Virus record (IMG/VR): IMGVR_UViG_3300010430_000255
Span: 1-36,217 of that record
DNA: 36,217 nt
Source: a virus
Strand: one strand, 5' to 3'
In this document: one piece after another, positions 1 through 36,217 of the stretch
Position numbering within the stretch: the first letter of the stretch is position 1
How the letters are laid out: each line of letters opens with the position of its first letter
Notes under the pieces: model-generated
The model's input: the letters and a program-made list of their open reading frames with translations, nothing else
Told to the model about the DNA's origin: nothing
Database searches by the model: none
Made by a program: the position numbers and the translations under genes

Positions 1-123
1 CCTGAATGGTCATTCTTTAGTGCAGTTTTAAATGTGGATATAAGTTTGGAACAGTGTCACCATGCAATTCTGTCCAGTGGCCTTTCTTCTTTCTTGAACG
101 TCTGGCAGCTGTGAAGCTGTTCA
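1..123. repeat. Direct terminal repeat, left copy
   Basis: Bases 1-123 are identical to 36095-36217. A repeat of about read or k-mer length at both contig ends is the usual sign of a circular assembly, so the true unit is 36,094 bp. It could also be a real short terminal redundancy of the packaged DNA. It falls inside a glycosyltransferase gene and crosses no gene boundary of note, which favours the assembly explanation. Confidence 0.95.
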
Positions 124-781
124 TGTTGGTGCCTGACTTCAGATCCACAAGGCTGACATGGTCACCAGCCATCTGGTCATCATAGGTCAGTGGCAACACA
201 ACATTCTGCCACTGGTACTGCTTCTGCAATTCCAGCAGCCTTCTGTCAAGAACTGATTCCATCTTCTTATTCTGGACATTGTCAACCAGTCGCCATTGAA
301 GCTGGCGCATAAGCTCAAGACTATACAGCCTTGCAGGACCATACCCAAAAGGAACAGATGGATTGACTTGGCCGGCTTCACCTGTGACCAGATCATAAAA
401 GATACACTGACCAATGCCAACCAGCATGGCACCATCATGCAAGCACTGGACAGCCTTGGTGATGTACCTGGAACTGACAAGGTTATCAGATCCAAGAATG
501 GTGAAGCTGTCAAATTCCTTGTGCTTTATATAGGCAGATGCCACACCATAATTCCACTTTTTTCCAAGCGGGTTATTAGAACATGTCAATATTGTCCATG
601 GTTCATCATCCAGCTTTGTCCAATCATATGGATCAGGATCTTCTGGCGAGTGAACCACGAACGGCCACAGGCTGATTCCAATATCTTCCAGCTGCCAGTT
701 CAGCCACGTGATGTGTTCCACCACCAGCTGTGTCACTTCAGGACGTTTCCAAATAGGTATTAAGGTGGCAATCTTATGCAT
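17..781 (-). CDS. GT-A glycosyltransferase
   Basis: A 254-residue protein with a family-2-like GT-A layout. An N-terminal beta strand and PIWKRPEV segment (residues 9-16) is followed by NNPLGKKWNYG at 69-79, then GSDN at 97-100, which sits where the metal-binding DxD normally is. No signal peptide or membrane segment is visible, so it should act in the cytoplasm and move a sugar from a nucleotide donor to an unknown acceptor. Its start overlaps the end of the portal gene by 8 bases. Its stop lies 3 bases before the start of the next glycosyltransferase across the circle junction (35256-36107). The fold is well supported; donor and acceptor are unknown. Placement with head genes suggests virion or envelope glycan modification. 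Confidence 0.8.
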   Translation of the reverse strand: MHKIATLIPIWKRPEVTQLVVEHITWLNWQLEDIGISLWPFVVHSPEDPDPYDWTKLDDEPWTILTCSNNPLGKKWNYGVASAYIKHKEFDSFTILGSDNLVSSRYITKAVQCLHDGAMLVGIGQCIFYDLVTGEAGQVNPSVPFGYGPARLYSLELMRQLQWRLVDNVQNKKMESVLDRRLLELQKQYQWQNVVLPLTYDDQMAGDHVSLVDLKSGTNMNSFTAARRSRKKKGHWTELHGDTVPNLYPHLKLH

Positions 782-2180
782 GTTGGCCGTTCTTTTTATG
801 CTTCAATGATTCCATCTTCAATTGCTTGTACACATCAAGCAACAGTTTTTCAGCTGCATCTTCATCTGGTTCACTATCCAATGGAATGGTCATTCCTGCT
901 TCTTCCAATGGAATGGTGCCAATACGTGTCAGCAATTCATTGGCTTTGCCACCACGTTCTTTTTCGCCAAGGCTTGTCCTGGCTTCATCAATGGTGATGA
1001 TCTGCTGACCAGCAACTGCCTTGGATAGCCGTTCCATCTTGCTGTTCAGGTCTTCACGTAGCTGCTTGATGTCTGCTTCATCATATGCCAGAATTGCTTC
1101 TGGTGTGTTATACATTGGCATATACCAGCAGGTCATCTGGTCCAGCATCCAGTCAACCAGTGGCAACACCTTCAGCTGAATCAAGGCACTGACAGCTTCC
1201 TTGAAATTTGAATAAGTCTTGTTTGCATTGTCACCAAGTAGTGCAGGATCAATGCCAAGGCCAACTGCAATAATTCTGACCAAGCTGGCCATCTGCTTGT
1301 CAAGCTGTGCATTGTCTGGTGTCATACCATTGGCCTTGAAATCAATACCACCTTCCAGAAGCATTGGCTTTGAATCCTTGCTTCCTTCCTTGTACATATC
1401 ATGCAAGCCATCCTGTGTGCGCTTGAACTGGTCATCACCAAGTTCATCATCTGTGATGAACCAACCTGGAATCCTTCCTTTATGTTGGCTGATGCTGCCT
1501 TGCCAGTCAAGCATGTTGTCATACAGATCCAATGCCTGAAGGATGGATGCCATCAGTGGCCAGCCAGTGTTGTCATCTTGTGGGTTGTACACCTTCAGCC
1601 ACAGGACATCCTTGGCTGGTGCTGACCATCTACGGTTCATCATGTTGATGCCACTGAAGCGTGTGATGTCAAAAGATACTTCATCACGGTCAATCTGCTG
1701 CAGCCTGTCTGGCCTGACAAGTCGCCAGCTGGTTGGCTTGAATGTACCTATCACGCCAAGATTCCAGATGATCATGCTGCCACCAAACATCAGGTGATGA
1801 ATGCCTTCAATGAAGAAGTCAGATGTGGATTGGTCTTTGTTTGGTTTCTTCAGCCGTTCCAGTATTGGATGTGTTGGATCATCAACCATGTCACCTTCTT
1901 TTCCTGGCACTTTCACTTTCACATTCTTCATGATGCTGGCCAAGTTGTATGCAATCAACACAAGTGCTGTGTATGCATACGGGTTGCGCATGCCTTTTTC
2001 AGACAGCTTTTCATATGATGGCCGTGACCAGTAGACTGGCAGACCAATGAAGAAAGAACTGACAGTTGGAAAGGCACTGAAGATGAATGACTTCATACGG
2101 CTGGCCAATCTGGCCACTGGCCTGACAGAATAATCAGCCAGAAAGGTCAAGGCTGATCTGCGTGTTTTACTGCGTTTCAT
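774..2180 (-). CDS. Portal protein (HK97-like)
   Basis: A 468-residue portal protein, the dodecameric ring through which DNA enters the head and to which the tail joins. The C-terminal half carries the typical GIDPALLGDNANKTYSN segment followed by a long helical part, and the N-terminal region has PYAYTALVLIAYNLAS. I place the start at the ATG at 2180 (MKRSKTRRS), because a start at 2330 would run 164 bases into the upstream methyltransferase gene; the remaining overlap is 14 bases. The stop overlaps the next glycosyltransferase by 8 bases, which suggests coupled translation. Terminase lies upstream in the same operon, as usual, but the head protease and capsid are separated from it by a block of sugar-modifying enzymes. 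Confidence 0.92.
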   Translation of the reverse strand: MKRSKTRRSALTFLADYSVRPVARLASRMKSFIFSAFPTVSSFFIGLPVYWSRPSYEKLSEKGMRNPYAYTALVLIAYNLASIMKNVKVKVPGKEGDMVDDPTHPILERLKKPNKDQSTSDFFIEGIHHLMFGGSMIIWNLGVIGTFKPTSWRLVRPDRLQQIDRDEVSFDITRFSGINMMNRRWSAPAKDVLWLKVYNPQDDNTGWPLMASILQALDLYDNMLDWQGSISQHKGRIPGWFITDDELGDDQFKRTQDGLHDMYKEGSKDSKPMLLEGGIDFKANGMTPDNAQLDKQMASLVRIIAVGLGIDPALLGDNANKTYSNFKEAVSALIQLKVLPLVDWMLDQMTCWYMPMYNTPEAILAYDEADIKQLREDLNSKMERLSKAVAGQQIITIDEARTSLGEKERGGKANELLTRIGTIPLEEAGMTIPLDSEPDEDAAEKLLLDVYKQLKMESLKHKKNGQHA

Positions 2181-2760
2181 TGTTTTTCCGTATAGCTGTG
2201 AAAAGAAACCATTGCCAGATTGCCTTCTGCTTGATGGTTGCTGGATCAATGAAAGGCCTGTATCTATCAAGCACTTTCTGCCAACTTTGGAAGTGCCTGA
2301 CATGACCTGGATCATCAAAGGTTGGCACACTGATCACCATCTGACTGCCTTCTGGAATCAGTGAAAAGATACGCAGATCATCCTTGATGTGTTCTAAAAC
2401 TTCCAAGCATACAAAGCAACCACCTGGTGGAATTGTGTTTCCAAGTGTCATCTGTCCAAGATCAGATTGGAAGAATTGGAACTGGCCACCATGGCCAAGC
2501 TTCTTCTTTGCCATGAAGATGGCAGCTTCACTGAAGTCATATCCAATGTACATTTCTGGTGGATTGGTCACCTTCATGGCTTGGCCAAAGTGGCCACCAC
2601 CACATCCAAGGTCAATGACAAGTGGTGACTTTTCAGGCACCATCAGTGCAGCCTGTTCATACAGTCTGGTCCTGACTCTGCTGATCTGGTTCCAGTTTTT
2701 CTTCCACTTCTGACTGGTCCATTGCTGGTCATAATAGTTGCTGTCTTGCTCTTTACCCAT
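2167..2760 (-). CDS. Class I SAM-dependent methyltransferase
   Basis: A 197-residue protein with a Rossmann-type methyltransferase core: motif I VIDLGCGGGHFG (about residues 48-59), an acidic-loop strand MYIGYDFSEAA, and CLEVLEHIKDDL after strand 4. This is the Methyltransf_11/23 type, whose members often act on small molecules, sugars or lipids; it has none of the DNA-methylase catalytic motifs. The leader has GAAGGA about 8 bases before the ATG, one of the few plausible Shine-Dalgarno sites here. It overlaps both the small gene upstream (8 bases) and the portal gene downstream (14 bases). Its place beside the glycosyltransferase block makes sugar O-methylation a reasonable guess, but the substrate is not shown by the sequence. 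Confidence 0.8.
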   Translation of the reverse strand: MGKEQDSNYYDQQWTSQKWKKNWNQISRVRTRLYEQAALMVPEKSPLVIDLGCGGGHFGQAMKVTNPPEMYIGYDFSEAAIFMAKKKLGHGGQFQFFQSDLGQMTLGNTIPPGGCFVCLEVLEHIKDDLRIFSLIPEGSQMVISVPTFDDPGHVRHFQSWQKVLDRYRPFIDPATIKQKAIWQWFLFTAIRKNNETQ

Positions 2761-2950
2761 AATATTTTTCCTTCAAGGTTTTAACGGTTTCCTGAATGGT
2801 TGGCACCTGTGGAAAGTTGACACATTCATCACAGGTATGGTCTTCACCCCACATCAATTTGTGGTCCTGATATATGGCCTCACGCCAAGACCAGTTCTTG
2901 ATGAAGGCTTGCACCAATGCTTCTGCATATCGCTTGTCAACATCCTTCAT
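2753..2950 (-). CDS. Small hypothetical protein with a Cys pair
   Basis: A 65-residue charged protein with a single HTCDEC segment near residue 38 and a C-terminal helix. The Cys-x2-Cys pair alone is not enough for a zinc finger. The ATG overlaps the stop of the upstream gene in an ATGA junction (2947-2950), and the stop overlaps the methyltransferase start by 8 bases, so it is a coupled member of the late operon. I do not recognise the family. Confidence 0.6.
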   Translation of the reverse strand: MKDVDKRYAEALVQAFIKNWSWREAIYQDHKLMWGEDHTCDECVNFPQVPTIQETVKTLKEKYYG

Positions 2951-3216
2951 GAATTCAAAGCCTGATACTGTGTGAATAGCAAGCTGATGGTGCCATCATC
3001 ATCAAAGCATTTTTCATCAACACAGTCATGGTCAATGCCATACTTCTTGATGTGTGCTTCATGAATGGCCATCCTTTCAAGATAGCCGGCCAACAAAGGC
3101 ATCAGCATCTGTTTTTCCATGGCTTTCCGCATTGCCTGAACCAGTTCATGATCTGGGTCTGTTTCAATCAGGCCAAGCAGGAATTCCAAATGTTCATTCT
3201 TTCCTTGTAGCATCAT
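2947..3216 (-). CDS. Hypothetical helical protein
   Basis: An 89-residue protein, probably all alpha, with acidic stretches and a Cys-containing segment DCVDEKCFDDDG near its C-terminus. I choose the ATG at 3216 rather than one farther upstream, because this ATG overlaps the stop of the preceding gene as ATGA, the junction used throughout this operon. The next ATG at 3213 is also possible. Its family is unknown. Genes between terminase and portal in such phages are often dispensable or carry packaging accessories, but nothing here shows the role. Confidence 0.6.
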   Translation of the reverse strand: MMLQGKNEHLEFLLGLIETDPDHELVQAMRKAMEKQMLMPLLAGYLERMAIHEAHIKKYGIDHDCVDEKCFDDDGTISLLFTQYQALNS

Positions 3217-3437
3217 GACTTCAGTGTTGTTGGACCAACATTGTTGACTGGTCTGGTTGGATTCTTGGCCTGTGCTTTTCGCCATGCCTTCATCTTGTGT
3301 GCTTTACAGCAGTACTTTGGTGGCCTTCTATAGTTGATAAAATAGAAGAACTCGCCACACCATTCACACTTCATGCGCCACATTTGACGGCTGACAATCC
3401 AGACCATTCCTGGAATTCTTTTCATACTCTTTTTCAT
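3213..3437 (-). CDS. Small zinc-binding protein (late)
   Basis: A 74-residue basic protein. CEWCGEFFYF is followed after 9 residues by KYCCKAHKMKAWRKA, giving a Cys-x2-Cys plus Cys-x2-His type zinc site (treble-clef or MYND-like). The early gene at 9475-9810 has the same pattern (CECCGQSF, then VYCNKRCKTLA), so the two may be distant relatives. Such small phage zinc proteins often bind nucleic acid or protein partners. The stop overlaps the next start as ATGA. A stable hairpin lies just upstream (3446-3476). The exact role is not known. Confidence 0.6.
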   Translation of the reverse strand: MKKSMKRIPGMVWIVSRQMWRMKCEWCGEFFYFINYRRPPKYCCKAHKMKAWRKAQAKNPTRPVNNVGPTTLKS

Positions 3438-3445
3438 AGTTCATG

Positions 3446-3476
3446 GCCAAGCAGCCAGTCAGGCCGGCTGCTTGGC
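3446..3476 (-). terminator. Intra-operon hairpin
   Basis: GCCAAGCAGCC (3446-3456) and GGCTGCTTGGC (3466-3476) form a perfect 11-bp stem around a 9-base loop. On the transcribed minus strand the stem is not followed by a clean T run, so it may be an attenuator, a processing site or an mRNA-stabilising structure rather than a full terminator. It separates the terminase-proximal genes from the small genes before portal. Confidence 0.55.
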
Positions 3477-3487
3477 ATTATAAGGCA

Positions 3488-3856
3488 TTAGAGTGCAGAA
3501 TATTGATGGCCTTGTTGTACTGCCTTTTGATGTACAGGTGGATCAATATCAGGGTTCTGGTCTTCTGTCCAGTACCGTCTGTGTGTGCTGTCCTCCGTGA
3601 ACCTGCAGCTGACACGCTCCATCTTGAATCCATTGGTTATGTGTTCAGCTGTCAGATCCACCTTGGCATTCAGTTCCTTGATTTCTGCCATGTATTCCTT
3701 CTTGATGGCATCCAGTTCATTCTTCTTGTTGACAATGTCACGCACCATCTGTGCAGACTGCTGGCCAAGTGCCAAGATTTCATCATCATTGAAGGTGTAC
3801 TTCAGCATGATTGATTCAATTGGCAGCTGGTCTGCCTGTGCTGTTTTCTTCTTCAT
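3488..3856 (-). CDS. Hypothetical coiled-coil protein
   Basis: A 122-residue protein. Residues 20-75 are a likely coiled coil rich in Lys, Glu, Gln and Asp (for example MVRDIVNKKNELDAIKKEY). A polar C-terminal tail rich in Asp, His and Gln follows. It starts at the ATG at 3856 with a basic MKKKTAQ head and lies 18 bases after the terminase large subunit start-side neighbour in the late operon, before the hairpin at 3446-3476. No known family recognised. A scaffold-like or packaging accessory role would fit its place and make-up, but this is only inference. Confidence 0.6.
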   Translation of the reverse strand: MKKKTAQADQLPIESIMLKYTFNDDEILALGQQSAQMVRDIVNKKNELDAIKKEYMAEIKELNAKVDLTAEHITNGFKMERVSCRFTEDSTHRRYWTEDQNPDIDPPVHQKAVQQGHQYSAL

Positions 3857-3874
3857 GGTATCATTGATTGATTG

Positions 3875-5293
3875 TTAAAATGATCTGCCACCTGGTGTTG
3901 GTCGCAAGCCGAGTTCCATATATTTACGGTTGGCCATTGCCAGTGACATCAGGCCATCATCATGTTCGCCTTCAGGCACACCATACCAGACCTTGCCAAC
4001 CTTGTTGTAATGTCTTTCAACCATCTGCAATTCTGCCTTCATCCTTGTATCATAGATGGCAATGTCACCATCATCAATGCTGAATTCCAGATCCTTCAAC
4101 ATCAGATGCCTGTTGCCAGATGGTCCTGGTGAAAACTTGATGCCTTCCACCTTCTTGCACTTCTGTTGAAGCAGGATCAGAAGGCCTTCACCAATTCCAG
4201 TTTCATCCACCAGACATGGCTTGTTGCCAACAATCTTCTTGATCCTTGCAATCTGTGCATGCCAGCCAAGGCCTTTGAATCTGACTGATGTGGTCTGACA
4301 TCCATGCCTGTCCAATCCAGTGATCCACGTATAATCTTGCTTATCACCAAAGTCAATTCCATAACACACAGTTGGATCAGCTGATGGTTCATCCAACATC
4401 ATGTCTTCAATCTGCTGAATACCAAAAGGATTGCCACCATCTTCACTGGCTTCTGCCATGTACAGCTGCAGGAAGTCTTCTTCCTTCATGATGCGCTTGG
4501 CAGCATCAACTGTCTTCTGGTCAATGACACCACCAGCAATGGCATCCAGTGCAGTCAGCTTGTGATATGACAGTTCTTCATCTTCCTTCTTTTCAGCTTT
4601 TCTGGCCAAGAAGTAACACCAATTATTCCTGCCTTTCACATTGCCAATCAGCTTGGCCTTTCCTTTGGTAGCAGTCAATGTGGTATAAATAGCTGTCCAA
4701 GCTGATTCACGCCACCTGGTTGCTTCATCACCAACCACGGCCATGACATCTTCACCATACAGGTTGTCAGGTTTATCAGCTGACCTGAAGACCAAGGTGG
4801 CACCACCAACAACAATTTCACGCTTGGATTCATATGCCTTGTATGGCGTAGGTTCAGCAACCTTGATGTACTTACCCTGATACATGATGAATCCATCAAG
4901 CCTACGCTTGGCACGATTGAAGGCCATCATACTGGTTGCATAGACCGTGGCCACCCACCAAAAATTTCCATACCCTGTGTCACATGCTTCCTTCAGAAGC
5001 CATTCCAGATGTGACATTGTCTTCCCTGCCTTGGTGGTGGCTTCTGTCACAGTTATCCTTGCAGGATCAGTGACAATGGCCATCTGCTTTGGATACATCT
5101 TGTGCATCTCAAAAGGCACAGTCTGAACAAGGTCTTCTTCTTTCTGTGGTTTCTTCTTGTGCAGTTTGTCGATCCAGATCTGATTCCTGTCAAGGTGATC
5201 AAGATCCATGGACCACTGAAAGCCCTTGATCATGTGCAGCAGTGGTGCCAGCCATAGACCAAGAATGTCACGTTGGAGACTAGAAGCTGTCAT
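3875..5293 (-). CDS. Terminase large subunit
   Basis: A 472-residue packaging motor with an ATPase and a nuclease domain. The P-loop is ATTKAGKT at residues 85-92, an unusual form in which the first Gly is replaced; the Walker B strand MAVVGDEATRW starts at 184. The nuclease half has the Asp-bearing strands YGIDFGDKQDYT and CLVDETGIGEGL, and GEHDDGLMSLAMA close to the C-terminus. It drives DNA into the prohead and cuts the concatemer, docking on the portal. The start overlaps the small-subunit stop as ATGA. The first 50 or so residues are an N-terminal extension before the usual core, so a later start cannot be excluded. Confidence 0.92.
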   Translation of the reverse strand: MTASSLQRDILGLWLAPLLHMIKGFQWSMDLDHLDRNQIWIDKLHKKKPQKEEDLVQTVPFEMHKMYPKQMAIVTDPARITVTEATTKAGKTMSHLEWLLKEACDTGYGNFWWVATVYATSMMAFNRAKRRLDGFIMYQGKYIKVAEPTPYKAYESKREIVVGGATLVFRSADKPDNLYGEDVMAVVGDEATRWRESAWTAIYTTLTATKGKAKLIGNVKGRNNWCYFLARKAEKKEDEELSYHKLTALDAIAGGVIDQKTVDAAKRIMKEEDFLQLYMAEASEDGGNPFGIQQIEDMMLDEPSADPTVCYGIDFGDKQDYTWITGLDRHGCQTTSVRFKGLGWHAQIARIKKIVGNKPCLVDETGIGEGLLILLQQKCKKVEGIKFSPGPSGNRHLMLKDLEFSIDDGDIAIYDTRMKAELQMVERHYNKVGKVWYGVPEGEHDDGLMSLAMANRKYMELGLRPTPGGRSF

Positions 5294-5721
5294 GTCACAC
5301 CATCTTGCATTCCAAATGTCAGGTGAAGCTGTTTCCTGTTCAGGTCATAACTGAAGACAATCTTCATGATTTCAGCAAAGGCCAGAAGGTCTTCTGCCTT
5401 TGGCATATTACTGCCAGCTGTCATGATGGTGGTCAGGTGATTGGCAGCCTTCAGCATGCCTGAAATTGTCCTGGCAATATCATCAGGAAGACTGACACCT
5501 TCAACAATGGAAAGCCTATAGGCGACAATACTCGCCAATTCAGGTTCATCAATGGCTTGTTTTCTGTATCGCTGAATGGTACGCATGCCAACACCAAACT
5601 TGTCTGCAGCTGCTTCATCACCATGGAATACTGCATACAGAATGGCATCAGCCTTTTCTTCCTGTTTCCTCTTCTTGACCACTGACTGTGGTTGGCCTGT
5701 TTTCTTCTTTCTTGCTGGCAT
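5290..5721 (-). CDS. Terminase small subunit
   Basis: A 143-residue protein with a basic N-terminus (MPARKKKTGQ) and a helix-turn-helix near residues 35-55 (AAADKFGVGMRTIQRYRKQ), followed by helices that could form the oligomer. Directly upstream of and coupled to the large subunit by an ATGA overlap, the classic TerS position. It would recognise the packaging site and hand the DNA to the motor. I prefer the ATG at 5721 to the TTG at 5730 because the latter would overlap the upstream gene and has a poor start codon. It could instead be another DNA-binding protein, but context makes TerS likely. Confidence 0.75.
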   Translation of the reverse strand: MPARKKKTGQPQSVVKKRKQEEKADAILYAVFHGDEAAADKFGVGMRTIQRYRKQAIDEPELASIVAYRLSIVEGVSLPDDIARTISGMLKAANHLTTIMTAGSNMPKAEDLLAFAEIMKIVFSYDLNRKQLHLTFGMQDGVT

Positions 5722-5722
5722 G

Positions 5723-5986
5723 CTAGTCAATCACAAAGAAGTCAAAAAACCAAGACACGTATACCTGGATTGGAAGGCCGGCCAAGTGAAGGATCCACAG
5801 AAGCCATGCAATGCCATATGCTAGAAGAATAATCCAGCCACACATCAGCACCATGTATGGCACCATCTTGTGTCTTTGTCTCAAGTCATCAATGTGCTTG
5901 AATATCGCTTTGAAGTGCAGCAAGGAAAGACCAGACACCACTATTGCTGCTGAAGTTGTCAGCCACATGAACCAGTTCATCATCAT
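5723..5986 (-). CDS. Small two-helix membrane protein
   Basis: An 87-residue protein with two hydrophobic segments, about residues 5-25 (WLTTSAAIVVSGLSLLHF) and 42-65 (VPYMVLMCGWIILLAYGIAW), separated by a short basic loop (DDLRQRHK). Several start codons in a row (GTG GTG ATG ATG ATG) precede the first Asn, so the exact start between 5992 and 5980 is open. It is the first gene of the minus-strand block. Length and topology fit a holin or another small membrane protein, but no family signature is visible and no endolysin is found beside it. Confidence 0.6.
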   Translation of the reverse strand: MMMNWFMWLTTSAAIVVSGLSLLHFKAIFKHIDDLRQRHKMVPYMVLMCGWIILLAYGIAWLLWILHLAGLPIQVYVSWFFDFFVID

Positions 5987-6133
5987 CACCACGTGTTATA
6001 TTCTGAATAAGGTAACACTTCCGTAACTTTATTTTCAAAAAAAAGTTCTCAAGCCTGAAACCATATGGTTCAGGTGAAGTACATACAATAAATCATGCCT
6101 TTATTGTTCTTCATTTTAACCATTCAGAATATC
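5987..6133. promoter_or_regulatory. Divergent control region
   Basis: A 140-base A/T-rich region between the two divergent blocks, so it must hold promoters for both directions. It contains CCGTAACTTTATT at 6021-6033 (a close copy, CGGTAACTTTATT, lies at 9388-9400), an A8 run at 6037-6044, an imperfect inverted repeat at 6054-6074, and TACATACAATAAATC just before an ATG at 6095. Read on the minus strand it also carries ATTCAGAATAT ahead of the first late gene, matching the plus-strand leaders. Confidence 0.6.
6054..6074. promoter_or_regulatory. Candidate operator (inverted repeat)
   Basis: Arms CCTGAA and TTCAGG flank ACCATATGG, giving a near-perfect dyad with one unpaired A. It sits midway in the divergent region, where a regulator could control both blocks. 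Shorter TGAA-N4-TTCA dyads at 10683-10694, 12656-12667 and 32626-32639 may be half-strength relatives. Confidence 0.45.
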
Positions 6134-6136
6134 ATG
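6116..6136 (+). promoter_or_regulatory. Conserved 5-prime leader, copy 1
   Basis: TTAACCATTCAGAATATC followed directly by ATG. The same 21 bases occur exactly at 6596-6616 and 12689-12709, and shortened or diverged forms precede other genes. This copy decides the start of the first early gene at 6134 rather than at the in-frame ATG at 6095. It has no Shine-Dalgarno sequence. Confidence 0.75.
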
Positions 6137-6577
6137 ACCAACCAAGAAGCCTTGGCCTATCAGCACACACATCAGGATTGCCTTGACAGACTCCAATCTG
6201 TTCTTCCTGGCATGGACATCACAGCCGGCCTTGCACAGATCATTTCATTGCTGGCCACCATCAATCTTGTGTTCCATTGGGACAAGGTAGAACCTACCAA
6301 TGAAGATGACATCACCATCTTCTATGGCTGGATTCCTGACAGGACCAATCCAAGGAAAGACATCAGCAACAGCATTGGATCATCACCAATGCACGCTGCA
6401 CTGATCTGCATATTGGATTGTTATGACCTTCAACAGACCATCATCAACAAGAGAAGAAAGAAGGCCATGACTTCATTTCATCAGAAGATGGCCGATGCAT
6501 TTAGAGAAGAAGGCCTGACTGAACGTGCTGAAGAAGTACTGAAGCATGCCAAGGAACACGGCCATGACATCAAGTAA
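6134..6577 (+). CDS. Hypothetical early protein
   Basis: A 147-residue soluble protein, the first gene of the plus-strand block. The start is placed at 6134 because the conserved leader ends exactly there; an in-frame ATG at 6095 would make the leader part of the coding sequence. The N-terminal half is mixed alpha/beta; the C-terminal third is a charged helix (KRRKKAMTSFHQKMADAF). I recognise no family. First genes in early blocks often code for host takeover or anti-defence factors, but nothing specific supports that here. Confidence 0.65.
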   Translation: MTNQEALAYQHTHQDCLDRLQSVLPGMDITAGLAQIISLLATINLVFHWDKVEPTNEDDITIFYGWIPDRTNPRKDISNSIGSSPMHAALICILDCYDLQQTIINKRRKKAMTSFHQKMADAFREEGLTERAEEVLKHAKEHGHDIK

Positions 6578-6595
6578 TCATTAAACCTTTCACCT

Positions 6596-6616
6596 TTAAC
6601 CATTCAGAATATCATG
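6596..6616 (+). promoter_or_regulatory. Conserved 5-prime leader, copy 2
   Basis: An exact copy of the 21-base leader at 6116-6136, ending in the ATG at 6614. It is preceded by ATTAAACCTTTCACC in the 36-base gap after the previous gene, which may hold a promoter. Confidence 0.75.
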
Positions 6617-7111
6617 CCTAACAACCAACGTTTTTCAATCTACAGAATACCAAGGCCAGCTGATGCCAAAAGCATGGCCACCATGTTCACAGGTGGAGTA
6701 CCACAGACCTTGGCCACACTGGCCAGCTTCCTGACTGTGTACAAGTCACTTCCAATCCTTGGATACTTCAACCAGTTACGCCATGACTTCATGTTGTGGA
6801 TGATTGATTGCAAGAAGGCCGGCACAATTCCACACGTGTACATTGACATCAGTGGTCCATGTGTTAACTGGTACAGGTCTGACACTGGTGAAATCATCTT
6901 CAGAACTACCATCCACACTGACCGATACCTGATGAAGACTGTGCACTTTGCTGCCAGCTTTGGTGTCATCATTGACAATGCATGGCATGGTGACCGTGGT
7001 GAAAGATCAGGAACAGGCTGGTGGTATGATGTCCCTGAACGTGATCCAATGATCAGCATTCCATTCACTGACCTTTCAACCAGTACACAACAGGTGGCAC
7101 AGCATGCTTAA
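6614..7111 (+). CDS. Hypothetical early protein
   Basis: A 165-residue protein beginning right after a conserved leader. It has a hydrophobic helix near residues 30-45 (LATLASFLTVYKSLPIL), a beta-rich middle with HVYIDISGPCVNWYRSDTG, and a Trp-rich GTGWWYDVPERDP near residue 135. There is no clear membrane segment and no known motif. Its stop overlaps the next gene by 8 bases (ATGCTTAA), so the two are probably translated together. Function unknown. Confidence 0.65.
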   Translation: MPNNQRFSIYRIPRPADAKSMATMFTGGVPQTLATLASFLTVYKSLPILGYFNQLRHDFMLWMIDCKKAGTIPHVYIDISGPCVNWYRSDTGEIIFRTTIHTDRYLMKTVHFAASFGVIIDNAWHGDRGERSGTGWWYDVPERDPMISIPFTDLSTSTQQVAQHA

Positions 7112-7634
7112 AAGCAAGATCACTGTACACGATATTCCAGAACTGACAAAAGACTTCCTTCCAATGACAGTTTCACTGGATTCATTCCTGTGCTGGCTTG
7201 CGCTTGTGCGCATGATCGTGCAGGATGTCTTGGCCGGCCACTATCCAAATGCACATGTGGCATTGAACATTTCAGTTGAACCACGCTTTGGTGCATCACA
7301 GGATGTCAGTCTTGTTTTCTCTTGGTCAGTCAGATGGCCAGACCATGGTGGCATCATAAGACTGGCACAGGGCAGCATTGCCTTTGAAATGCTGCTGGCC
7401 ATGATGCAGCCTGAAGGCATCAACACAGCACGGAAACTTCAGACTGGTGAAATCCAGATGGACAACAAGCCGATAACAAGAAGCCTGATTGGCCAAGGAA
7501 AGAAGCCTTGGCCGTATGACATCACTGATGAATTCATGATGGTGGCTTCATATGTCTACAATCAGGCATGGAACACCATGGCATCCATTGAACAGAATAA
7601 TGCACAGATTCACAGACCAAAGGCACAGGCATGA
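7104..7634 (+). CDS. Hypothetical early protein
   Basis: A 176-residue protein, coupled to the preceding gene by an 8-base overlap and to the next by an ATGA overlap. It shows a helix with SLDSFLCWLALVRMIVQDV, a beta section (VALNISVEPRF, VSLVFSWSVRW), and a helical C-terminus. The order helix, beta hairpin, helix recalls the preceding gene, so the two may be distant paralogues; this needs a profile comparison. No catalytic motif seen. Confidence 0.65.
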   Translation: MLKSKITVHDIPELTKDFLPMTVSLDSFLCWLALVRMIVQDVLAGHYPNAHVALNISVEPRFGASQDVSLVFSWSVRWPDHGGIIRLAQGSIAFEMLLAMMQPEGINTARKLQTGEIQMDNKPITRSLIGQGKKPWPYDITDEFMMVASYVYNQAWNTMASIEQNNAQIHRPKAQA

Positions 7635-7918
7635 CAGCTGAAGACTTTAAAGAAAAGAAGGAAGCCAACAGGAAACACAGGTGGACACAGTTTGAAAACA
7701 ATGTCAGGCTGCTGGAAGAATATGATCTGGCCGGCATGGACATCAGTGCCAACAGAACAGATGAATCCACATGGATCTTCCTGATTGATGGAAAGCCAGC
7801 CGTGCACTTCTATCCAACCAAGAATGCATGGCGCATCTGCAACCAGTCATCACAGGCCGGCCATAAAGGTGGCATCAGGAAGTTCATTCCTTGGCTAAGA
7901 TCTTACAGCAAAGAATGA
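7631..7918 (+). CDS. Hypothetical early protein
   Basis: A 95-residue basic protein. After a charged helix (EDFKEKKEANRKHRW) it has a compact alpha/beta part ending HFYPTKNAWRICN and GGIRKFIPWLRSY. This tail resembles small phage proteins in which a substrate or nucleic-acid is bound by aromatic and basic residues, but I cannot name the family. It is joined to its neighbours by ATGA overlaps at both ends, placing it in an operon with the methylase-like gene that follows. Confidence 0.6.
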   Translation: MTAEDFKEKKEANRKHRWTQFENNVRLLEEYDLAGMDISANRTDESTWIFLIDGKPAVHFYPTKNAWRICNQSSQAGHKGGIRKFIPWLRSYSKE

Positions 7919-8580
7919 CACCAGCTGAATGCTTCATCCTGATTGGCTGTGAAGAAAGCCAAGCCACATGCCTTGCATTCAGGAAGCTTGGATTCCAAGC
8001 CTTTTCCTGTGACCTGAAGCCATGCAGTGGTGGCCATCCAGAATGGCACATGCAGATGGATGTCTTTGAAGCTGTGGCCAGCCGGCATTGGCATGCAGCC
8101 ATCTTTCATCCTGACTGCACATACCTGACTGTCAGTGGCTTGCACTGGAATGGACGAATTGAAGGAAGATCTGACAAGACCATGGAAGCCGTGGCTTTTG
8201 TGAAAAGGCTGATGCTGGTGGACATCAAGCATGTGGCCATTGAAAATCCTGTTGGATGTATATCAACCTTCCTGAAGCCGGCCAACCAGTACATCCAGCC
8301 ATATGACTTTGGTGATGATGCAAGCAAGAACACTGGCCGATGGCTGAAGAACCTTCCACTGCTAAGAAGCACAGGATACTTTCCACCACGGTATGTTGAT
8401 GGAAAGCCAAGGTGGTCCAACCAGACTGACAGTGGCCAGAACAAGCTGGCACCATCTGCCACACGTGCTGAAGAAAGAAGCAAGACATATCCCGGCATTG
8501 CTGATGCCTTTGCAGATCAGTGGGGAAAATACATCATTGAATCAGCCGGCTTTAACTTTGACCTTTTTGAAAACTACTAA
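7915..8580 (+). CDS. Phage C5-cytosine-methylase-like protein
   Basis: A 221-residue protein of a phage family related to cytosine-C5 DNA methyltransferases. The SAM-binding strand is LIGCEESQATCLAF; an acidic strand follows (FSCDLKP). In place of the usual Pro-Pro-Cys of motif IV it has FHPDCTYLTVSG, keeping the Cys but with Asp before it. IENPVGC matches the ENV-type motif VI. The C-terminus has KNTGRWLKNLP and ERSKTYPGIADAFADQWG, typical of this family. It lacks a large target-recognition domain, so specificity is unclear. The ATG at 7915 overlaps the previous stop as ATGA and is preferred to a TTG at 7891. Likely role: cytosine modification of phage DNA or a nucleotide-level activity. Confidence 0.7.
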   Translation: MTPAECFILIGCEESQATCLAFRKLGFQAFSCDLKPCSGGHPEWHMQMDVFEAVASRHWHAAIFHPDCTYLTVSGLHWNGRIEGRSDKTMEAVAFVKRLMLVDIKHVAIENPVGCISTFLKPANQYIQPYDFGDDASKNTGRWLKNLPLLRSTGYFPPRYVDGKPRWSNQTDSGQNKLAPSATRAEERSKTYPGIADAFADQWGKYIIESAGFNFDLFENY

Positions 8581-8581
8581 T

Positions 8582-8935
8582 ATGAAAACATTTGAAATTA
8601 GTCTTGGCAATGAAGATGATGGCATCTGTGTCATCATACCTGGTGGCTTGAAGTGGCGTGGTGACACCATTCCAGTCACATTCAATTATGACCGGAACCA
8701 GATTATTGGCAAAGCCAGCAACATAAAAGTGATTGATGACCATCTTGAAGCTGATATTCAGTGGAGTGAAGGCAAAAACATGGAAGCACACCTTGACAGT
8801 GGCTGGATGGATTTTGTCCCTGAATTCTACCTGATCAAATACCACAAAGAAGGTGACACCATCACTGTTGGTGAAGCCATGTTGACTTCCTTTGCTGTTT
8901 GTATCATGCCAGAAAAAGGTGACAAAGATGCCTGA
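8582..8935 (+). CDS. Hypothetical beta-rich protein
   Basis: A 117-residue protein, mainly beta strands. The segment IIGKASNIKVIDDHLEADI, then FVPEFYLIKYHKEGD and AMLTSFAVCIMPE, resembles in outline the strand order of small U35-type or head-associated phage domains, but the similarity is weak and no catalytic His/Ser pair is clear. The ATG at 8582 starts one base after the preceding stop; an earlier in-frame start at 8393 would overlap that gene heavily and is rejected. The stop overlaps the next start by 8 bases. Confidence 0.6.
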   Translation: MKTFEISLGNEDDGICVIIPGGLKWRGDTIPVTFNYDRNQIIGKASNIKVIDDHLEADIQWSEGKNMEAHLDSGWMDFVPEFYLIKYHKEGDTITVGEAMLTSFAVCIMPEKGDKDA

Positions 8936-9371
8936 ATTCAACCTGACCATGGAAGGCTTGATGAAAGAACTGAACAAGCACAATGCACCAATCATGGATG
9001 ACAATGGTGCCATCAGATGCACATTCAAAGCTGAAGCTGATGCCAATGCATTCCTTGACACACATCCAGCCTTTCACTTTGTAGGAAACCAATCACACGT
9101 GGCAGCCAACATTGAAGGTGACTTCACCATCATTGCCAGACCTGGCAGCCATGACAAGAAGCAACGTGAATTCATAGTACATGGATTGCATGACTGGATT
9201 CCATTGATGGAAAAGATTGCACGTTGGCGTGAACTGCCTGATGAAACCACGCTTGGTGAAGTCAGCAAAATGATGAAGCAATACCAGACTAATTCTGATC
9301 TAGTCAGAAAAGGTCTTTATACCCTGATTGGAAGTACAGCCAGAAGGATTGGAAACCCTGATATTGAATGA
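8928..9371 (+). CDS. Hypothetical early protein
   Basis: A 147-residue protein of unknown family. Residues 1-45 are a helical, acidic segment; a middle beta part includes HVAANIEGDFTIIAR; the C-terminal third is a basic helix (EVSKMMKQYQTNSDL). I chose the ATG at 8928, which overlaps the previous stop (ATGCCTGA), rather than an upstream start at 8892 inside the preceding gene. It is the last gene of this early unit; the next unit starts after about 100 bases of regulatory sequence. Confidence 0.6.
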   Translation: MPEFNLTMEGLMKELNKHNAPIMDDNGAIRCTFKAEADANAFLDTHPAFHFVGNQSHVAANIEGDFTIIARPGSHDKKQREFIVHGLHDWIPLMEKIARWRELPDETTLGEVSKMMKQYQTNSDLVRKGLYTLIGSTARRIGNPDIE

Positions 9372-9477
9372 CATACTGGCTTCTGTCCGGTAACTTTATT
9401 CAGTGTTTTCAGCCGGAACCAAATGCTTTCCTGTGCCATATACAATGATATAACCATTTAGTTACCATTTAATCATG
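9372..9477 (+). promoter_or_regulatory. Intergenic promoter and leader region
   Basis: CGGTAACTTTATT at 9388-9400 repeats the element at 6021-6033. TATACAATGATATAACC around 9440-9455 looks like a promoter -10 region. The leader is a diverged double form: ACCATTTAGTT then ACCATTTAATC before the ATG at 9475. It probably starts the second early transcript. Confidence 0.55.
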
Positions 9478-9810
9478 CCTTTATCAACCACAGCACCTGA
9501 AGACACGCATGCCCGTGTCAACACATCAACCAAGGTCTGTGAATGCTGTGGCCAAAGCTTTGAAACCTCAACAGGAAGAAGAGGCCGGCCACGTGTTTAC
9601 TGCAATAAGCGATGTAAAACGCTTGCAGGTTTATGGCCATTCATGGAAGACATCCTGAATGATCCAGACTTCAAGCCAACCAAAGCCAAGGCCATGCAGA
9701 TCAGAAAGAACCTGTGGGCTATTGGAAACAGAATAACACACAAACATTCAGAAAAGAAATCATGCCAAGATCAAAATTTATCAAGTGTGAACCACTGCCA
9801 GAAGACCTGA
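9475..9810 (+). CDS. Small zinc-binding protein (early)
   Basis: A 111-residue basic protein. CECCGQSFETSTGRRGRP then VYCNKRCKTLAG gives two Cys-x2-Cys/Cys-x3-Cys pairs, a treble-clef-type zinc site that is common in small phage nucleic-acid-binding proteins. The layout is close to the late gene at 3213-3437. It begins at an ATCATG start after a leader of the AACCATTTA type. Its last 49 bases overlap the start of the next gene in another frame, an unusually long overlap, but the next gene has its own leader-like start sequence. Confidence 0.6.
   Translation: MPLSTTAPEDTHARVNTSTKVCECCGQSFETSTGRRGRPRVYCNKRCKTLAGLWPFMEDILNDPDFKPTKAKAMQIRKNLWAIGNRITHKHSEKKSCQDQNLSSVNHCQKT
9741..9764 (+). promoter_or_regulatory. 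Diverged leader inside the preceding gene
   Basis: CAAACATTCAG followed by AAAAGAAATC and ATG. It keeps the ATTCAG core and the ATCATG end of the conserved leader although it lies within coding sequence, and it fixes the start of the next gene at 9762. Confidence 0.55.
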
Positions 9811-10376
9811 CAGATGAAGATCCTGGAATCATGTATCCAATGGAATTCATGTTCCAGTTAACCAAAGAACATGACCACGTGGTGCTGCAAAGATGGGAAG
9901 ATGCAATGCGCCACCTGAAGGTTGAATTCAGGAAGCTTGAATTCTGCACACCACCAAGGATGTATGGCAACAGACTTGCACACATGGTCAGTGAATATGA
10001 AGTGCAAGACAATGATGAACACCTTGGAAGGAAGTCTGACTTCTGGACACTGCCAGATCCTGTTCATGGATACAGCCAAGCACTTCAAAAAGTCTACGTG
10101 TACAAAGTCATCTTTGGCCGGCTGATGTGCTGGTACATGCCATGTGCCAGATGCTTTGGCCGTGGATGTTTCGTTGGAAGGAAAGCAGGATACACCACAA
10201 AAGGAATGGGCATCCATTTACTTGGTGACCACACAAGAATCTGCTGGCGTTGCTGTGGCTTCCAGACTGATCCTGGCTGGCACAGAAGACTTGAACAAGG
10301 CACCAACGTGTTCCAGCTGTGGCGCGAGTTCTACAAGAAGGGACAGGTGGAAAAGCCACGTGCAATTTCATATTAA
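9762..10376 (+). CDS. Zinc-finger-containing hypothetical protein
   Basis: A 204-residue protein. The N-terminal 100 residues are acidic and helical. The C-terminal part has CARCFGRGCFVGRKAGY and, 20 residues on, RICWRCCGFQ, giving two CxxC-type pairs, arranged like a zinc ribbon of the DnaJ-related CxxCxGxG type. It is probably a nucleic-acid or protein-binding factor. The ATG at 9762 is chosen because of the leader-like sequence directly before it; an in-frame start at 9714 lacks that. It overlaps the upstream gene by 49 bases. Confidence 0.65.
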   Translation: MPRSKFIKCEPLPEDLTDEDPGIMYPMEFMFQLTKEHDHVVLQRWEDAMRHLKVEFRKLEFCTPPRMYGNRLAHMVSEYEVQDNDEHLGRKSDFWTLPDPVHGYSQALQKVYVYKVIFGRLMCWYMPCARCFGRGCFVGRKAGYTTKGMGIHLLGDHTRICWRCCGFQTDPGWHRRLEQGTNVFQLWREFYKKGQVEKPRAISY

Positions 10377-10386
10377 AGCCGGCCAA

Positions 10387-10602
10387 ATGTCAACCGATAC
10401 CCTGTGCAAGTTCAACCAACAAGCACAGGGTATCATGGAATCTTATATCGTAAACCTTTCAAACCTTCACAGCCAGCTGGTCATCATGGCCAAGACAGCC
10501 ATCAGCAACAATGACACCACACGTGCAGGTGTCTTGATGCGCCAAGCCAGACAGGTTAAAAACCAAATTACCATTCTATGTTTTCAGATCAATTTGCAGT
10601 AG
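10387..10602 (+). CDS. Small hypothetical helical protein
   Basis: A 71-residue, mainly helical protein (for example NLHSQLVIMAKTAISNNDTT, then VLMRQARQVKNQ). The ATG at 10387 lies 10 bases after the previous stop. A second in-frame ATG at 10435 (GTATCATGG) is an alternative start that better fits the ATCATG pattern and would give 55 residues. No family recognised. Its end overlaps a tiny membrane-protein gene. Confidence 0.5.
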   Translation: MSTDTLCKFNQQAQGIMESYIVNLSNLHSQLVIMAKTAISNNDTTRAGVLMRQARQVKNQITILCFQINLQ

Positions 10603-10685
10603 CTGTTTTGTGTTTATTCTTTTTCCTGATTGGCATCCTAGCGCTTGCCTTTCAGTCGCCAACACGCAGAAGCAGAAGGAAGTGA
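10578..10685 (+). CDS. 35-residue single-span membrane peptide
   Basis: A very short reading frame: a polar MFSDQ head, one hydrophobic segment of about 20 residues (FAVAVLCLFFLIGILALAF), and a strongly basic tail (QSPTRRSRRK). The charge pattern predicts an N-out, C-in single span. The frame overlaps the upstream gene by 25 bases and its TGA is part of a TGAA-N4-TTCA dyad at 10683. No Shine-Dalgarno sequence. It could be a small membrane effector; the very clear membrane plus basic-tail pattern makes chance unlikely but not excluded. Confidence 0.5.
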   Translation: MFSDQFAVAVLCLFFFLIGILALAFQSPTRRSRRK

Positions 10686-10751
10686 AACCATTCAGTTATC
10701 TTACAGTGTAACCTTTTACTTTCATTAACCATTCAGAGTACCAACACCATG
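10683..10751 (+). promoter_or_regulatory. Dyad plus conserved leader, copy 3
   Basis: TGAAACCATTCA at 10683-10694 is a 4-bp dyad (TGAA/TTCA). About 30 bases on comes TTAACCATTCAGAGTACC from 10725, a leader with a longer spacer before the ATG at 10749. TGTAACCTTTTAC between them is a possible promoter element. The same order, dyad then leader, is seen at 12656-12709. Confidence 0.6.
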
Positions 10752-11282
10752 ACTTTATCTTCAATCAACAGTACCAATTCAACAGTGCCAACACAGGCCA
10801 TCTTCTATTTTGCATTGATGACCACCATCAAGTCAATACGCTTCATGGCCACTGCCCTGGCAGAACAGCTTCAGATTGAATCCAATGAAGTGGATGACAC
10901 GTGTATCAACTTCAGTGTTGACTGTCTTGATGCAGATGCCATGTTGTACAAGAACCTTGAACAGCTGCACGCTACACTGACACAGATGCCACATCCAGCT
11001 GAAGATGTTGAAGTGCTTCCTGATCCAAGGATGATCAAGCCATCACCTGATGACCACGTGAACCAGCTGGTGGAAGAACATTCAACGGTCAATGGCATCA
11101 GCCAACTGGAAGATGCACTGGTTCTTATTCTTGGTGTTCCAGATGCAATGGTGTCATATGAACTTCCACAGGCCAATGAACCACAAGGTGCATGTGAACT
11201 GAACGGCTTCCAAGAATTGTATGAACTGGAAGTGCTAAAGCGAAGAAGGAAGATGGCCAACGAACCACAGATGAATCTTTAA
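10749..11282 (+). CDS. Hypothetical acidic early protein
   Basis: A 177-residue acidic protein. It starts with a Ser/Thr-rich stretch (LSSINSTNSTVPTQ), followed by helices (FYFALMTTIKSIRFMATALA) and a Pro- and Asp-rich middle (EVLPDPRMIKPSPDDH). The C-terminus is a helix ending in KRRRKMANEPQMNL. The start follows a leader copy. It is the last gene before a clear hairpin (11289-11319), so it ends an early transcript. No family or motif recognised. Confidence 0.6.
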   Translation: MTLSSINSTNSTVPTQAIFYFALMTTIKSIRFMATALAEQLQIESNEVDDTCINFSVDCLDADAMLYKNLEQLHATLTQMPHPAEDVEVLPDPRMIKPSPDDHVNQLVEEHSTVNGISQLEDALVLILGVPDAMVSYELPQANEPQGACELNGFQELYELEVLKRRRKMANEPQMNL

Positions 11283-11288
11283 AAGCAG

Positions 11289-11319
11289 AAGGCCTGACTG
11301 AAGGTGGCAGTCAGGCCTT
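11289..11319 (+). terminator. Terminator hairpin
   Basis: AAGGCCTGACT (11289-11299) pairs perfectly with AGTCAGGCCTT (11309-11319) over an 9-base loop, followed by TGTTCTG. It ends the transcript of 10749-11282, seven bases after its stop. Its stem is nearly the same as those of the hairpins at 29797-29830 and 32004-32033. Confidence 0.8.
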
Positions 11320-11374
11320 TGTTCTGCGTGGTGATGACAATGCCACGTACCACTTCATTCAATTCAGGTTTCAC

Positions 11375-11620
11375 ATGAAAGACAAGAACACCATGGAAGA
11401 ACTGCTTGCAAAGGTGAACAGCATAGTTGAACAGCACGGCAAAGCAGCTGTTGCTGAACGGCTGGAATGTTCATCACAGGCCATTGGCAAAGCCATCAAG
11501 GACCATGACAACCCGTTCAAATATTTTGGCCTACGTGTCAAGATACTTGGTGCATATGGCGTTGAAGTTGATGGTCCATTCTTTACATTCAAAACTAAGC
11601 TATTCAGAAAACAATCATGA
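11375..11620 (+). CDS. Helix-turn-helix regulator (Cro-like size)
   Basis: An 81-residue protein. Residues 20-42 (HGKAAVAERLECSSQAIGKA) fit a helix-turn-helix of the Cro/YdaS kind, in which a helix of the form xxVAERLxxSxQAI reads DNA. No other obvious small transcription factor is present except the terminase small subunit, so this is the best candidate to bind the dyads in the divergent and leader regions. It starts at ATGAAAGAC after CAGGTTTCAC and follows a terminator by 55 bases, so it likely has its own promoter. Whether it represses or activates is not known. Confidence 0.65.
   Translation: MKDKNTMEELLAKVNSIVEQHGKAAVAERLECSSQAIGKAIKDHDNPFKYFGLRVKILGAYGVEVDGPFFTFKTKLFRKQS
11600..11619 (+). 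promoter_or_regulatory. Diverged leader at an overlapping start
   Basis: CTATTCAGAAAACAATC then ATG. It keeps ATTCAG-A-rich-ATCATG although it codes for the C-terminus of the upstream HTH protein, and it sets the start of the next gene at 11617 (ATGA overlap). Confidence 0.55.
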
Positions 11621-12654
11621 CAAAAGAAAGAAACTGGAAGACAATTCCACAACTGGCTGACAGCTACCAGCCAACATCATTCCTGAAGTATGGATGGATC
11701 AGAAGACTGCTGGCCAGACTTTTTGTGTGGCTGGCTGAACCTGTGCTTGGTCCTATACTGGAAACACATCACTGCAGGATTGGCACACTGGATGGCTATA
11801 CCAGCAAGAACATGTCAGAAATCACGGCCATGAAACTGACAGATGGAGCACTTGAAAAAGCGATTGAAAAGAATGAATTCCATCATGACCAGCTGGCCAT
11901 GAATATCAAACACGTCTGTGCACTTCTGCAAATTGAAAAACTATCAGAAGAACCAGCTGGCCATCCACGTCACAAAAAGATGACCATTCCAACCTATGGT
12001 TCAAAGTGGATGACAGAAACCAGAAACTGGATTGCCAGACTGGAAGGCACACAGAAATTGCACAAGGCTGCCTTCAGCAAGGTGCCACAGATGGATCAGT
12101 TCCTTGGTGTCATCATGAAGAAGATGGATTGGAAGCTGGTGGATGAACCTGGTGCAAGGCCTGAAAATCTTGAAGCTTGGACCTGTGGCGTGTTGGACAT
12201 CATGAACCGTTCAAGTATGGCCATGGAAAGGCTGCTTGGCTTGGAACTGAATGATGATCCTATGAAAGACAAACTGACCAAGCTGCCTGACACTGAACAC
12301 TTAGGTCCAGCCGTACAAGAACTGGAATTGATGGTTGGTGACATCAACACGGCACTTGACATGCAGGTGGCACAAGGTGAAGCTGATGCATACAGCAATC
12401 GTGTTGAATACATTGACCATTGGTGCAATCTGGTTGCAACATGCCTTGGCCTGACAATTGGCAAGGATGACCAACAGATTGAAGTCATCACATCATTGAC
12501 CATTGAAAACATAAAGGTTGACATGCACAAGGCCTTGATGCAAAGGAATCATGATGTGAATGAATACCTGAAGTGGAAACGCCAAGTGGACAACATCACA
12601 CAAGAACACCATGGCCGGCTTCATGACCTGGATGGCATGCACAACATCACTTGA
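11617..12654 (+). CDS. Hypothetical large helical early protein
   Basis: A 345-residue protein, the longest in the plus-strand block, with no recognised family. Near its N-terminus is a hydrophobic, aromatic stretch (WIRRLLARLFVWLAEPVLG, residues 28-46) that could be a membrane-associated amphipathic helix. The rest is almost entirely helical and charged, with repeated helix pairs such as VQELELMVGDINTALDM. The start overlaps the HTH gene as ATGA, so the two are co-translated. It could be a structural or regulatory partner of replication, because the next genes are recombination and replication factors, but nothing shows this directly. Confidence 0.65.
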   Translation: MTKERNWKTIPQLADSYQPTSFLKYGWIRRLLARLFVWLAEPVLGPILETHHCRIGTLDGYTSKNMSEITAMKLTDGALEKAIEKNEFHHDQLAMNIKHVCALLQIEKLSEEPAGHPRHKKMTIPTYGSKWMTETRNWIARLEGTQKLHKAAFSKVPQMDQFLGVIMKKMDWKLVDEPGARPENLEAWTCGVLDIMNRSSMAMERLLGLELNDDPMKDKLTKLPDTEHLGPAVQELELMVGDINTALDMQVAQGEADAYSNRVEYIDHWCNLVATCLGLTIGKDDQQIEVITSLTIENIKVDMHKALMQRNHDVNEYLKWKRQVDNITQEHHGRLHDLDGMHNIT

Positions 12655-12709
12655 TTGAAACCGTTCAGTTCACTACCTTTGGAGATCATTAACCATTCAG
12701 AATATCATG
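12651..12709 (+). promoter_or_regulatory. Promoter, dyad and leader, copy 4
   Basis: TTG at 12651-12653, 20 bases, then TACCTTTG at 12674-12681. This matches the Bacteroidota TTG-N19/20-TAnnTTTG promoter form. Between them is the dyad TGAAACCGTTCA (12656-12667). TTAACCATTCAGAATATC then ATG starts at 12689, so the leader would be almost the whole 5-prime untranslated region. The dyad would lie under the polymerase, as an operator should. Confidence 0.6.
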
Positions 12710-13081
12710 CCTTTAGAAATCAAAACCATGGAAGCAACCTTGGCAGAACTGGCCAAGCCAATTCCAGCTAAGTACCAGAAGGTGAACAGCTTCACCAACA
12801 AGCCCTTCTTCCCTGTCAACGTTTACAAGAAAGCCCTGTACTATCGCGTGCCACAGCATTCTGTGCAATGCAATTCACACCTGTCTGGCATTTACTGCGT
12901 GACAGACGTGACAATTGAAATTGCTTGCAGTGATGGTGTGCTTGTGCGTAGTGCCAACGGCTTTGAACAGCTGGAACTTGAAAAGCAGATGCGTGGTGAT
13001 CCTGCCACAAACTCTTTTGCACAGGCTTTTAAGTTGGCCTGTCAACAGTTTGGACTTGGCAAAGCAGAAGCAGGTGAATAA
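12707..13081 (+). CDS. Rad52/DdrA-like single-strand annealing protein
   Basis: A 124-residue protein. The order of features fits the Rad52-type annealing domain of the DdrA kind: LAKPIPAKYQKVNSFTNK at the N-terminus, a Y-xx-ALYYRVP segment, beta strands with GIYCVTDVTIEIAC, then GDPATNSFAQAFKLACQQFG, the conserved C-terminal helix (usual form GDPxxNAxxxAxxRAxAxFGLG). It ends just after that helix and lacks the usual tail, so it is a short form. It would anneal complementary single strands in phage recombination or replication. It sits directly before the replication initiator and near a RusA-like resolvase, a typical phage recombination set. Start fixed by an exact leader copy. Confidence 0.65.
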   Translation: MPLEIKTMEATLAELAKPIPAKYQKVNSFTNKPFFPVNVYKKALYYRVPQHSVQCNSHLSGIYCVTDVTIEIACSDGVLVRSANGFEQLELEKQMRGDPATNSFAQAFKLACQQFGLGKAEAGE

Positions 13082-13939
13082 ATGGCAGCAAGCTTGTTGA
13101 TTGCAGACAGGCCTTGGTTATTCCTGCCAAGGCTTGCTGCACTAATTGGAACAGATGAAGCCATCATTCTTCAGCAGTTGCACTGGATCATGAATGACGT
13201 TGGCAGAACTGAAATTGAATTTGGTGCTGAAGATTGGAATGAAGTCTTCCACTTCATCAAACCACGTTCAATGCGTAGGCGACTGGAACACCTGATGGAA
13301 CTGAATCTTCTGTGCAGGAAGAAACGCCAAGGCCTTCCATCTGTGTGGTGGATCAACCATCTGGCATTGGCCACTTTGGCCGGCGACTCTGTCCAAGTTG
13401 GCCAGACCAAGCCTGTCCATTCTGGCCAACCTGACCTTATTATAAGATATATATTAAAGAAATTAATATATCCTTTGGATGGTCAGGATGAAAAGCAGGT
13501 ATTGGAAACGCTAAAAAGGCAGAAGCCACATGAACTGATTGTCACGTGGTGGAACGCCATGGCACAGGATGTTGGCCTGACTGTCTGTGGTCATTCAAAC
13601 CCTGCACGTAAAGATCACATGGACCGTGCAATGGCTGAAGGCATGCTGGACCACATGGCCGAAATTGAACAGGCCTTAAGAACCAATGCATACTATTCTG
13701 GAAAGAATCCACAGAACAAGGCAGCTGACATTGACTGGTTTCTAAAACCTGGCAAGTGGCAGCAGGTCATCAGCTTTGGTGGTGGTGCACACAAGAAGGA
13801 ATACAGCTACAAGGAAGCCATCCAATATTGCATCAAATACAATGGCAGTGAAAAAGGTGCACCAACCTGCCTTTTTGAAATCACTGACAACAAGACATGG
13901 ATCATGAAGAAGAAGCCCCCACAGAAAAAAGCATCCTGA
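13082..13939 (+). CDS. Replication initiator (O/DnaD-like)
   Basis: A 285-residue protein with an N-terminal winged helix (residues 8-90: RPWLFLPRLAALIGTDEAII, then FIKPRSMRRRLEHLMELNLL), typical for phage replication initiators that bind origin DNA. A variable linker (110-140) is coded by an A/T-rich stretch. The C-terminal domain has WWNAMAQDVGL and the helper-binding signature NKAADIDWFLKPGKWQQVI, which in this class is near the helicase-loader interaction region. With no phage polymerase or helicase visible, the phage would rely on the host replisome recruited by this protein. Start codon follows the previous stop directly (TAA then ATG). Confidence 0.75.
   Translation: MAASLLIADRPWLFLPRLAALIGTDEAIILQQLHWIMNDVGRTEIEFGAEDWNEVFHFIKPRSMRRRLEHLMELNLLCRKKRQGLPSVWWINHLALATLAGDSVQVGQTKPVHSGQPDLIIRYILKKLIYPLDGQDEKQVLETLKRQKPHELIVTWWNAMAQDVGLTVCGHSNPARKDHMDRAMAEGMLDHMAEIEQALRTNAYYSGKNPQNKAADIDWFLKPGKWQQVISFGGGAHKKEYSYKEAIQYCIKYNGSEKGAPTCLFEITDNKTWIMKKKPPQKKAS
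13367..13472. other. Candidate replication origin
   Basis: Inside the initiator gene, four TGGCC boxes (13368, 13377, 13399, 13423) include a direct repeat CTGTCCAAGTTGGCC (13389) and CTGTCCATTCTGGCC (13413). They are followed by the most A/T-rich stretch of the coding genome, 13434-13472, with an imperfect inverted repeat GATATATATTAA / TTAATATATC. Codons there (ATA, AGA, TTA) differ from the neighbours. Boxes plus an unwinding element inside an O-type gene is the lambda arrangement. TGGCC is common genome-wide, so the boxes alone are weak evidence. Confidence 0.45.
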
Positions 13940-14118
13940 ATAACTGGCTGCACACTTGCTGGCGTTATCATCCAGCATTCAACAAAAACCATTCAACTGA
14001 ACACAACATCGTGTCAATCATGATGTGGCAGCAGGAAAGGCTGGATGTGTTCACATCACGCGCAACATCATGCCGGCACACAAAGACCACTATACAGCAG
14101 AAGAGTACAACCAGCTAA
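13897..14118 (+). CDS. Possible small protein, doubtful
   Basis: A 73-residue frame that overlaps the initiator gene by 43 bases and the resolvase gene by 49. It covers the 130-base gap between them. An internal ATG at 14020 (AATCATGATG) follows AAAACCATTCAACTGAAC, a leader-like sequence, and would give a 32-residue peptide. Composition is odd (Trp, His, Thr rich) and no motif is seen. It may be non-coding leader for the resolvase instead. Confidence 0.3.
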   Translation: MDHEEEAPTEKSILNNWLHTCWRYHPAFNKNHSTEHNIVSIMMWQQERLDVFTSRATSCRHTKTTIQQKSTTS

Positions 14119-14735
14119 TAAAGACACCACAAAAGCAATTGAAGGCTGTGAAGAAGAAACAGCCTGACCTGACACGTTGGATGTGCAAGTTCAATGGACG
14201 ATACCAGCCGGCCATGTTTGGTCATGTGATCGGCAAAGCAGCAGCTGGATTGATTGGCCAAGGAAGATTCATTCCTGATGTGCCACACTACAATCTGGCA
14301 GAACACAGGCCAGTGTCATGGCTGAAGCCACGGCCACCTGACTTTGCCATCAGTCTTCCTGGCATTGGTCCAAGCTTGAATCAGATCTGGTCCAAGACAT
14401 TGTCTGTCCGTGACCTGTACAAGATCAAGAAGTCATGGCGAGTGTGCACACACCTGTGGCTAAAGGAATACCACAAGCAGAAGCTTGATGGAAAATACCT
14501 TGCATTCTACGTTGGCCAATTTGGCCATGGTGCCAAGATGTATGATTCAATCAACCTTGCACCAACGGCCAAGATCATTGAAGATACACTGGTCAAGAAG
14601 AATCCTTTTGATGCTGACAGCAAAGCCCTGGTTGATGACAATCCTGAAATCATTGGATCCATCACCTGCATACCTGTCCAGCCAGATGAAGATCTTGGCA
14701 CGTGGTCACACCTTTATCTGTACAAGATACCCTGA
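14070..14735 (+). CDS. RusA-like Holliday junction resolvase
   Basis: A 221-residue protein whose C-terminal 130 residues fit the RusA nuclease order: ISLPGIGPSLNQIWSKT (94-110) matches the PPSxNxxW-type N-strand; KIKKSWRVCTHLW the following helix; MYDSINLAPTAKIIEDTLV (157-175) the catalytic D-x-x-N helix; and ALVDDNPEIIGSI (187-199) the DD segment and last strand. The N-terminal 90 residues are an extra domain not in RusA. It would cut branched DNA before packaging. Start set at ATG 14070 (CATCATGCC), as a GTG at 14025 has weaker support. Similarity is by pattern only; another RNase-H-unlike endonuclease is possible. Confidence 0.6.
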   Translation: MPAHKDHYTAEEYNQLIKTPQKQLKAVKKKQPDLTRWMCKFNGRYQPAMFGHVIGKAAAGLIGQGRFIPDVPHYNLAEHRPVSWLKPRPPDFAISLPGIGPSLNQIWSKTLSVRDLYKIKKSWRVCTHLWLKEYHKQKLDGKYLAFYVGQFGHGAKMYDSINLAPTAKIIEDTLVKKNPFDADSKALVDDNPEIIGSITCIPVQPDEDLGTWSHLYLYKIP

Positions 14736-14802
14736 ACTGGATGATGTGAAACCAATGGCTTATTTTTACATAAGCGATTTATTCACAGCTAGGTGTTCCT
14801 TT

Positions 14803-15066
14803 ATGAGTACAGCAACCAAAAGAAAGCCCACAACTGAACGACGTGTCAGCCGGCAAAAGCCATGTGAAAGATGCAAGCAGCAGATTGTCTTCATCAAGCT
14901 TCATGAAAAGAAAGCTGATGGTTCTGACAAGTGGATTGCTTGTGATCCAACACTGTACTATGGCAACGGCATTGTGACAATTGTGACAGGCACAGGCTTC
15001 ATCCATAGACGTGCCAGCCATGATGTCATTGGACGTGTTCCACACTTGGCCAGCTGCTTTCTTTAG
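14803..15066 (+). CDS. Small Cys-pair protein
   Basis: An 87-residue basic protein. CERCKQQIVFIKL near residue 23 gives one CxxC pair, and WIACDP and a final Cys near the C-terminus could finish a zinc site. This fits a group of short phage proteins with a CxxC knuckle followed by a small beta domain (KWIACDPTLYYGNGIV). The start is the ATG at 14803 after AGGTGTTCCTTT; longer in-frame starts would overlap the resolvase gene. It is the last gene before the convergent hairpin. Role unknown, likely nucleic-acid binding. Confidence 0.55.
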   Translation: MSTATKRKPTTERRVSRQKPCERCKQQIVFIKLHEKKADGSDKWIACDPTLYYGNGIVTIVTGTGFIHRRASHDVIGRVPHLASCFL

Positions 15067-15082
15067 AAGCTGAACAGAAAAG

Positions 15083-15116
15083 AAGAAGGCCAGCTGGTGT
15101 GACAGCTGGCCTTCTT
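15083..15116. terminator. Bidirectional terminator between the two blocks
   Basis: AAGAAGGCCAGCTG (15083-15096) pairs perfectly with CAGCTGGCCTTCTT (15103-15116), a 14-bp stem with a 6-base loop. On the minus strand it is followed by CTTTTCTGTTC, a good U tract. It lies where the plus-strand block ends (15066) and the minus-strand block ends (15203), so it likely stops both. Confidence 0.85.
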
Positions 15117-15147
15117 ACCATTCAGAATAACACACCATCCAATCATG
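15117..15147 (+). promoter_or_regulatory. Leader copy after the terminator
   Basis: ACCATTCAGAATAACAC then CCATCCAATC and ATG at 15145. It repeats the first half of the leader exactly. The frame that follows (15145-15396) is antisense to the last late gene for most of its length and does not look like a protein, so the site may drive an antisense RNA or be a remnant. Confidence 0.45.
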
Positions 15148-15202
15148 CCTGGAAGGAAAGTGGGTTGGCTTATATTATACACATATCACACTTTTGTTGC
15201 AA

Positions 15203-15574
15203 TCATGGCTGGTCTTGCATCTGGTCCAGCCGGCCACGAAAGTATCCATCAAGGTTCTGAAGGCCATCCATTGTCAGTGAATAAAGGCTGTCCATCCTTT
15301 GACGGTTGCCACGGTTGTTGGCTTCAATGGCCTGTGTGTTTTCATCTTGACCAACCTTCAACTGTTGCAATGTGTTTTGCACATTGGTCAGTATAGGTGC
15401 CAAGGTCTGTGTCTGGTTATTGACTGCCACTGTGGTTTCAGCTGGCGTTCCACCAGTCTTGGTTGCATAGGTGAAGCTACCCACAGGCACACCAAGCACA
15501 AAGGCAAACAACAGCAATACATACTTTGTTGGTAAATGGAAAGTGATGCCACCTTCCTTCTTTTCTTCAGACAT
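15203..15574 (-). CDS. Membrane-anchored coiled-coil protein, last late gene
   Basis: A 123-residue protein. After a charged head (MSEEKKEGG) there is one membrane segment (residues 17-38: YVLLLFAFVLGVPVGSF), then a Thr- and Gln-rich link and a long helical coiled coil (LTNVQNTLQQLKVGQDENTQ). The charge pattern predicts N-in, C-out. One membrane anchor plus a periplasmic coiled coil is the usual build of inner-membrane spanins, and being last in the late operon is common for lysis genes, but no outer spanin or endolysin is beside it. It is preceded by the 81-bp repeat at 15602-15682, so it may have its own promoter. Confidence 0.6.
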   Translation of the reverse strand: MSEEKKEGGITFHLPTKYVLLLFAFVLGVPVGSFTYATKTGGTPAETTVAVNNQTQTLAPILTNVQNTLQQLKVGQDENTQAIEANNRGNRQRMDSLYSLTMDGLQNLDGYFRGRLDQMQDQP

Positions 15575-15601
15575 GCTTTTAAGGTTTAGACGGGGGATTG
15601 G

Positions 15602-15682
15602 TTTAAAAAGTAAGTTGGCGCCCTATGCGTTCGCACGGCCGGCACATGTGTTTTACATAACTGCCACCTAATTTATTAAAGT
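15602..15682 (-). repeat. 81-bp intergenic repeat, copy 1
   Basis: Shared with 28129-28209. The 58 bases at 15602-15659 match with one difference (T at 15630, A in the other copy). The rest keeps ACTTTAAT-N3-TTAGG with a fixed spacing on the minus strand. The core is full of CpG (GGCGCC, TGCGTTCGCA, GGCCGGC) in a CpG-poor genome and has several small palindromes. It sits 28 bases before the start of the last late gene and overlaps only the stop of the gene before it, so a promoter or RNA element is likely. Confidence 0.85.
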
Positions 15683-18600
15683 CAACCACCAAGTGGCTTC
15701 CTGGTGATTACAAATTCAAAGTTGCTGGCTGTCCTGTTCTGAACTGCAACAGCGTTTCCAACTCCCCATGACCAAATTCTGCCACCACTGCATCCAACAT
15801 ATCTTCTGACACCATCATCATCAAACCACTTGACAATGCCTGAATTGTTGGTTGGTGCATTGGAAGCAACAATGACAGCATCAACTGGATTGTTCACAGT
15901 GATTGGATTGTACTGGTATATTCCTGAACCAATTACCCTGAAGGCCACATTGTTCAAGAAGTCAATGTCACCACCTTTGTACTCAAGTCCACTGGCACCT
16001 TGCAACCCTTCAACACTACCGTCAGAAACATCAAAGCGATTCAAGCCACCACTTTGCCAGTGCATGATGAATGATCCACTGTCATATGAACCAATTGCAA
16101 AAGGTCCACCACTGAAAGATGACAGGCCAGATCTGGCTTCATAATTCCACAAGGCACCACCATCCAAGTTGTATCCATACATTCTATTGTTGAACAAGGC
16201 AGCTGTGTGATTGCCAACCACGATGATGTCAGCTGTGGAATGTACATTGATGGTTTCCAGATCACTGAAGCCTGTGTCAAATAGTTCAACAAAGCCTTGG
16301 CCATCTGAATCAGACCTGTACACCTTGCCACCTGTGCCAAGGAAGTACAGCTGGCCATTGCCCTGGTGGCGTGCACCAGCAATGATGGCATATGAATCAA
16401 GATCCAGATCTGTCTTCTGTTCATTGAAGTCATCATCAATGATATACAAGAAACCATCATCAGCTGACATTCCCCACATTGGACCAGACAAGTCATCAAT
16501 CCATGGTGGCACTGTGCTGGCCACAGCTGCTGGATCACTGCATTCTATACAAACACCATCACGCGCACCAAGTGACTGGCCAGCATGCACCACTGTCATC
16601 CGTGGCTGTTCATCTGCCTGTGTGACTTCCACTTCAATCTTCCACACCAGTTCTTCCATGGTGATGTCAAGATCAATGCCGGCTGTCTTTGTGTCTTCCT
16701 GGATGGTGCTGCCTGACCATGACAGCTGCCTGATGGTCCCTGTCCATTCACCAATGAATCTGAATTGAGAAGTGCCAACAGGGAAGACAAAGGAAAGCGT
16801 GGCCATGTTACCCTTGAAGGTGCCACCACTTGTGACACGGTCACCTTCATCAACAATCCATTCTGGTCCATTAAAGGATGTCTTTTTGTGCGTCTGCAAC
16901 GTATATACTGCAGCTTCACCAGAAGTGAAGCCTGAACCTGAACCAGCACCTGGAACAGCTGACACATCCACCTTGGCCACAGTTGAATTCCATGGCGCAC
17001 ATTCAAGAATGTTGGTGACCTGACACACAGCTGATGACACATATTGTGAATCCAACATCAAGCCAAGGCCGGCCATTCCACCACCACCTGAACGCTTGGC
17101 CAGACCACGCAACACTGAATCAGAAAGCCACATCTGGTGTGTGTCAAAACCAAAGGCCACAAGGTTCACTTCACATGCTGAATCAATCATCTTCCTTGCA
17201 TGTGCTGCAAGGTCTGACTTGATCAGCTGGAATCCATATTGTTCAACACCATCAACACGTGCACCAGCTGATCCATTGAAGTACCTGCCAGCTGACTTTG
17301 GCGTGGCTGCTGCCAGTGCTTCACTTCCCATTATATCCAGCACAGTGCCACTTCTTGGCTGCCACATCACCAGCCTGTTGAATGTGGTGTCACGTCTTAT
17401 GGTATGATAGCATTCACCATCAAAGTCACCACTTCCTGGAATGACACCTGAACCGCTTCCTGGCACCTGACCTGAACCTGATCCAATGGCACCACTGCCT
17501 GATCCACTGGCTGGTTCTACATATTCAAAATGTGTGACTGAATGAACAGTGTCAAAAGAATTGCCACTTCCAACGGTTGACCTGTTGGCTGATGCTGGTG
17601 GTGGTAAATTATCCCACTTGTAAATAGTGTCAACATTGTACGCTGCACCATAAATGGTGGTCAGGTCTTCAGTCAGATCCAAGTGCCAGATGTTTGCCGT
17701 GCTGTCGCCATTGGTATATCCACCTGTGTTGTTGCCAATGGCTTTCCACATGACATTGGCATCATTCCAGTATCCAAGCATGACATTGGTATTGTCCACC
17801 ACAACACAGTGTGCCACATCATTGGTGTCTGTTGGATATTGGAATTGGATGGTGCCACCACTGTCATATGCCCTGCACGAATAGTCATAAGGGACATAAA
17901 TGTATCCATCAGCCGGCCTGAAGAAAGGATGACCTGGCCACTGCAAGCTGCTTACAATCAAAGATTCACTTCCACCATCATCCGAATTTTCATACAGTTC
18001 ACCAGATGCTTGCCTGACAGTGTAATACATCAAGCTGTTGGCATAGTCAAAGCAGATGCCAAATACATCAGTCAATCCTGTTCTAAGAACTTCTTCTTGC
18101 AAGCCGAACCTGTCACACCTTCTGACATCACCAACAAAGAAAAGCGTGGTATAAAGCATCTGCTTTTCCCTGTGCCACGCCACCTGTTGCAATCCTTTGG
18201 ATGGACCATAAACATGAACAAGGAAGTTTGGTGAACCATCATCATCCACATACATGATGGCATCATCAGATGACCGTGAATAATACAGACCAGACGTTGG
18301 AAAATCTTCTTTGTGAACACTACATGCTGAATCATAGTTGGCACCATTGCCAACAGAATACCAGTGTACAGTTGTGGTGAAGGTGCCACTGCTTCCAAGT
18401 TCTGACAGGCATGCATCACCAGATGTGTGGCTGCTGTCTGTTCCTGACACATTCCATGCAGCTGGTTCAGCTGTGCCTTCCTCCCAAACACGGCCACGTA
18501 TACTGCCATCAGAGAAACGACAAAGCCGGCACCAGTAACCTGTATTGACATTCAGCGTGAAGCTGTCATTGTCCATGTTGTTGTAGCTGCCACCACCTTG

Positions 18601-18945
18601 TGCTTCCCACAGGCCAATGTTGTTGGCCGTGAAACCAAGTTCAAGAAGGTAACCAGTTTCAGCACCACTGGCACCACCTGCATTGATCCAACAGCTGAAG
18701 GCAGAATTCAAGCTATCAGCTTCCACCAGAACAAGGATCTGCTGATTGTCACCATTGGCAGCATCCAGCACCAGCCTGTTCCTTCCTGCACCACTTTTCT
18801 GAATCTCTAAAGCTTGGCCACCTGGTGAACTGCCATCAGTCACAACTTCATATGCAACATTTGATGCATTGCCAATCTGTGACCAACCTGATGGAATACC
18901 AGCACCAGTTGAAACTTCGCTAAAGTCGTATGTTATTCTTGCCAT
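15682..18945 (-). CDS. Receptor-binding tail protein, modular
   Basis: A 1087-residue virion protein, the largest gene. Residues 1-215 look like a concanavalin/LamG-type jelly roll, a carbohydrate-binding fold. Residues 220-450 form a beta propeller of the YWTD kind (for example LTDVFGICFDYANSLMYYT). A Gly-Ser linker (480-507) follows. Residues 510-800 match the preceding tail gene (18958-19884): QMWLSDSVLRGLAKR, NILECAPW, then VWKIEVEVTQADEQPRMTV. Residues 800-1087 form a second propeller-like part. It most likely binds a surface glycan as the tail-tip fibre or spike. No catalytic residues of a depolymerase are evident. A SD-like AAGGAAG precedes the ATG. Confidence 0.8.
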   Translation of the reverse strand: MARITYDFSEVSTGAGIPSGWSQIGNASNVAYEVVTDGSSPGGQALEIQKSGAGRNRLVLDAANGDNQQILVLVEADSLNSAFSCWINAGGASGAETGYLLELGFTANNIGLWEAQGGGSYNNMDNDSFTLNVNTGYWCRLCRFSDGSIRGRVWEEGTAEPAAWNVSGTDSSHTSGDACLSELGSSGTFTTTVHWYSVGNGANYDSACSVHKEDFPTSGLYYSRSSDDAIMYVDDDGSPNFLVHVYGPSKGLQQVAWHREKQMLYTTLFFVGDVRRCDRFGLQEEVLRTGLTDVFGICFDYANSLMYYTVRQASGELYENSDDGGSESLIVSSLQWPGHPFFRPADGYIYVPYDYSCRAYDSGGTIQFQYPTDTNDVAHCVVVDNTNVMLGYWNDANVMWKAIGNNTGGYTNGDSTANIWHLDLTEDLTTIYGAAYNVDTIYKWDNLPPPASANRSTVGSGNSFDTVHSVTHFEYVEPASGSGSGAIGSGSGQVPGSGSGVIPGSGDFDGECYHTIRRDTTFNRLVMWQPRSGTVLDIMGSEALAAATPKSAGRYFNGSAGARVDGVEQYGFQLIKSDLAAHARKMIDSACEVNLVAFGFDTHQMWLSDSVLRGLAKRSGGGGMAGLGLMLDSQYVSSAVCQVTNILECAPWNSTVAKVDVSAVPGAGSGSGFTSGEAAVYTLQTHKKTSFNGPEWIVDEGDRVTSGGTFKGNMATLSFVFPVGTSQFRFIGEWTGTIRQLSWSGSTIQEDTKTAGIDLDITMEELVWKIEVEVTQADEQPRMTVVHAGQSLGARDGVCIECSDPAAVASTVPPWIDDLSGPMWGMSADDGFLYIIDDDFNEQKTDLDLDSYAIIAGARHQGNGQLYFLGTGGKVYRSDSDGQGFVELFDTGFSDLETINVHSTADIIVVGNHTAALFNNRMYGYNLDGGALWNYEARSGLSSFSGGPFAIGSYDSGSFIMHWQSGGLNRFDVSDGSVEGLQGASGLEYKGGDIDFLNNVAFRVIGSGIYQYNPITVNNPVDAVIVASNAPTNNSGIVKWFDDDGVRRYVGCSGGRIWSWGVGNAVAVQNRTASNFEFVITRKPLGG

Positions 18946-18957
18946 TCTTCCTTCAAA

Positions 18958-19884
18958 TTATTGTGACCAAGCCGGCACACCAATCCAGTTGCCATTGGCC
19001 AATTTGTCAATTCCAACACGTGGTTCCAGTGCTGCACCAACTGATGCAATGGTCACACGTGGATCCACATCAGCTTCATCAACTGAAAAGACAATGCGCC
19101 ATGTTTCATCTGGCACCACAACATTCAGGCTGTCAGTGCCTGATGGCTTGTTGGTACTGCTGATCAGGCTGCCTGACCAGTCATAGAAGTACAAGGTCAT
19201 GTTATTGGCTGATTCTTCAATGGTCAAGGTGGCACCTTGTATTGGAAGAATCCAATCAAGTACAGGATCAATGCCATCACCTTTTGTCAATTCACCTGTG
19301 AAGTCAACACTGGTGTCAGGTGATCCTGGATTCCAGTATGGTCCAACAAAGTCTTCCTTTCCTGGCTTCAACAACCAGTATTCATTGTCAATGACACCAC
19401 TACCACTGCCAAAGATCTGGCCACTGCCTGAAGCAGCTGATCCACGCTTGACCACGCTTGAAGTGCAAGACCATGGAAAGCCTTCAAGGATGTTGTCAGA
19501 TTGGAAGATGCCAGCTTCAAAGGCATGTGACTGCAGCCTGACCATTGCACCAGCCATGTTGGCTGGACCACGTCTGACATCCACAACATCAAGACGTTCA
19601 GGAACAGACCACAGCTGATGACGCTTCAGGCCAAGGATGTACACGGCCACAGGTTCATCCAGTGCACACATGTCACGTAGGGCAGAAATATGACATTCAT
19701 TAATGATTGGCAGCTGCAACAGCCAAGTACGGGCAATTGTGCGTGAAGAACCATTGACCACCATTGTCTTTTCTTTGACTTCTGGCGTGGCCTTCAGCAG
19801 CATCATGTGACCTGGTACATCAACACAGAAGCCACTGGCTTCTTGCACAAAGATGCACCTTCCATATCCATCACGTGTTGGCAT
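18958..19884 (-). CDS. Tail-tip protein with Gly-Ser linker
   Basis: A 308-residue protein between the hub-like protein and the large receptor-binding protein. An N-terminal 150-residue domain (with HQLWSVPERLDVVDVRRG and NILEGFPW) is joined by a Gly-Ser linker (about 153-170, ASGSGQIFGSGSGV) to a beta domain ending TWRIVFSVDEADVDPRVTI. The same domain order with clear local matches is found in residues 510-800 of the next protein, so they are paralogous. It probably forms part of the tail tip to which the fibre attaches. Start is one base after the upstream stop; next gene follows after 12 bases. Confidence 0.7.
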   Translation of the reverse strand: MPTRDGYGRCIFVQEASGFCVDVPGHMMLLKATPEVKEKTMVVNGSSRTIARTWLLQLPIINECHISALRDMCALDEPVAVYILGLKRHQLWSVPERLDVVDVRRGPANMAGAMVRLQSHAFEAGIFQSDNILEGFPWSCTSSVVKRGSAASGSGQIFGSGSGVIDNEYWLLKPGKEDFVGPYWNPGSPDTSVDFTGELTKGDGIDPVLDWILPIQGATLTIEESANNMTLYFYDWSGSLISSTNKPSGTDSLNVVVPDETWRIVFSVDEADVDPRVTIASVGAALEPRVGIDKLANGNWIGVPAWSQ

Positions 19885-19885
19885 A

Positions 19886-21745
19886 TCAGATTTCCATCAG
19901 GTCTTCATAAGCAAGGAACTTGCTTGTTTCTGTGTGAAGGTCAATATCACAGTACGTGACAATGAACCTTGTGTCATTTTTCTGGATGATGGTTCCTGGT
20001 GTAAGTATACCAAGAAACACACCTTTGATGATCTGTAGTTGTGCACCACGTGCCAGCCTGATCCTTGCCTGGTACTCTGACAAATCCCAATAGGGACCAG
20101 CCTGGCCAATCACAGATGCACCTTGCCACTGGTTGCATTCTTCAAAAGATCCACCACCAACATCCACTTCCACCAGCAGGTGGTCAGTGGCATCACGTTC
20201 AAACATGACTGGATGGAATGGCCTGTTGTATGTGATGGTGTCACCTTCGGTGATGCTTCCGCCAGCCGGCACACTTTGGATTCTTCCAGGCCATGGTGGC
20301 GTGTCTGTCACAGATGATGCAGCCTGGTCTTCAAAGCGCACACGGTAGTTCCTCACGTGCAGGAAGTAATCATTGCCAGTGTCACCAAGTATTTCAAGCC
20401 TTAAATAGCCATCCACTGGCATGTAATCAGCTACAATGAATGTGGCCACATTATTCCAGGTCAGTGATGCTGTTGGCGTTCCATTGGCATCAGGCGTGGC
20501 ACTGGCTTCTGTCTGCGTGGTGTCTGTTGTGGTCCAGGTGTCAGGTCCACCAACATTGGTGGCATAGTAGGTGTCGTCATCAGCATCAATTGGTTCCACC
20601 ATGTACTTCCAGCCAGGTGCATGATTGCCACTGCCGGCTGGCGTGTATTCCATGGCATATTCAAAGTCAACAATGCACCTGACCCACTTGCCTTTTTGAA
20701 CCAGCAGCTGCTTCTGCCATATGCTTTCACCACCATCTTCAATGTGTGCACCACCAAGTTCTTCCACCAGTGCAGATGGTGATGATTCTTCCCAAAAGAT
20801 ATTGCTTCCACCAGACCAGCCTTCACTGAAATCACCCTTGTCAATGATGATGTCAGTGACTGCATCACGTTTCTTGTTGATCGTAACCACCACAGCCTGA
20901 TCACCATCATACAGGCCACGTTGGGTGTCATCATCAACCACGTTGGTTTCAATGATTCCTGGCAACGTGTTTTCACTGACCGTGTCCAGGTCCACATCAT
21001 ACAAGGCTGCATTCCTTGAAGCAGCTGACAGGTCACGACCAAGCAGCCACGGTTGTGCCACCATCCACCTTCTGCCATAGTGAAAGTCGTTGAACACCAT
21101 GGCCTGAAACGTTTCTGCAAAGTCAGTCAGCTGGTCACCAGCTGCTTCCACCTGGTCAGGATCTTCATCATCAGGATGGTACAGCCAATCAAGGTCAGGA
21201 AACCTGATGGCCTGAACATAAGGCGTTGTTCCAGTAATCCTGGCCAGGTGCGTGCCAAATATATACTGTATGTCTTGGCTGTGGATCTGGTCAACCAGAA
21301 GGTGTTCAAAGACCTGGTGAATGGTCCTGGTGTCTGTGGCCAGTGCCAGCTGGTCCTTGGTCCTGGTCAGACCACAGAAGCACTTCAGCTTGGTCACTGC
21401 CACCTGTGTCTGCACATTCAGTGGCGTGAAGGCGTTGGCCAGCTTCACAAACAAGTCAATTTCATATTGCCTGTTGGAGTCAAAGACACGCAACTTGAAG
21501 TCAAACTTGCCACTGGTTCTGATGTCTTGCCAGATGATGGCACCAGGATCTGTGATGCTGATGTCAAGGCTGGCTGGAATGATGAACCTGTCAAGGAACT
21601 TGGTGTTGGCATTCTGGCCATACCTTAATCCAGTTGTTAAACTGATGTCATGATCTGATGAAACCAATGTGGCACCTTCCTTTAACAGTTGGAAGGTCCA
21701 TTGTCTTGTTCTACCACGTAGGCTTCCTTGATACTTTGGTGTCAT
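19886..21745 (-). CDS. Distal tail / baseplate hub-like protein
   Basis: A 619-residue protein coded directly after the tape measure (ATGA overlap), the standard position of the distal tail or hub protein. The N-terminal part (residues 1-130) has a beta-rich start with DISLTTGLRYGQ and KLKCFCGLTRTKDQLAL; the middle is a carbohydrate-module-like beta domain (residues 290-470, with WEESSPSALVEELGGAHIED); the C-terminus (530-619) is beta-rich and ends FIVTYCDIDLHTETSKFLA, recalling the last strand region of DUF2163-like tail proteins. It would close the tail tube tip and hold the receptor-binding proteins. The exact family is not certain. Confidence 0.7.
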   Translation of the reverse strand: MTPKYQGSLRGRTRQWTFQLLKEGATLVSSDHDISLTTGLRYGQNANTKFLDRFIIPASLDISITDPGAIIWQDIRTSGKFDFKLRVFDSNRQYEIDLFVKLANAFTPLNVQTQVAVTKLKCFCGLTRTKDQLALATDTRTIHQVFEHLLVDQIHSQDIQYIFGTHLARITGTTPYVQAIRFPDLDWLYHPDDEDPDQVEAAGDQLTDFAETFQAMVFNDFHYGRRWMVAQPWLLGRDLSAASRNAALYDVDLDTVSENTLPGIIETNVVDDDTQRGLYDGDQAVVVTINKKRDAVTDIIIDKGDFSEGWSGGSNIFWEESSPSALVEELGGAHIEDGGESIWQKQLLVQKGKWVRCIVDFEYAMEYTPAGSGNHAPGWKYMVEPIDADDDTYYATNVGGPDTWTTTDTTQTEASATPDANGTPTASLTWNNVATFIVADYMPVDGYLRLEILGDTGNDYFLHVRNYRVRFEDQAASSVTDTPPWPGRIQSVPAGGSITEGDTITYNRPFHPVMFERDATDHLLVEVDVGGGSFEECNQWQGASVIGQAGPYWDLSEYQARIRLARGAQLQIIKGVFLGILTPGTIIQKNDTRFIVTYCDIDLHTETSKFLAYEDLMEI

Positions 21746-24249
21746 GATTCCCTGCTTCTAACTTGGCCACGTGTGGATTCAATGGATGTATTGGTTTCAT
21801 TGATGCTGGCTGTGATGTTTTCACCATCACCTGTCAGTTGGCCGGCCACTGTTACTTCAACAGCCATGGCACCACCACCATCTGCACCAAACGATGCACC
21901 AGCATTGATGGCCTTCAGCAATGGTCTGTTCCTTGCACTGGCGCGTGCATTGATTACTTCTTCACCAGCTGTCAGTCTGGCCACCACATTATCAGTGCCA
22001 CCTGGACCAGTGACAGTTCCACCTGTTGCAAAGGCTGGAATCTGTGATTGGATCAAACCCTTCACAGCTGCAGCTGCACCAGCACCAAGAATCAGATTAA
22101 GTGGAAAAGGAATGGAAGCCACAGCCTTGGCAATTGCTTTTCCAATTTCGGTATTGATCACAGTCAAGGCTGCACTGATGGCAGCATTGGCAGCAGATCT
22201 GCCAGCATTCTTTTCAGCTGCAACAGATGCCAGTTGGCTGGCCAGTGACTTCTGCCTTGCTTCAGTCACCTTTTCTTCTGCCTTCACCTTGGTGTCAGCC
22301 ACCTTCTGTGCTTCAGTCATCTCACCAGACATGGTGGCCTTCAAGGCTTCCAAGGCTTCAATCTGCAGCATGATTTCATCACGTGCATTCTGTGTACTTG
22401 CTTCATTCAGCATGCGCTGATTGTCCTGAAGAAGTATGTTGACACCTTTCAAGGTTTCCACATTGCCAACTTCCAGAATGGCCGGCAATTCCAAAGCTTC
22501 ATCTGGAAGCAAGATGTCTGCTGGTGGCCTGACTGATGCAGCTTCCTTTCTGGCCAGTTCCATCTGAAGGTTGTGTTCCTTCAGCTTGGCCAAGTTCTCT
22601 GATATGGCTGTGGTGTTTTCATCCAGTGCTTCAGTGGCCTTGTCTACACCTGCAGCAAAGTCTTCAACACCAGCACCAGCACCACCAAAGGATCCACCAA
22701 GGCCTTCTGTTTCTGCCTTGGCATCACGTACATCATCAGCATATCCTTTAAGCCTGTCACGTAGGCCTTCCATCTTTAACACAATAAAGTCAACACCTTT
22801 TCCAACTGCATCAATGCCAAGTGCATCACCAACGGCTTTGAAGGAATTTACAACTGTGATTCCAAAGTCAATCAACACAGCAGCTGCATCAGCCACCTTG
22901 TCACGGAACTTGACAAACAACAACACCACTGCTGTCAGGCCGGCAATGACCAAGCCAACAGGATTCAGCTTCATTGCTGTGTTCAGAATTCTTTGTGCAA
23001 TTGCTGCACCTTGCGTGATGATGGTTTGTGTCTTAACTACTGCGTTATAAGCACCAACAGCAGCTGCTGCCACACCAAGAACCTGTGCTGTTGTCATGAC
23101 AGCATCAGAATGTTCACGTAAAAAGTTGATGCCCTGTATGGTCAGATCAACAATTCCCTTCAGTTCATCACTGTATTCTTGGAAGATGCCAATGCCAACA
23201 CCTTGGATGGTGGCCATCAATCTGTCAACAGAGTTCTGGAAGGTGGCTGTCCTGATGGCTGCCTGTTCCTGTGCAGTGTTGGTGTCAGTCACCTTTTCTG
23301 TCATTGTCTGGACAGCTTCAGCATTCTGGATCAGTACCCTGGCAGCATTGGCATTTTCCCTGCCAAAGATTTCAGTCAAGGCAGCTGCATCACCAAGCAG
23401 TGGTTGAAGCTTTTGCAAGGTAACAGAAAGGCCATCTGATTCAAGGTTCACACCAGTCAGGCCGGCATCAGCCAGCTTCTTGGATTCACTTTGAAGGATG
23501 GACATCACATTGCGCAAGCCAGTGCCGGCTTCACCTCCTTTCAAGAAGTTCTGTGACATGACTTCCAAGGCACCAACAGTGGTTTCAATTGAGACACCAG
23601 CACCACGTGCAGTGGCTGCTGAATTCTTCAGTGCCGTGCCAAGGTCACCAACTTCAGCTGCACCAAACTTTGAACCAGCTGCCAACAGGTTGACAATCCT
23701 GCCAGCCTGATCTGCTTCCAATCCAAATGAATTGATGGAACCGGCCACAATTTCAGTGGCTTCTTTTAGGTCAACACCAGCTGCTTGCTTCAGAAGAATG
23801 ACTTCCTGACCAAGACCAGCAATGGCATCCACACCCTGGTCAATTACCTGTGGCAGATTACTTGCAAGAAGTTTGTATGCTTCCAGCTGTTCAGTGGCTG
23901 CCACGCCAGTACGCATTGATTCCCTGACAGCTGATTCACCAAGCCTTTCCAGATCCCTGCCAGCAATGCCTGTGATGGCACCAAGTTCAGCAAGACTGGA
24001 TTCCACTTCACTTCCAAACTGGATGACACCACCAGCTGCACGTTGCATGGCATCAGCCAGCTTGGTGACTGCATTGGCTGCCAAGGTGCCAATGGCCACA
24101 TCCACTGTTCTGCCAAAGCTTTTTGACTTATCGCCAAGCACATCAACAGCATCACCAAGTTGAATGACTGCATCCTTGTCAGCTTGGATGGTCTTCACCA
24201 TTCCATTGTCATCCAGTTCAAGTTCAATTCTGACTTTTCTTGTGGCCAT
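21742..24249 (-). CDS. Tail tape measure protein
   Basis: An 835-residue tape measure of the TP901 type. The N-terminal region has the conserved helical start SSLAELGAITGIAGRDLERL and ATRGAGVSIETTVGALEVMSQ-like core; a hydrophobic stretch is at about 385-460 (VMTTAQVLGVAAAAVGAYNA, LNPVGLVIAGLTAVVLLFV), and a long coiled coil follows (630-720). The C-terminus has FATGGTVTGPGGTDNVVARL, typical of the end of these proteins. It sets tail length; 835 residues would fit a tail of about 125 nm if 0.15 nm per residue holds. It follows the tail chaperone pair with a 1-base TAATG overlap, as expected. Confidence 0.93.
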   Translation of the reverse strand: MATRKVRIELELDDNGMVKTIQADKDAVIQLGDAVDVLGDKSKSFGRTVDVAIGTLAANAVTKLADAMQRAAGGVIQFGSEVESSLAELGAITGIAGRDLERLGESAVRESMRTGVAATEQLEAYKLLASNLPQVIDQGVDAIAGLGQEVILLKQAAGVDLKEATEIVAGSINSFGLEADQAGRIVNLLAAGSKFGAAEVGDLGTALKNSAATARGAGVSIETTVGALEVMSQNFLKGGEAGTGLRNVMSILQSESKKLADAGLTGVNLESDGLSVTLQKLQPLLGDAAALTEIFGRENANAARVLIQNAEAVQTMTEKVTDTNTAQEQAAIRTATFQNSVDRLMATIQGVGIGIFQEYSDELKGIVDLTIQGINFLREHSDAVMTTAQVLGVAAAAVGAYNAVVKTQTIITQGAAIAQRILNTAMKLNPVGLVIAGLTAVVLLFVKFRDKVADAAAVLIDFGITVVNSFKAVGDALGIDAVGKGVDFIVLKMEGLRDRLKGYADDVRDAKAETEGLGGSFGGAGAGVEDFAAGVDKATEALDENTTAISENLAKLKEHNLQMELARKEAASVRPPADILLPDEALELPAILEVGNVETLKGVNILLQDNQRMLNEASTQNARDEIMLQIEALEALKATMSGEMTEAQKVADTKVKAEEKVTEARQKSLASQLASVAAEKNAGRSAANAAISAALTVINTEIGKAIAKAVASIPFPLNLILGAGAAAAVKGLIQSQIPAFATGGTVTGPGGTDNVVARLTAGEEVINARASARNRPLLKAINAGASFGADGGGAMAVEVTVAGQLTGDGENITASINETNTSIESTRGQVRSRES

Positions 24250-24509
24250 TACATCAAGGTTTTGGATGCACCATTGGTTGACTTGGTCAATTCATGGTGC
24301 AGGTGTTCATCTTTCACATGTAGATTCCTGACAGCAATCCAGATCAGGAATTGATGCAGTGGCCACTTGTTGAAAGCCTGATCAAAGTCAACAGGATTCA
24401 GATCACCAAGACCTTCTGTGAATCCACGCGACTGACGACCAACGCCAGAAAGGTTCTTCAGCTGGCCAGACCTGTCTTCAAGGGAAGACCTGACCAGATT
24501 GGCAATCAC
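24249..24509 (-). CDS. Tail assembly chaperone, T part (frameshift product)
   Basis: An 86-residue frame between the chaperone G-like gene and the tape measure. Its only start is a GTG that overlaps the upstream stop, and its frame stays open upstream through the T10 run at 24527-24536, in the -1 frame relative to 24506-24826. This is the classic G/GT arrangement: the frame is likely made mainly as a C-terminal extension of the upstream protein. The T part usually contacts the tail tube protein, while the G part binds the tape measure. It has no recognised motif of its own, as usual for this role. Confidence 0.7.
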   Translation of the reverse strand: MIANLVRSSLEDRSGQLKNLSGVGRQSRGFTEGLGDLNPVDFDQAFNKWPLHQFLIWIAVRNLHVKDEHLHHELTKSTNGASKTLM

Positions 24510-24826
24510 CAGTTCACTGCTAATCGAAAAAAAAAATTGGCAAGTACTGCCTGGATGATTCCCTTGTACACTGCAGGTGACCAGTCACGCACATCATACT
24601 TGTGGCCATTCTCCAAAGCTAATTGAAGAAACACCTGACCTTTATCCAAGGCCGGCATTGTCACATCTTCCAGTGACAGTTCACCAGTCAGGATCAGATC
24701 AACATCCAGTTCAAGACAGGCACACACCTTTTCCACACGGCCAAGTGTGTACACATCAGGCATCTGTGGCACTGGCTTCATTTTGAAGGTGGTGCCTGTC
24801 TTTCTACGTTTGAATAATTTCAGCAT
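24506..24826 (-). CDS. Tail assembly chaperone, G part
   Basis: A 106-residue protein just before the tape measure, with a basic start (MLKLFKRRKTGTTFKMKP), then alternating helices (VEKVCACLELDVDLILTGE) and an end that is Phe- and Arg-rich because of the T10 run. Position between the tail tube gene and the tape measure, and the -1 frameshift into the next frame, fit the lambda G/GT chaperone pair. It would bind and hold the tape measure during tail assembly and not remain in the virion. Sequence similarity to known G proteins is not visible, which is normal for this class. Confidence 0.7.
   Translation of the reverse strand: MLKLFKRRKTGTTFKMKPVPQMPDVYTLGRVEKVCACLELDVDLILTGELSLEDVTMPALDKGQVFLQLALENGHKYDVRDWSPAVYKGIIQAVLANFFFRLAVNW
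24527..24536 (-). other. Programmed -1 frameshift site (T10)
   Basis: A run of ten T on the coding strand, read in frame 0 as AAT TTT TTT TTT CGA, 6 codons before the stop of 24506-24826. A -1 slip here enters the open frame of 24249-24509 without a stop. It is the longest single-base run I see in the genome. An indel at a homopolymer could also explain the two frames, but both frames being open and the position make a programmed shift more likely. Confidence 0.7.
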
Positions 24827-24835
24827 GTCTTTATT

Positions 24836-25309
24836 CTATGAACCGCTTGCTGGCGTGTAATCCTGTATTGCCTGCAGGGATTCATTGGCTGGTGCTGAGA
24901 AGCGAAGTGTGGCCATTGTCAGTGCAGCAGGGTTTGGAACCGCTTGCTGTTCCCAAATGACAATACAACCAAACTGGCCACCAACAATCTTGTACGTTTC
25001 TTTTCCGAGTTCCTTAACTCGGATCCATACAGGTGAAAGGTTGGTGGTTGCTGTAATTAAAATGTTTTGCCACGTGTCATTGGCTTTCAATGCGAACGGC
25101 AGAACACCACGCAACAACAGCATGGCCATCAGGTCTTGCTGGTTCATACCAACAACGGTTGATGCTTCTTCACCTGGTGCTTCATATCCATCACCAAGGA
25201 TCTGTGTACGTGGTATAGTTGTCCATGTGCCGCTTGCAACGTCATCTGGATCAAAGTCAGTTGCGACTTCATAGGATTCAACTACTGGCCTGTGGATTGA
25301 TGTATCCAT
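24836..25309 (-). CDS. Major tail tube protein (candidate)
   Basis: A 157-residue protein, beta-rich, in the position expected for the tail tube subunit: after the tail terminator and before the chaperone pair. It has a helix in the middle (MNQQDLMAMLLLRGVLPFAL) between beta strands, and the end ATLRFSAPANESLQAIQDYT recalls the C-terminal strand of tube proteins. It is smaller than many tube proteins. Function is inferred mainly from gene order. The start is preceded by AACCATTTAAAAGATC, a leader-like sequence otherwise found before early genes. Confidence 0.65.
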   Translation of the reverse strand: MDTSIHRPVVESYEVATDFDPDDVASGTWTTIPRTQILGDGYEAPGEEASTVVGMNQQDLMAMLLLRGVLPFALKANDTWQNILITATTNLSPVWIRVKELGKETYKIVGGQFGCIVIWEQQAVPNPAALTMATLRFSAPANESLQAIQDYTPASGS

Positions 25310-25325
25310 GATCTTTTAAATGGTT
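25307..25325 (-). promoter_or_regulatory. Leader-like sequence before the tail tube gene
   Basis: Read on the minus strand: AACCATTTAAAAGATC then ATG. It keeps AACCATTYA and ATCATG of the early leader. It suggests that the abundant tube protein has its own start signal inside the late operon. Confidence 0.5.
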
Positions 25326-25330
25326 TGTGA

Positions 25331-26809
25331 TTAGGTTAACTGTACGCGAAAATCAACATGGTGAATCAGAAGTTGTTCACCATCACCAGCCAGATTGCTA
25401 CCAAAAGCAACAAGTGGCATGGATGGCAAGGCGATTGATTCAGGTTTATTGATCTGTATGATTTCACCAGATCCATCATCAACTTCCAAGGCACCAACGG
25501 TGTTGAATGCTGTCAAGATTCCATCAGGGCATTCACCCCAAAGCAGATTGTACCATTCCTGTGTGGTGCTACCAGTGAAGGCTTCATCTTCTTGGAACTG
25601 ATACTGGATGATGATTTCATATTCATGTGTGACAAGCACACTGCTGTTGTGGACATCACGAATGTCATCCACATTGTCAACTGCAGAAGGCTGATCAACT
25701 GGTGCAATCCTGCACCACCTGACTGGATCACCAAAGACATTTTCAAAGTCATAACGGGATTCAAGGCCAAGCAAGTGCTTTGTCACCAGTTCATTGACAC
25801 GCCATACACCACCATTGGTGTGGTTGGCCAGAATGCCTTCAATGTATGTCTTCAGGGTTTCTAGTTTCACGGCCTGTGCTACATTAAAAATTAAAGATTC
25901 ACATGGTTCAGGTTCACCAGATCCACTTCCTGGCACTTCACCTGAACCGCTTCCAATTACGCCACTGCCACTGCCAGCTTCACCAGACCCTGATCCAATG
26001 ACACCACTGCCACTGCCGGCTTCACCACTACCTGATCCAATGACACCTGAACCGCTTCCTGGTACTTCACCACTACCTGATCCAAATTCACCTGAACCAC
26101 TTCCAATGTCACTGCTTCCTGAACCGGCTGGCAACAGTTCTTCATATGTCAGCCGTGTACCACCATTGAACATGGCATCAATGTCATCTTGACTGAACAG
26201 ACCACGCTTGAAAATAGCCTGTGCCATTGCACCAATGAATCCAAAAGTACCATCACCACCAATGTGGAAGAAGTCATTCTGGCTGCCAATGTCTGTGCCG
26301 TTGAATCCATAGGCAACTGTACCTTCAGACACACCATCAACAAAGGTTTCAATGTTGCCATCCACATCAATATTGAAGACAACATGATTGGCTGCACCAA
26401 AGTCAAGTCCAATGTTGGCAAGTGCATTGGCATCACGTGTTGATCCATCACTGATGAATGGCCGTGACTGGCCACCACCAGCTGTTGTGGTCCTGACCTG
26501 TAAAGCATAACCTTCCTCTGTGGTGCTGAATGCACCTGTGCTGGCCAGTGCTTCCACCAAGTTGTTGTTGGCTGGAAAGATCCAGAAGGCTGCTGAAAAG
26601 TCAGCCAGACCAATCTGCCATGGCGTACTGCTTCCAGTCTTGCCAATCCATGTACTGGCCAGCAGGTTGATCTGTGTGCCCTGTGCACCAGTGTCATACG
26701 TTGGTGCTGTGCCACTGGCATCTGGCAAGTGGTTACCATTGCCACTTGCATCATTGCCATTGCCATCAAAGTCATGTGCGCTTATCACGCCAGTTGGATC
26801 AAAAGCCAT
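25331..26809 (-). CDS. LamG-domain / tail terminator fusion
   Basis: A 492-residue protein of three parts. Residues 1-225 are a LamG/concanavalin-like domain (ISAHDFDGNGNDASGNGNH at the start; VVFNIDVDGNIETFVDGVSE and GFIGAMAQAIFKRGLFSQDD are hallmark strands of Laminin_G_3). Residues 229-300 are a Gly-Ser linker with a 14-residue repeat. Residues 303-492 look like the tail terminator or completion protein, from size and position between a gp10-like protein and the tube gene (LETLKTYIEGILANHTNG; VTHEYEIIIQYQFQEDE). LamG on a tail terminator would display a sugar-binding domain at the head-tail junction. The join is read as one frame without stop. TGATG overlap with the upstream gene. Confidence 0.7.
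   Translation of the reverse strand: MAFDPTGVISAHDFDGNGNDASGNGNHLPDASGTAPTYDTGAQGTQINLLASTWIGKTGSSTPWQIGLADFSAAFWIFPANNNLVEALASTGAFSTTEEGYALQVRTTTAGGGQSRPFISDGSTRDANALANIGLDFGAANHVVFNIDVDGNIETFVDGVSEGTVAYGFNGTDIGSQNDFFHIGGDGTFGFIGAMAQAIFKRGLFSQDDIDAMFNGGTRLTYEELLPAGSGSSDIGSGSGEFGSGSGEVPGSGSGVIGSGSGEAGSGSGVIGSGSGEAGSGSGVIGSGSGEVPGSGSGEPEPCESLIFNVAQAVKLETLKTYIEGILANHTNGGVWRVNELVTKHLLGLESRYDFENVFGDPVRWCRIAPVDQPSAVDNVDDIRDVHNSSVLVTHEYEIIIQYQFQEDEAFTGSTTQEWYNLLWGECPDGILTAFNTVGALEVDDGSGEIIQINKPESIALPSMPLVAFGSNLAGDGEQLLIHHVDFRVQLT
25910..26125 (-). repeat. Tandem repeats coding a Gly-Ser linker
   Basis: Codes residues 229-300 of the LamG/terminator protein: units GSGSGVIGSGSGEA repeat twice in full (42-base unit), with shorter GSGSGE units on both sides and PGSGSG at the ends. 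Similar linkers occur in 15682-18945 (17425-17508) and 18958-19884. The repeat number could change by slippage. Confidence 0.85.
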
Positions 26810-27363
26810 CAGCTGTTCAGGATTTCATCAACAAATGTGAATAATAATTCAGCAGCCTTCTGTTGAACAAAAGGCAGTTCAAGCTTGGCAGCTGGTTCAA
26901 GATAAGGCCTTTCTTTCATGGTGATCTTGAAAGCTGTCTTCTTGGTCAGTGCCATCCACTTCCACTTTTCTTCCTGTGTTTCATACCACATGGCCCAAAA
27001 GAACCGGCGCATCTGCACAGTGATTGGAATGTTAATGGTGCCACCAAATTCATGAATGGCTGCATATGGAACCAGTATTGTCCAGATCAGCTTCAGCGTG
27101 TTCTTGCTGACCTTGACATCTTTCCTTGAACCAGCACCACCAAGCACGGCACGTGAAAGCGTTTGGCTTCTGATGGTCAGCTTGTCTGCATTGACTGGAC
27201 CACCTGTGTCATCTTTGCCACCATCAATCATGAAGTCTTGCACTGACCTTGCACCAATCCTGGTGACAGCCATGACAGCAATCCTTCTTCTAAGCACTGA
27301 TGATTTCTTGATGATGGTCTGCAGCTGTTCAGTCAGCTTGACCAAGTCAGCTGTGTTGGCCAT
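26809..27363 (-). CDS. HK97 gp10-like / Mu G-like head-tail joining protein
   Basis: A 184-residue protein with the hallmark order of this class: N-terminal helix (DLVKLTEQLQTIIKKS), IRSQTLSRAVLGG, then VPYAAIHEFGGTINIPI in the middle and ERPYLEPAAKLELPF near the C-terminus. It helps complete the connector and stop the tail at the head. It lies between the connector (one base apart) and the LamG/terminator gene (TGATG overlap), the standard order. Confidence in the family is good; the exact role differs between phages. Confidence 0.8.
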   Translation of the reverse strand: MANTADLVKLTEQLQTIIKKSSVLRRRIAVMAVTRIGARSVQDFMIDGGKDDTGGPVNADKLTIRSQTLSRAVLGGAGSRKDVKVSKNTLKLIWTILVPYAAIHEFGGTINIPITVQMRRFFWAMWYETQEEKWKWMALTKKTAFKITMKERPYLEPAAKLELPFVQQKAAELLFTFVDEILNS

Positions 27364-27364
27364 G

Positions 27365-28123
27365 TCAGAAAGGTGCTACACGGTGAACATGCAAGCTGTG
27401 GATCTGGTTTTCAATGTACTTGTCAACAGCCTTTCTGTTGGTCAATGATAGACGATCACCAGACATCTGTGATTCAGTCACACCAATCAATCCTTTATAC
27501 TGCCAACGCAACATGGCAATGACACAGGTGGTGGCCACTTCGCTGATGTCATCAGGCAGAAGTGTCACCACTGCATCATCTTCAAGGCCTGTCAGGTCAG
27601 TGGTGTTCATCACACCATTCCACGTTTCACCACTCCCTGGTGGATCCTGGTCAACTCGCCTGAAACCAGCAAAGGCTTGGCCACGTGTTGGAAGCTTGGT
27701 CAAGTCGCCGGCCAATGTGACCACACAGAATTCTTGCCTTTCACCAAGTGTTTCAGCTTCATCAGCCAAGGCTGCATCAGCATCCAAAGACACCACCTGA
27801 ACAACAGGAAAGTACTTCCAATAATTCCTGTACTTTTGATCAGTGTCAGTGACCACCATGAATTCATCAGCCTTCTTCCAGCTGCCACCTGACGTGAAGA
27901 AGGTGTTGTTCAAGTTGATGATCAGCTTCCTGTTCAGGTATGCTTCAATCTTTCTGGTGATGCTGCCAATGATATGAATGCAAGCTTGCTGGATTTCATT
28001 GGTGTCACCACTTCCATTGTCAGCTTTCAAAGCTGTTGTGATCTTATTTCCAAGCGTATCCATGGCCAGATTGGCCACTTCTTCCATGGTTGTCAGATCA
28101 GTATATGAAGGTGTTCTTGGCAT
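27365..28123 (-). CDS. Head-tail connector (gp6-like adaptor)
   Basis: A 252-residue protein. Its N-terminal helical part has SITRKIEAYLNRKLIINL, the typical signature of gp6/gp15-type adaptor proteins, which form a ring under the portal. A beta insertion (WKYFPVVQVVSLDADAALA) follows and the C-terminus is helical (CVIAMLRWQYKGLIGVTES). It starts 6 bases after the second 81-bp repeat, so it may be the first gene of a transcript that runs through the tail genes. Confidence 0.75.
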   Translation of the reverse strand: MPRTPSYTDLTTMEEVANLAMDTLGNKITTALKADNGSGDTNEIQQACIHIIGSITRKIEAYLNRKLIINLNNTFFTSGGSWKKADEFMVVTDTDQKYRNYWKYFPVVQVVSLDADAALADEAETLGERQEFCVVTLAGDLTKLPTRGQAFAGFRRVDQDPPGSGETWNGVMNTTDLTGLEDDAVVTLLPDDISEVATTCVIAMLRWQYKGLIGVTESQMSGDRLSLTNRKAVDKYIENQIHSLHVHRVAPF

Positions 28124-28128
28124 TTCAC

Positions 28129-28209
28129 TTTAAAAAGTAAGTTGGCGCCCTATGCGATCGCACGGCCGGCACATGTGTTTTACATAGTTTCAGCCTAAAA
28201 AATTAAAGT
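28129..28209 (-). repeat. 81-bp intergenic repeat, copy 2
   Basis: The partner of 15602-15682, with a single difference in the 58-base core (A at 28157), making TGCGATCGCA a perfect palindrome here. It fills almost the whole gap between the TagF-like gene and the connector gene, ending 6 bases before the connector start. The part beyond the core overlaps the last codons and stop of the upstream gene. Confidence 0.85.
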
Positions 28210-29780
28210 TCAGCCTTTTCTGGCTTGGCTTCATTGACTGGCTGCTGTTCTCCTTTTGGAAGATTGGCTTCCTTCCATTCTTTTTCCAGCTTCTTGACAG
28301 TCTTGCTGGCCAGTGCCTTGGTCTTCACCTGCTGGACAGTAACACCATCACTGACAATGTCATAGTAACCACCACCAGTTGCCAGTGCTTCAATCTTTGG
28401 CATCTGTGCTTCAGTGATCGTGACAATTGGCTGATCCTGTTCACCAACACCTGGAAAGGTTGGCACTTCTTCAAACTCTTCTGGCCATCTGGCTGAACCA
28501 TTGGCCACCAGTTCCTTGATGTGTTGTTCATCACTGAAGAAGAATTGACCTGGCCTTGCATTCATGCCCTGTTCCACTGCCTTGCCACCTTTGACAATTC
28601 TGTGGCCACGTCTGGCATTCCTTAAACGATTGATTGCAATTGCTGCTTTTTGTGTGCGTGAAAAATAATCCATGATTGGTTTTCTGTTTGGTTTTCTGAT
28701 TGTCGTGTGAACCGTTGCTGTCTTCTGCCTGACAGGCTTCTTGAATTCATTGGCAGCTTTTACAATTCCAGCAGCTGCACGTTCAGCAGCCTTTCCATCA
28801 GTGAAGCCATACACCATGTCAACTGCTTCACGTCTTTTCTTTTGCTGGTCAGCTGAATCTTCCAGTGCTTCAAGCACAGCATCAACCAGCTGTGCCGGCT
28901 GCCACACATTAATGCCAACTTCTGAAGCATCCCAAAAGCGTAAGCCATGGTTGACATTCTTCCTGAATCGTGGTGAATTCATAACCACAACAGGCCGGCC
29001 ATTGCCATCTTTGCCAGCGCTTGCAAACTCGTACAAGGTTGACATTGAATCCATCACATACAGATGGCCTTGCTTCATGACATTACTGAATGACCGTATT
29101 GGTTCAATGCCAAGCTGCCTGTATGTTTCGGCAAACTTCCTGAAGGAACGTGGATGGCCATGGCCTTTCAGGATGAACTTTTCACCATTTAGCTTGGCCA
29201 GTTCCTTCAGACCTGGAAGCATGTGCCAGAATGTGGATCCTGTTTCTGGCACAAAGCTGCAATGCCAGTGTGAAGAAAAGACTACCACAGGAAGGCCATC
29301 TTCTTCTGGTTGCTGCAGCGTGCCATCGTGCCATGGATCCATCTTTGGACAACCACAGACATGTGCAGGAATCCTGCCTTGGTATGCTGCCCTGTCACGT
29401 GCTGCTGGATGGTTACCTGGATGAATGAAGGCTTGAACGTTCTTGTGGTTTCTCCATCCAGCATATGAAGGATGAAGCTTGTTGAATGACTGGCCACCAC
29501 CATGCTGTGTAAATACAGCCTTCAGACCAGCCTTGTGTGCAAGTGCAAGATCACCAGATGCAGCTGCCACCATCATGTTGTTTCTTTCGCGCATCAAAGG
29601 CACACTGTGTGCACGGTTCTTTCCATACTCAATGGCCGGCACACCATAGTTCCTGGCTAAGTTGCCAAGGCCTTTCCTGACCAGAAACTTGCCTTTGTAC
29701 TCTTCTGGAAGCTTCTGGTACATAGGCACCAAGTGTTCCAAGAAGTGGGATTCATAAGCGAGAAAATCAACAACTGTCAT
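28203..29780 (-). CDS. TagF-like transferase with capsid-associated C-terminus
   Basis: A 525-residue protein. Residues 1-345 fit a GT-B fold of the CDP-glycerol glycerophosphotransferase (TagF/TagB) kind: TQHGGGQSFNKLHPSYAGW (91-109), VVVFSSHWHCSF (165-176), KFILKGHGHPRSF (201-213) and MDSMSTLYEFASAG (243-256), then PVVVMNSPRFR. Residues 365-525 are different: a basic link, then ARPGQFFFSDEQHIKELVANG (408-428), recalling the short proteins coded next to capsid genes, and a Lys/Glu-rich tail. It lies between the capsid gene and the connector. A transferase tied to a capsid-binding part could modify virion glycans; glycerophosphate or sugar as the transferred group is open. Confidence 0.65.
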   Translation of the reverse strand: MTVVDFLAYESHFLEHLVPMYQKLPEEYKGKFLVRKGLGNLARNYGVPAIEYGKNRAHSVPLMRERNNMMVAAASGDLALAHKAGLKAVFTQHGGGQSFNKLHPSYAGWRNHKNVQAFIHPGNHPAARDRAAYQGRIPAHVCGCPKMDPWHDGTLQQPEEDGLPVVVFSSHWHCSFVPETGSTFWHMLPGLKELAKLNGEKFILKGHGHPRSFRKFAETYRQLGIEPIRSFSNVMKQGHLYVMDSMSTLYEFASAGKDGNGRPVVVMNSPRFRKNVNHGLRFWDASEVGINVWQPAQLVDAVLEALEDSADQQKKRREAVDMVYGFTDGKAAERAAAGIVKAANEFKKPVRQKTATVHTTIRKPNRKPIMDYFSRTQKAAIAINRLRNARRGHRIVKGGKAVEQGMNARPGQFFFSDEQHIKELVANGSARWPEEFEEVPTFPGVGEQDQPIVTITEAQMPKIEALATGGGYYDIVSDGVTVQQVKTKALASKTVKKLEKEWKEANLPKGEQQPVNEAKPEKAEL

Positions 29781-29796
29781 ATGGCATGAAAACTTT

Positions 29797-29830
29797 GAAG
29801 GCCTGACCAGACACAGCCAGTCAGGCCTTC
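29797..29830 (-). terminator. Terminator after the capsid gene
   Basis: GAAGGCCTGAC (29797-29807) pairs with GTCAGGCCTTC (29820-29830), an 11-bp stem over 12 bases. On the minus strand it is followed by AAAGTTTTC. A terminator of moderate strength after the capsid gene would keep capsid protein in excess over downstream products. The small palindrome CCTGATGATCAGG at 29840-29852 lies next to it. Confidence 0.75.
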
Positions 29831-29865
29831 ACACGGTTCACCTGATGATCAGGTTTTAAGGTTGA

Positions 29866-31203
29866 TTAAGATCCTGAAGTGGCTGTGCTGAAGTCGCCAG
29901 CAACAAACGCCAATGGCCGGTAAATGGTCAACGCCAAACGTTCTTCAACACGTAGCGTGGCCAAGTTCTGACGGAAGTTGGTGCTGTCTTCAGTTGAGAT
30001 TGCAACAGCTGGCTGCATACGGTCCCAGATCTGACCACCAAGCGCGAATGAACCAACAAGGAATTCATGGATTGGCATGGAAAGGCTGGTTGATACAGGA
30101 AGCCCCCACAGACGCGGTGAAGTTGCATCAGCAGGATTGGACATCAAGTAACGGTTTTCACCATCCTTCAAAAGCTCAATTGCTGACCAGTTGAAGTTGT
30201 TCATCACAATACCCGTTGGAGGATATTCTGAAGCCGTGACCTGATACATGGCCACACGGATCCGGTCGATGTCCTGAACTGATGCGATTCCAAGGCTGGT
30301 TTCCAAGCTTGAATCATAGGCAGTGGCCTGTGTGATTACACCATTCAGGTTGTTGCCAGTACCATCACCATTCAACAGCTGGTTTTCTTCTTCCAGTAAA
30401 AGCAGGTAGCGCATACGGCCATCCACATATGACTGAAGACCAACAGCATCATCAATGATCTGTGTGGACACAACAACAAAGTGTGCAAGCGTTTGGATTG
30501 GCACAGTGGTGGCATCAAACGTGAAATTGGATTCACCTTTCAATACACCTTGGCCGGCCTGTGGTGAAGCGTTATCAGTCACACTGTTTTCAATGACATA
30601 CCGCACATTGTCAGATGTGGTGCCACCTACAGGAAACAGGTCACGAATCAGAAGCTGGCGTTGCCCTGGTCCAAAGATTCCTGGAATCCGCATGTAATCA
30701 ACAGCATCACCTGCACTGGCACTGTCATTGGTGATGGTCTTAAGAAGCGCTTGCACTTCTTCTTCCTTCATATTACCAGCCATGATCATTGGCATCACAC
30801 TGCGTGACTTCAGATCAAGGCCAAGGCGTTTCACCTGGATGTAACGTGAAGAAGGCACTGACTTCATCTGTTGCATGTCAGCACGGTTGTTGGCCAAGAA
30901 GGAAGCCACTTCCATACCTGCAGACTTGATGTTGCCAGAAGCAGAACCACGTTCTGCCAGACGCTTCTGCAGTTCTTCCTTGAATGCAGTGTGTTCTGTT
31001 TCAGCTGCCTTGACACCATCCTGGATGGTCTTGATCTGATCAACCAACTGTGCATTGGCTTCAGACATCTTGTTGACAGTTTCCTTCAGTTCAGCATTGC
31101 CTTGGCCGGCTGCTTCCAAATTTTTGATGCGTGGTTCAAGGTCAGTCATGATGCCATTCATGTTCTTGCCTAGTTCATCCACGGCTTTTTTTAATGCTTC
31201 CAT
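29866..31203 (-). CDS. Major capsid protein (HK97 fold)
   Basis: A 445-residue capsid subunit. Residues 1-95 are a long coiled coil, the scaffolding delta domain (AQLVDQIKTIQDGVKAAETE). After the likely protease cut near 95-110 the HK97 core follows, with a P-domain and FLVGSFALGGQIWDRMQPAV, then QNLATLRVEERLALTIYRPL and ATSGS at the end. It builds the icosahedral head. Its start overlaps the end of the protease gene by 13 bases, and a terminator hairpin follows. Codon use is like the neighbours but with a slightly higher use of G/C in third position. Confidence 0.92.
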   Translation of the reverse strand: MEALKKAVDELGKNMNGIMTDLEPRIKNLEAAGQGNAELKETVNKMSEANAQLVDQIKTIQDGVKAAETEHTAFKEELQKRLAERGSASGNIKSAGMEVASFLANNRADMQQMKSVPSSRYIQVKRLGLDLKSRSVMPMIMAGNMKEEEVQALLKTITNDSASAGDAVDYMRIPGIFGPGQRQLLIRDLFPVGGTTSDNVRYVIENSVTDNASPQAGQGVLKGESNFTFDATTVPIQTLAHFVVVSTQIIDDAVGLQSYVDGRMRYLLLLEEENQLLNGDGTGNNLNGVITQATAYDSSLETSLGIASVQDIDRIRVAMYQVTASEYPPTGIVMNNFNWSAIELLKDGENRYLMSNPADATSPRLWGLPVSTSLSMPIHEFLVGSFALGGQIWDRMQPAVAISTEDSTNFRQNLATLRVEERLALTIYRPLAFVAGDFSTATSGS

Positions 31204-31925
31204 GTGCTCAAAGATTGATTAATTAATTGGATGTTGGATAGAAGGGCCAGCTGCTTAAGTTGGTCTGCAGCTTCCTGATCCGGCACCTGATCATCAGACA
31301 GGTGTGGTTGGCCACCAAGGTCTTTGACTGTTCCAAGCCATTGTTCAATGGACATGGCAAGTTCATCAGACAATCCACCAGTGTTCAGTGCACGGCTGGC
31401 GGTTTCAATCTGGCTGGCAAGTGGTGTTGGCATGATGGCCTTTTCTGACTTGAACTGACCTGGCATCTGCTTCACAGACACAGTTGGTGTCAATGAATTT
31501 GCCCCCCATGTAACACTTGAATATTCCCACAACCTTGCTTCCAAGATGATGGCTTGGTCATCTTCATCACGATTCAAGACATCAATGCCAACACTGTGTT
31601 CAGTGATGACTCCATCTTGATACAACAACAGGGCATCCAAGCCACGTCTGGTCTTTGAAATCTTACTGACCACACGCAAGCCTTTTTCATCTTCTGTCAA
31701 CTCAAGTGGAACGCCAAGCAGTTCATCCCACCAATGCATGTTCAAATGCTTGATGCGATTACTGCCAGCAGGTCCACGTTCCTTGATGGTCTTGGCATAC
31801 GCACCTTTGACAATGATATCACCATGTGAATCCTTATTGCCAAAGCCTGAAGCATATAACACAACAATGCCATCCAGAAGTGAAACGTCTGCAATGGTGC
31901 CTGAATCCTTTAATAAAAAAGCCAT
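31191..31925 (-). CDS. Prohead protease (HK97/U35 family)
   Basis: A 244-residue serine protease of the caudovirus prohead family. The segment IVVLYASGFGNKDSHGDII is typical for the N-terminus, RIKHLNMHWWDELLGVPLEL has the catalytic His, and GVITEHSVGIDV has the catalytic Ser. It would cut the capsid delta domain during maturation. I use the ATG at 31925 (MAFLLKDSG) because the only longer start is a TTG at 31952. It overlaps the capsid gene by 13 bases. The C-terminal third is a charged helical region (LASQIETASRALNTGGLSD). Confidence 0.9.
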   Translation of the reverse strand: MAFLLKDSGTIADVSLLDGIVVLYASGFGNKDSHGDIIVKGAYAKTIKERGPAGSNRIKHLNMHWWDELLGVPLELTEDEKGLRVVSKISKTRRGLDALLLYQDGVITEHSVGIDVLNRDEDDQAIILEARLWEYSSVTWGANSLTPTVSVKQMPGQFKSEKAIMPTPLASQIETASRALNTGGLSDELAMSIEQWLGTVKDLGGQPHLSDDQVPDQEAADQLKQLALLSNIQLINQSLSTWKH

Positions 31926-32003
31926 GTTGTTCTTTGAAATGAAGTTGACCAAGCCACTGATCTGTGGCTTTTACCAGTAGACTGACAGGCCAATGTACTG
32001 AAA

Positions 32004-32033
32004 AAGGCCTGATGTGTTCAAACATCAGACCTT
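32004..32033 (-). terminator. Terminator before the protease gene
   Basis: AAGGCCTGATGT (32004-32015) and ACATCAGACCTT (32022-32033) form a 12-bp stem with one mismatch and a 6-base loop. On the minus strand it ends in CCTTTTTCAG, a good T run. It splits the late block into a packaging/glycan part and a protease/capsid part. GTTACTTTATTTAACC upstream (around 32062-32077, minus) resembles the 6021 and 9388 elements. Confidence 0.75.
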
Positions 32034-32087
32034 CATATATAAGCCAATTGTGACCTTATTGGTTAAATAAAGTAACATCTGTGCATT

Positions 32088-32282
32088 TTATTCCTTGCTT
32101 TTTTCAGGAAGGAATACAGCAACAATGGCCATCAGAACAGCTGCACCTACAATGACAATGCTTACAGTTTCGGCACCTGGTGCCAGTGTGTCAATGTTGG
32201 CGTGGACCAATGCGAAGAAGGCAGCAATGCCAGCATATGTGGATGGTTCACGCAAGCGCTTCAAGAATTCACTCATGATCAA
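32088..32282 (-). CDS. Small holin-like membrane protein
   Basis: A 64-residue protein with a basic, amphipathic head (MIMSEFLKRLREPSTYAG) and two hydrophobic helices (residues 17-33 and 40-57, VSIVIVGAAVLMAIVAVFLP), ending in a charged PEKSKE tail. This FLKRLREPSTYAGI-type layout is found in many small phage membrane proteins annotated as holin-like. It is coupled to the upstream gene by an ATGA overlap and followed by a terminator. Being among head genes and not beside an endolysin leaves the holin function unproved. Confidence 0.65.
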   Translation of the reverse strand: MIMSEFLKRLREPSTYAGIAAFFALVHANIDTLAPGAETVSIVIVGAAVLMAIVAVFLPEKSKE

Positions 32283-32617
32283 TTTGACCTTTGATAGTTA
32301 GCATTAACGGCACCAAGTGAAGGCTGCCCTGGAATCATAGACAGATCCACTTGCACCTGATAGCCAAGGAAGTTGTATCCTTCTCTTAAGGTCCAGTAGA
32401 ACATTGACTTCTTCCTTGGATTGTACGTCAGTGCCGGCTTGTACACTTTGTCAGCTGCATCAAACCAGTTCTGTTCATCTGCCATCTTCCTGACATCCAT
32501 TGGTGCCATTCTGATACAGTTGGCAACGATACCTTCCACACGTGCTTGCAAGATCATTGCAGTCACAAGGTCAGTCATTGGCGTTGGTGTACAAGGGGAA
32601 TTTGTGTCAATAGTCAT
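32279..32617 (-). CDS. Hypothetical late protein
   Basis: A 112-residue protein. A disordered, Pro- and Thr-rich start (MTIDTNSPCTPTPM) is followed by helices and a Trp/Tyr-rich segment (NWFDAADKVYKPALTY, SMFYWTLREGYNF). It lies between the Mu-F-like head protein and the holin-like gene, with its own leader-like sequence and a 83-base gap upstream. No family recognised; minor virion or assembly protein is the contextual guess. Confidence 0.55.
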   Translation of the reverse strand: MTIDTNSPCTPTPMTDLVTAMILQARVEGIVANCIRMAPMDVRKMADEQNWFDAADKVYKPALTYNPRKKSMFYWTLREGYNFLGYQVQVDLSMIPGQPSLGAVNANYQRSN

Positions 32618-32639
32618 CAGCCTTCTTGAATGGTTTCAA
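32615..32639 (-). promoter_or_regulatory. Dyad and leader-like sequence
   Basis: Read on the minus strand: TTGAAACCATTCAAG then AAGGCTG and ATG. TTGAA/TTCAA makes a 5-bp dyad with the same ACCA spacer as at 10683, and it contains AACCATTCA of the leader family. It suggests that this late unit shares a control signal with the early units. Confidence 0.5.
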
Positions 32640-32700
32640 GGCCAATATACAACACATATTTGAACATGTTGCATGATTATTGAATGCCAAAAATGATGGA

Positions 32701-33666
32701 TTAGATGATTGGCTTCTGTGTGCACCTGCAGTTTATGACATTGCCAGCACTGCCAGTTGGATCACCTGCAAAGCGTAAGAATTCACCAGACACCAAGAAC
32801 TTGGCAGTGATGGCCACCACCTGTCCATCAGGTTCTAGATGATCCCACTTCCCTGTTCTGACCTTGCCATCACGTCTTGAAAGCCATGACCGTTCCTTGA
32901 TGCCAGCATCTTCAAAGGCCATGACCTGACCTTCTTCAAAGACTGGCGTGGCTGTGGTCTGTGCAATTGTGCGTGCACGATTCCTGGCAACACCAAAGAC
33001 GTTTTCAACAAGGTCTGTCAGTTCATCAATGTCAGCACCTTGGTTGATGGCCTGTGGCAGCAGGTTGGAAAGATCATTGACAATGGTATCATTGATTCCT
33101 TTTGTCTTCTTCAGAACTTCCGTGACCATGGCAATGGCACGTGGATCCTGATCAGGGAAGTCAAGGTCACCAATGTCAATCAGGTCAAGGCCATTGGTAT
33201 ATCCTTCCACCACAGATGCTGCTGCAGCTGGTCCATATCGCGTGACTGTTTCATCATACCACTTCTGAAGGTCAAAGATTGACAAGGCCTGTTCCAGATC
33301 TGCCTTGCTGGTCCATGGTGCCAGCATCTTTGGATTGTAGTATGCATTCAGAAGCGTGAATTGTTTGGCCTTGTTGAACCTACCTTTGCCGGCTGACTTC
33401 AGACCTGGAAAGGCAGATGGTATGTTGGCCACTGTTTCCTTCTGCTGATCATTGAACAGCGTCTTGGTGATCTTGATGTACTTCTGTTCACCTTGTCTTT
33501 TGGTCAGGTCAGTGACAAACCACATTGCAGTCAGTGCTTCATCAGGAAGGTCATGTTCCTTCATCCTGGCTGCCTTTAGCAAGGTCTTCATGTCACCAGC
33601 AAACACACCACTGGCAGCTGACTTGGATGCAGCATAAAGAATGGATGCCATGTCATGCTTTGCCAT
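32701..33666 (-). CDS. Mu F-like minor head protein
   Basis: A 321-residue head-morphogenesis protein. The C-terminal half matches the Mu F / SPP1 gp7 class: NRARTIAQTTATPVFEEGQV, then GIKERSWLSRRDGKVRTG and HLEPDGQVV, ending GSAGNVINCRCTQKPI with the conserved Asn-Cys-Arg-Cys. A helical N-terminal half (LYAASKSAASGVFAGD and on) follows the start. These proteins sit in the prohead near the portal. Usually it is next to the portal gene; here five sugar-modification genes are inserted between the two. The start overlaps the upstream glycosyltransferase by 14 bases. Confidence 0.85.
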   Translation of the reverse strand: MAKHDMASILYAASKSAASGVFAGDMKTLLKAARMKEHDLPDEALTAMWFVTDLTKRQGEQKYIKITKTLFNDQQKETVANIPSAFPGLKSAGKGRFNKAKQFTLLNAYYNPKMLAPWTSKADLEQALSIFDLQKWYDETVTRYGPAAAASVVEGYTNGLDLIDIGDLDFPDQDPRAIAMVTEVLKKTKGINDTIVNDLSNLLPQAINQGADIDELTDLVENVFGVARNRARTIAQTTATPVFEEGQVMAFEDAGIKERSWLSRRDGKVRTGKWDHLEPDGQVVAITAKFLVSGEFLRFAGDPTGSAGNVINCRCTQKPII

Positions 33667-34507
33667 ATCGCCATCTGTTTACTTTGTTGATTCCCCACAT
33701 TGAACGATACATATTTTCATATGTCTTGTCACGCTTGCGCATCTTCTGATAGTATGGTGGCCTGTTCTTTTTGTGGGTGATGTACATGGATGGAATGAAG
33801 GCCACACGCATCTTGCCAACCTGAAGCCCTGGCATCAATGGTGCATTCCTTGGATGATGTTCTTGCCTGAAGATGATCCTGTCAATCATGTTCTGATCAC
33901 CATTGGCTGCCTGAAGACGTTGGAAGAAGTCAGCATGTTCACCACCAATCTTCAGCCTTTCATCCCACATCATTGAATCAAACAGCCTACGCTTGGCAAT
34001 CCAGAAATTGCTGATGGTGTCAGCCTGTGCCCACTTCAGGCCATCATCATGTTCTTGTTCCCACCTTGAAACCTGTGGTGCCCACAACACACCATTCTTG
34101 TCAATGCGAATGTCAGCATAGTACTTGGTCCATCCTTTCCTTTTTTCATTGCGTATGTGCCGGCACTTGCATCCAGCCATGACAATGTCATCATGATCCA
34201 GCAGCAGCTGCTTCATGCGTGGTATGCCTGTTTCCTTGGTGAAGATATAATCATCATCAATGGACACAAGGAAGCGTTCAGTGGTGTGCCTGATAAGGTG
34301 ATTCCTACCAGCTGACACACCAACATCATGTGGCAGCTGCCAGAATTGATGCACACCTTTGGCCGGCTGTGGATTCCTGCTGTCATCTGCTTGGTATATT
34401 TTCGCATCTGGCCACAATGCCAAGATGGAATCCACACACCTTTGTGCCACCTTTGGCCGTTCAAAAGTCTTCAGGCAGAATGCAATATTATCAACTGAAC
34501 TATTCAT
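33653..34507 (-). CDS. GT2/B4GALNT-like glycosyltransferase
   Basis: A 284-residue GT-A enzyme. GVSAGRNHLIRHTT (63-76) precedes the metal-binding DDD at 84-86 (VSIDDDYIF), and GGEHADFFQRL (188-198) carries the catalytic-base-type acidic residue. This combination (GVxAxRNHLI, DDD, GEHxDFF) is that of beta-1,4-GalNAc-transferase-like GT2 enzymes. The protein at 35256-36107 has the same three motifs at similar positions, so the two are paralogues. It likely transfers a hexosamine or a related sugar. It lies 2 bases after the 26-residue membrane peptide and overlaps the head-protein gene by 14 bases. Confidence 0.82.
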   Translation of the reverse strand: MNSSVDNIAFCLKTFERPKVAQRCVDSILALWPDAKIYQADDSRNPQPAKGVHQFWQLPHDVGVSAGRNHLIRHTTERFLVSIDDDYIFTKETGIPRMKQLLLDHDDIVMAGCKCRHIRNEKRKGWTKYYADIRIDKNGVLWAPQVSRWEQEHDDGLKWAQADTISNFWIAKRRLFDSMMWDERLKIGGEHADFFQRLQAANGDQNMIDRIIFRQEHHPRNAPLMPGLQVGKMRVAFIPSMYITHKKNRPPYYQKMRKRDKTYENMYRSMWGINKVNRWRYGKA

Positions 34508-34509
34508 AA

Positions 34510-34590
34510 TTAAACCTTATAGATTCCAGCCAAACCAAGTGCCAGCAAAACAAGCAGCAACAGGAAAGCCTTCCATAATATCCTTTTCAT
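34510..34590 (-). CDS. 26-residue single-span membrane peptide
   Basis: A tiny reading frame: MKRILWKAF, then a hydrophobic run of Leu and Val (LLLLVLLALGLAGIY), then KV and stop. The basic head plus one helix predicts an N-in, C-out span. The ATG overlaps the sulfotransferase stop as ATGA and its stop is 2 bases before the next glycosyltransferase start, which is exactly the spacing of the real genes around it. Too short to classify. It could anchor the modification enzymes to the membrane or act as an assembly peptide. Confidence 0.6.
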   Translation of the reverse strand: MKRILWKAFLLLLVLLALGLAGIYKV

Positions 34591-35201
34591 GTGGCCAACC
34601 TGTTCTTCTTCAGGCCAACCTTGATGATCTGCTCTTCACGTGGTACACCACAGAAGTCAAGCAGCTGGCGTTGGCCACCTTCTGAATTGAACACATCCAC
34701 ATAACAAACCATGATCTGGTCAGGATATTTTTCAACCACTGGTGGCACCAATTCATTGTAGTAATAATTCCAGTATGCAATCAAGGCTTCCTGTCTGTTG
34801 GCTTTGCCACTGAACTTTGGAAAGCAATGATACCATCTGGCCTTCTTTGGCGTGCCACCTTCACCTGGTGGCTGCCAGTTGTTTCTGTTTCCAGCCTTCT
34901 TCTTCCAGCTGGCCAAGTATGGTTTCAGCTGACGTTTCAGGACAATCACCTTGGCACCATAGTCACACCACTGCATCATGCAGCATCCATGTTGAAGTGC
35001 TACATCACCAACCAATCCAGAAGGATGGTCATGTGCATGCTTCAAGATCTTGTGCTGCCATTCAGCCGGCTTGTTCCAATGGAACTTGCTTCTGAATCTT
35101 TCATGCGTAACATGTGCACCACGCTGCAAATCCAACAGCATGGCCAGTGTGGTGGTGCCACATCTGCCTGTTCCCGCACCTATCACCAATTGTTTTTCCA
35201 T
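34587..35201 (-). CDS. Sulfotransferase
   Basis: A 204-residue enzyme of the PAPS-dependent sulfotransferase fold. The 5-prime phosphosulfate-binding loop is VIGAGTGRCGTTTLAMLLD (6-24), with the GTxRCGTTxL form, and the 3-prime phosphate-binding strand and helix is VIVLKRQLKPYLASW (85-99) with Arg 90 and Ser 98. HVTHERFRSKFHW could be a substrate loop. It would move sulfate from host-made PAPS to a hydroxyl or amino group, most likely on a sugar, given three glycosyltransferases in the same cluster. No signal peptide, so cytoplasmic. A 54-base gap separates it from the upstream gene; its stop overlaps the 26-residue peptide gene. Confidence 0.85.
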   Translation of the reverse strand: MEKQLVIGAGTGRCGTTTLAMLLDLQRGAHVTHERFRSKFHWNKPAEWQHKILKHAHDHPSGLVGDVALQHGCCMMQWCDYGAKVIVLKRQLKPYLASWKKKAGNRNNWQPPGEGGTPKKARWYHCFPKFSGKANRQEALIAYWNYYYNELVPPVVEKYPDQIMVCYVDVFNSEGGQRQLLDFCGVPREEQIIKVGLKKNRLAT

Positions 35202-35255
35202 ATTAAATCCAGCCTTTCACACAGGCCACCAATCTGTTCTTGTTAAAGGCTGCCT

Positions 35256-36107
35256 TCAATAGATGGCCTTTGCTTTCTGCCTTGAATTCCATCTGGCAAT
35301 TGTGCTGAATCGCCACCTTGCCATCATCTGTTTCCTGAATCTTCCACCACGTGAACGCTTTGCATTGTATGACTTGTCAGGCCGGCTTCCTGTGTCCACT
35401 ACGTAGGAACTGACATCCAATGCAACACCAAGTGAACCACGATCCTGACAGTCATACTTGATTGGTGATGAATCATCCTTGATATGGAAGACACTGGCAA
35501 ACCTGTCAATCAGTTGCTGGTGGCCATTGGCAGCTGCAAGTCTTAAAAAGAAATCAACATGTTCCCCACAAGTCTTCAGTCTATAATCAAACCTAACAGC
35601 TTTAAAGACTTTGCGCCTTGCCAAGAAACACATTGGCACATAATCAACAGCCATCCATTCCAGCAATCCTGTGTGATGTTTCTGTATTGGCCTGTTGATG
35701 TGCAGCAAGTTGCCATTTACAAAGAAGATGCCTTCTGAATTAGACCATCTGTTTTTTCCTTTGTCCATCTTCCTGGCTGCCACCAAAGCCAATGATGGTT
35801 CATTGTCAAGGATTGTCATCATACAGTCAAGATTGACATGATTCACCTTCATGTCATCATCAAGCATGAAGATGAATGGTTCATCTGTCTGTTCAATTAG
35901 ATGATTCCTTTTGGCACTGACACCTGAATCTTGTGGCAAAACAAAAGTATCATCAGCATTCCAATATGCTGACTTCTCTACATCACTGTCATCACAGACA
36001 TAAATCCTGGCACCTGGCCACTTTCCTGCAATGATGTTGATGGTATCTTGGCATTCTTTTGGCCTGTTATATGTTGGAATACAAAATGCAATATCCTGAA
36101 TGGTCAT
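35256..36107 (-). CDS. GT2/B4GALNT-like glycosyltransferase
   Basis: A 283-residue GT-A enzyme, first gene after the circle junction. FCIPTYNRPKE opens the fold, GVSAKRNHLIEQT (62-74) and the metal-binding DDD (83-85, MLDDDMKV) follow, and CGEHVDFFLRL (180-190) gives the catalytic acidic site. These are the same three motifs as in 33653-34507, so a gene duplication is likely, now flanking the sulfotransferase. The C-terminal 40 residues are strongly basic (SYNAKRSRGGRFRKQMMARW), perhaps to hold nucleic acid or an acidic membrane. On the circle its start lies 3 bases after the stop of 17-781. Confidence 0.83.
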   Translation of the reverse strand: MTIQDIAFCIPTYNRPKECQDTINIIAGKWPGARIYVCDDSDVEKSAYWNADDTFVLPQDSGVSAKRNHLIEQTDEPFIFMLDDDMKVNHVNLDCMMTILDNEPSLALVAARKMDKGKNRWSNSEGIFFVNGNLLHINRPIQKHHTGLLEWMAVDYVPMCFLARRKVFKAVRFDYRLKTCGEHVDFFLRLAAANGHQQLIDRFASVFHIKDDSSPIKYDCQDRGSLGVALDVSSYVVDTGSRPDKSYNAKRSRGGRFRKQMMARWRFSTIARWNSRQKAKAIY

Positions 36108-36217
36108 TCTTTAGTGCAGTTTTAAATGTGGATATAAGTTTGGAACAGTGTCACCATGCAATTCTGTCCAGTGGCCTTTCTTCTTTCTTGAACGTCTGGC
36201 AGCTGTGAAGCTGTTCA
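36095..36217. repeat. Direct terminal repeat, right copy
   Basis: Identical to bases 1-123. The bases 36111-36217 repeat the C-terminal part of the glycosyltransferase gene 17-781 and should not be counted as a second gene. After closing the circle, one copy is removed. Confidence 0.95.
36111..36217 (-). CDS. Partial duplicate end of glycosyltransferase 17-781
   Basis: The last codons and the stop of the gene at 17-781, present again because of the overlapping contig ends. It is a fragment of the same gene, open at its 5-prime end at the window edge, and carries no extra information. Confidence 0.9.
   Translation of the reverse strand, partial: NSFTAARRSRKKKGHWTELHGDTVPNLYPHLKLH

Follow-up and report, generated by a model that had tools for sequence, protein, structure and literature searches.

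What does a short sequence that recurs directly in front of start codons do in a phage in which the genes that follow it are mostly of unknown function? The question is raised by the IMG/VR virus record IMGVR_UViG_3300010430_000255, all 36,217 nt of which were analyzed (referred to as the window) and which carries a 123-bp direct repeat at its ends. On the plus strand, the function of most genes from 6134 to ~15066 is unknown, but a methyltransferase and a DnaD-like helicase loader are among them, and the minus strand encodes structural proteins (by similarity the major capsid protein, portal and terminase); we call the former genes early and the latter late, labels that were deduced from gene content, and some of the gene starts were likewise deduced. 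A search for the host returned no relative among genome contigs, and the remote matches of the portal and of one glycosyltransferase-like protein to Salinibacter phages were rejected as too weak to name a host.

The original prediction reported that the 18-mer TTAACCATTCAGAATATC directly abuts an ATG at exactly three sites, and this holds for the whole window: the plus-strand copies at 6116, 6596 and 12689 precede the start codons at 6134, 6614 and 12707, no further site lies within 3 mismatches of the 21-mer composed of TTAACCATTCAGAATATC and ATG, and 100 dinucleotide shuffles yielded zero occurrences. The PWM scan of the window identified five strong copies (scores 25-30, versus a best score of 17 in 60 first-order Markov sequences), namely the three exact ones, a copy at 10725, where the ATG is 6 nt further away than in the exact copies, and a copy at 15114-15131; the last two had been listed as variants (the latter at 15117). 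Zero spacing is thus confined to the three exact copies, and the ATG as a fixed point is not supported as a general feature. The remaining listed variants (9455, 9741 and 11600 on the plus strand; 5986, 25309 and 32617 on the minus strand) are at chance level by sequence alone (PWM versus Markov sequences), and two of them, 9741 and 11600, do lie within upstream coding sequence, as had been stated.

The leader indeed lacks a Shine-Dalgarno (SD) core (anti-SD pairing of +0.2 kcal/mol at the three exact copies), but gene starts throughout the window show no stronger pairing with the anti-SD than random positions do, so that the absence is genome-wide and was rejected as a special trait of the leader. 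The motif TAnnTTTG, a Bacteroidota-type promoter, does exist at 12674, but as a common leader feature, or as a general promoter, it was rejected as well, because it is found upstream of only one of the three exact copies and is rarer in the genome than expected (13 sites versus ~23). With SD absent genome-wide and TAnnTTTG not enriched, neither accounts for the repeat. The idea that the leader is widespread among phages was likewise rejected: IMG/VR, scanned for exact and gapped matches, gave, besides the relative G001 (see below), only single matches in unrelated contigs. As a separate observation on the starts of this genome, 23 of 38 window genes have a C directly before the start codon, and G is scarce at positions -12 to -16, except -13.

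The copy at 15114-15131 stands at the junction of the convergent early and late operons. That it begins a real gene was considered and rejected: the reading frame is not conserved (it spans 83 codons in the window but 4 in G004), and in G001 and G005 no ATG adjoins the corresponding copy. The following features were found or predicted at the junction:

15114-15131, plus strand: geneless leader copy, directly after the hairpin as read on the plus strand, at the early/late junction
15202-15174, minus strand: sigma-70-like promoter TTGCAA-17-TATAAT (10/12 consensus matches, p ~0.003)
15167-15074, minus strand: proposed antisense RNA, about 94 nt
15135-15150, minus strand: pairing region B of this RNA, complement of the start-codon context, AATCATGCC
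15117-15131, minus strand: pairing region A of this RNA, complement of the leader core, ACCATTCAGAATA
15116-15083, minus strand: terminator hairpin of 14 bp, followed by the U-rich tail CTTTTCTGTT

The promoter-like sequence adjoins the last late gene (15203-15574), its first base coming right behind the stop codon of that gene, and an independent scan of the window recovers both this promoter and the terminator. The 5' end of the RNA was placed ~7 nt past the -10 element and its 3' end within the U-rich tail. About 50 nt between promoter and terminator are complementary to early leaders and start codons; a point against the pairing is that, when the RNA is folded by itself, region A is predicted to be partly engaged in a weak structure. 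Judged by these signals, the 15117 copy is likely to be part of an antisense small-RNA gene on the opposite strand, which the original prediction missed; since the copy is geneless and lies in such a likely gene, a role of the leader as target site is more probable than one in initiation.

We therefore put forward, with a probability of roughly 0.65, a reading in which early genes would be repressed at their start codons by a trans-acting antisense RNA of about 95 nt that the phage itself encodes and that has the shared leader as its target site. The RNA gene would occupy the convergent junction of the early (plus) and late (minus) operons, and its transcript would start near 15167 (minus strand) from its own promoter and end at the terminator hairpin near 15074. 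Two stretches of this RNA would pair in vivo, with or without the help of a chaperone, with the leader core and with the start-codon context, and would cover the translation starts of at least six early genes (6134, 6614, 9475, 9762, 10749 and 12707; perhaps also 11617). Such pairing would block ribosome binding and shut the target genes down together, either at an early-to-late switch or in immunity. The start regions concerned, with the predicted net pairing energies, are:

6116-6146, plus strand: exact copy 1 and start of gene 6134-6577; pairing at 6118-6146, -19.5 kcal/mol
6596-6628, plus strand: exact copy 2 and start of gene 6614-7111; pairing at 6598-6628, -21.7 kcal/mol
9452-9481, plus strand: degenerate leader and start of gene 9475-9810; -22.8 kcal/mol
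9728-9771, plus strand: start of gene 9762-10376, inside gene 9475-9810; -25.3 kcal/mol
10725-10762, plus strand: leader with 2 mismatches, 6 nt before the ATG, and start of gene 10749-11282; -20.4 kcal/mol
11598-11631, plus strand: weak variant and start of gene 11617-12654, inside gene 11375-11620; -13.3 kcal/mol
12674-12719, plus strand: exact copy 3 (12689-12706) and start of gene 12707-13081; -19.9 kcal/mol

When folding costs are counted, the six strongest of the 39 window starts are 9762, 9475, 6614, 10749, 12707 and 6134, all of them early leader genes (early versus late, p 0.0005; this and all other p-values given here are descriptive, as the hypothesis arose while the same four genomes were being viewed). 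The start of gene 11617 is a possible target. Runs in common with the RNA-side copy extend beyond the leader core at gene 9475 (AATCATGCCT) and at gene 9762 (the 13-mer CAGAATAACACAC). Predicted pairing thus supports the variants 9455, 9741 and 11600 and fails to support those on the minus strand at 5986, 25309 and 32617 (-11.3, -9.8 and -2.6 kcal/mol, respectively), which fall inside the late-gene background. The sole late start that also pairs well is 2760, of the minus-strand gene 2167-2760 (-19.2 kcal/mol), with CCAACCATTCAGG located 25 nt upstream of it; this start is a possible extra target of the proposed RNA.

Protein searches and a capsid-protein alignment search of IMG/VR identified three complete relatives, G001 (36,092 bp), G004 (36,080 bp, with a 144-bp end repeat) and G005 (35,934 bp), as well as fragments. 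The complete relatives exhibit essentially the same gene order as the window, with structural proteins mostly 40-70% identical, and the comparison below covers these four complete phages. The search in related phages that had been recommended gave a divided answer: the element recurs at early starts, but the exact window leader was not found in the relatives, each of which has its own repeated leader there (AACACGTTTCACCACTTTAAAACCACAGCATC followed by ATG, plus variants, at five starts in G001; the AAACCATTCAACCAAC type in G004; the AGAACGCGACC type in G005). The core AACCATTCA is common to the window (9 occurrences versus ~1 expected) and G004 (6 versus ~0.6 expected). The nhmmer profile search with the leaders of one phage in the other (window versus G001) returned no significant match; the leaders are thus not detectably homologous, and the link between them consists of position and pairing. 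The leader is kept at orthologous genes, such as 9762 of the window and 2186 of G001 (blastp 2.6e-21) or 12707 and the G001 gene at 35324 (6.6e-5), and the 12707 orthologues have position-equivalent leader genes in G004 (30275) and G005 (34178). To speak of a phage-specific regulatory signal was therefore right in kind, with a sequence that is specific to each lineage, and the earlier reading as a whole is partly supported.

In all four phages the early region closes, opposite the end of the late operon, with an extra leader copy that lacks a conserved ORF. Followed along the late strand, each of the four has the end of the last late gene, then a gap that includes the leader complement, directly beside it a strong hairpin with a folding z of -4.0 to -5.7, and finally a U-rich tail. 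In each phage the RNA-side copy is altered in step with the leader. Scored against random 170-nt stretches, the late-strand sequence between the last late gene and the hairpin is promoter-like in the window (p 0.003), G004 (p 0.01) and G005 (p 0.03), but weak and not unusual in G001 (p 0.6), which counts against the reading; a small-RNA gene with its own promoter and terminator is predicted in the window, with promoter-like sequence in three of the four phages.

Before the pairing tests were run on the four phages, position alone had determined which junction segment and which early starts would enter them. The terminal 50-nt segment has runs of at least 9 nt in common with 6 of 12 early starts in the window, 3 of 16 in G001, 4 of 13 in G004 and 6 of 13 in G005 (p 0.0003, 0.008, 0.0003 and 0.0014, respectively, against random 50-mers from the same genome); at start 28730 of G004 the run in common with the RNA side, AATCATGAGA, again goes beyond the leader core. 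Predicted duplex energies favour, for each RNA segment, the early starts of the phage that it comes from (4/4 phages), and comparison with random segments gave p 0.007 for the window, 0.03 for G004 and 0.01 for G005, while the test for G001 alone was not significant (p 0.19). The predicted duplexes (-17 to -43 kcal/mol) fall between positions of about -40 and +14 relative to the start codon and often comprise two blocks, with variable spacing between the blocks in G001 and G005. The terminal segment is not a "hub", i.e. it is not closer to all starts than the starts are to each other; leaders are as similar to each other as to the terminal segment, and similarity alone may also fit a DNA or RNA element that simply occurs once more at the junction.

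One alternative is an element that acts in translation, the leader itself aiding initiation on mRNAs without SD through its open, G-poor sequence, perhaps with ribosomal protein S1 or a phage factor. In all four phages the leader copies are located 0-17 nt before start codons, the leader of gene 6614 is fully unstructured in the predicted fold, and Bacteroidota as a rule initiate at starts that lack an SD but have favourable adenines and an open structure (PMC6847099). The closest description of a comparable arrangement concerns the SAS/ESAS elements of cluster K mycobacteriophages, a repeated asymmetric motif at the starts of non-structural genes, of which some copies have upstream inverted repeats with a lineage-specific consensus and several phages have one copy away from gene starts; SAS contains an SD core, is positioned 3-7 bp before starts and was interpreted as a translation element, with no antisense RNA proposed (PMC3203893). 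The leader is a different sequence from the SAS motif GGGATAGGAGCCC, does not share its SD core 3-7 bp before starts, and the two are unrelated. We regard a translation element as unlikely, as it leaves unexplained both the geneless copy beside the terminator (4/4 phages) and the matches that continue past the ATG into sequence specific to each target, and as general initiation does not need a private, fast-changing sequence in each phage. The leader may nevertheless also be a good SD-less initiation region, which is compatible with its being a target.

A DNA-binding site, similar to a stoperator or operator, at which a phage regulator bound at gene starts and behind the terminal hairpin would hinder transcription elongation or initiation, strikes us as about equally unlikely. 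The stoperators of L5-type mycobacteriophages (mentioned in PMC3203893) are a precedent for asymmetric sites of this kind, and the copies share one orientation, fall mostly in short intergenic gaps, adjoin the terminator and have a lineage-specific sequence. The small protein 11375-11620 is kept in all four phages (31-40% identity), reveals a helix-turn-helix-like stretch by eye, and is a candidate regulator acting on palindromes that are found in all four phages upstream of several leaders and their promoters and that are possible operators:

6065-6083, 10683-10694, 12656-12667 and 32627-32638, window: palindromes of the TGAAAC-N5-GTTTCA type
3488, 2252 and 35389 in G001, 26493 and 30217 in G004, 28573 in G005: palindromes of the same type in the relatives

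These observations fit a protein-binding site; the leader matches, however, span start codons and vary by target, the two-block matches of variable spacing (G001, G005) fit RNA pairing better than a single protein site, and no regulator with such a role was identified in this analysis.

That the leader is solely a promoter with its initial transcribed sequence, early transcripts beginning at or just before it, is very improbable: a palindrome (TGAAAC-N5-GTTTCA type; TGGAAC in G005) and then a TATA-like -10 precede the first early leader in constant order in G001, G004 and G005, and TACCTTTG precedes the 12689 copy, but other copies lie within coding sequence, those at 6596 and 9741 have no promoter-like sequence, and TAnnTTTG occurs at just one exact copy and below genome expectation. 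The TATA-type -10 lies only a few nucleotides ahead of the first early leader block in the relatives, so that the leader is plausibly the 5' UTR of that transcript, in agreement with the short untranslated region suggested earlier.

An antisense RNA would explain the geneless copy, the terminator beside it, the promoter and the private sequence of each phage, as well as the leader copies inside coding sequence and the matches across the ATG, and is in our opinion the most economical reading of the sequences. Trans-acting small RNAs of the bacterial type are expected to be complementary to the start regions of several distinct mRNAs, as is predicted here. Among known phage RNAs, C4 of P1/P7, an immunity RNA, binds the mRNA that it targets in two places and at one of them covers the ribosome-binding site, at least in part (PMC5320573); the window RNA is likewise predicted to pair often in two blocks over the start codon. 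However, C4 is processed by RNase P from a longer transcript and folds into three stems, whereas the window RNA has its own predicted promoter and terminator, one dominant hairpin (the terminator) and at least six dispersed targets. When the whole window was scanned with Rfam, the C4 covariance model included, no family matched at gathering thresholds, and membership in the C4 family was rejected. The CI RNA of P4 acts on more than one complementary site (seqA, seqC) in the phage's own early region (PMC4825925), but it is processed from the leader transcript under its control, between its two target sites, and causes transcription termination, while the window RNA would come from a separate gene on the opposite strand, where the early region ends, and have start-codon targets; with this different arrangement, membership in P4 CI was rejected too. 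The sar RNA of P22, which blocks initiation of ant translation, and OOP and aQ of lambda are, among others, antisense RNAs that lower phage gene expression, according to the excerpted part of a 2025 review of phage small RNAs (PMC12197685), which describes no RNA with a multi-gene early regulon. Unlike the window RNA, sar, OOP and aQ are cis-encoded with a single target gene each. The best explanation appears to be an RNA that would work like P1 C4 or P4 CI, but with at least six targets and no detected homology to them.

The phage antisense RNAs compared here act on a single gene or transcript each. We would lay even odds on the broader proposal that in this phage family one separately transcribed antisense RNA and a common tag at the start codons of six or more early genes change jointly and fast, giving a private code per phage, and that the system serves as a master repressor or early-to-late switch, possibly also in superinfection immunity. 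If so, one RNA together with a dedicated tag on many early genes would be the RNA counterpart of a master repressor, and the private tag-RNA code would make the specificity of regulation or immunity readable from sequence. The layout itself (a geneless leader copy beside a terminator, at the early/late junction) could serve as a simple search criterion for systems of this kind in other genomes, and raises a new question for other repeated start-associated motifs, e.g. the mycobacteriophage SAS elements.

Two further repeats were observed among the late genes. An 81-nt repeat (89% identical) at 15602-15682 and 28129-28209 precedes the minus-strand genes 15203-15574 and 27365-28123, and is possibly a late promoter or terminator element. 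Gly-Ser-Gly-Ser linker repeats are encoded at 17427-17507 and 25897-26127, within the structural-region proteins 15682-18945 and 25331-26809.

Follow-up and report, generated by a model that had tools for sequence, protein, structure and literature searches.

Organization of the head operon

The DNA analyzed here, called the window, is a contig of 36,217 nucleotides that carries a phage genome of ~36 kb. A 123-bp direct terminal repeat closes the contig as a 36,094-bp circle, so both window ends adjoin and the modification genes (the cassette) are contiguous on the circle, as an earlier note on this DNA had claimed. All open reading frames named in that note are present. The head operon, on the minus strand like the tail genes and Gly-Ser features below, has the order methyltransferase, portal, GT3, GT1, sulfotransferase (ST), a 26-residue peptide, GT2, MuF, protease, capsid, and a TagF-like enzyme. 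The tight joins described earlier were also found, with overlaps of 4–14 bp and gaps of 2, 3, and 54 bp. The methyltransferase and portal genes overlap by 14 bp, portal and GT3 by 8 bp, ST and the peptide by 4 bp, and GT2 and MuF by 14 bp. The gaps lie between GT3 and GT1 (3 bp, spanning the circle junction), GT1 and ST (54 bp), and the peptide and GT2 (2 bp).

The structural genes encode a portal protein (774..2180; PF04860, E = 1e-39; phrog_12), a MuF-like head morphogenesis protein (32701..33666; PF04233, phrog_2468), an S78 prohead serine protease (31191..31952; PF04586), and an HK97-type major capsid protein (MCP; 29866..31203; PF05065, E = 8e-48). The 26-residue hydrophobic peptide (34510..34590; MKRILWKAFLLLLVLLALGLAGIYKV), recognized from its sequence, overlaps the ST stop codon and is not conserved in the relatives L002 or L016.

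The three glycosyltransferases had been proposed to be GT-A enzymes, and this assignment holds for two by Pfam and for the third by its model. GT1 (35256..36107) is a GT2-family, GT12-like enzyme with a DDD motif (PF00535, E = 4e-11), and GT2 (33653..34507) is its paralogue at 33% identity (PF00535, E = 4e-9); both matches are above the cut-off. GT1 also matches PF20691 (TAGT) above the cut-off, as well as phrog_842. A search of the PDB with the GT profile (A9) gave B4GALNT1 as the best match (E = 5.5e-22), followed by chondroitin synthase (E = 3e-8). These enzymes resemble GT1, GT2, and the GT of the minimal cassette described below at the profile level, but the phage proteins are single-domain and soluble. 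GT3 (17..781) has GSDN replacing the DxD motif and no match in Pfam. Its AlphaFold model (pLDDT 80) matches the GT-A enzymes WrtF, SpsA, and CgT, which supports a GT-A identity as far as a predicted fold can. A PDB sequence match of GT3 to a designed protein was spurious, and its identity was decided by the fold.

The first gene of the block, overlapping the portal gene, encodes a SAM-dependent class I methyltransferase (2167..2760; PF13489, E = 1.6e-9). It is conserved at 40–52% in three relatives (G003, G004, and G005), in agreement with the earlier assignment, and O-methylation of a glycan by this enzyme is possible. A TagF/GT-B-like transferase with a C-terminal extension (28203..29780) is weakly assigned in the window itself (E = 0.05), and a PDB sequence-profile search with it gave no useful match. 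However, 5/5 homologues match PF04464 (best E = 9e-9). The enzyme type suggested previously is thus retained, but the gene is not merely nearby, as had been described; it belongs to the same operon, directly behind the capsid gene.

A putative PAPS sulfotransferase

The ST gene (34587..35201) had been read as a PAPS-type sulfotransferase. Its Pfam match (PF17784, E = 9e-4) is under the cut-off and a PDB sequence-profile search with it gave no useful match, so the assignment rests on the predicted fold. The AlphaFold model is of high quality (pLDDT 90, pTM 0.88), and all 26 of its 26 Foldseek matches in the PDB at E ≤ 0.001 are sulfotransferases. The GxGxGR and R90-x7-S98 motifs are invariant across nine ST homologues (alignment A10). 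The fold, the 5′-phosphosulfate loop, and the 3′-phosphate R-x7-S motif that define the PAPS superfamily are therefore all present, and the modeled fold together with these motifs supports the earlier reading. Sulfotransfer activity itself is inferred.

The ST travels with a GT in every case. A scan of viral contigs with a pattern for ST alone gave no matches. Sequence homologues occur in two cellular genomes, an Acidobacteria MAG (L030, 49%) and a Gammaproteobacteria MAG (L031, 28%). The latter lies clearly amid surface-polysaccharide genes, the former less so. Unlike the phage gene, both are chromosomal with no phage structural neighbors seen. Sulfotransferases of cyanophages and an OM43 phage share the fold, with similarity at the superfamily level only, and their function has been called unclear (PMC10580990).

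The cassette in related phages

The cassette order is common to uncultivated relatives at 30–60% identity. The earlier note had suggested a search for the same gene order in related phages, and we found it in L002, L016, L026/L032, and L033; because the order is repeated, that of the window is not due to chance. In these full (type I) cassettes, GT3 is conserved, and 4/4 near-complete type I genomes carry the cassette inside the late head operon. An apparent GT match in another contig, L065, proved to be an overlapping-frame fragment. A minimal, two-gene form (type II), with the order capsid-ST-GT, is present in three more uncultivated lineages; it also occurs in 184 cultured Salinibacter phages, which are Salinibacter ruber M8 isolates.

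Gly-Ser C-termini of the capsid and tail proteins

The window MCP ends in -SGS (29869..29877). The same C-terminus (24839..24847) is found on the major tail protein (MTP; 24836..25309), which has no match in database families and was identified by its position and its conservation in type I and II phages. Across phages, a terminal Gly-Ser (or GSGA) on the MCP is present in 10/10 lineages with the cassette and in 0/67 dereplicated MCP relatives that lack it. The MTP likewise ends in Gly-Ser in every cassette phage with a readable MTP, and the GS is invariant in alignment A7. On the MCP tree, cassette and tag each change about three times, always together. Only two of these pairs are independent and well supported; therefore, a Fisher p-value overstates the independence of the association, and the phylogenetically independent test is underpowered (p = 0.5).

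A natural loss was observed in L115, a Salinibacter-type contig whose capsid region is ~96% identical to that of Salinibacter phage 2_15. Its ST start codon reads ACG instead of ATG, ST and GT are for the most part deleted, and the capsid Gly-Ser is gone through a separate 3-nt change (GGC TCG to GCT). L115 is a single metagenomic contig that ends before its MTP.

We infer that the C-terminal serine of the MCP, and of the MTP as a second candidate, is a glycan acceptor.

Comparison with glycosylated mycobacteriophages

One report, citing Freeman et al. 2023, places the glycans of mycobacteriophages at the C-termini of the capsid and tail tube (PMC12619734). Che8 and Corndog-like phages are likewise reported to be glycosylated, on that authority as given in three papers (PMC12619734, PMC11600133, PMC11256854). 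For cluster O, an O-methyltransferase and three GTs are reported to modify the capsid and tail tube (PMC11600133). In the GT-bearing actinophages we inspected, the MCP ends in GS in 7/7 and the MTP in Ser in 7/7. Both proteins end in GS in Che8, Crumble, Krakatau, and the prophage prophiGD57-2, and Dylan, Poise, and Fryberger have an MCP ending in GS and an MTP ending in Ser. In contrast, the MCP and MTP do not end in GS in Dubu and AGM1, two relatives that lack GTs.

The window thus resembles the mycobacteriophage system in its phage-encoded GTs and in the link between GT presence and Ser-ending MCP and MTP. In the Corndog-like phage Dylan, an O-methyltransferase and three GTs even occupy the interval from portal to protease, which matches the window. 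The earlier note had called the window's combination unusual. This is true of the sulfotransferase, a new element, but a methyltransferase with three GTs in the head operon is less unusual than thought, as it is already known in Corndog-like phages. The window differs further in its TagF-like enzyme, and the type I phages in having Gly-Ser runs in minor tail proteins as well. Hosts also differ (Salinibacter and unknown). By blastp, the window GTs have no similarity to those of Dylan and only marginal, short matches to those of Che8 and Crumble. The cassette therefore appears to work like the mycobacteriophage system, but orthology is not shown.

The virion as the probable target of modification

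Our preferred reading, to which we give a probability of roughly three in four, is that the cassette O-glycosylates virion proteins at their C-termini and, as a variant of the known system, adds sulfate. It builds on observed gene content, folds, synteny, strict cassette-tag co-occurrence, a single natural case of joint loss, and a glycosylated mycobacteriophage that carries the same tag. The earlier note had argued for a virion target from the late, head-linked position of the enzymes. Three independent lines now support that target, namely the co-occurrence with the capsid tag, the co-loss in L115, and the mycobacteriophage precedent. No modification was observed directly, and sulfation and methylation are both inferred.

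Late in infection, the C-terminal Gly-Ser of new capsid and tail-tube subunits would be O-glycosylated on its serine in the cytoplasm. In type II phages, a single GT12-like glycosyltransferase would add a sugar, which the ST would sulfate with host PAPS. In type I phages, the three GT-A enzymes and the TagF-like enzyme would extend or decorate the glycan, and the methyltransferase may cap it. The acceptor serine, the sugar identities, and the enzyme order in this scheme are inferred.

Alternatively, the enzymes could glycosylate and sulfate an O-antigen or exopolysaccharide of the host envelope, for superinfection exclusion or for seroconversion, whether lysogenic or late, and leave the virion untouched. 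This is conceivable given the cellular ST homologues near polysaccharide genes, most clearly in L031, and the S. ruber O-antigen cluster, which contains many sulfotransferases and GTs (PMC6060240); the small membrane peptide in the window cassette would also fit. However, the peptide is not conserved, the genes are kept in the late head operon of all four near-complete type I genomes, and an envelope target explains neither the Gly-Ser tag on capsid and tail, its absence in 67 relatives, nor its loss in L115. By Pfam, and without a transmembrane predictor, the features of seroconverting gtr-type systems (a GtrA flippase, membrane-bound GtrB/Gtr) are absent; the cassette domains that Pfam shows are exclusively soluble ones of GT2 type, and the unconserved hydrophobic peptide is the only candidate. 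We consider an envelope target unlikely.

The Gly-Ser ends might instead be plain flexible tails or docking peptides inherited with the capsid lineage, the cassette being merely co-inherited. The MCP tree allows this, with its few independent changes, and runs of GSGSG are in addition characteristic of flexible linkers. It has little in its favor beyond that, as the tag is common to two non-homologous proteins, was lost in L115 alongside the enzymes by a separate change, and occurs in unrelated Che8-type capsids with GTs but in none without.

The TAGT match of GT1 raised a third option, in which the GTs act on modified phage DNA bases as TAGT- or T4-type enzymes do, and the window does encode an early DNA methyltransferase (7891-8580; PHROG 757). 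No homologue of that gene is present in G003, G004, or G005, three genomes with all GTs retained. The PF20691 match is not specific, since a prophiGD57-2 GT annotated as a GalNAc-transferase also touches this family. A PF12851 search of the window gave no TET/JBP, but it had no positive control, as control genomes gave no match either. DNA hypermodification also leaves the protein tag unexplained, and we set it aside as very improbable. Finally, direct protein sulfation, with the GTs acting elsewhere, is hardly credible even though ST has tyrosylprotein sulfotransferases as its top structural matches, as these hold at the superfamily level only (TM about 0.6), the tags contain no tyrosine, ST is always accompanied by a GT (type II included), and its sequence homologues lie in polysaccharide loci.

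If virion O-glycosylation with sulfation is correct, this would to our knowledge be the first sulfated phage virion, and virion glycosylation with sulfate addition, in salt-lake phages that can be cultivated, would be new. The sulfotransferase can be linked to a specific target, namely the C-terminal Gly-Ser that capsid and tail proteins carry, in phages available in culture, which reduces the question to one mass-spectrometry experiment. The tag is also a simple, falsifiable sequence predictor of virion glycosylation and extends it past actinobacteriophages.

More speculatively, the cassette might be a prokaryotic counterpart of proteoglycans, with sulfated Ser-Gly O-glycans on the capsid and tail-tube C-termini, minor tail Gly-Ser stretches modified many times in type I phages, and a polyanionic sulfated coat that perhaps imitates a sulfated host surface. 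We regard this as possible but doubtful. Like animal proteoglycans, the cassette combines Ser-Gly acceptor-like motifs, GalNAc-transferase-like GTs, and a sulfotransferase. Unlike them, it has no xylosyltransferase or Golgi; only the logic is shared, and homology is not claimed.

Gly-Ser runs in other tail proteins

Gly-Ser runs occur in three further window proteins. A run with nine GSGSG (25916..26128) links an additional N-terminal domain in the tail-terminator homologue, and others lie in a 1087-residue (17428..17511) and a 308-residue (19396..19443) minor tail protein. These runs are possibly extra modification sites in type I tail proteins, and those of the minor tail proteins may serve this role in the scheme above. 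Their serine codons mix AGY and TCN, which rules out DNA slippage as their source. The runs of the 308-residue protein are also found in the L002 and L026 homologues, and GSGSG density is 9.5 per 10,000 residues across type I contigs, compared with 0.09 for controls.

Organization and conservation of the modification genes

The window phage genome has a 123-bp direct terminal repeat, and closure gives a 36,094-bp circle. Across the junction, the minus strand encodes a methyltransferase, the portal, two glycosyltransferases (GT3 and GT1), a sulfotransferase (ST), a 26-residue hydrophobic peptide, a third glycosyltransferase (GT2), a MuF-like protein, the protease, the major capsid protein (MCP), and a TagF-like transferase, in that order. 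Genes of the modifying block are joined via overlaps or short gaps. The earlier note, which had proposed a sulfated virion glycan from these head-linked enzyme genes, gave correct gene coordinates when open reading frames were checked in the window, and the search for its gene order in related phages was successful. The entire order (type I), from methyltransferase to TagF-like transferase, is also found in the relatives L002, L016, L026/L032, and L033, with proteins 30–60% identical to those of the window, and in partial form in L001. A smaller form, MCP-ST-GT (type II), occurs in contigs L018/L019, L024/L025, and L117. Phages of Salinibacter ruber M8 have it too, and the ST gene is present in 184 of them. 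The isolates were obtained in a pond experiment whose publication (Phoenicisalinivirus; PMC11631230) makes no mention of glycosylation, sulfotransferase, or capsid, and all genes are labelled hypothetical in the Salinibacter phage records examined.

Two small hydrophobic peptides separate ST from GT2 in L026 (1300-1620); the window has one, and L002 and L016 have none. Most operon start codons (33600-36217 and other starts) have no clear Shine-Dalgarno sequence, which, judged by eye, would fit a Bacteroidota/Rhodothermota-like host; the host is not established. The early strand encodes a PHROG 757 DNA methyltransferase (7891-8580, +) not found in the three other near-complete type I genomes.

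Identity of the enzymes

GT1 and GT2 exceed the Pfam cut-off as GT2-family proteins, and a profile of both with their relatives best matches the beta-1,4-GalNAc-transferase B4GALNT1 (E 5.5e-22), followed by chondroitin synthase. GT3 has no family match; its AlphaFold model (pLDDT 80) predicts a GT-A fold, so that all three glycosyltransferase assignments of the earlier note hold, the third on a model. The proposed PAPS-type sulfotransferase is likewise upheld. Although ST scores under the Pfam cut-off, all 26 PDB matches to its AlphaFold model (pLDDT 90) at E ≤ 0.001 are sulfotransferases, and PAPS-type motifs are invariant in nine homologues, one of which lies among surface-polysaccharide genes in a bacterial MAG; activity is inferred. 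The TagF-like assignment is weak for the window protein and consistent across five homologues.

Cellular ST homologues are found in an Acidobacteria MAG (L030, 49%) and a Gammaproteobacteria MAG (L031, 28%). Because the type I ST is nearer to the L030 homologue than to the type II ST, the two cassette types may have gained ST separately. In L012, about 40 residues of the type II GT (14630-15748) are 54% identical to part of an adjacent small late protein (15769-16116), an arrangement resembling an enzyme with a head-associated domain built in.

A C-terminal tag accompanies the cassette

The MCP C-terminus is Gly-Ser or GSGA in 10/10 cassette lineages (TSGS, GSGS, GSGS, ASGS, GSGA, GSGS, TAGS, SSGS, PSGS, and GGS), and every readable major tail protein (MTP) of a cassette phage also ends in a Gly-Ser tag. 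Among MCP relatives that lack the cassette (67 after dereplication), none has a GS end, and six end in Ser. On an MCP tree built with the last 15 residues left out, the cassette and the tag each require three changes, always jointly. The association has a Fisher p of 9e-13, which should not be taken literally given so few independent changes. In the same clade, the L071 MCP ends in a repetitive hydrophilic tail, NGDGNGDGNGDG; its upstream genes are cut off.

In papers describing Freeman et al. 2023, mycobacteriophage glycans are placed on the C-terminal ends of the capsid and tail-tube proteins (PMC12619734), the capsids of Che8 and Rita are stated to be glycosylated (PMC11256854), and cluster O phages are credited with an O-methyltransferase and three GTs modifying capsid and tail tube (PMC11600133). 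Che8 ends in NKTGS (MCP) and YSDGS (MTP). Five further phages were picked by GT annotation before their C-termini were inspected. Crumble and Krakatau have the same ends as Che8, and prophiGD57-2 ends in RAGS and IAGS, with an MTP of 195 residues versus 269 in Che8. The GT-less phages end in VTA/TPGV (Dubu) and TAV/VAGV (AGM1; MCP/MTP). In Dylan (Corndogvirus), Poise, and Fryberger, the MCPs terminate in VGS, QGS, and AGS and the MTPs in GDS, GGS, and PAS; Dylan has a methyltransferase and GTs between portal and protease, essentially the layout of the window. We conclude from these ends that serine at the C-terminus, in most cases as Gly-Ser, is a mark of glycosylated virions across phages that are not related.

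A natural knock-out and the proposed modification

The Salinibacter-type contig L115 is ~96% identical in DNA to Salinibacter phage 2_15 across the capsid region. In this contig, ST no longer has its start codon (ATG to ACG), and a deletion covers most of ST and GT. The last capsid codons have changed from GGC TCG to GCT (...PTAGS to ...PTAA), ~15 bp upstream of the former ST start and apart from the deletion junction. A modification site predicts joint loss of enzymes and acceptor, as seen here in a single contig whose MTP lies beyond its end. The tag could instead be a flexible tail kept merely by plain inheritance, a reading weakened by both L115 and the unrelated Che8-type capsids. If the enzymes modified the host envelope, the tag and its loss together with the enzymes would remain unexplained. 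The same holds if the GTs acted in DNA hypermodification, and here the DNA methyltransferase of the window is not conserved alongside the cassette and the TAGT match is non-specific. Direct tyrosine sulfation is unlikely, as the tags have no tyrosine.

Best supported is O-glycosylation of the C-terminal serine, which would take place in the cytoplasm during late expression and be followed by sulfation; in type I, the glycan would also be extended or capped. The O-antigen cluster of S. ruber contains sulfotransferase genes (PMC6060240), which makes host PAPS plausible. Sulfate might provide a charged coat in brine, mask the particle, or mimic the host's surface, all of which is inference. Comparative sequence evidence supports the target, and the chemistry, both glycan and sulfation, is inferred; with that qualification, the system appears to be a new, sulfating variant of an already known type, virion C-terminal glycosylation, outside actinobacteriophages.

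Gly-Ser runs and a sister capsid lineage

GSGSG occurs 9.5 times per 10,000 residues in type I contigs versus 0.09 in 56 control contigs, and 14 times in the window versus 0.06 expected after shuffling. All window copies fall within the tail-terminator homologue or minor tail proteins, and some are also present in the MTP of relatives. Type II phages have no Gly-Ser runs. The serine codons are a mixture of AGY and TCN, which indicates selection on the protein. The runs may be linkers, additional glycosylation sites, or both. The tail-terminator homologue (25331-26809, −) has 492 residues versus about 185 in relatives, with an extra N-terminal domain attached through a long Gly-Ser linker; this domain looks LamG/concanavalin-like by eye, which is not confirmed.

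L034, L035, and L037 form a sister capsid lineage with MCPs ending in -IT, possibly a different virion tag. Directly upstream of the protease, L034 and L035 carry other glyco genes (GT2-family, GT3-like, and polysaccharide pyruvyl transferase). Among these upstream genes, an L035 open reading frame (1334-2014) without a Pfam match has a GCPHSGTT loop, suggesting another putative sulfotransferase.
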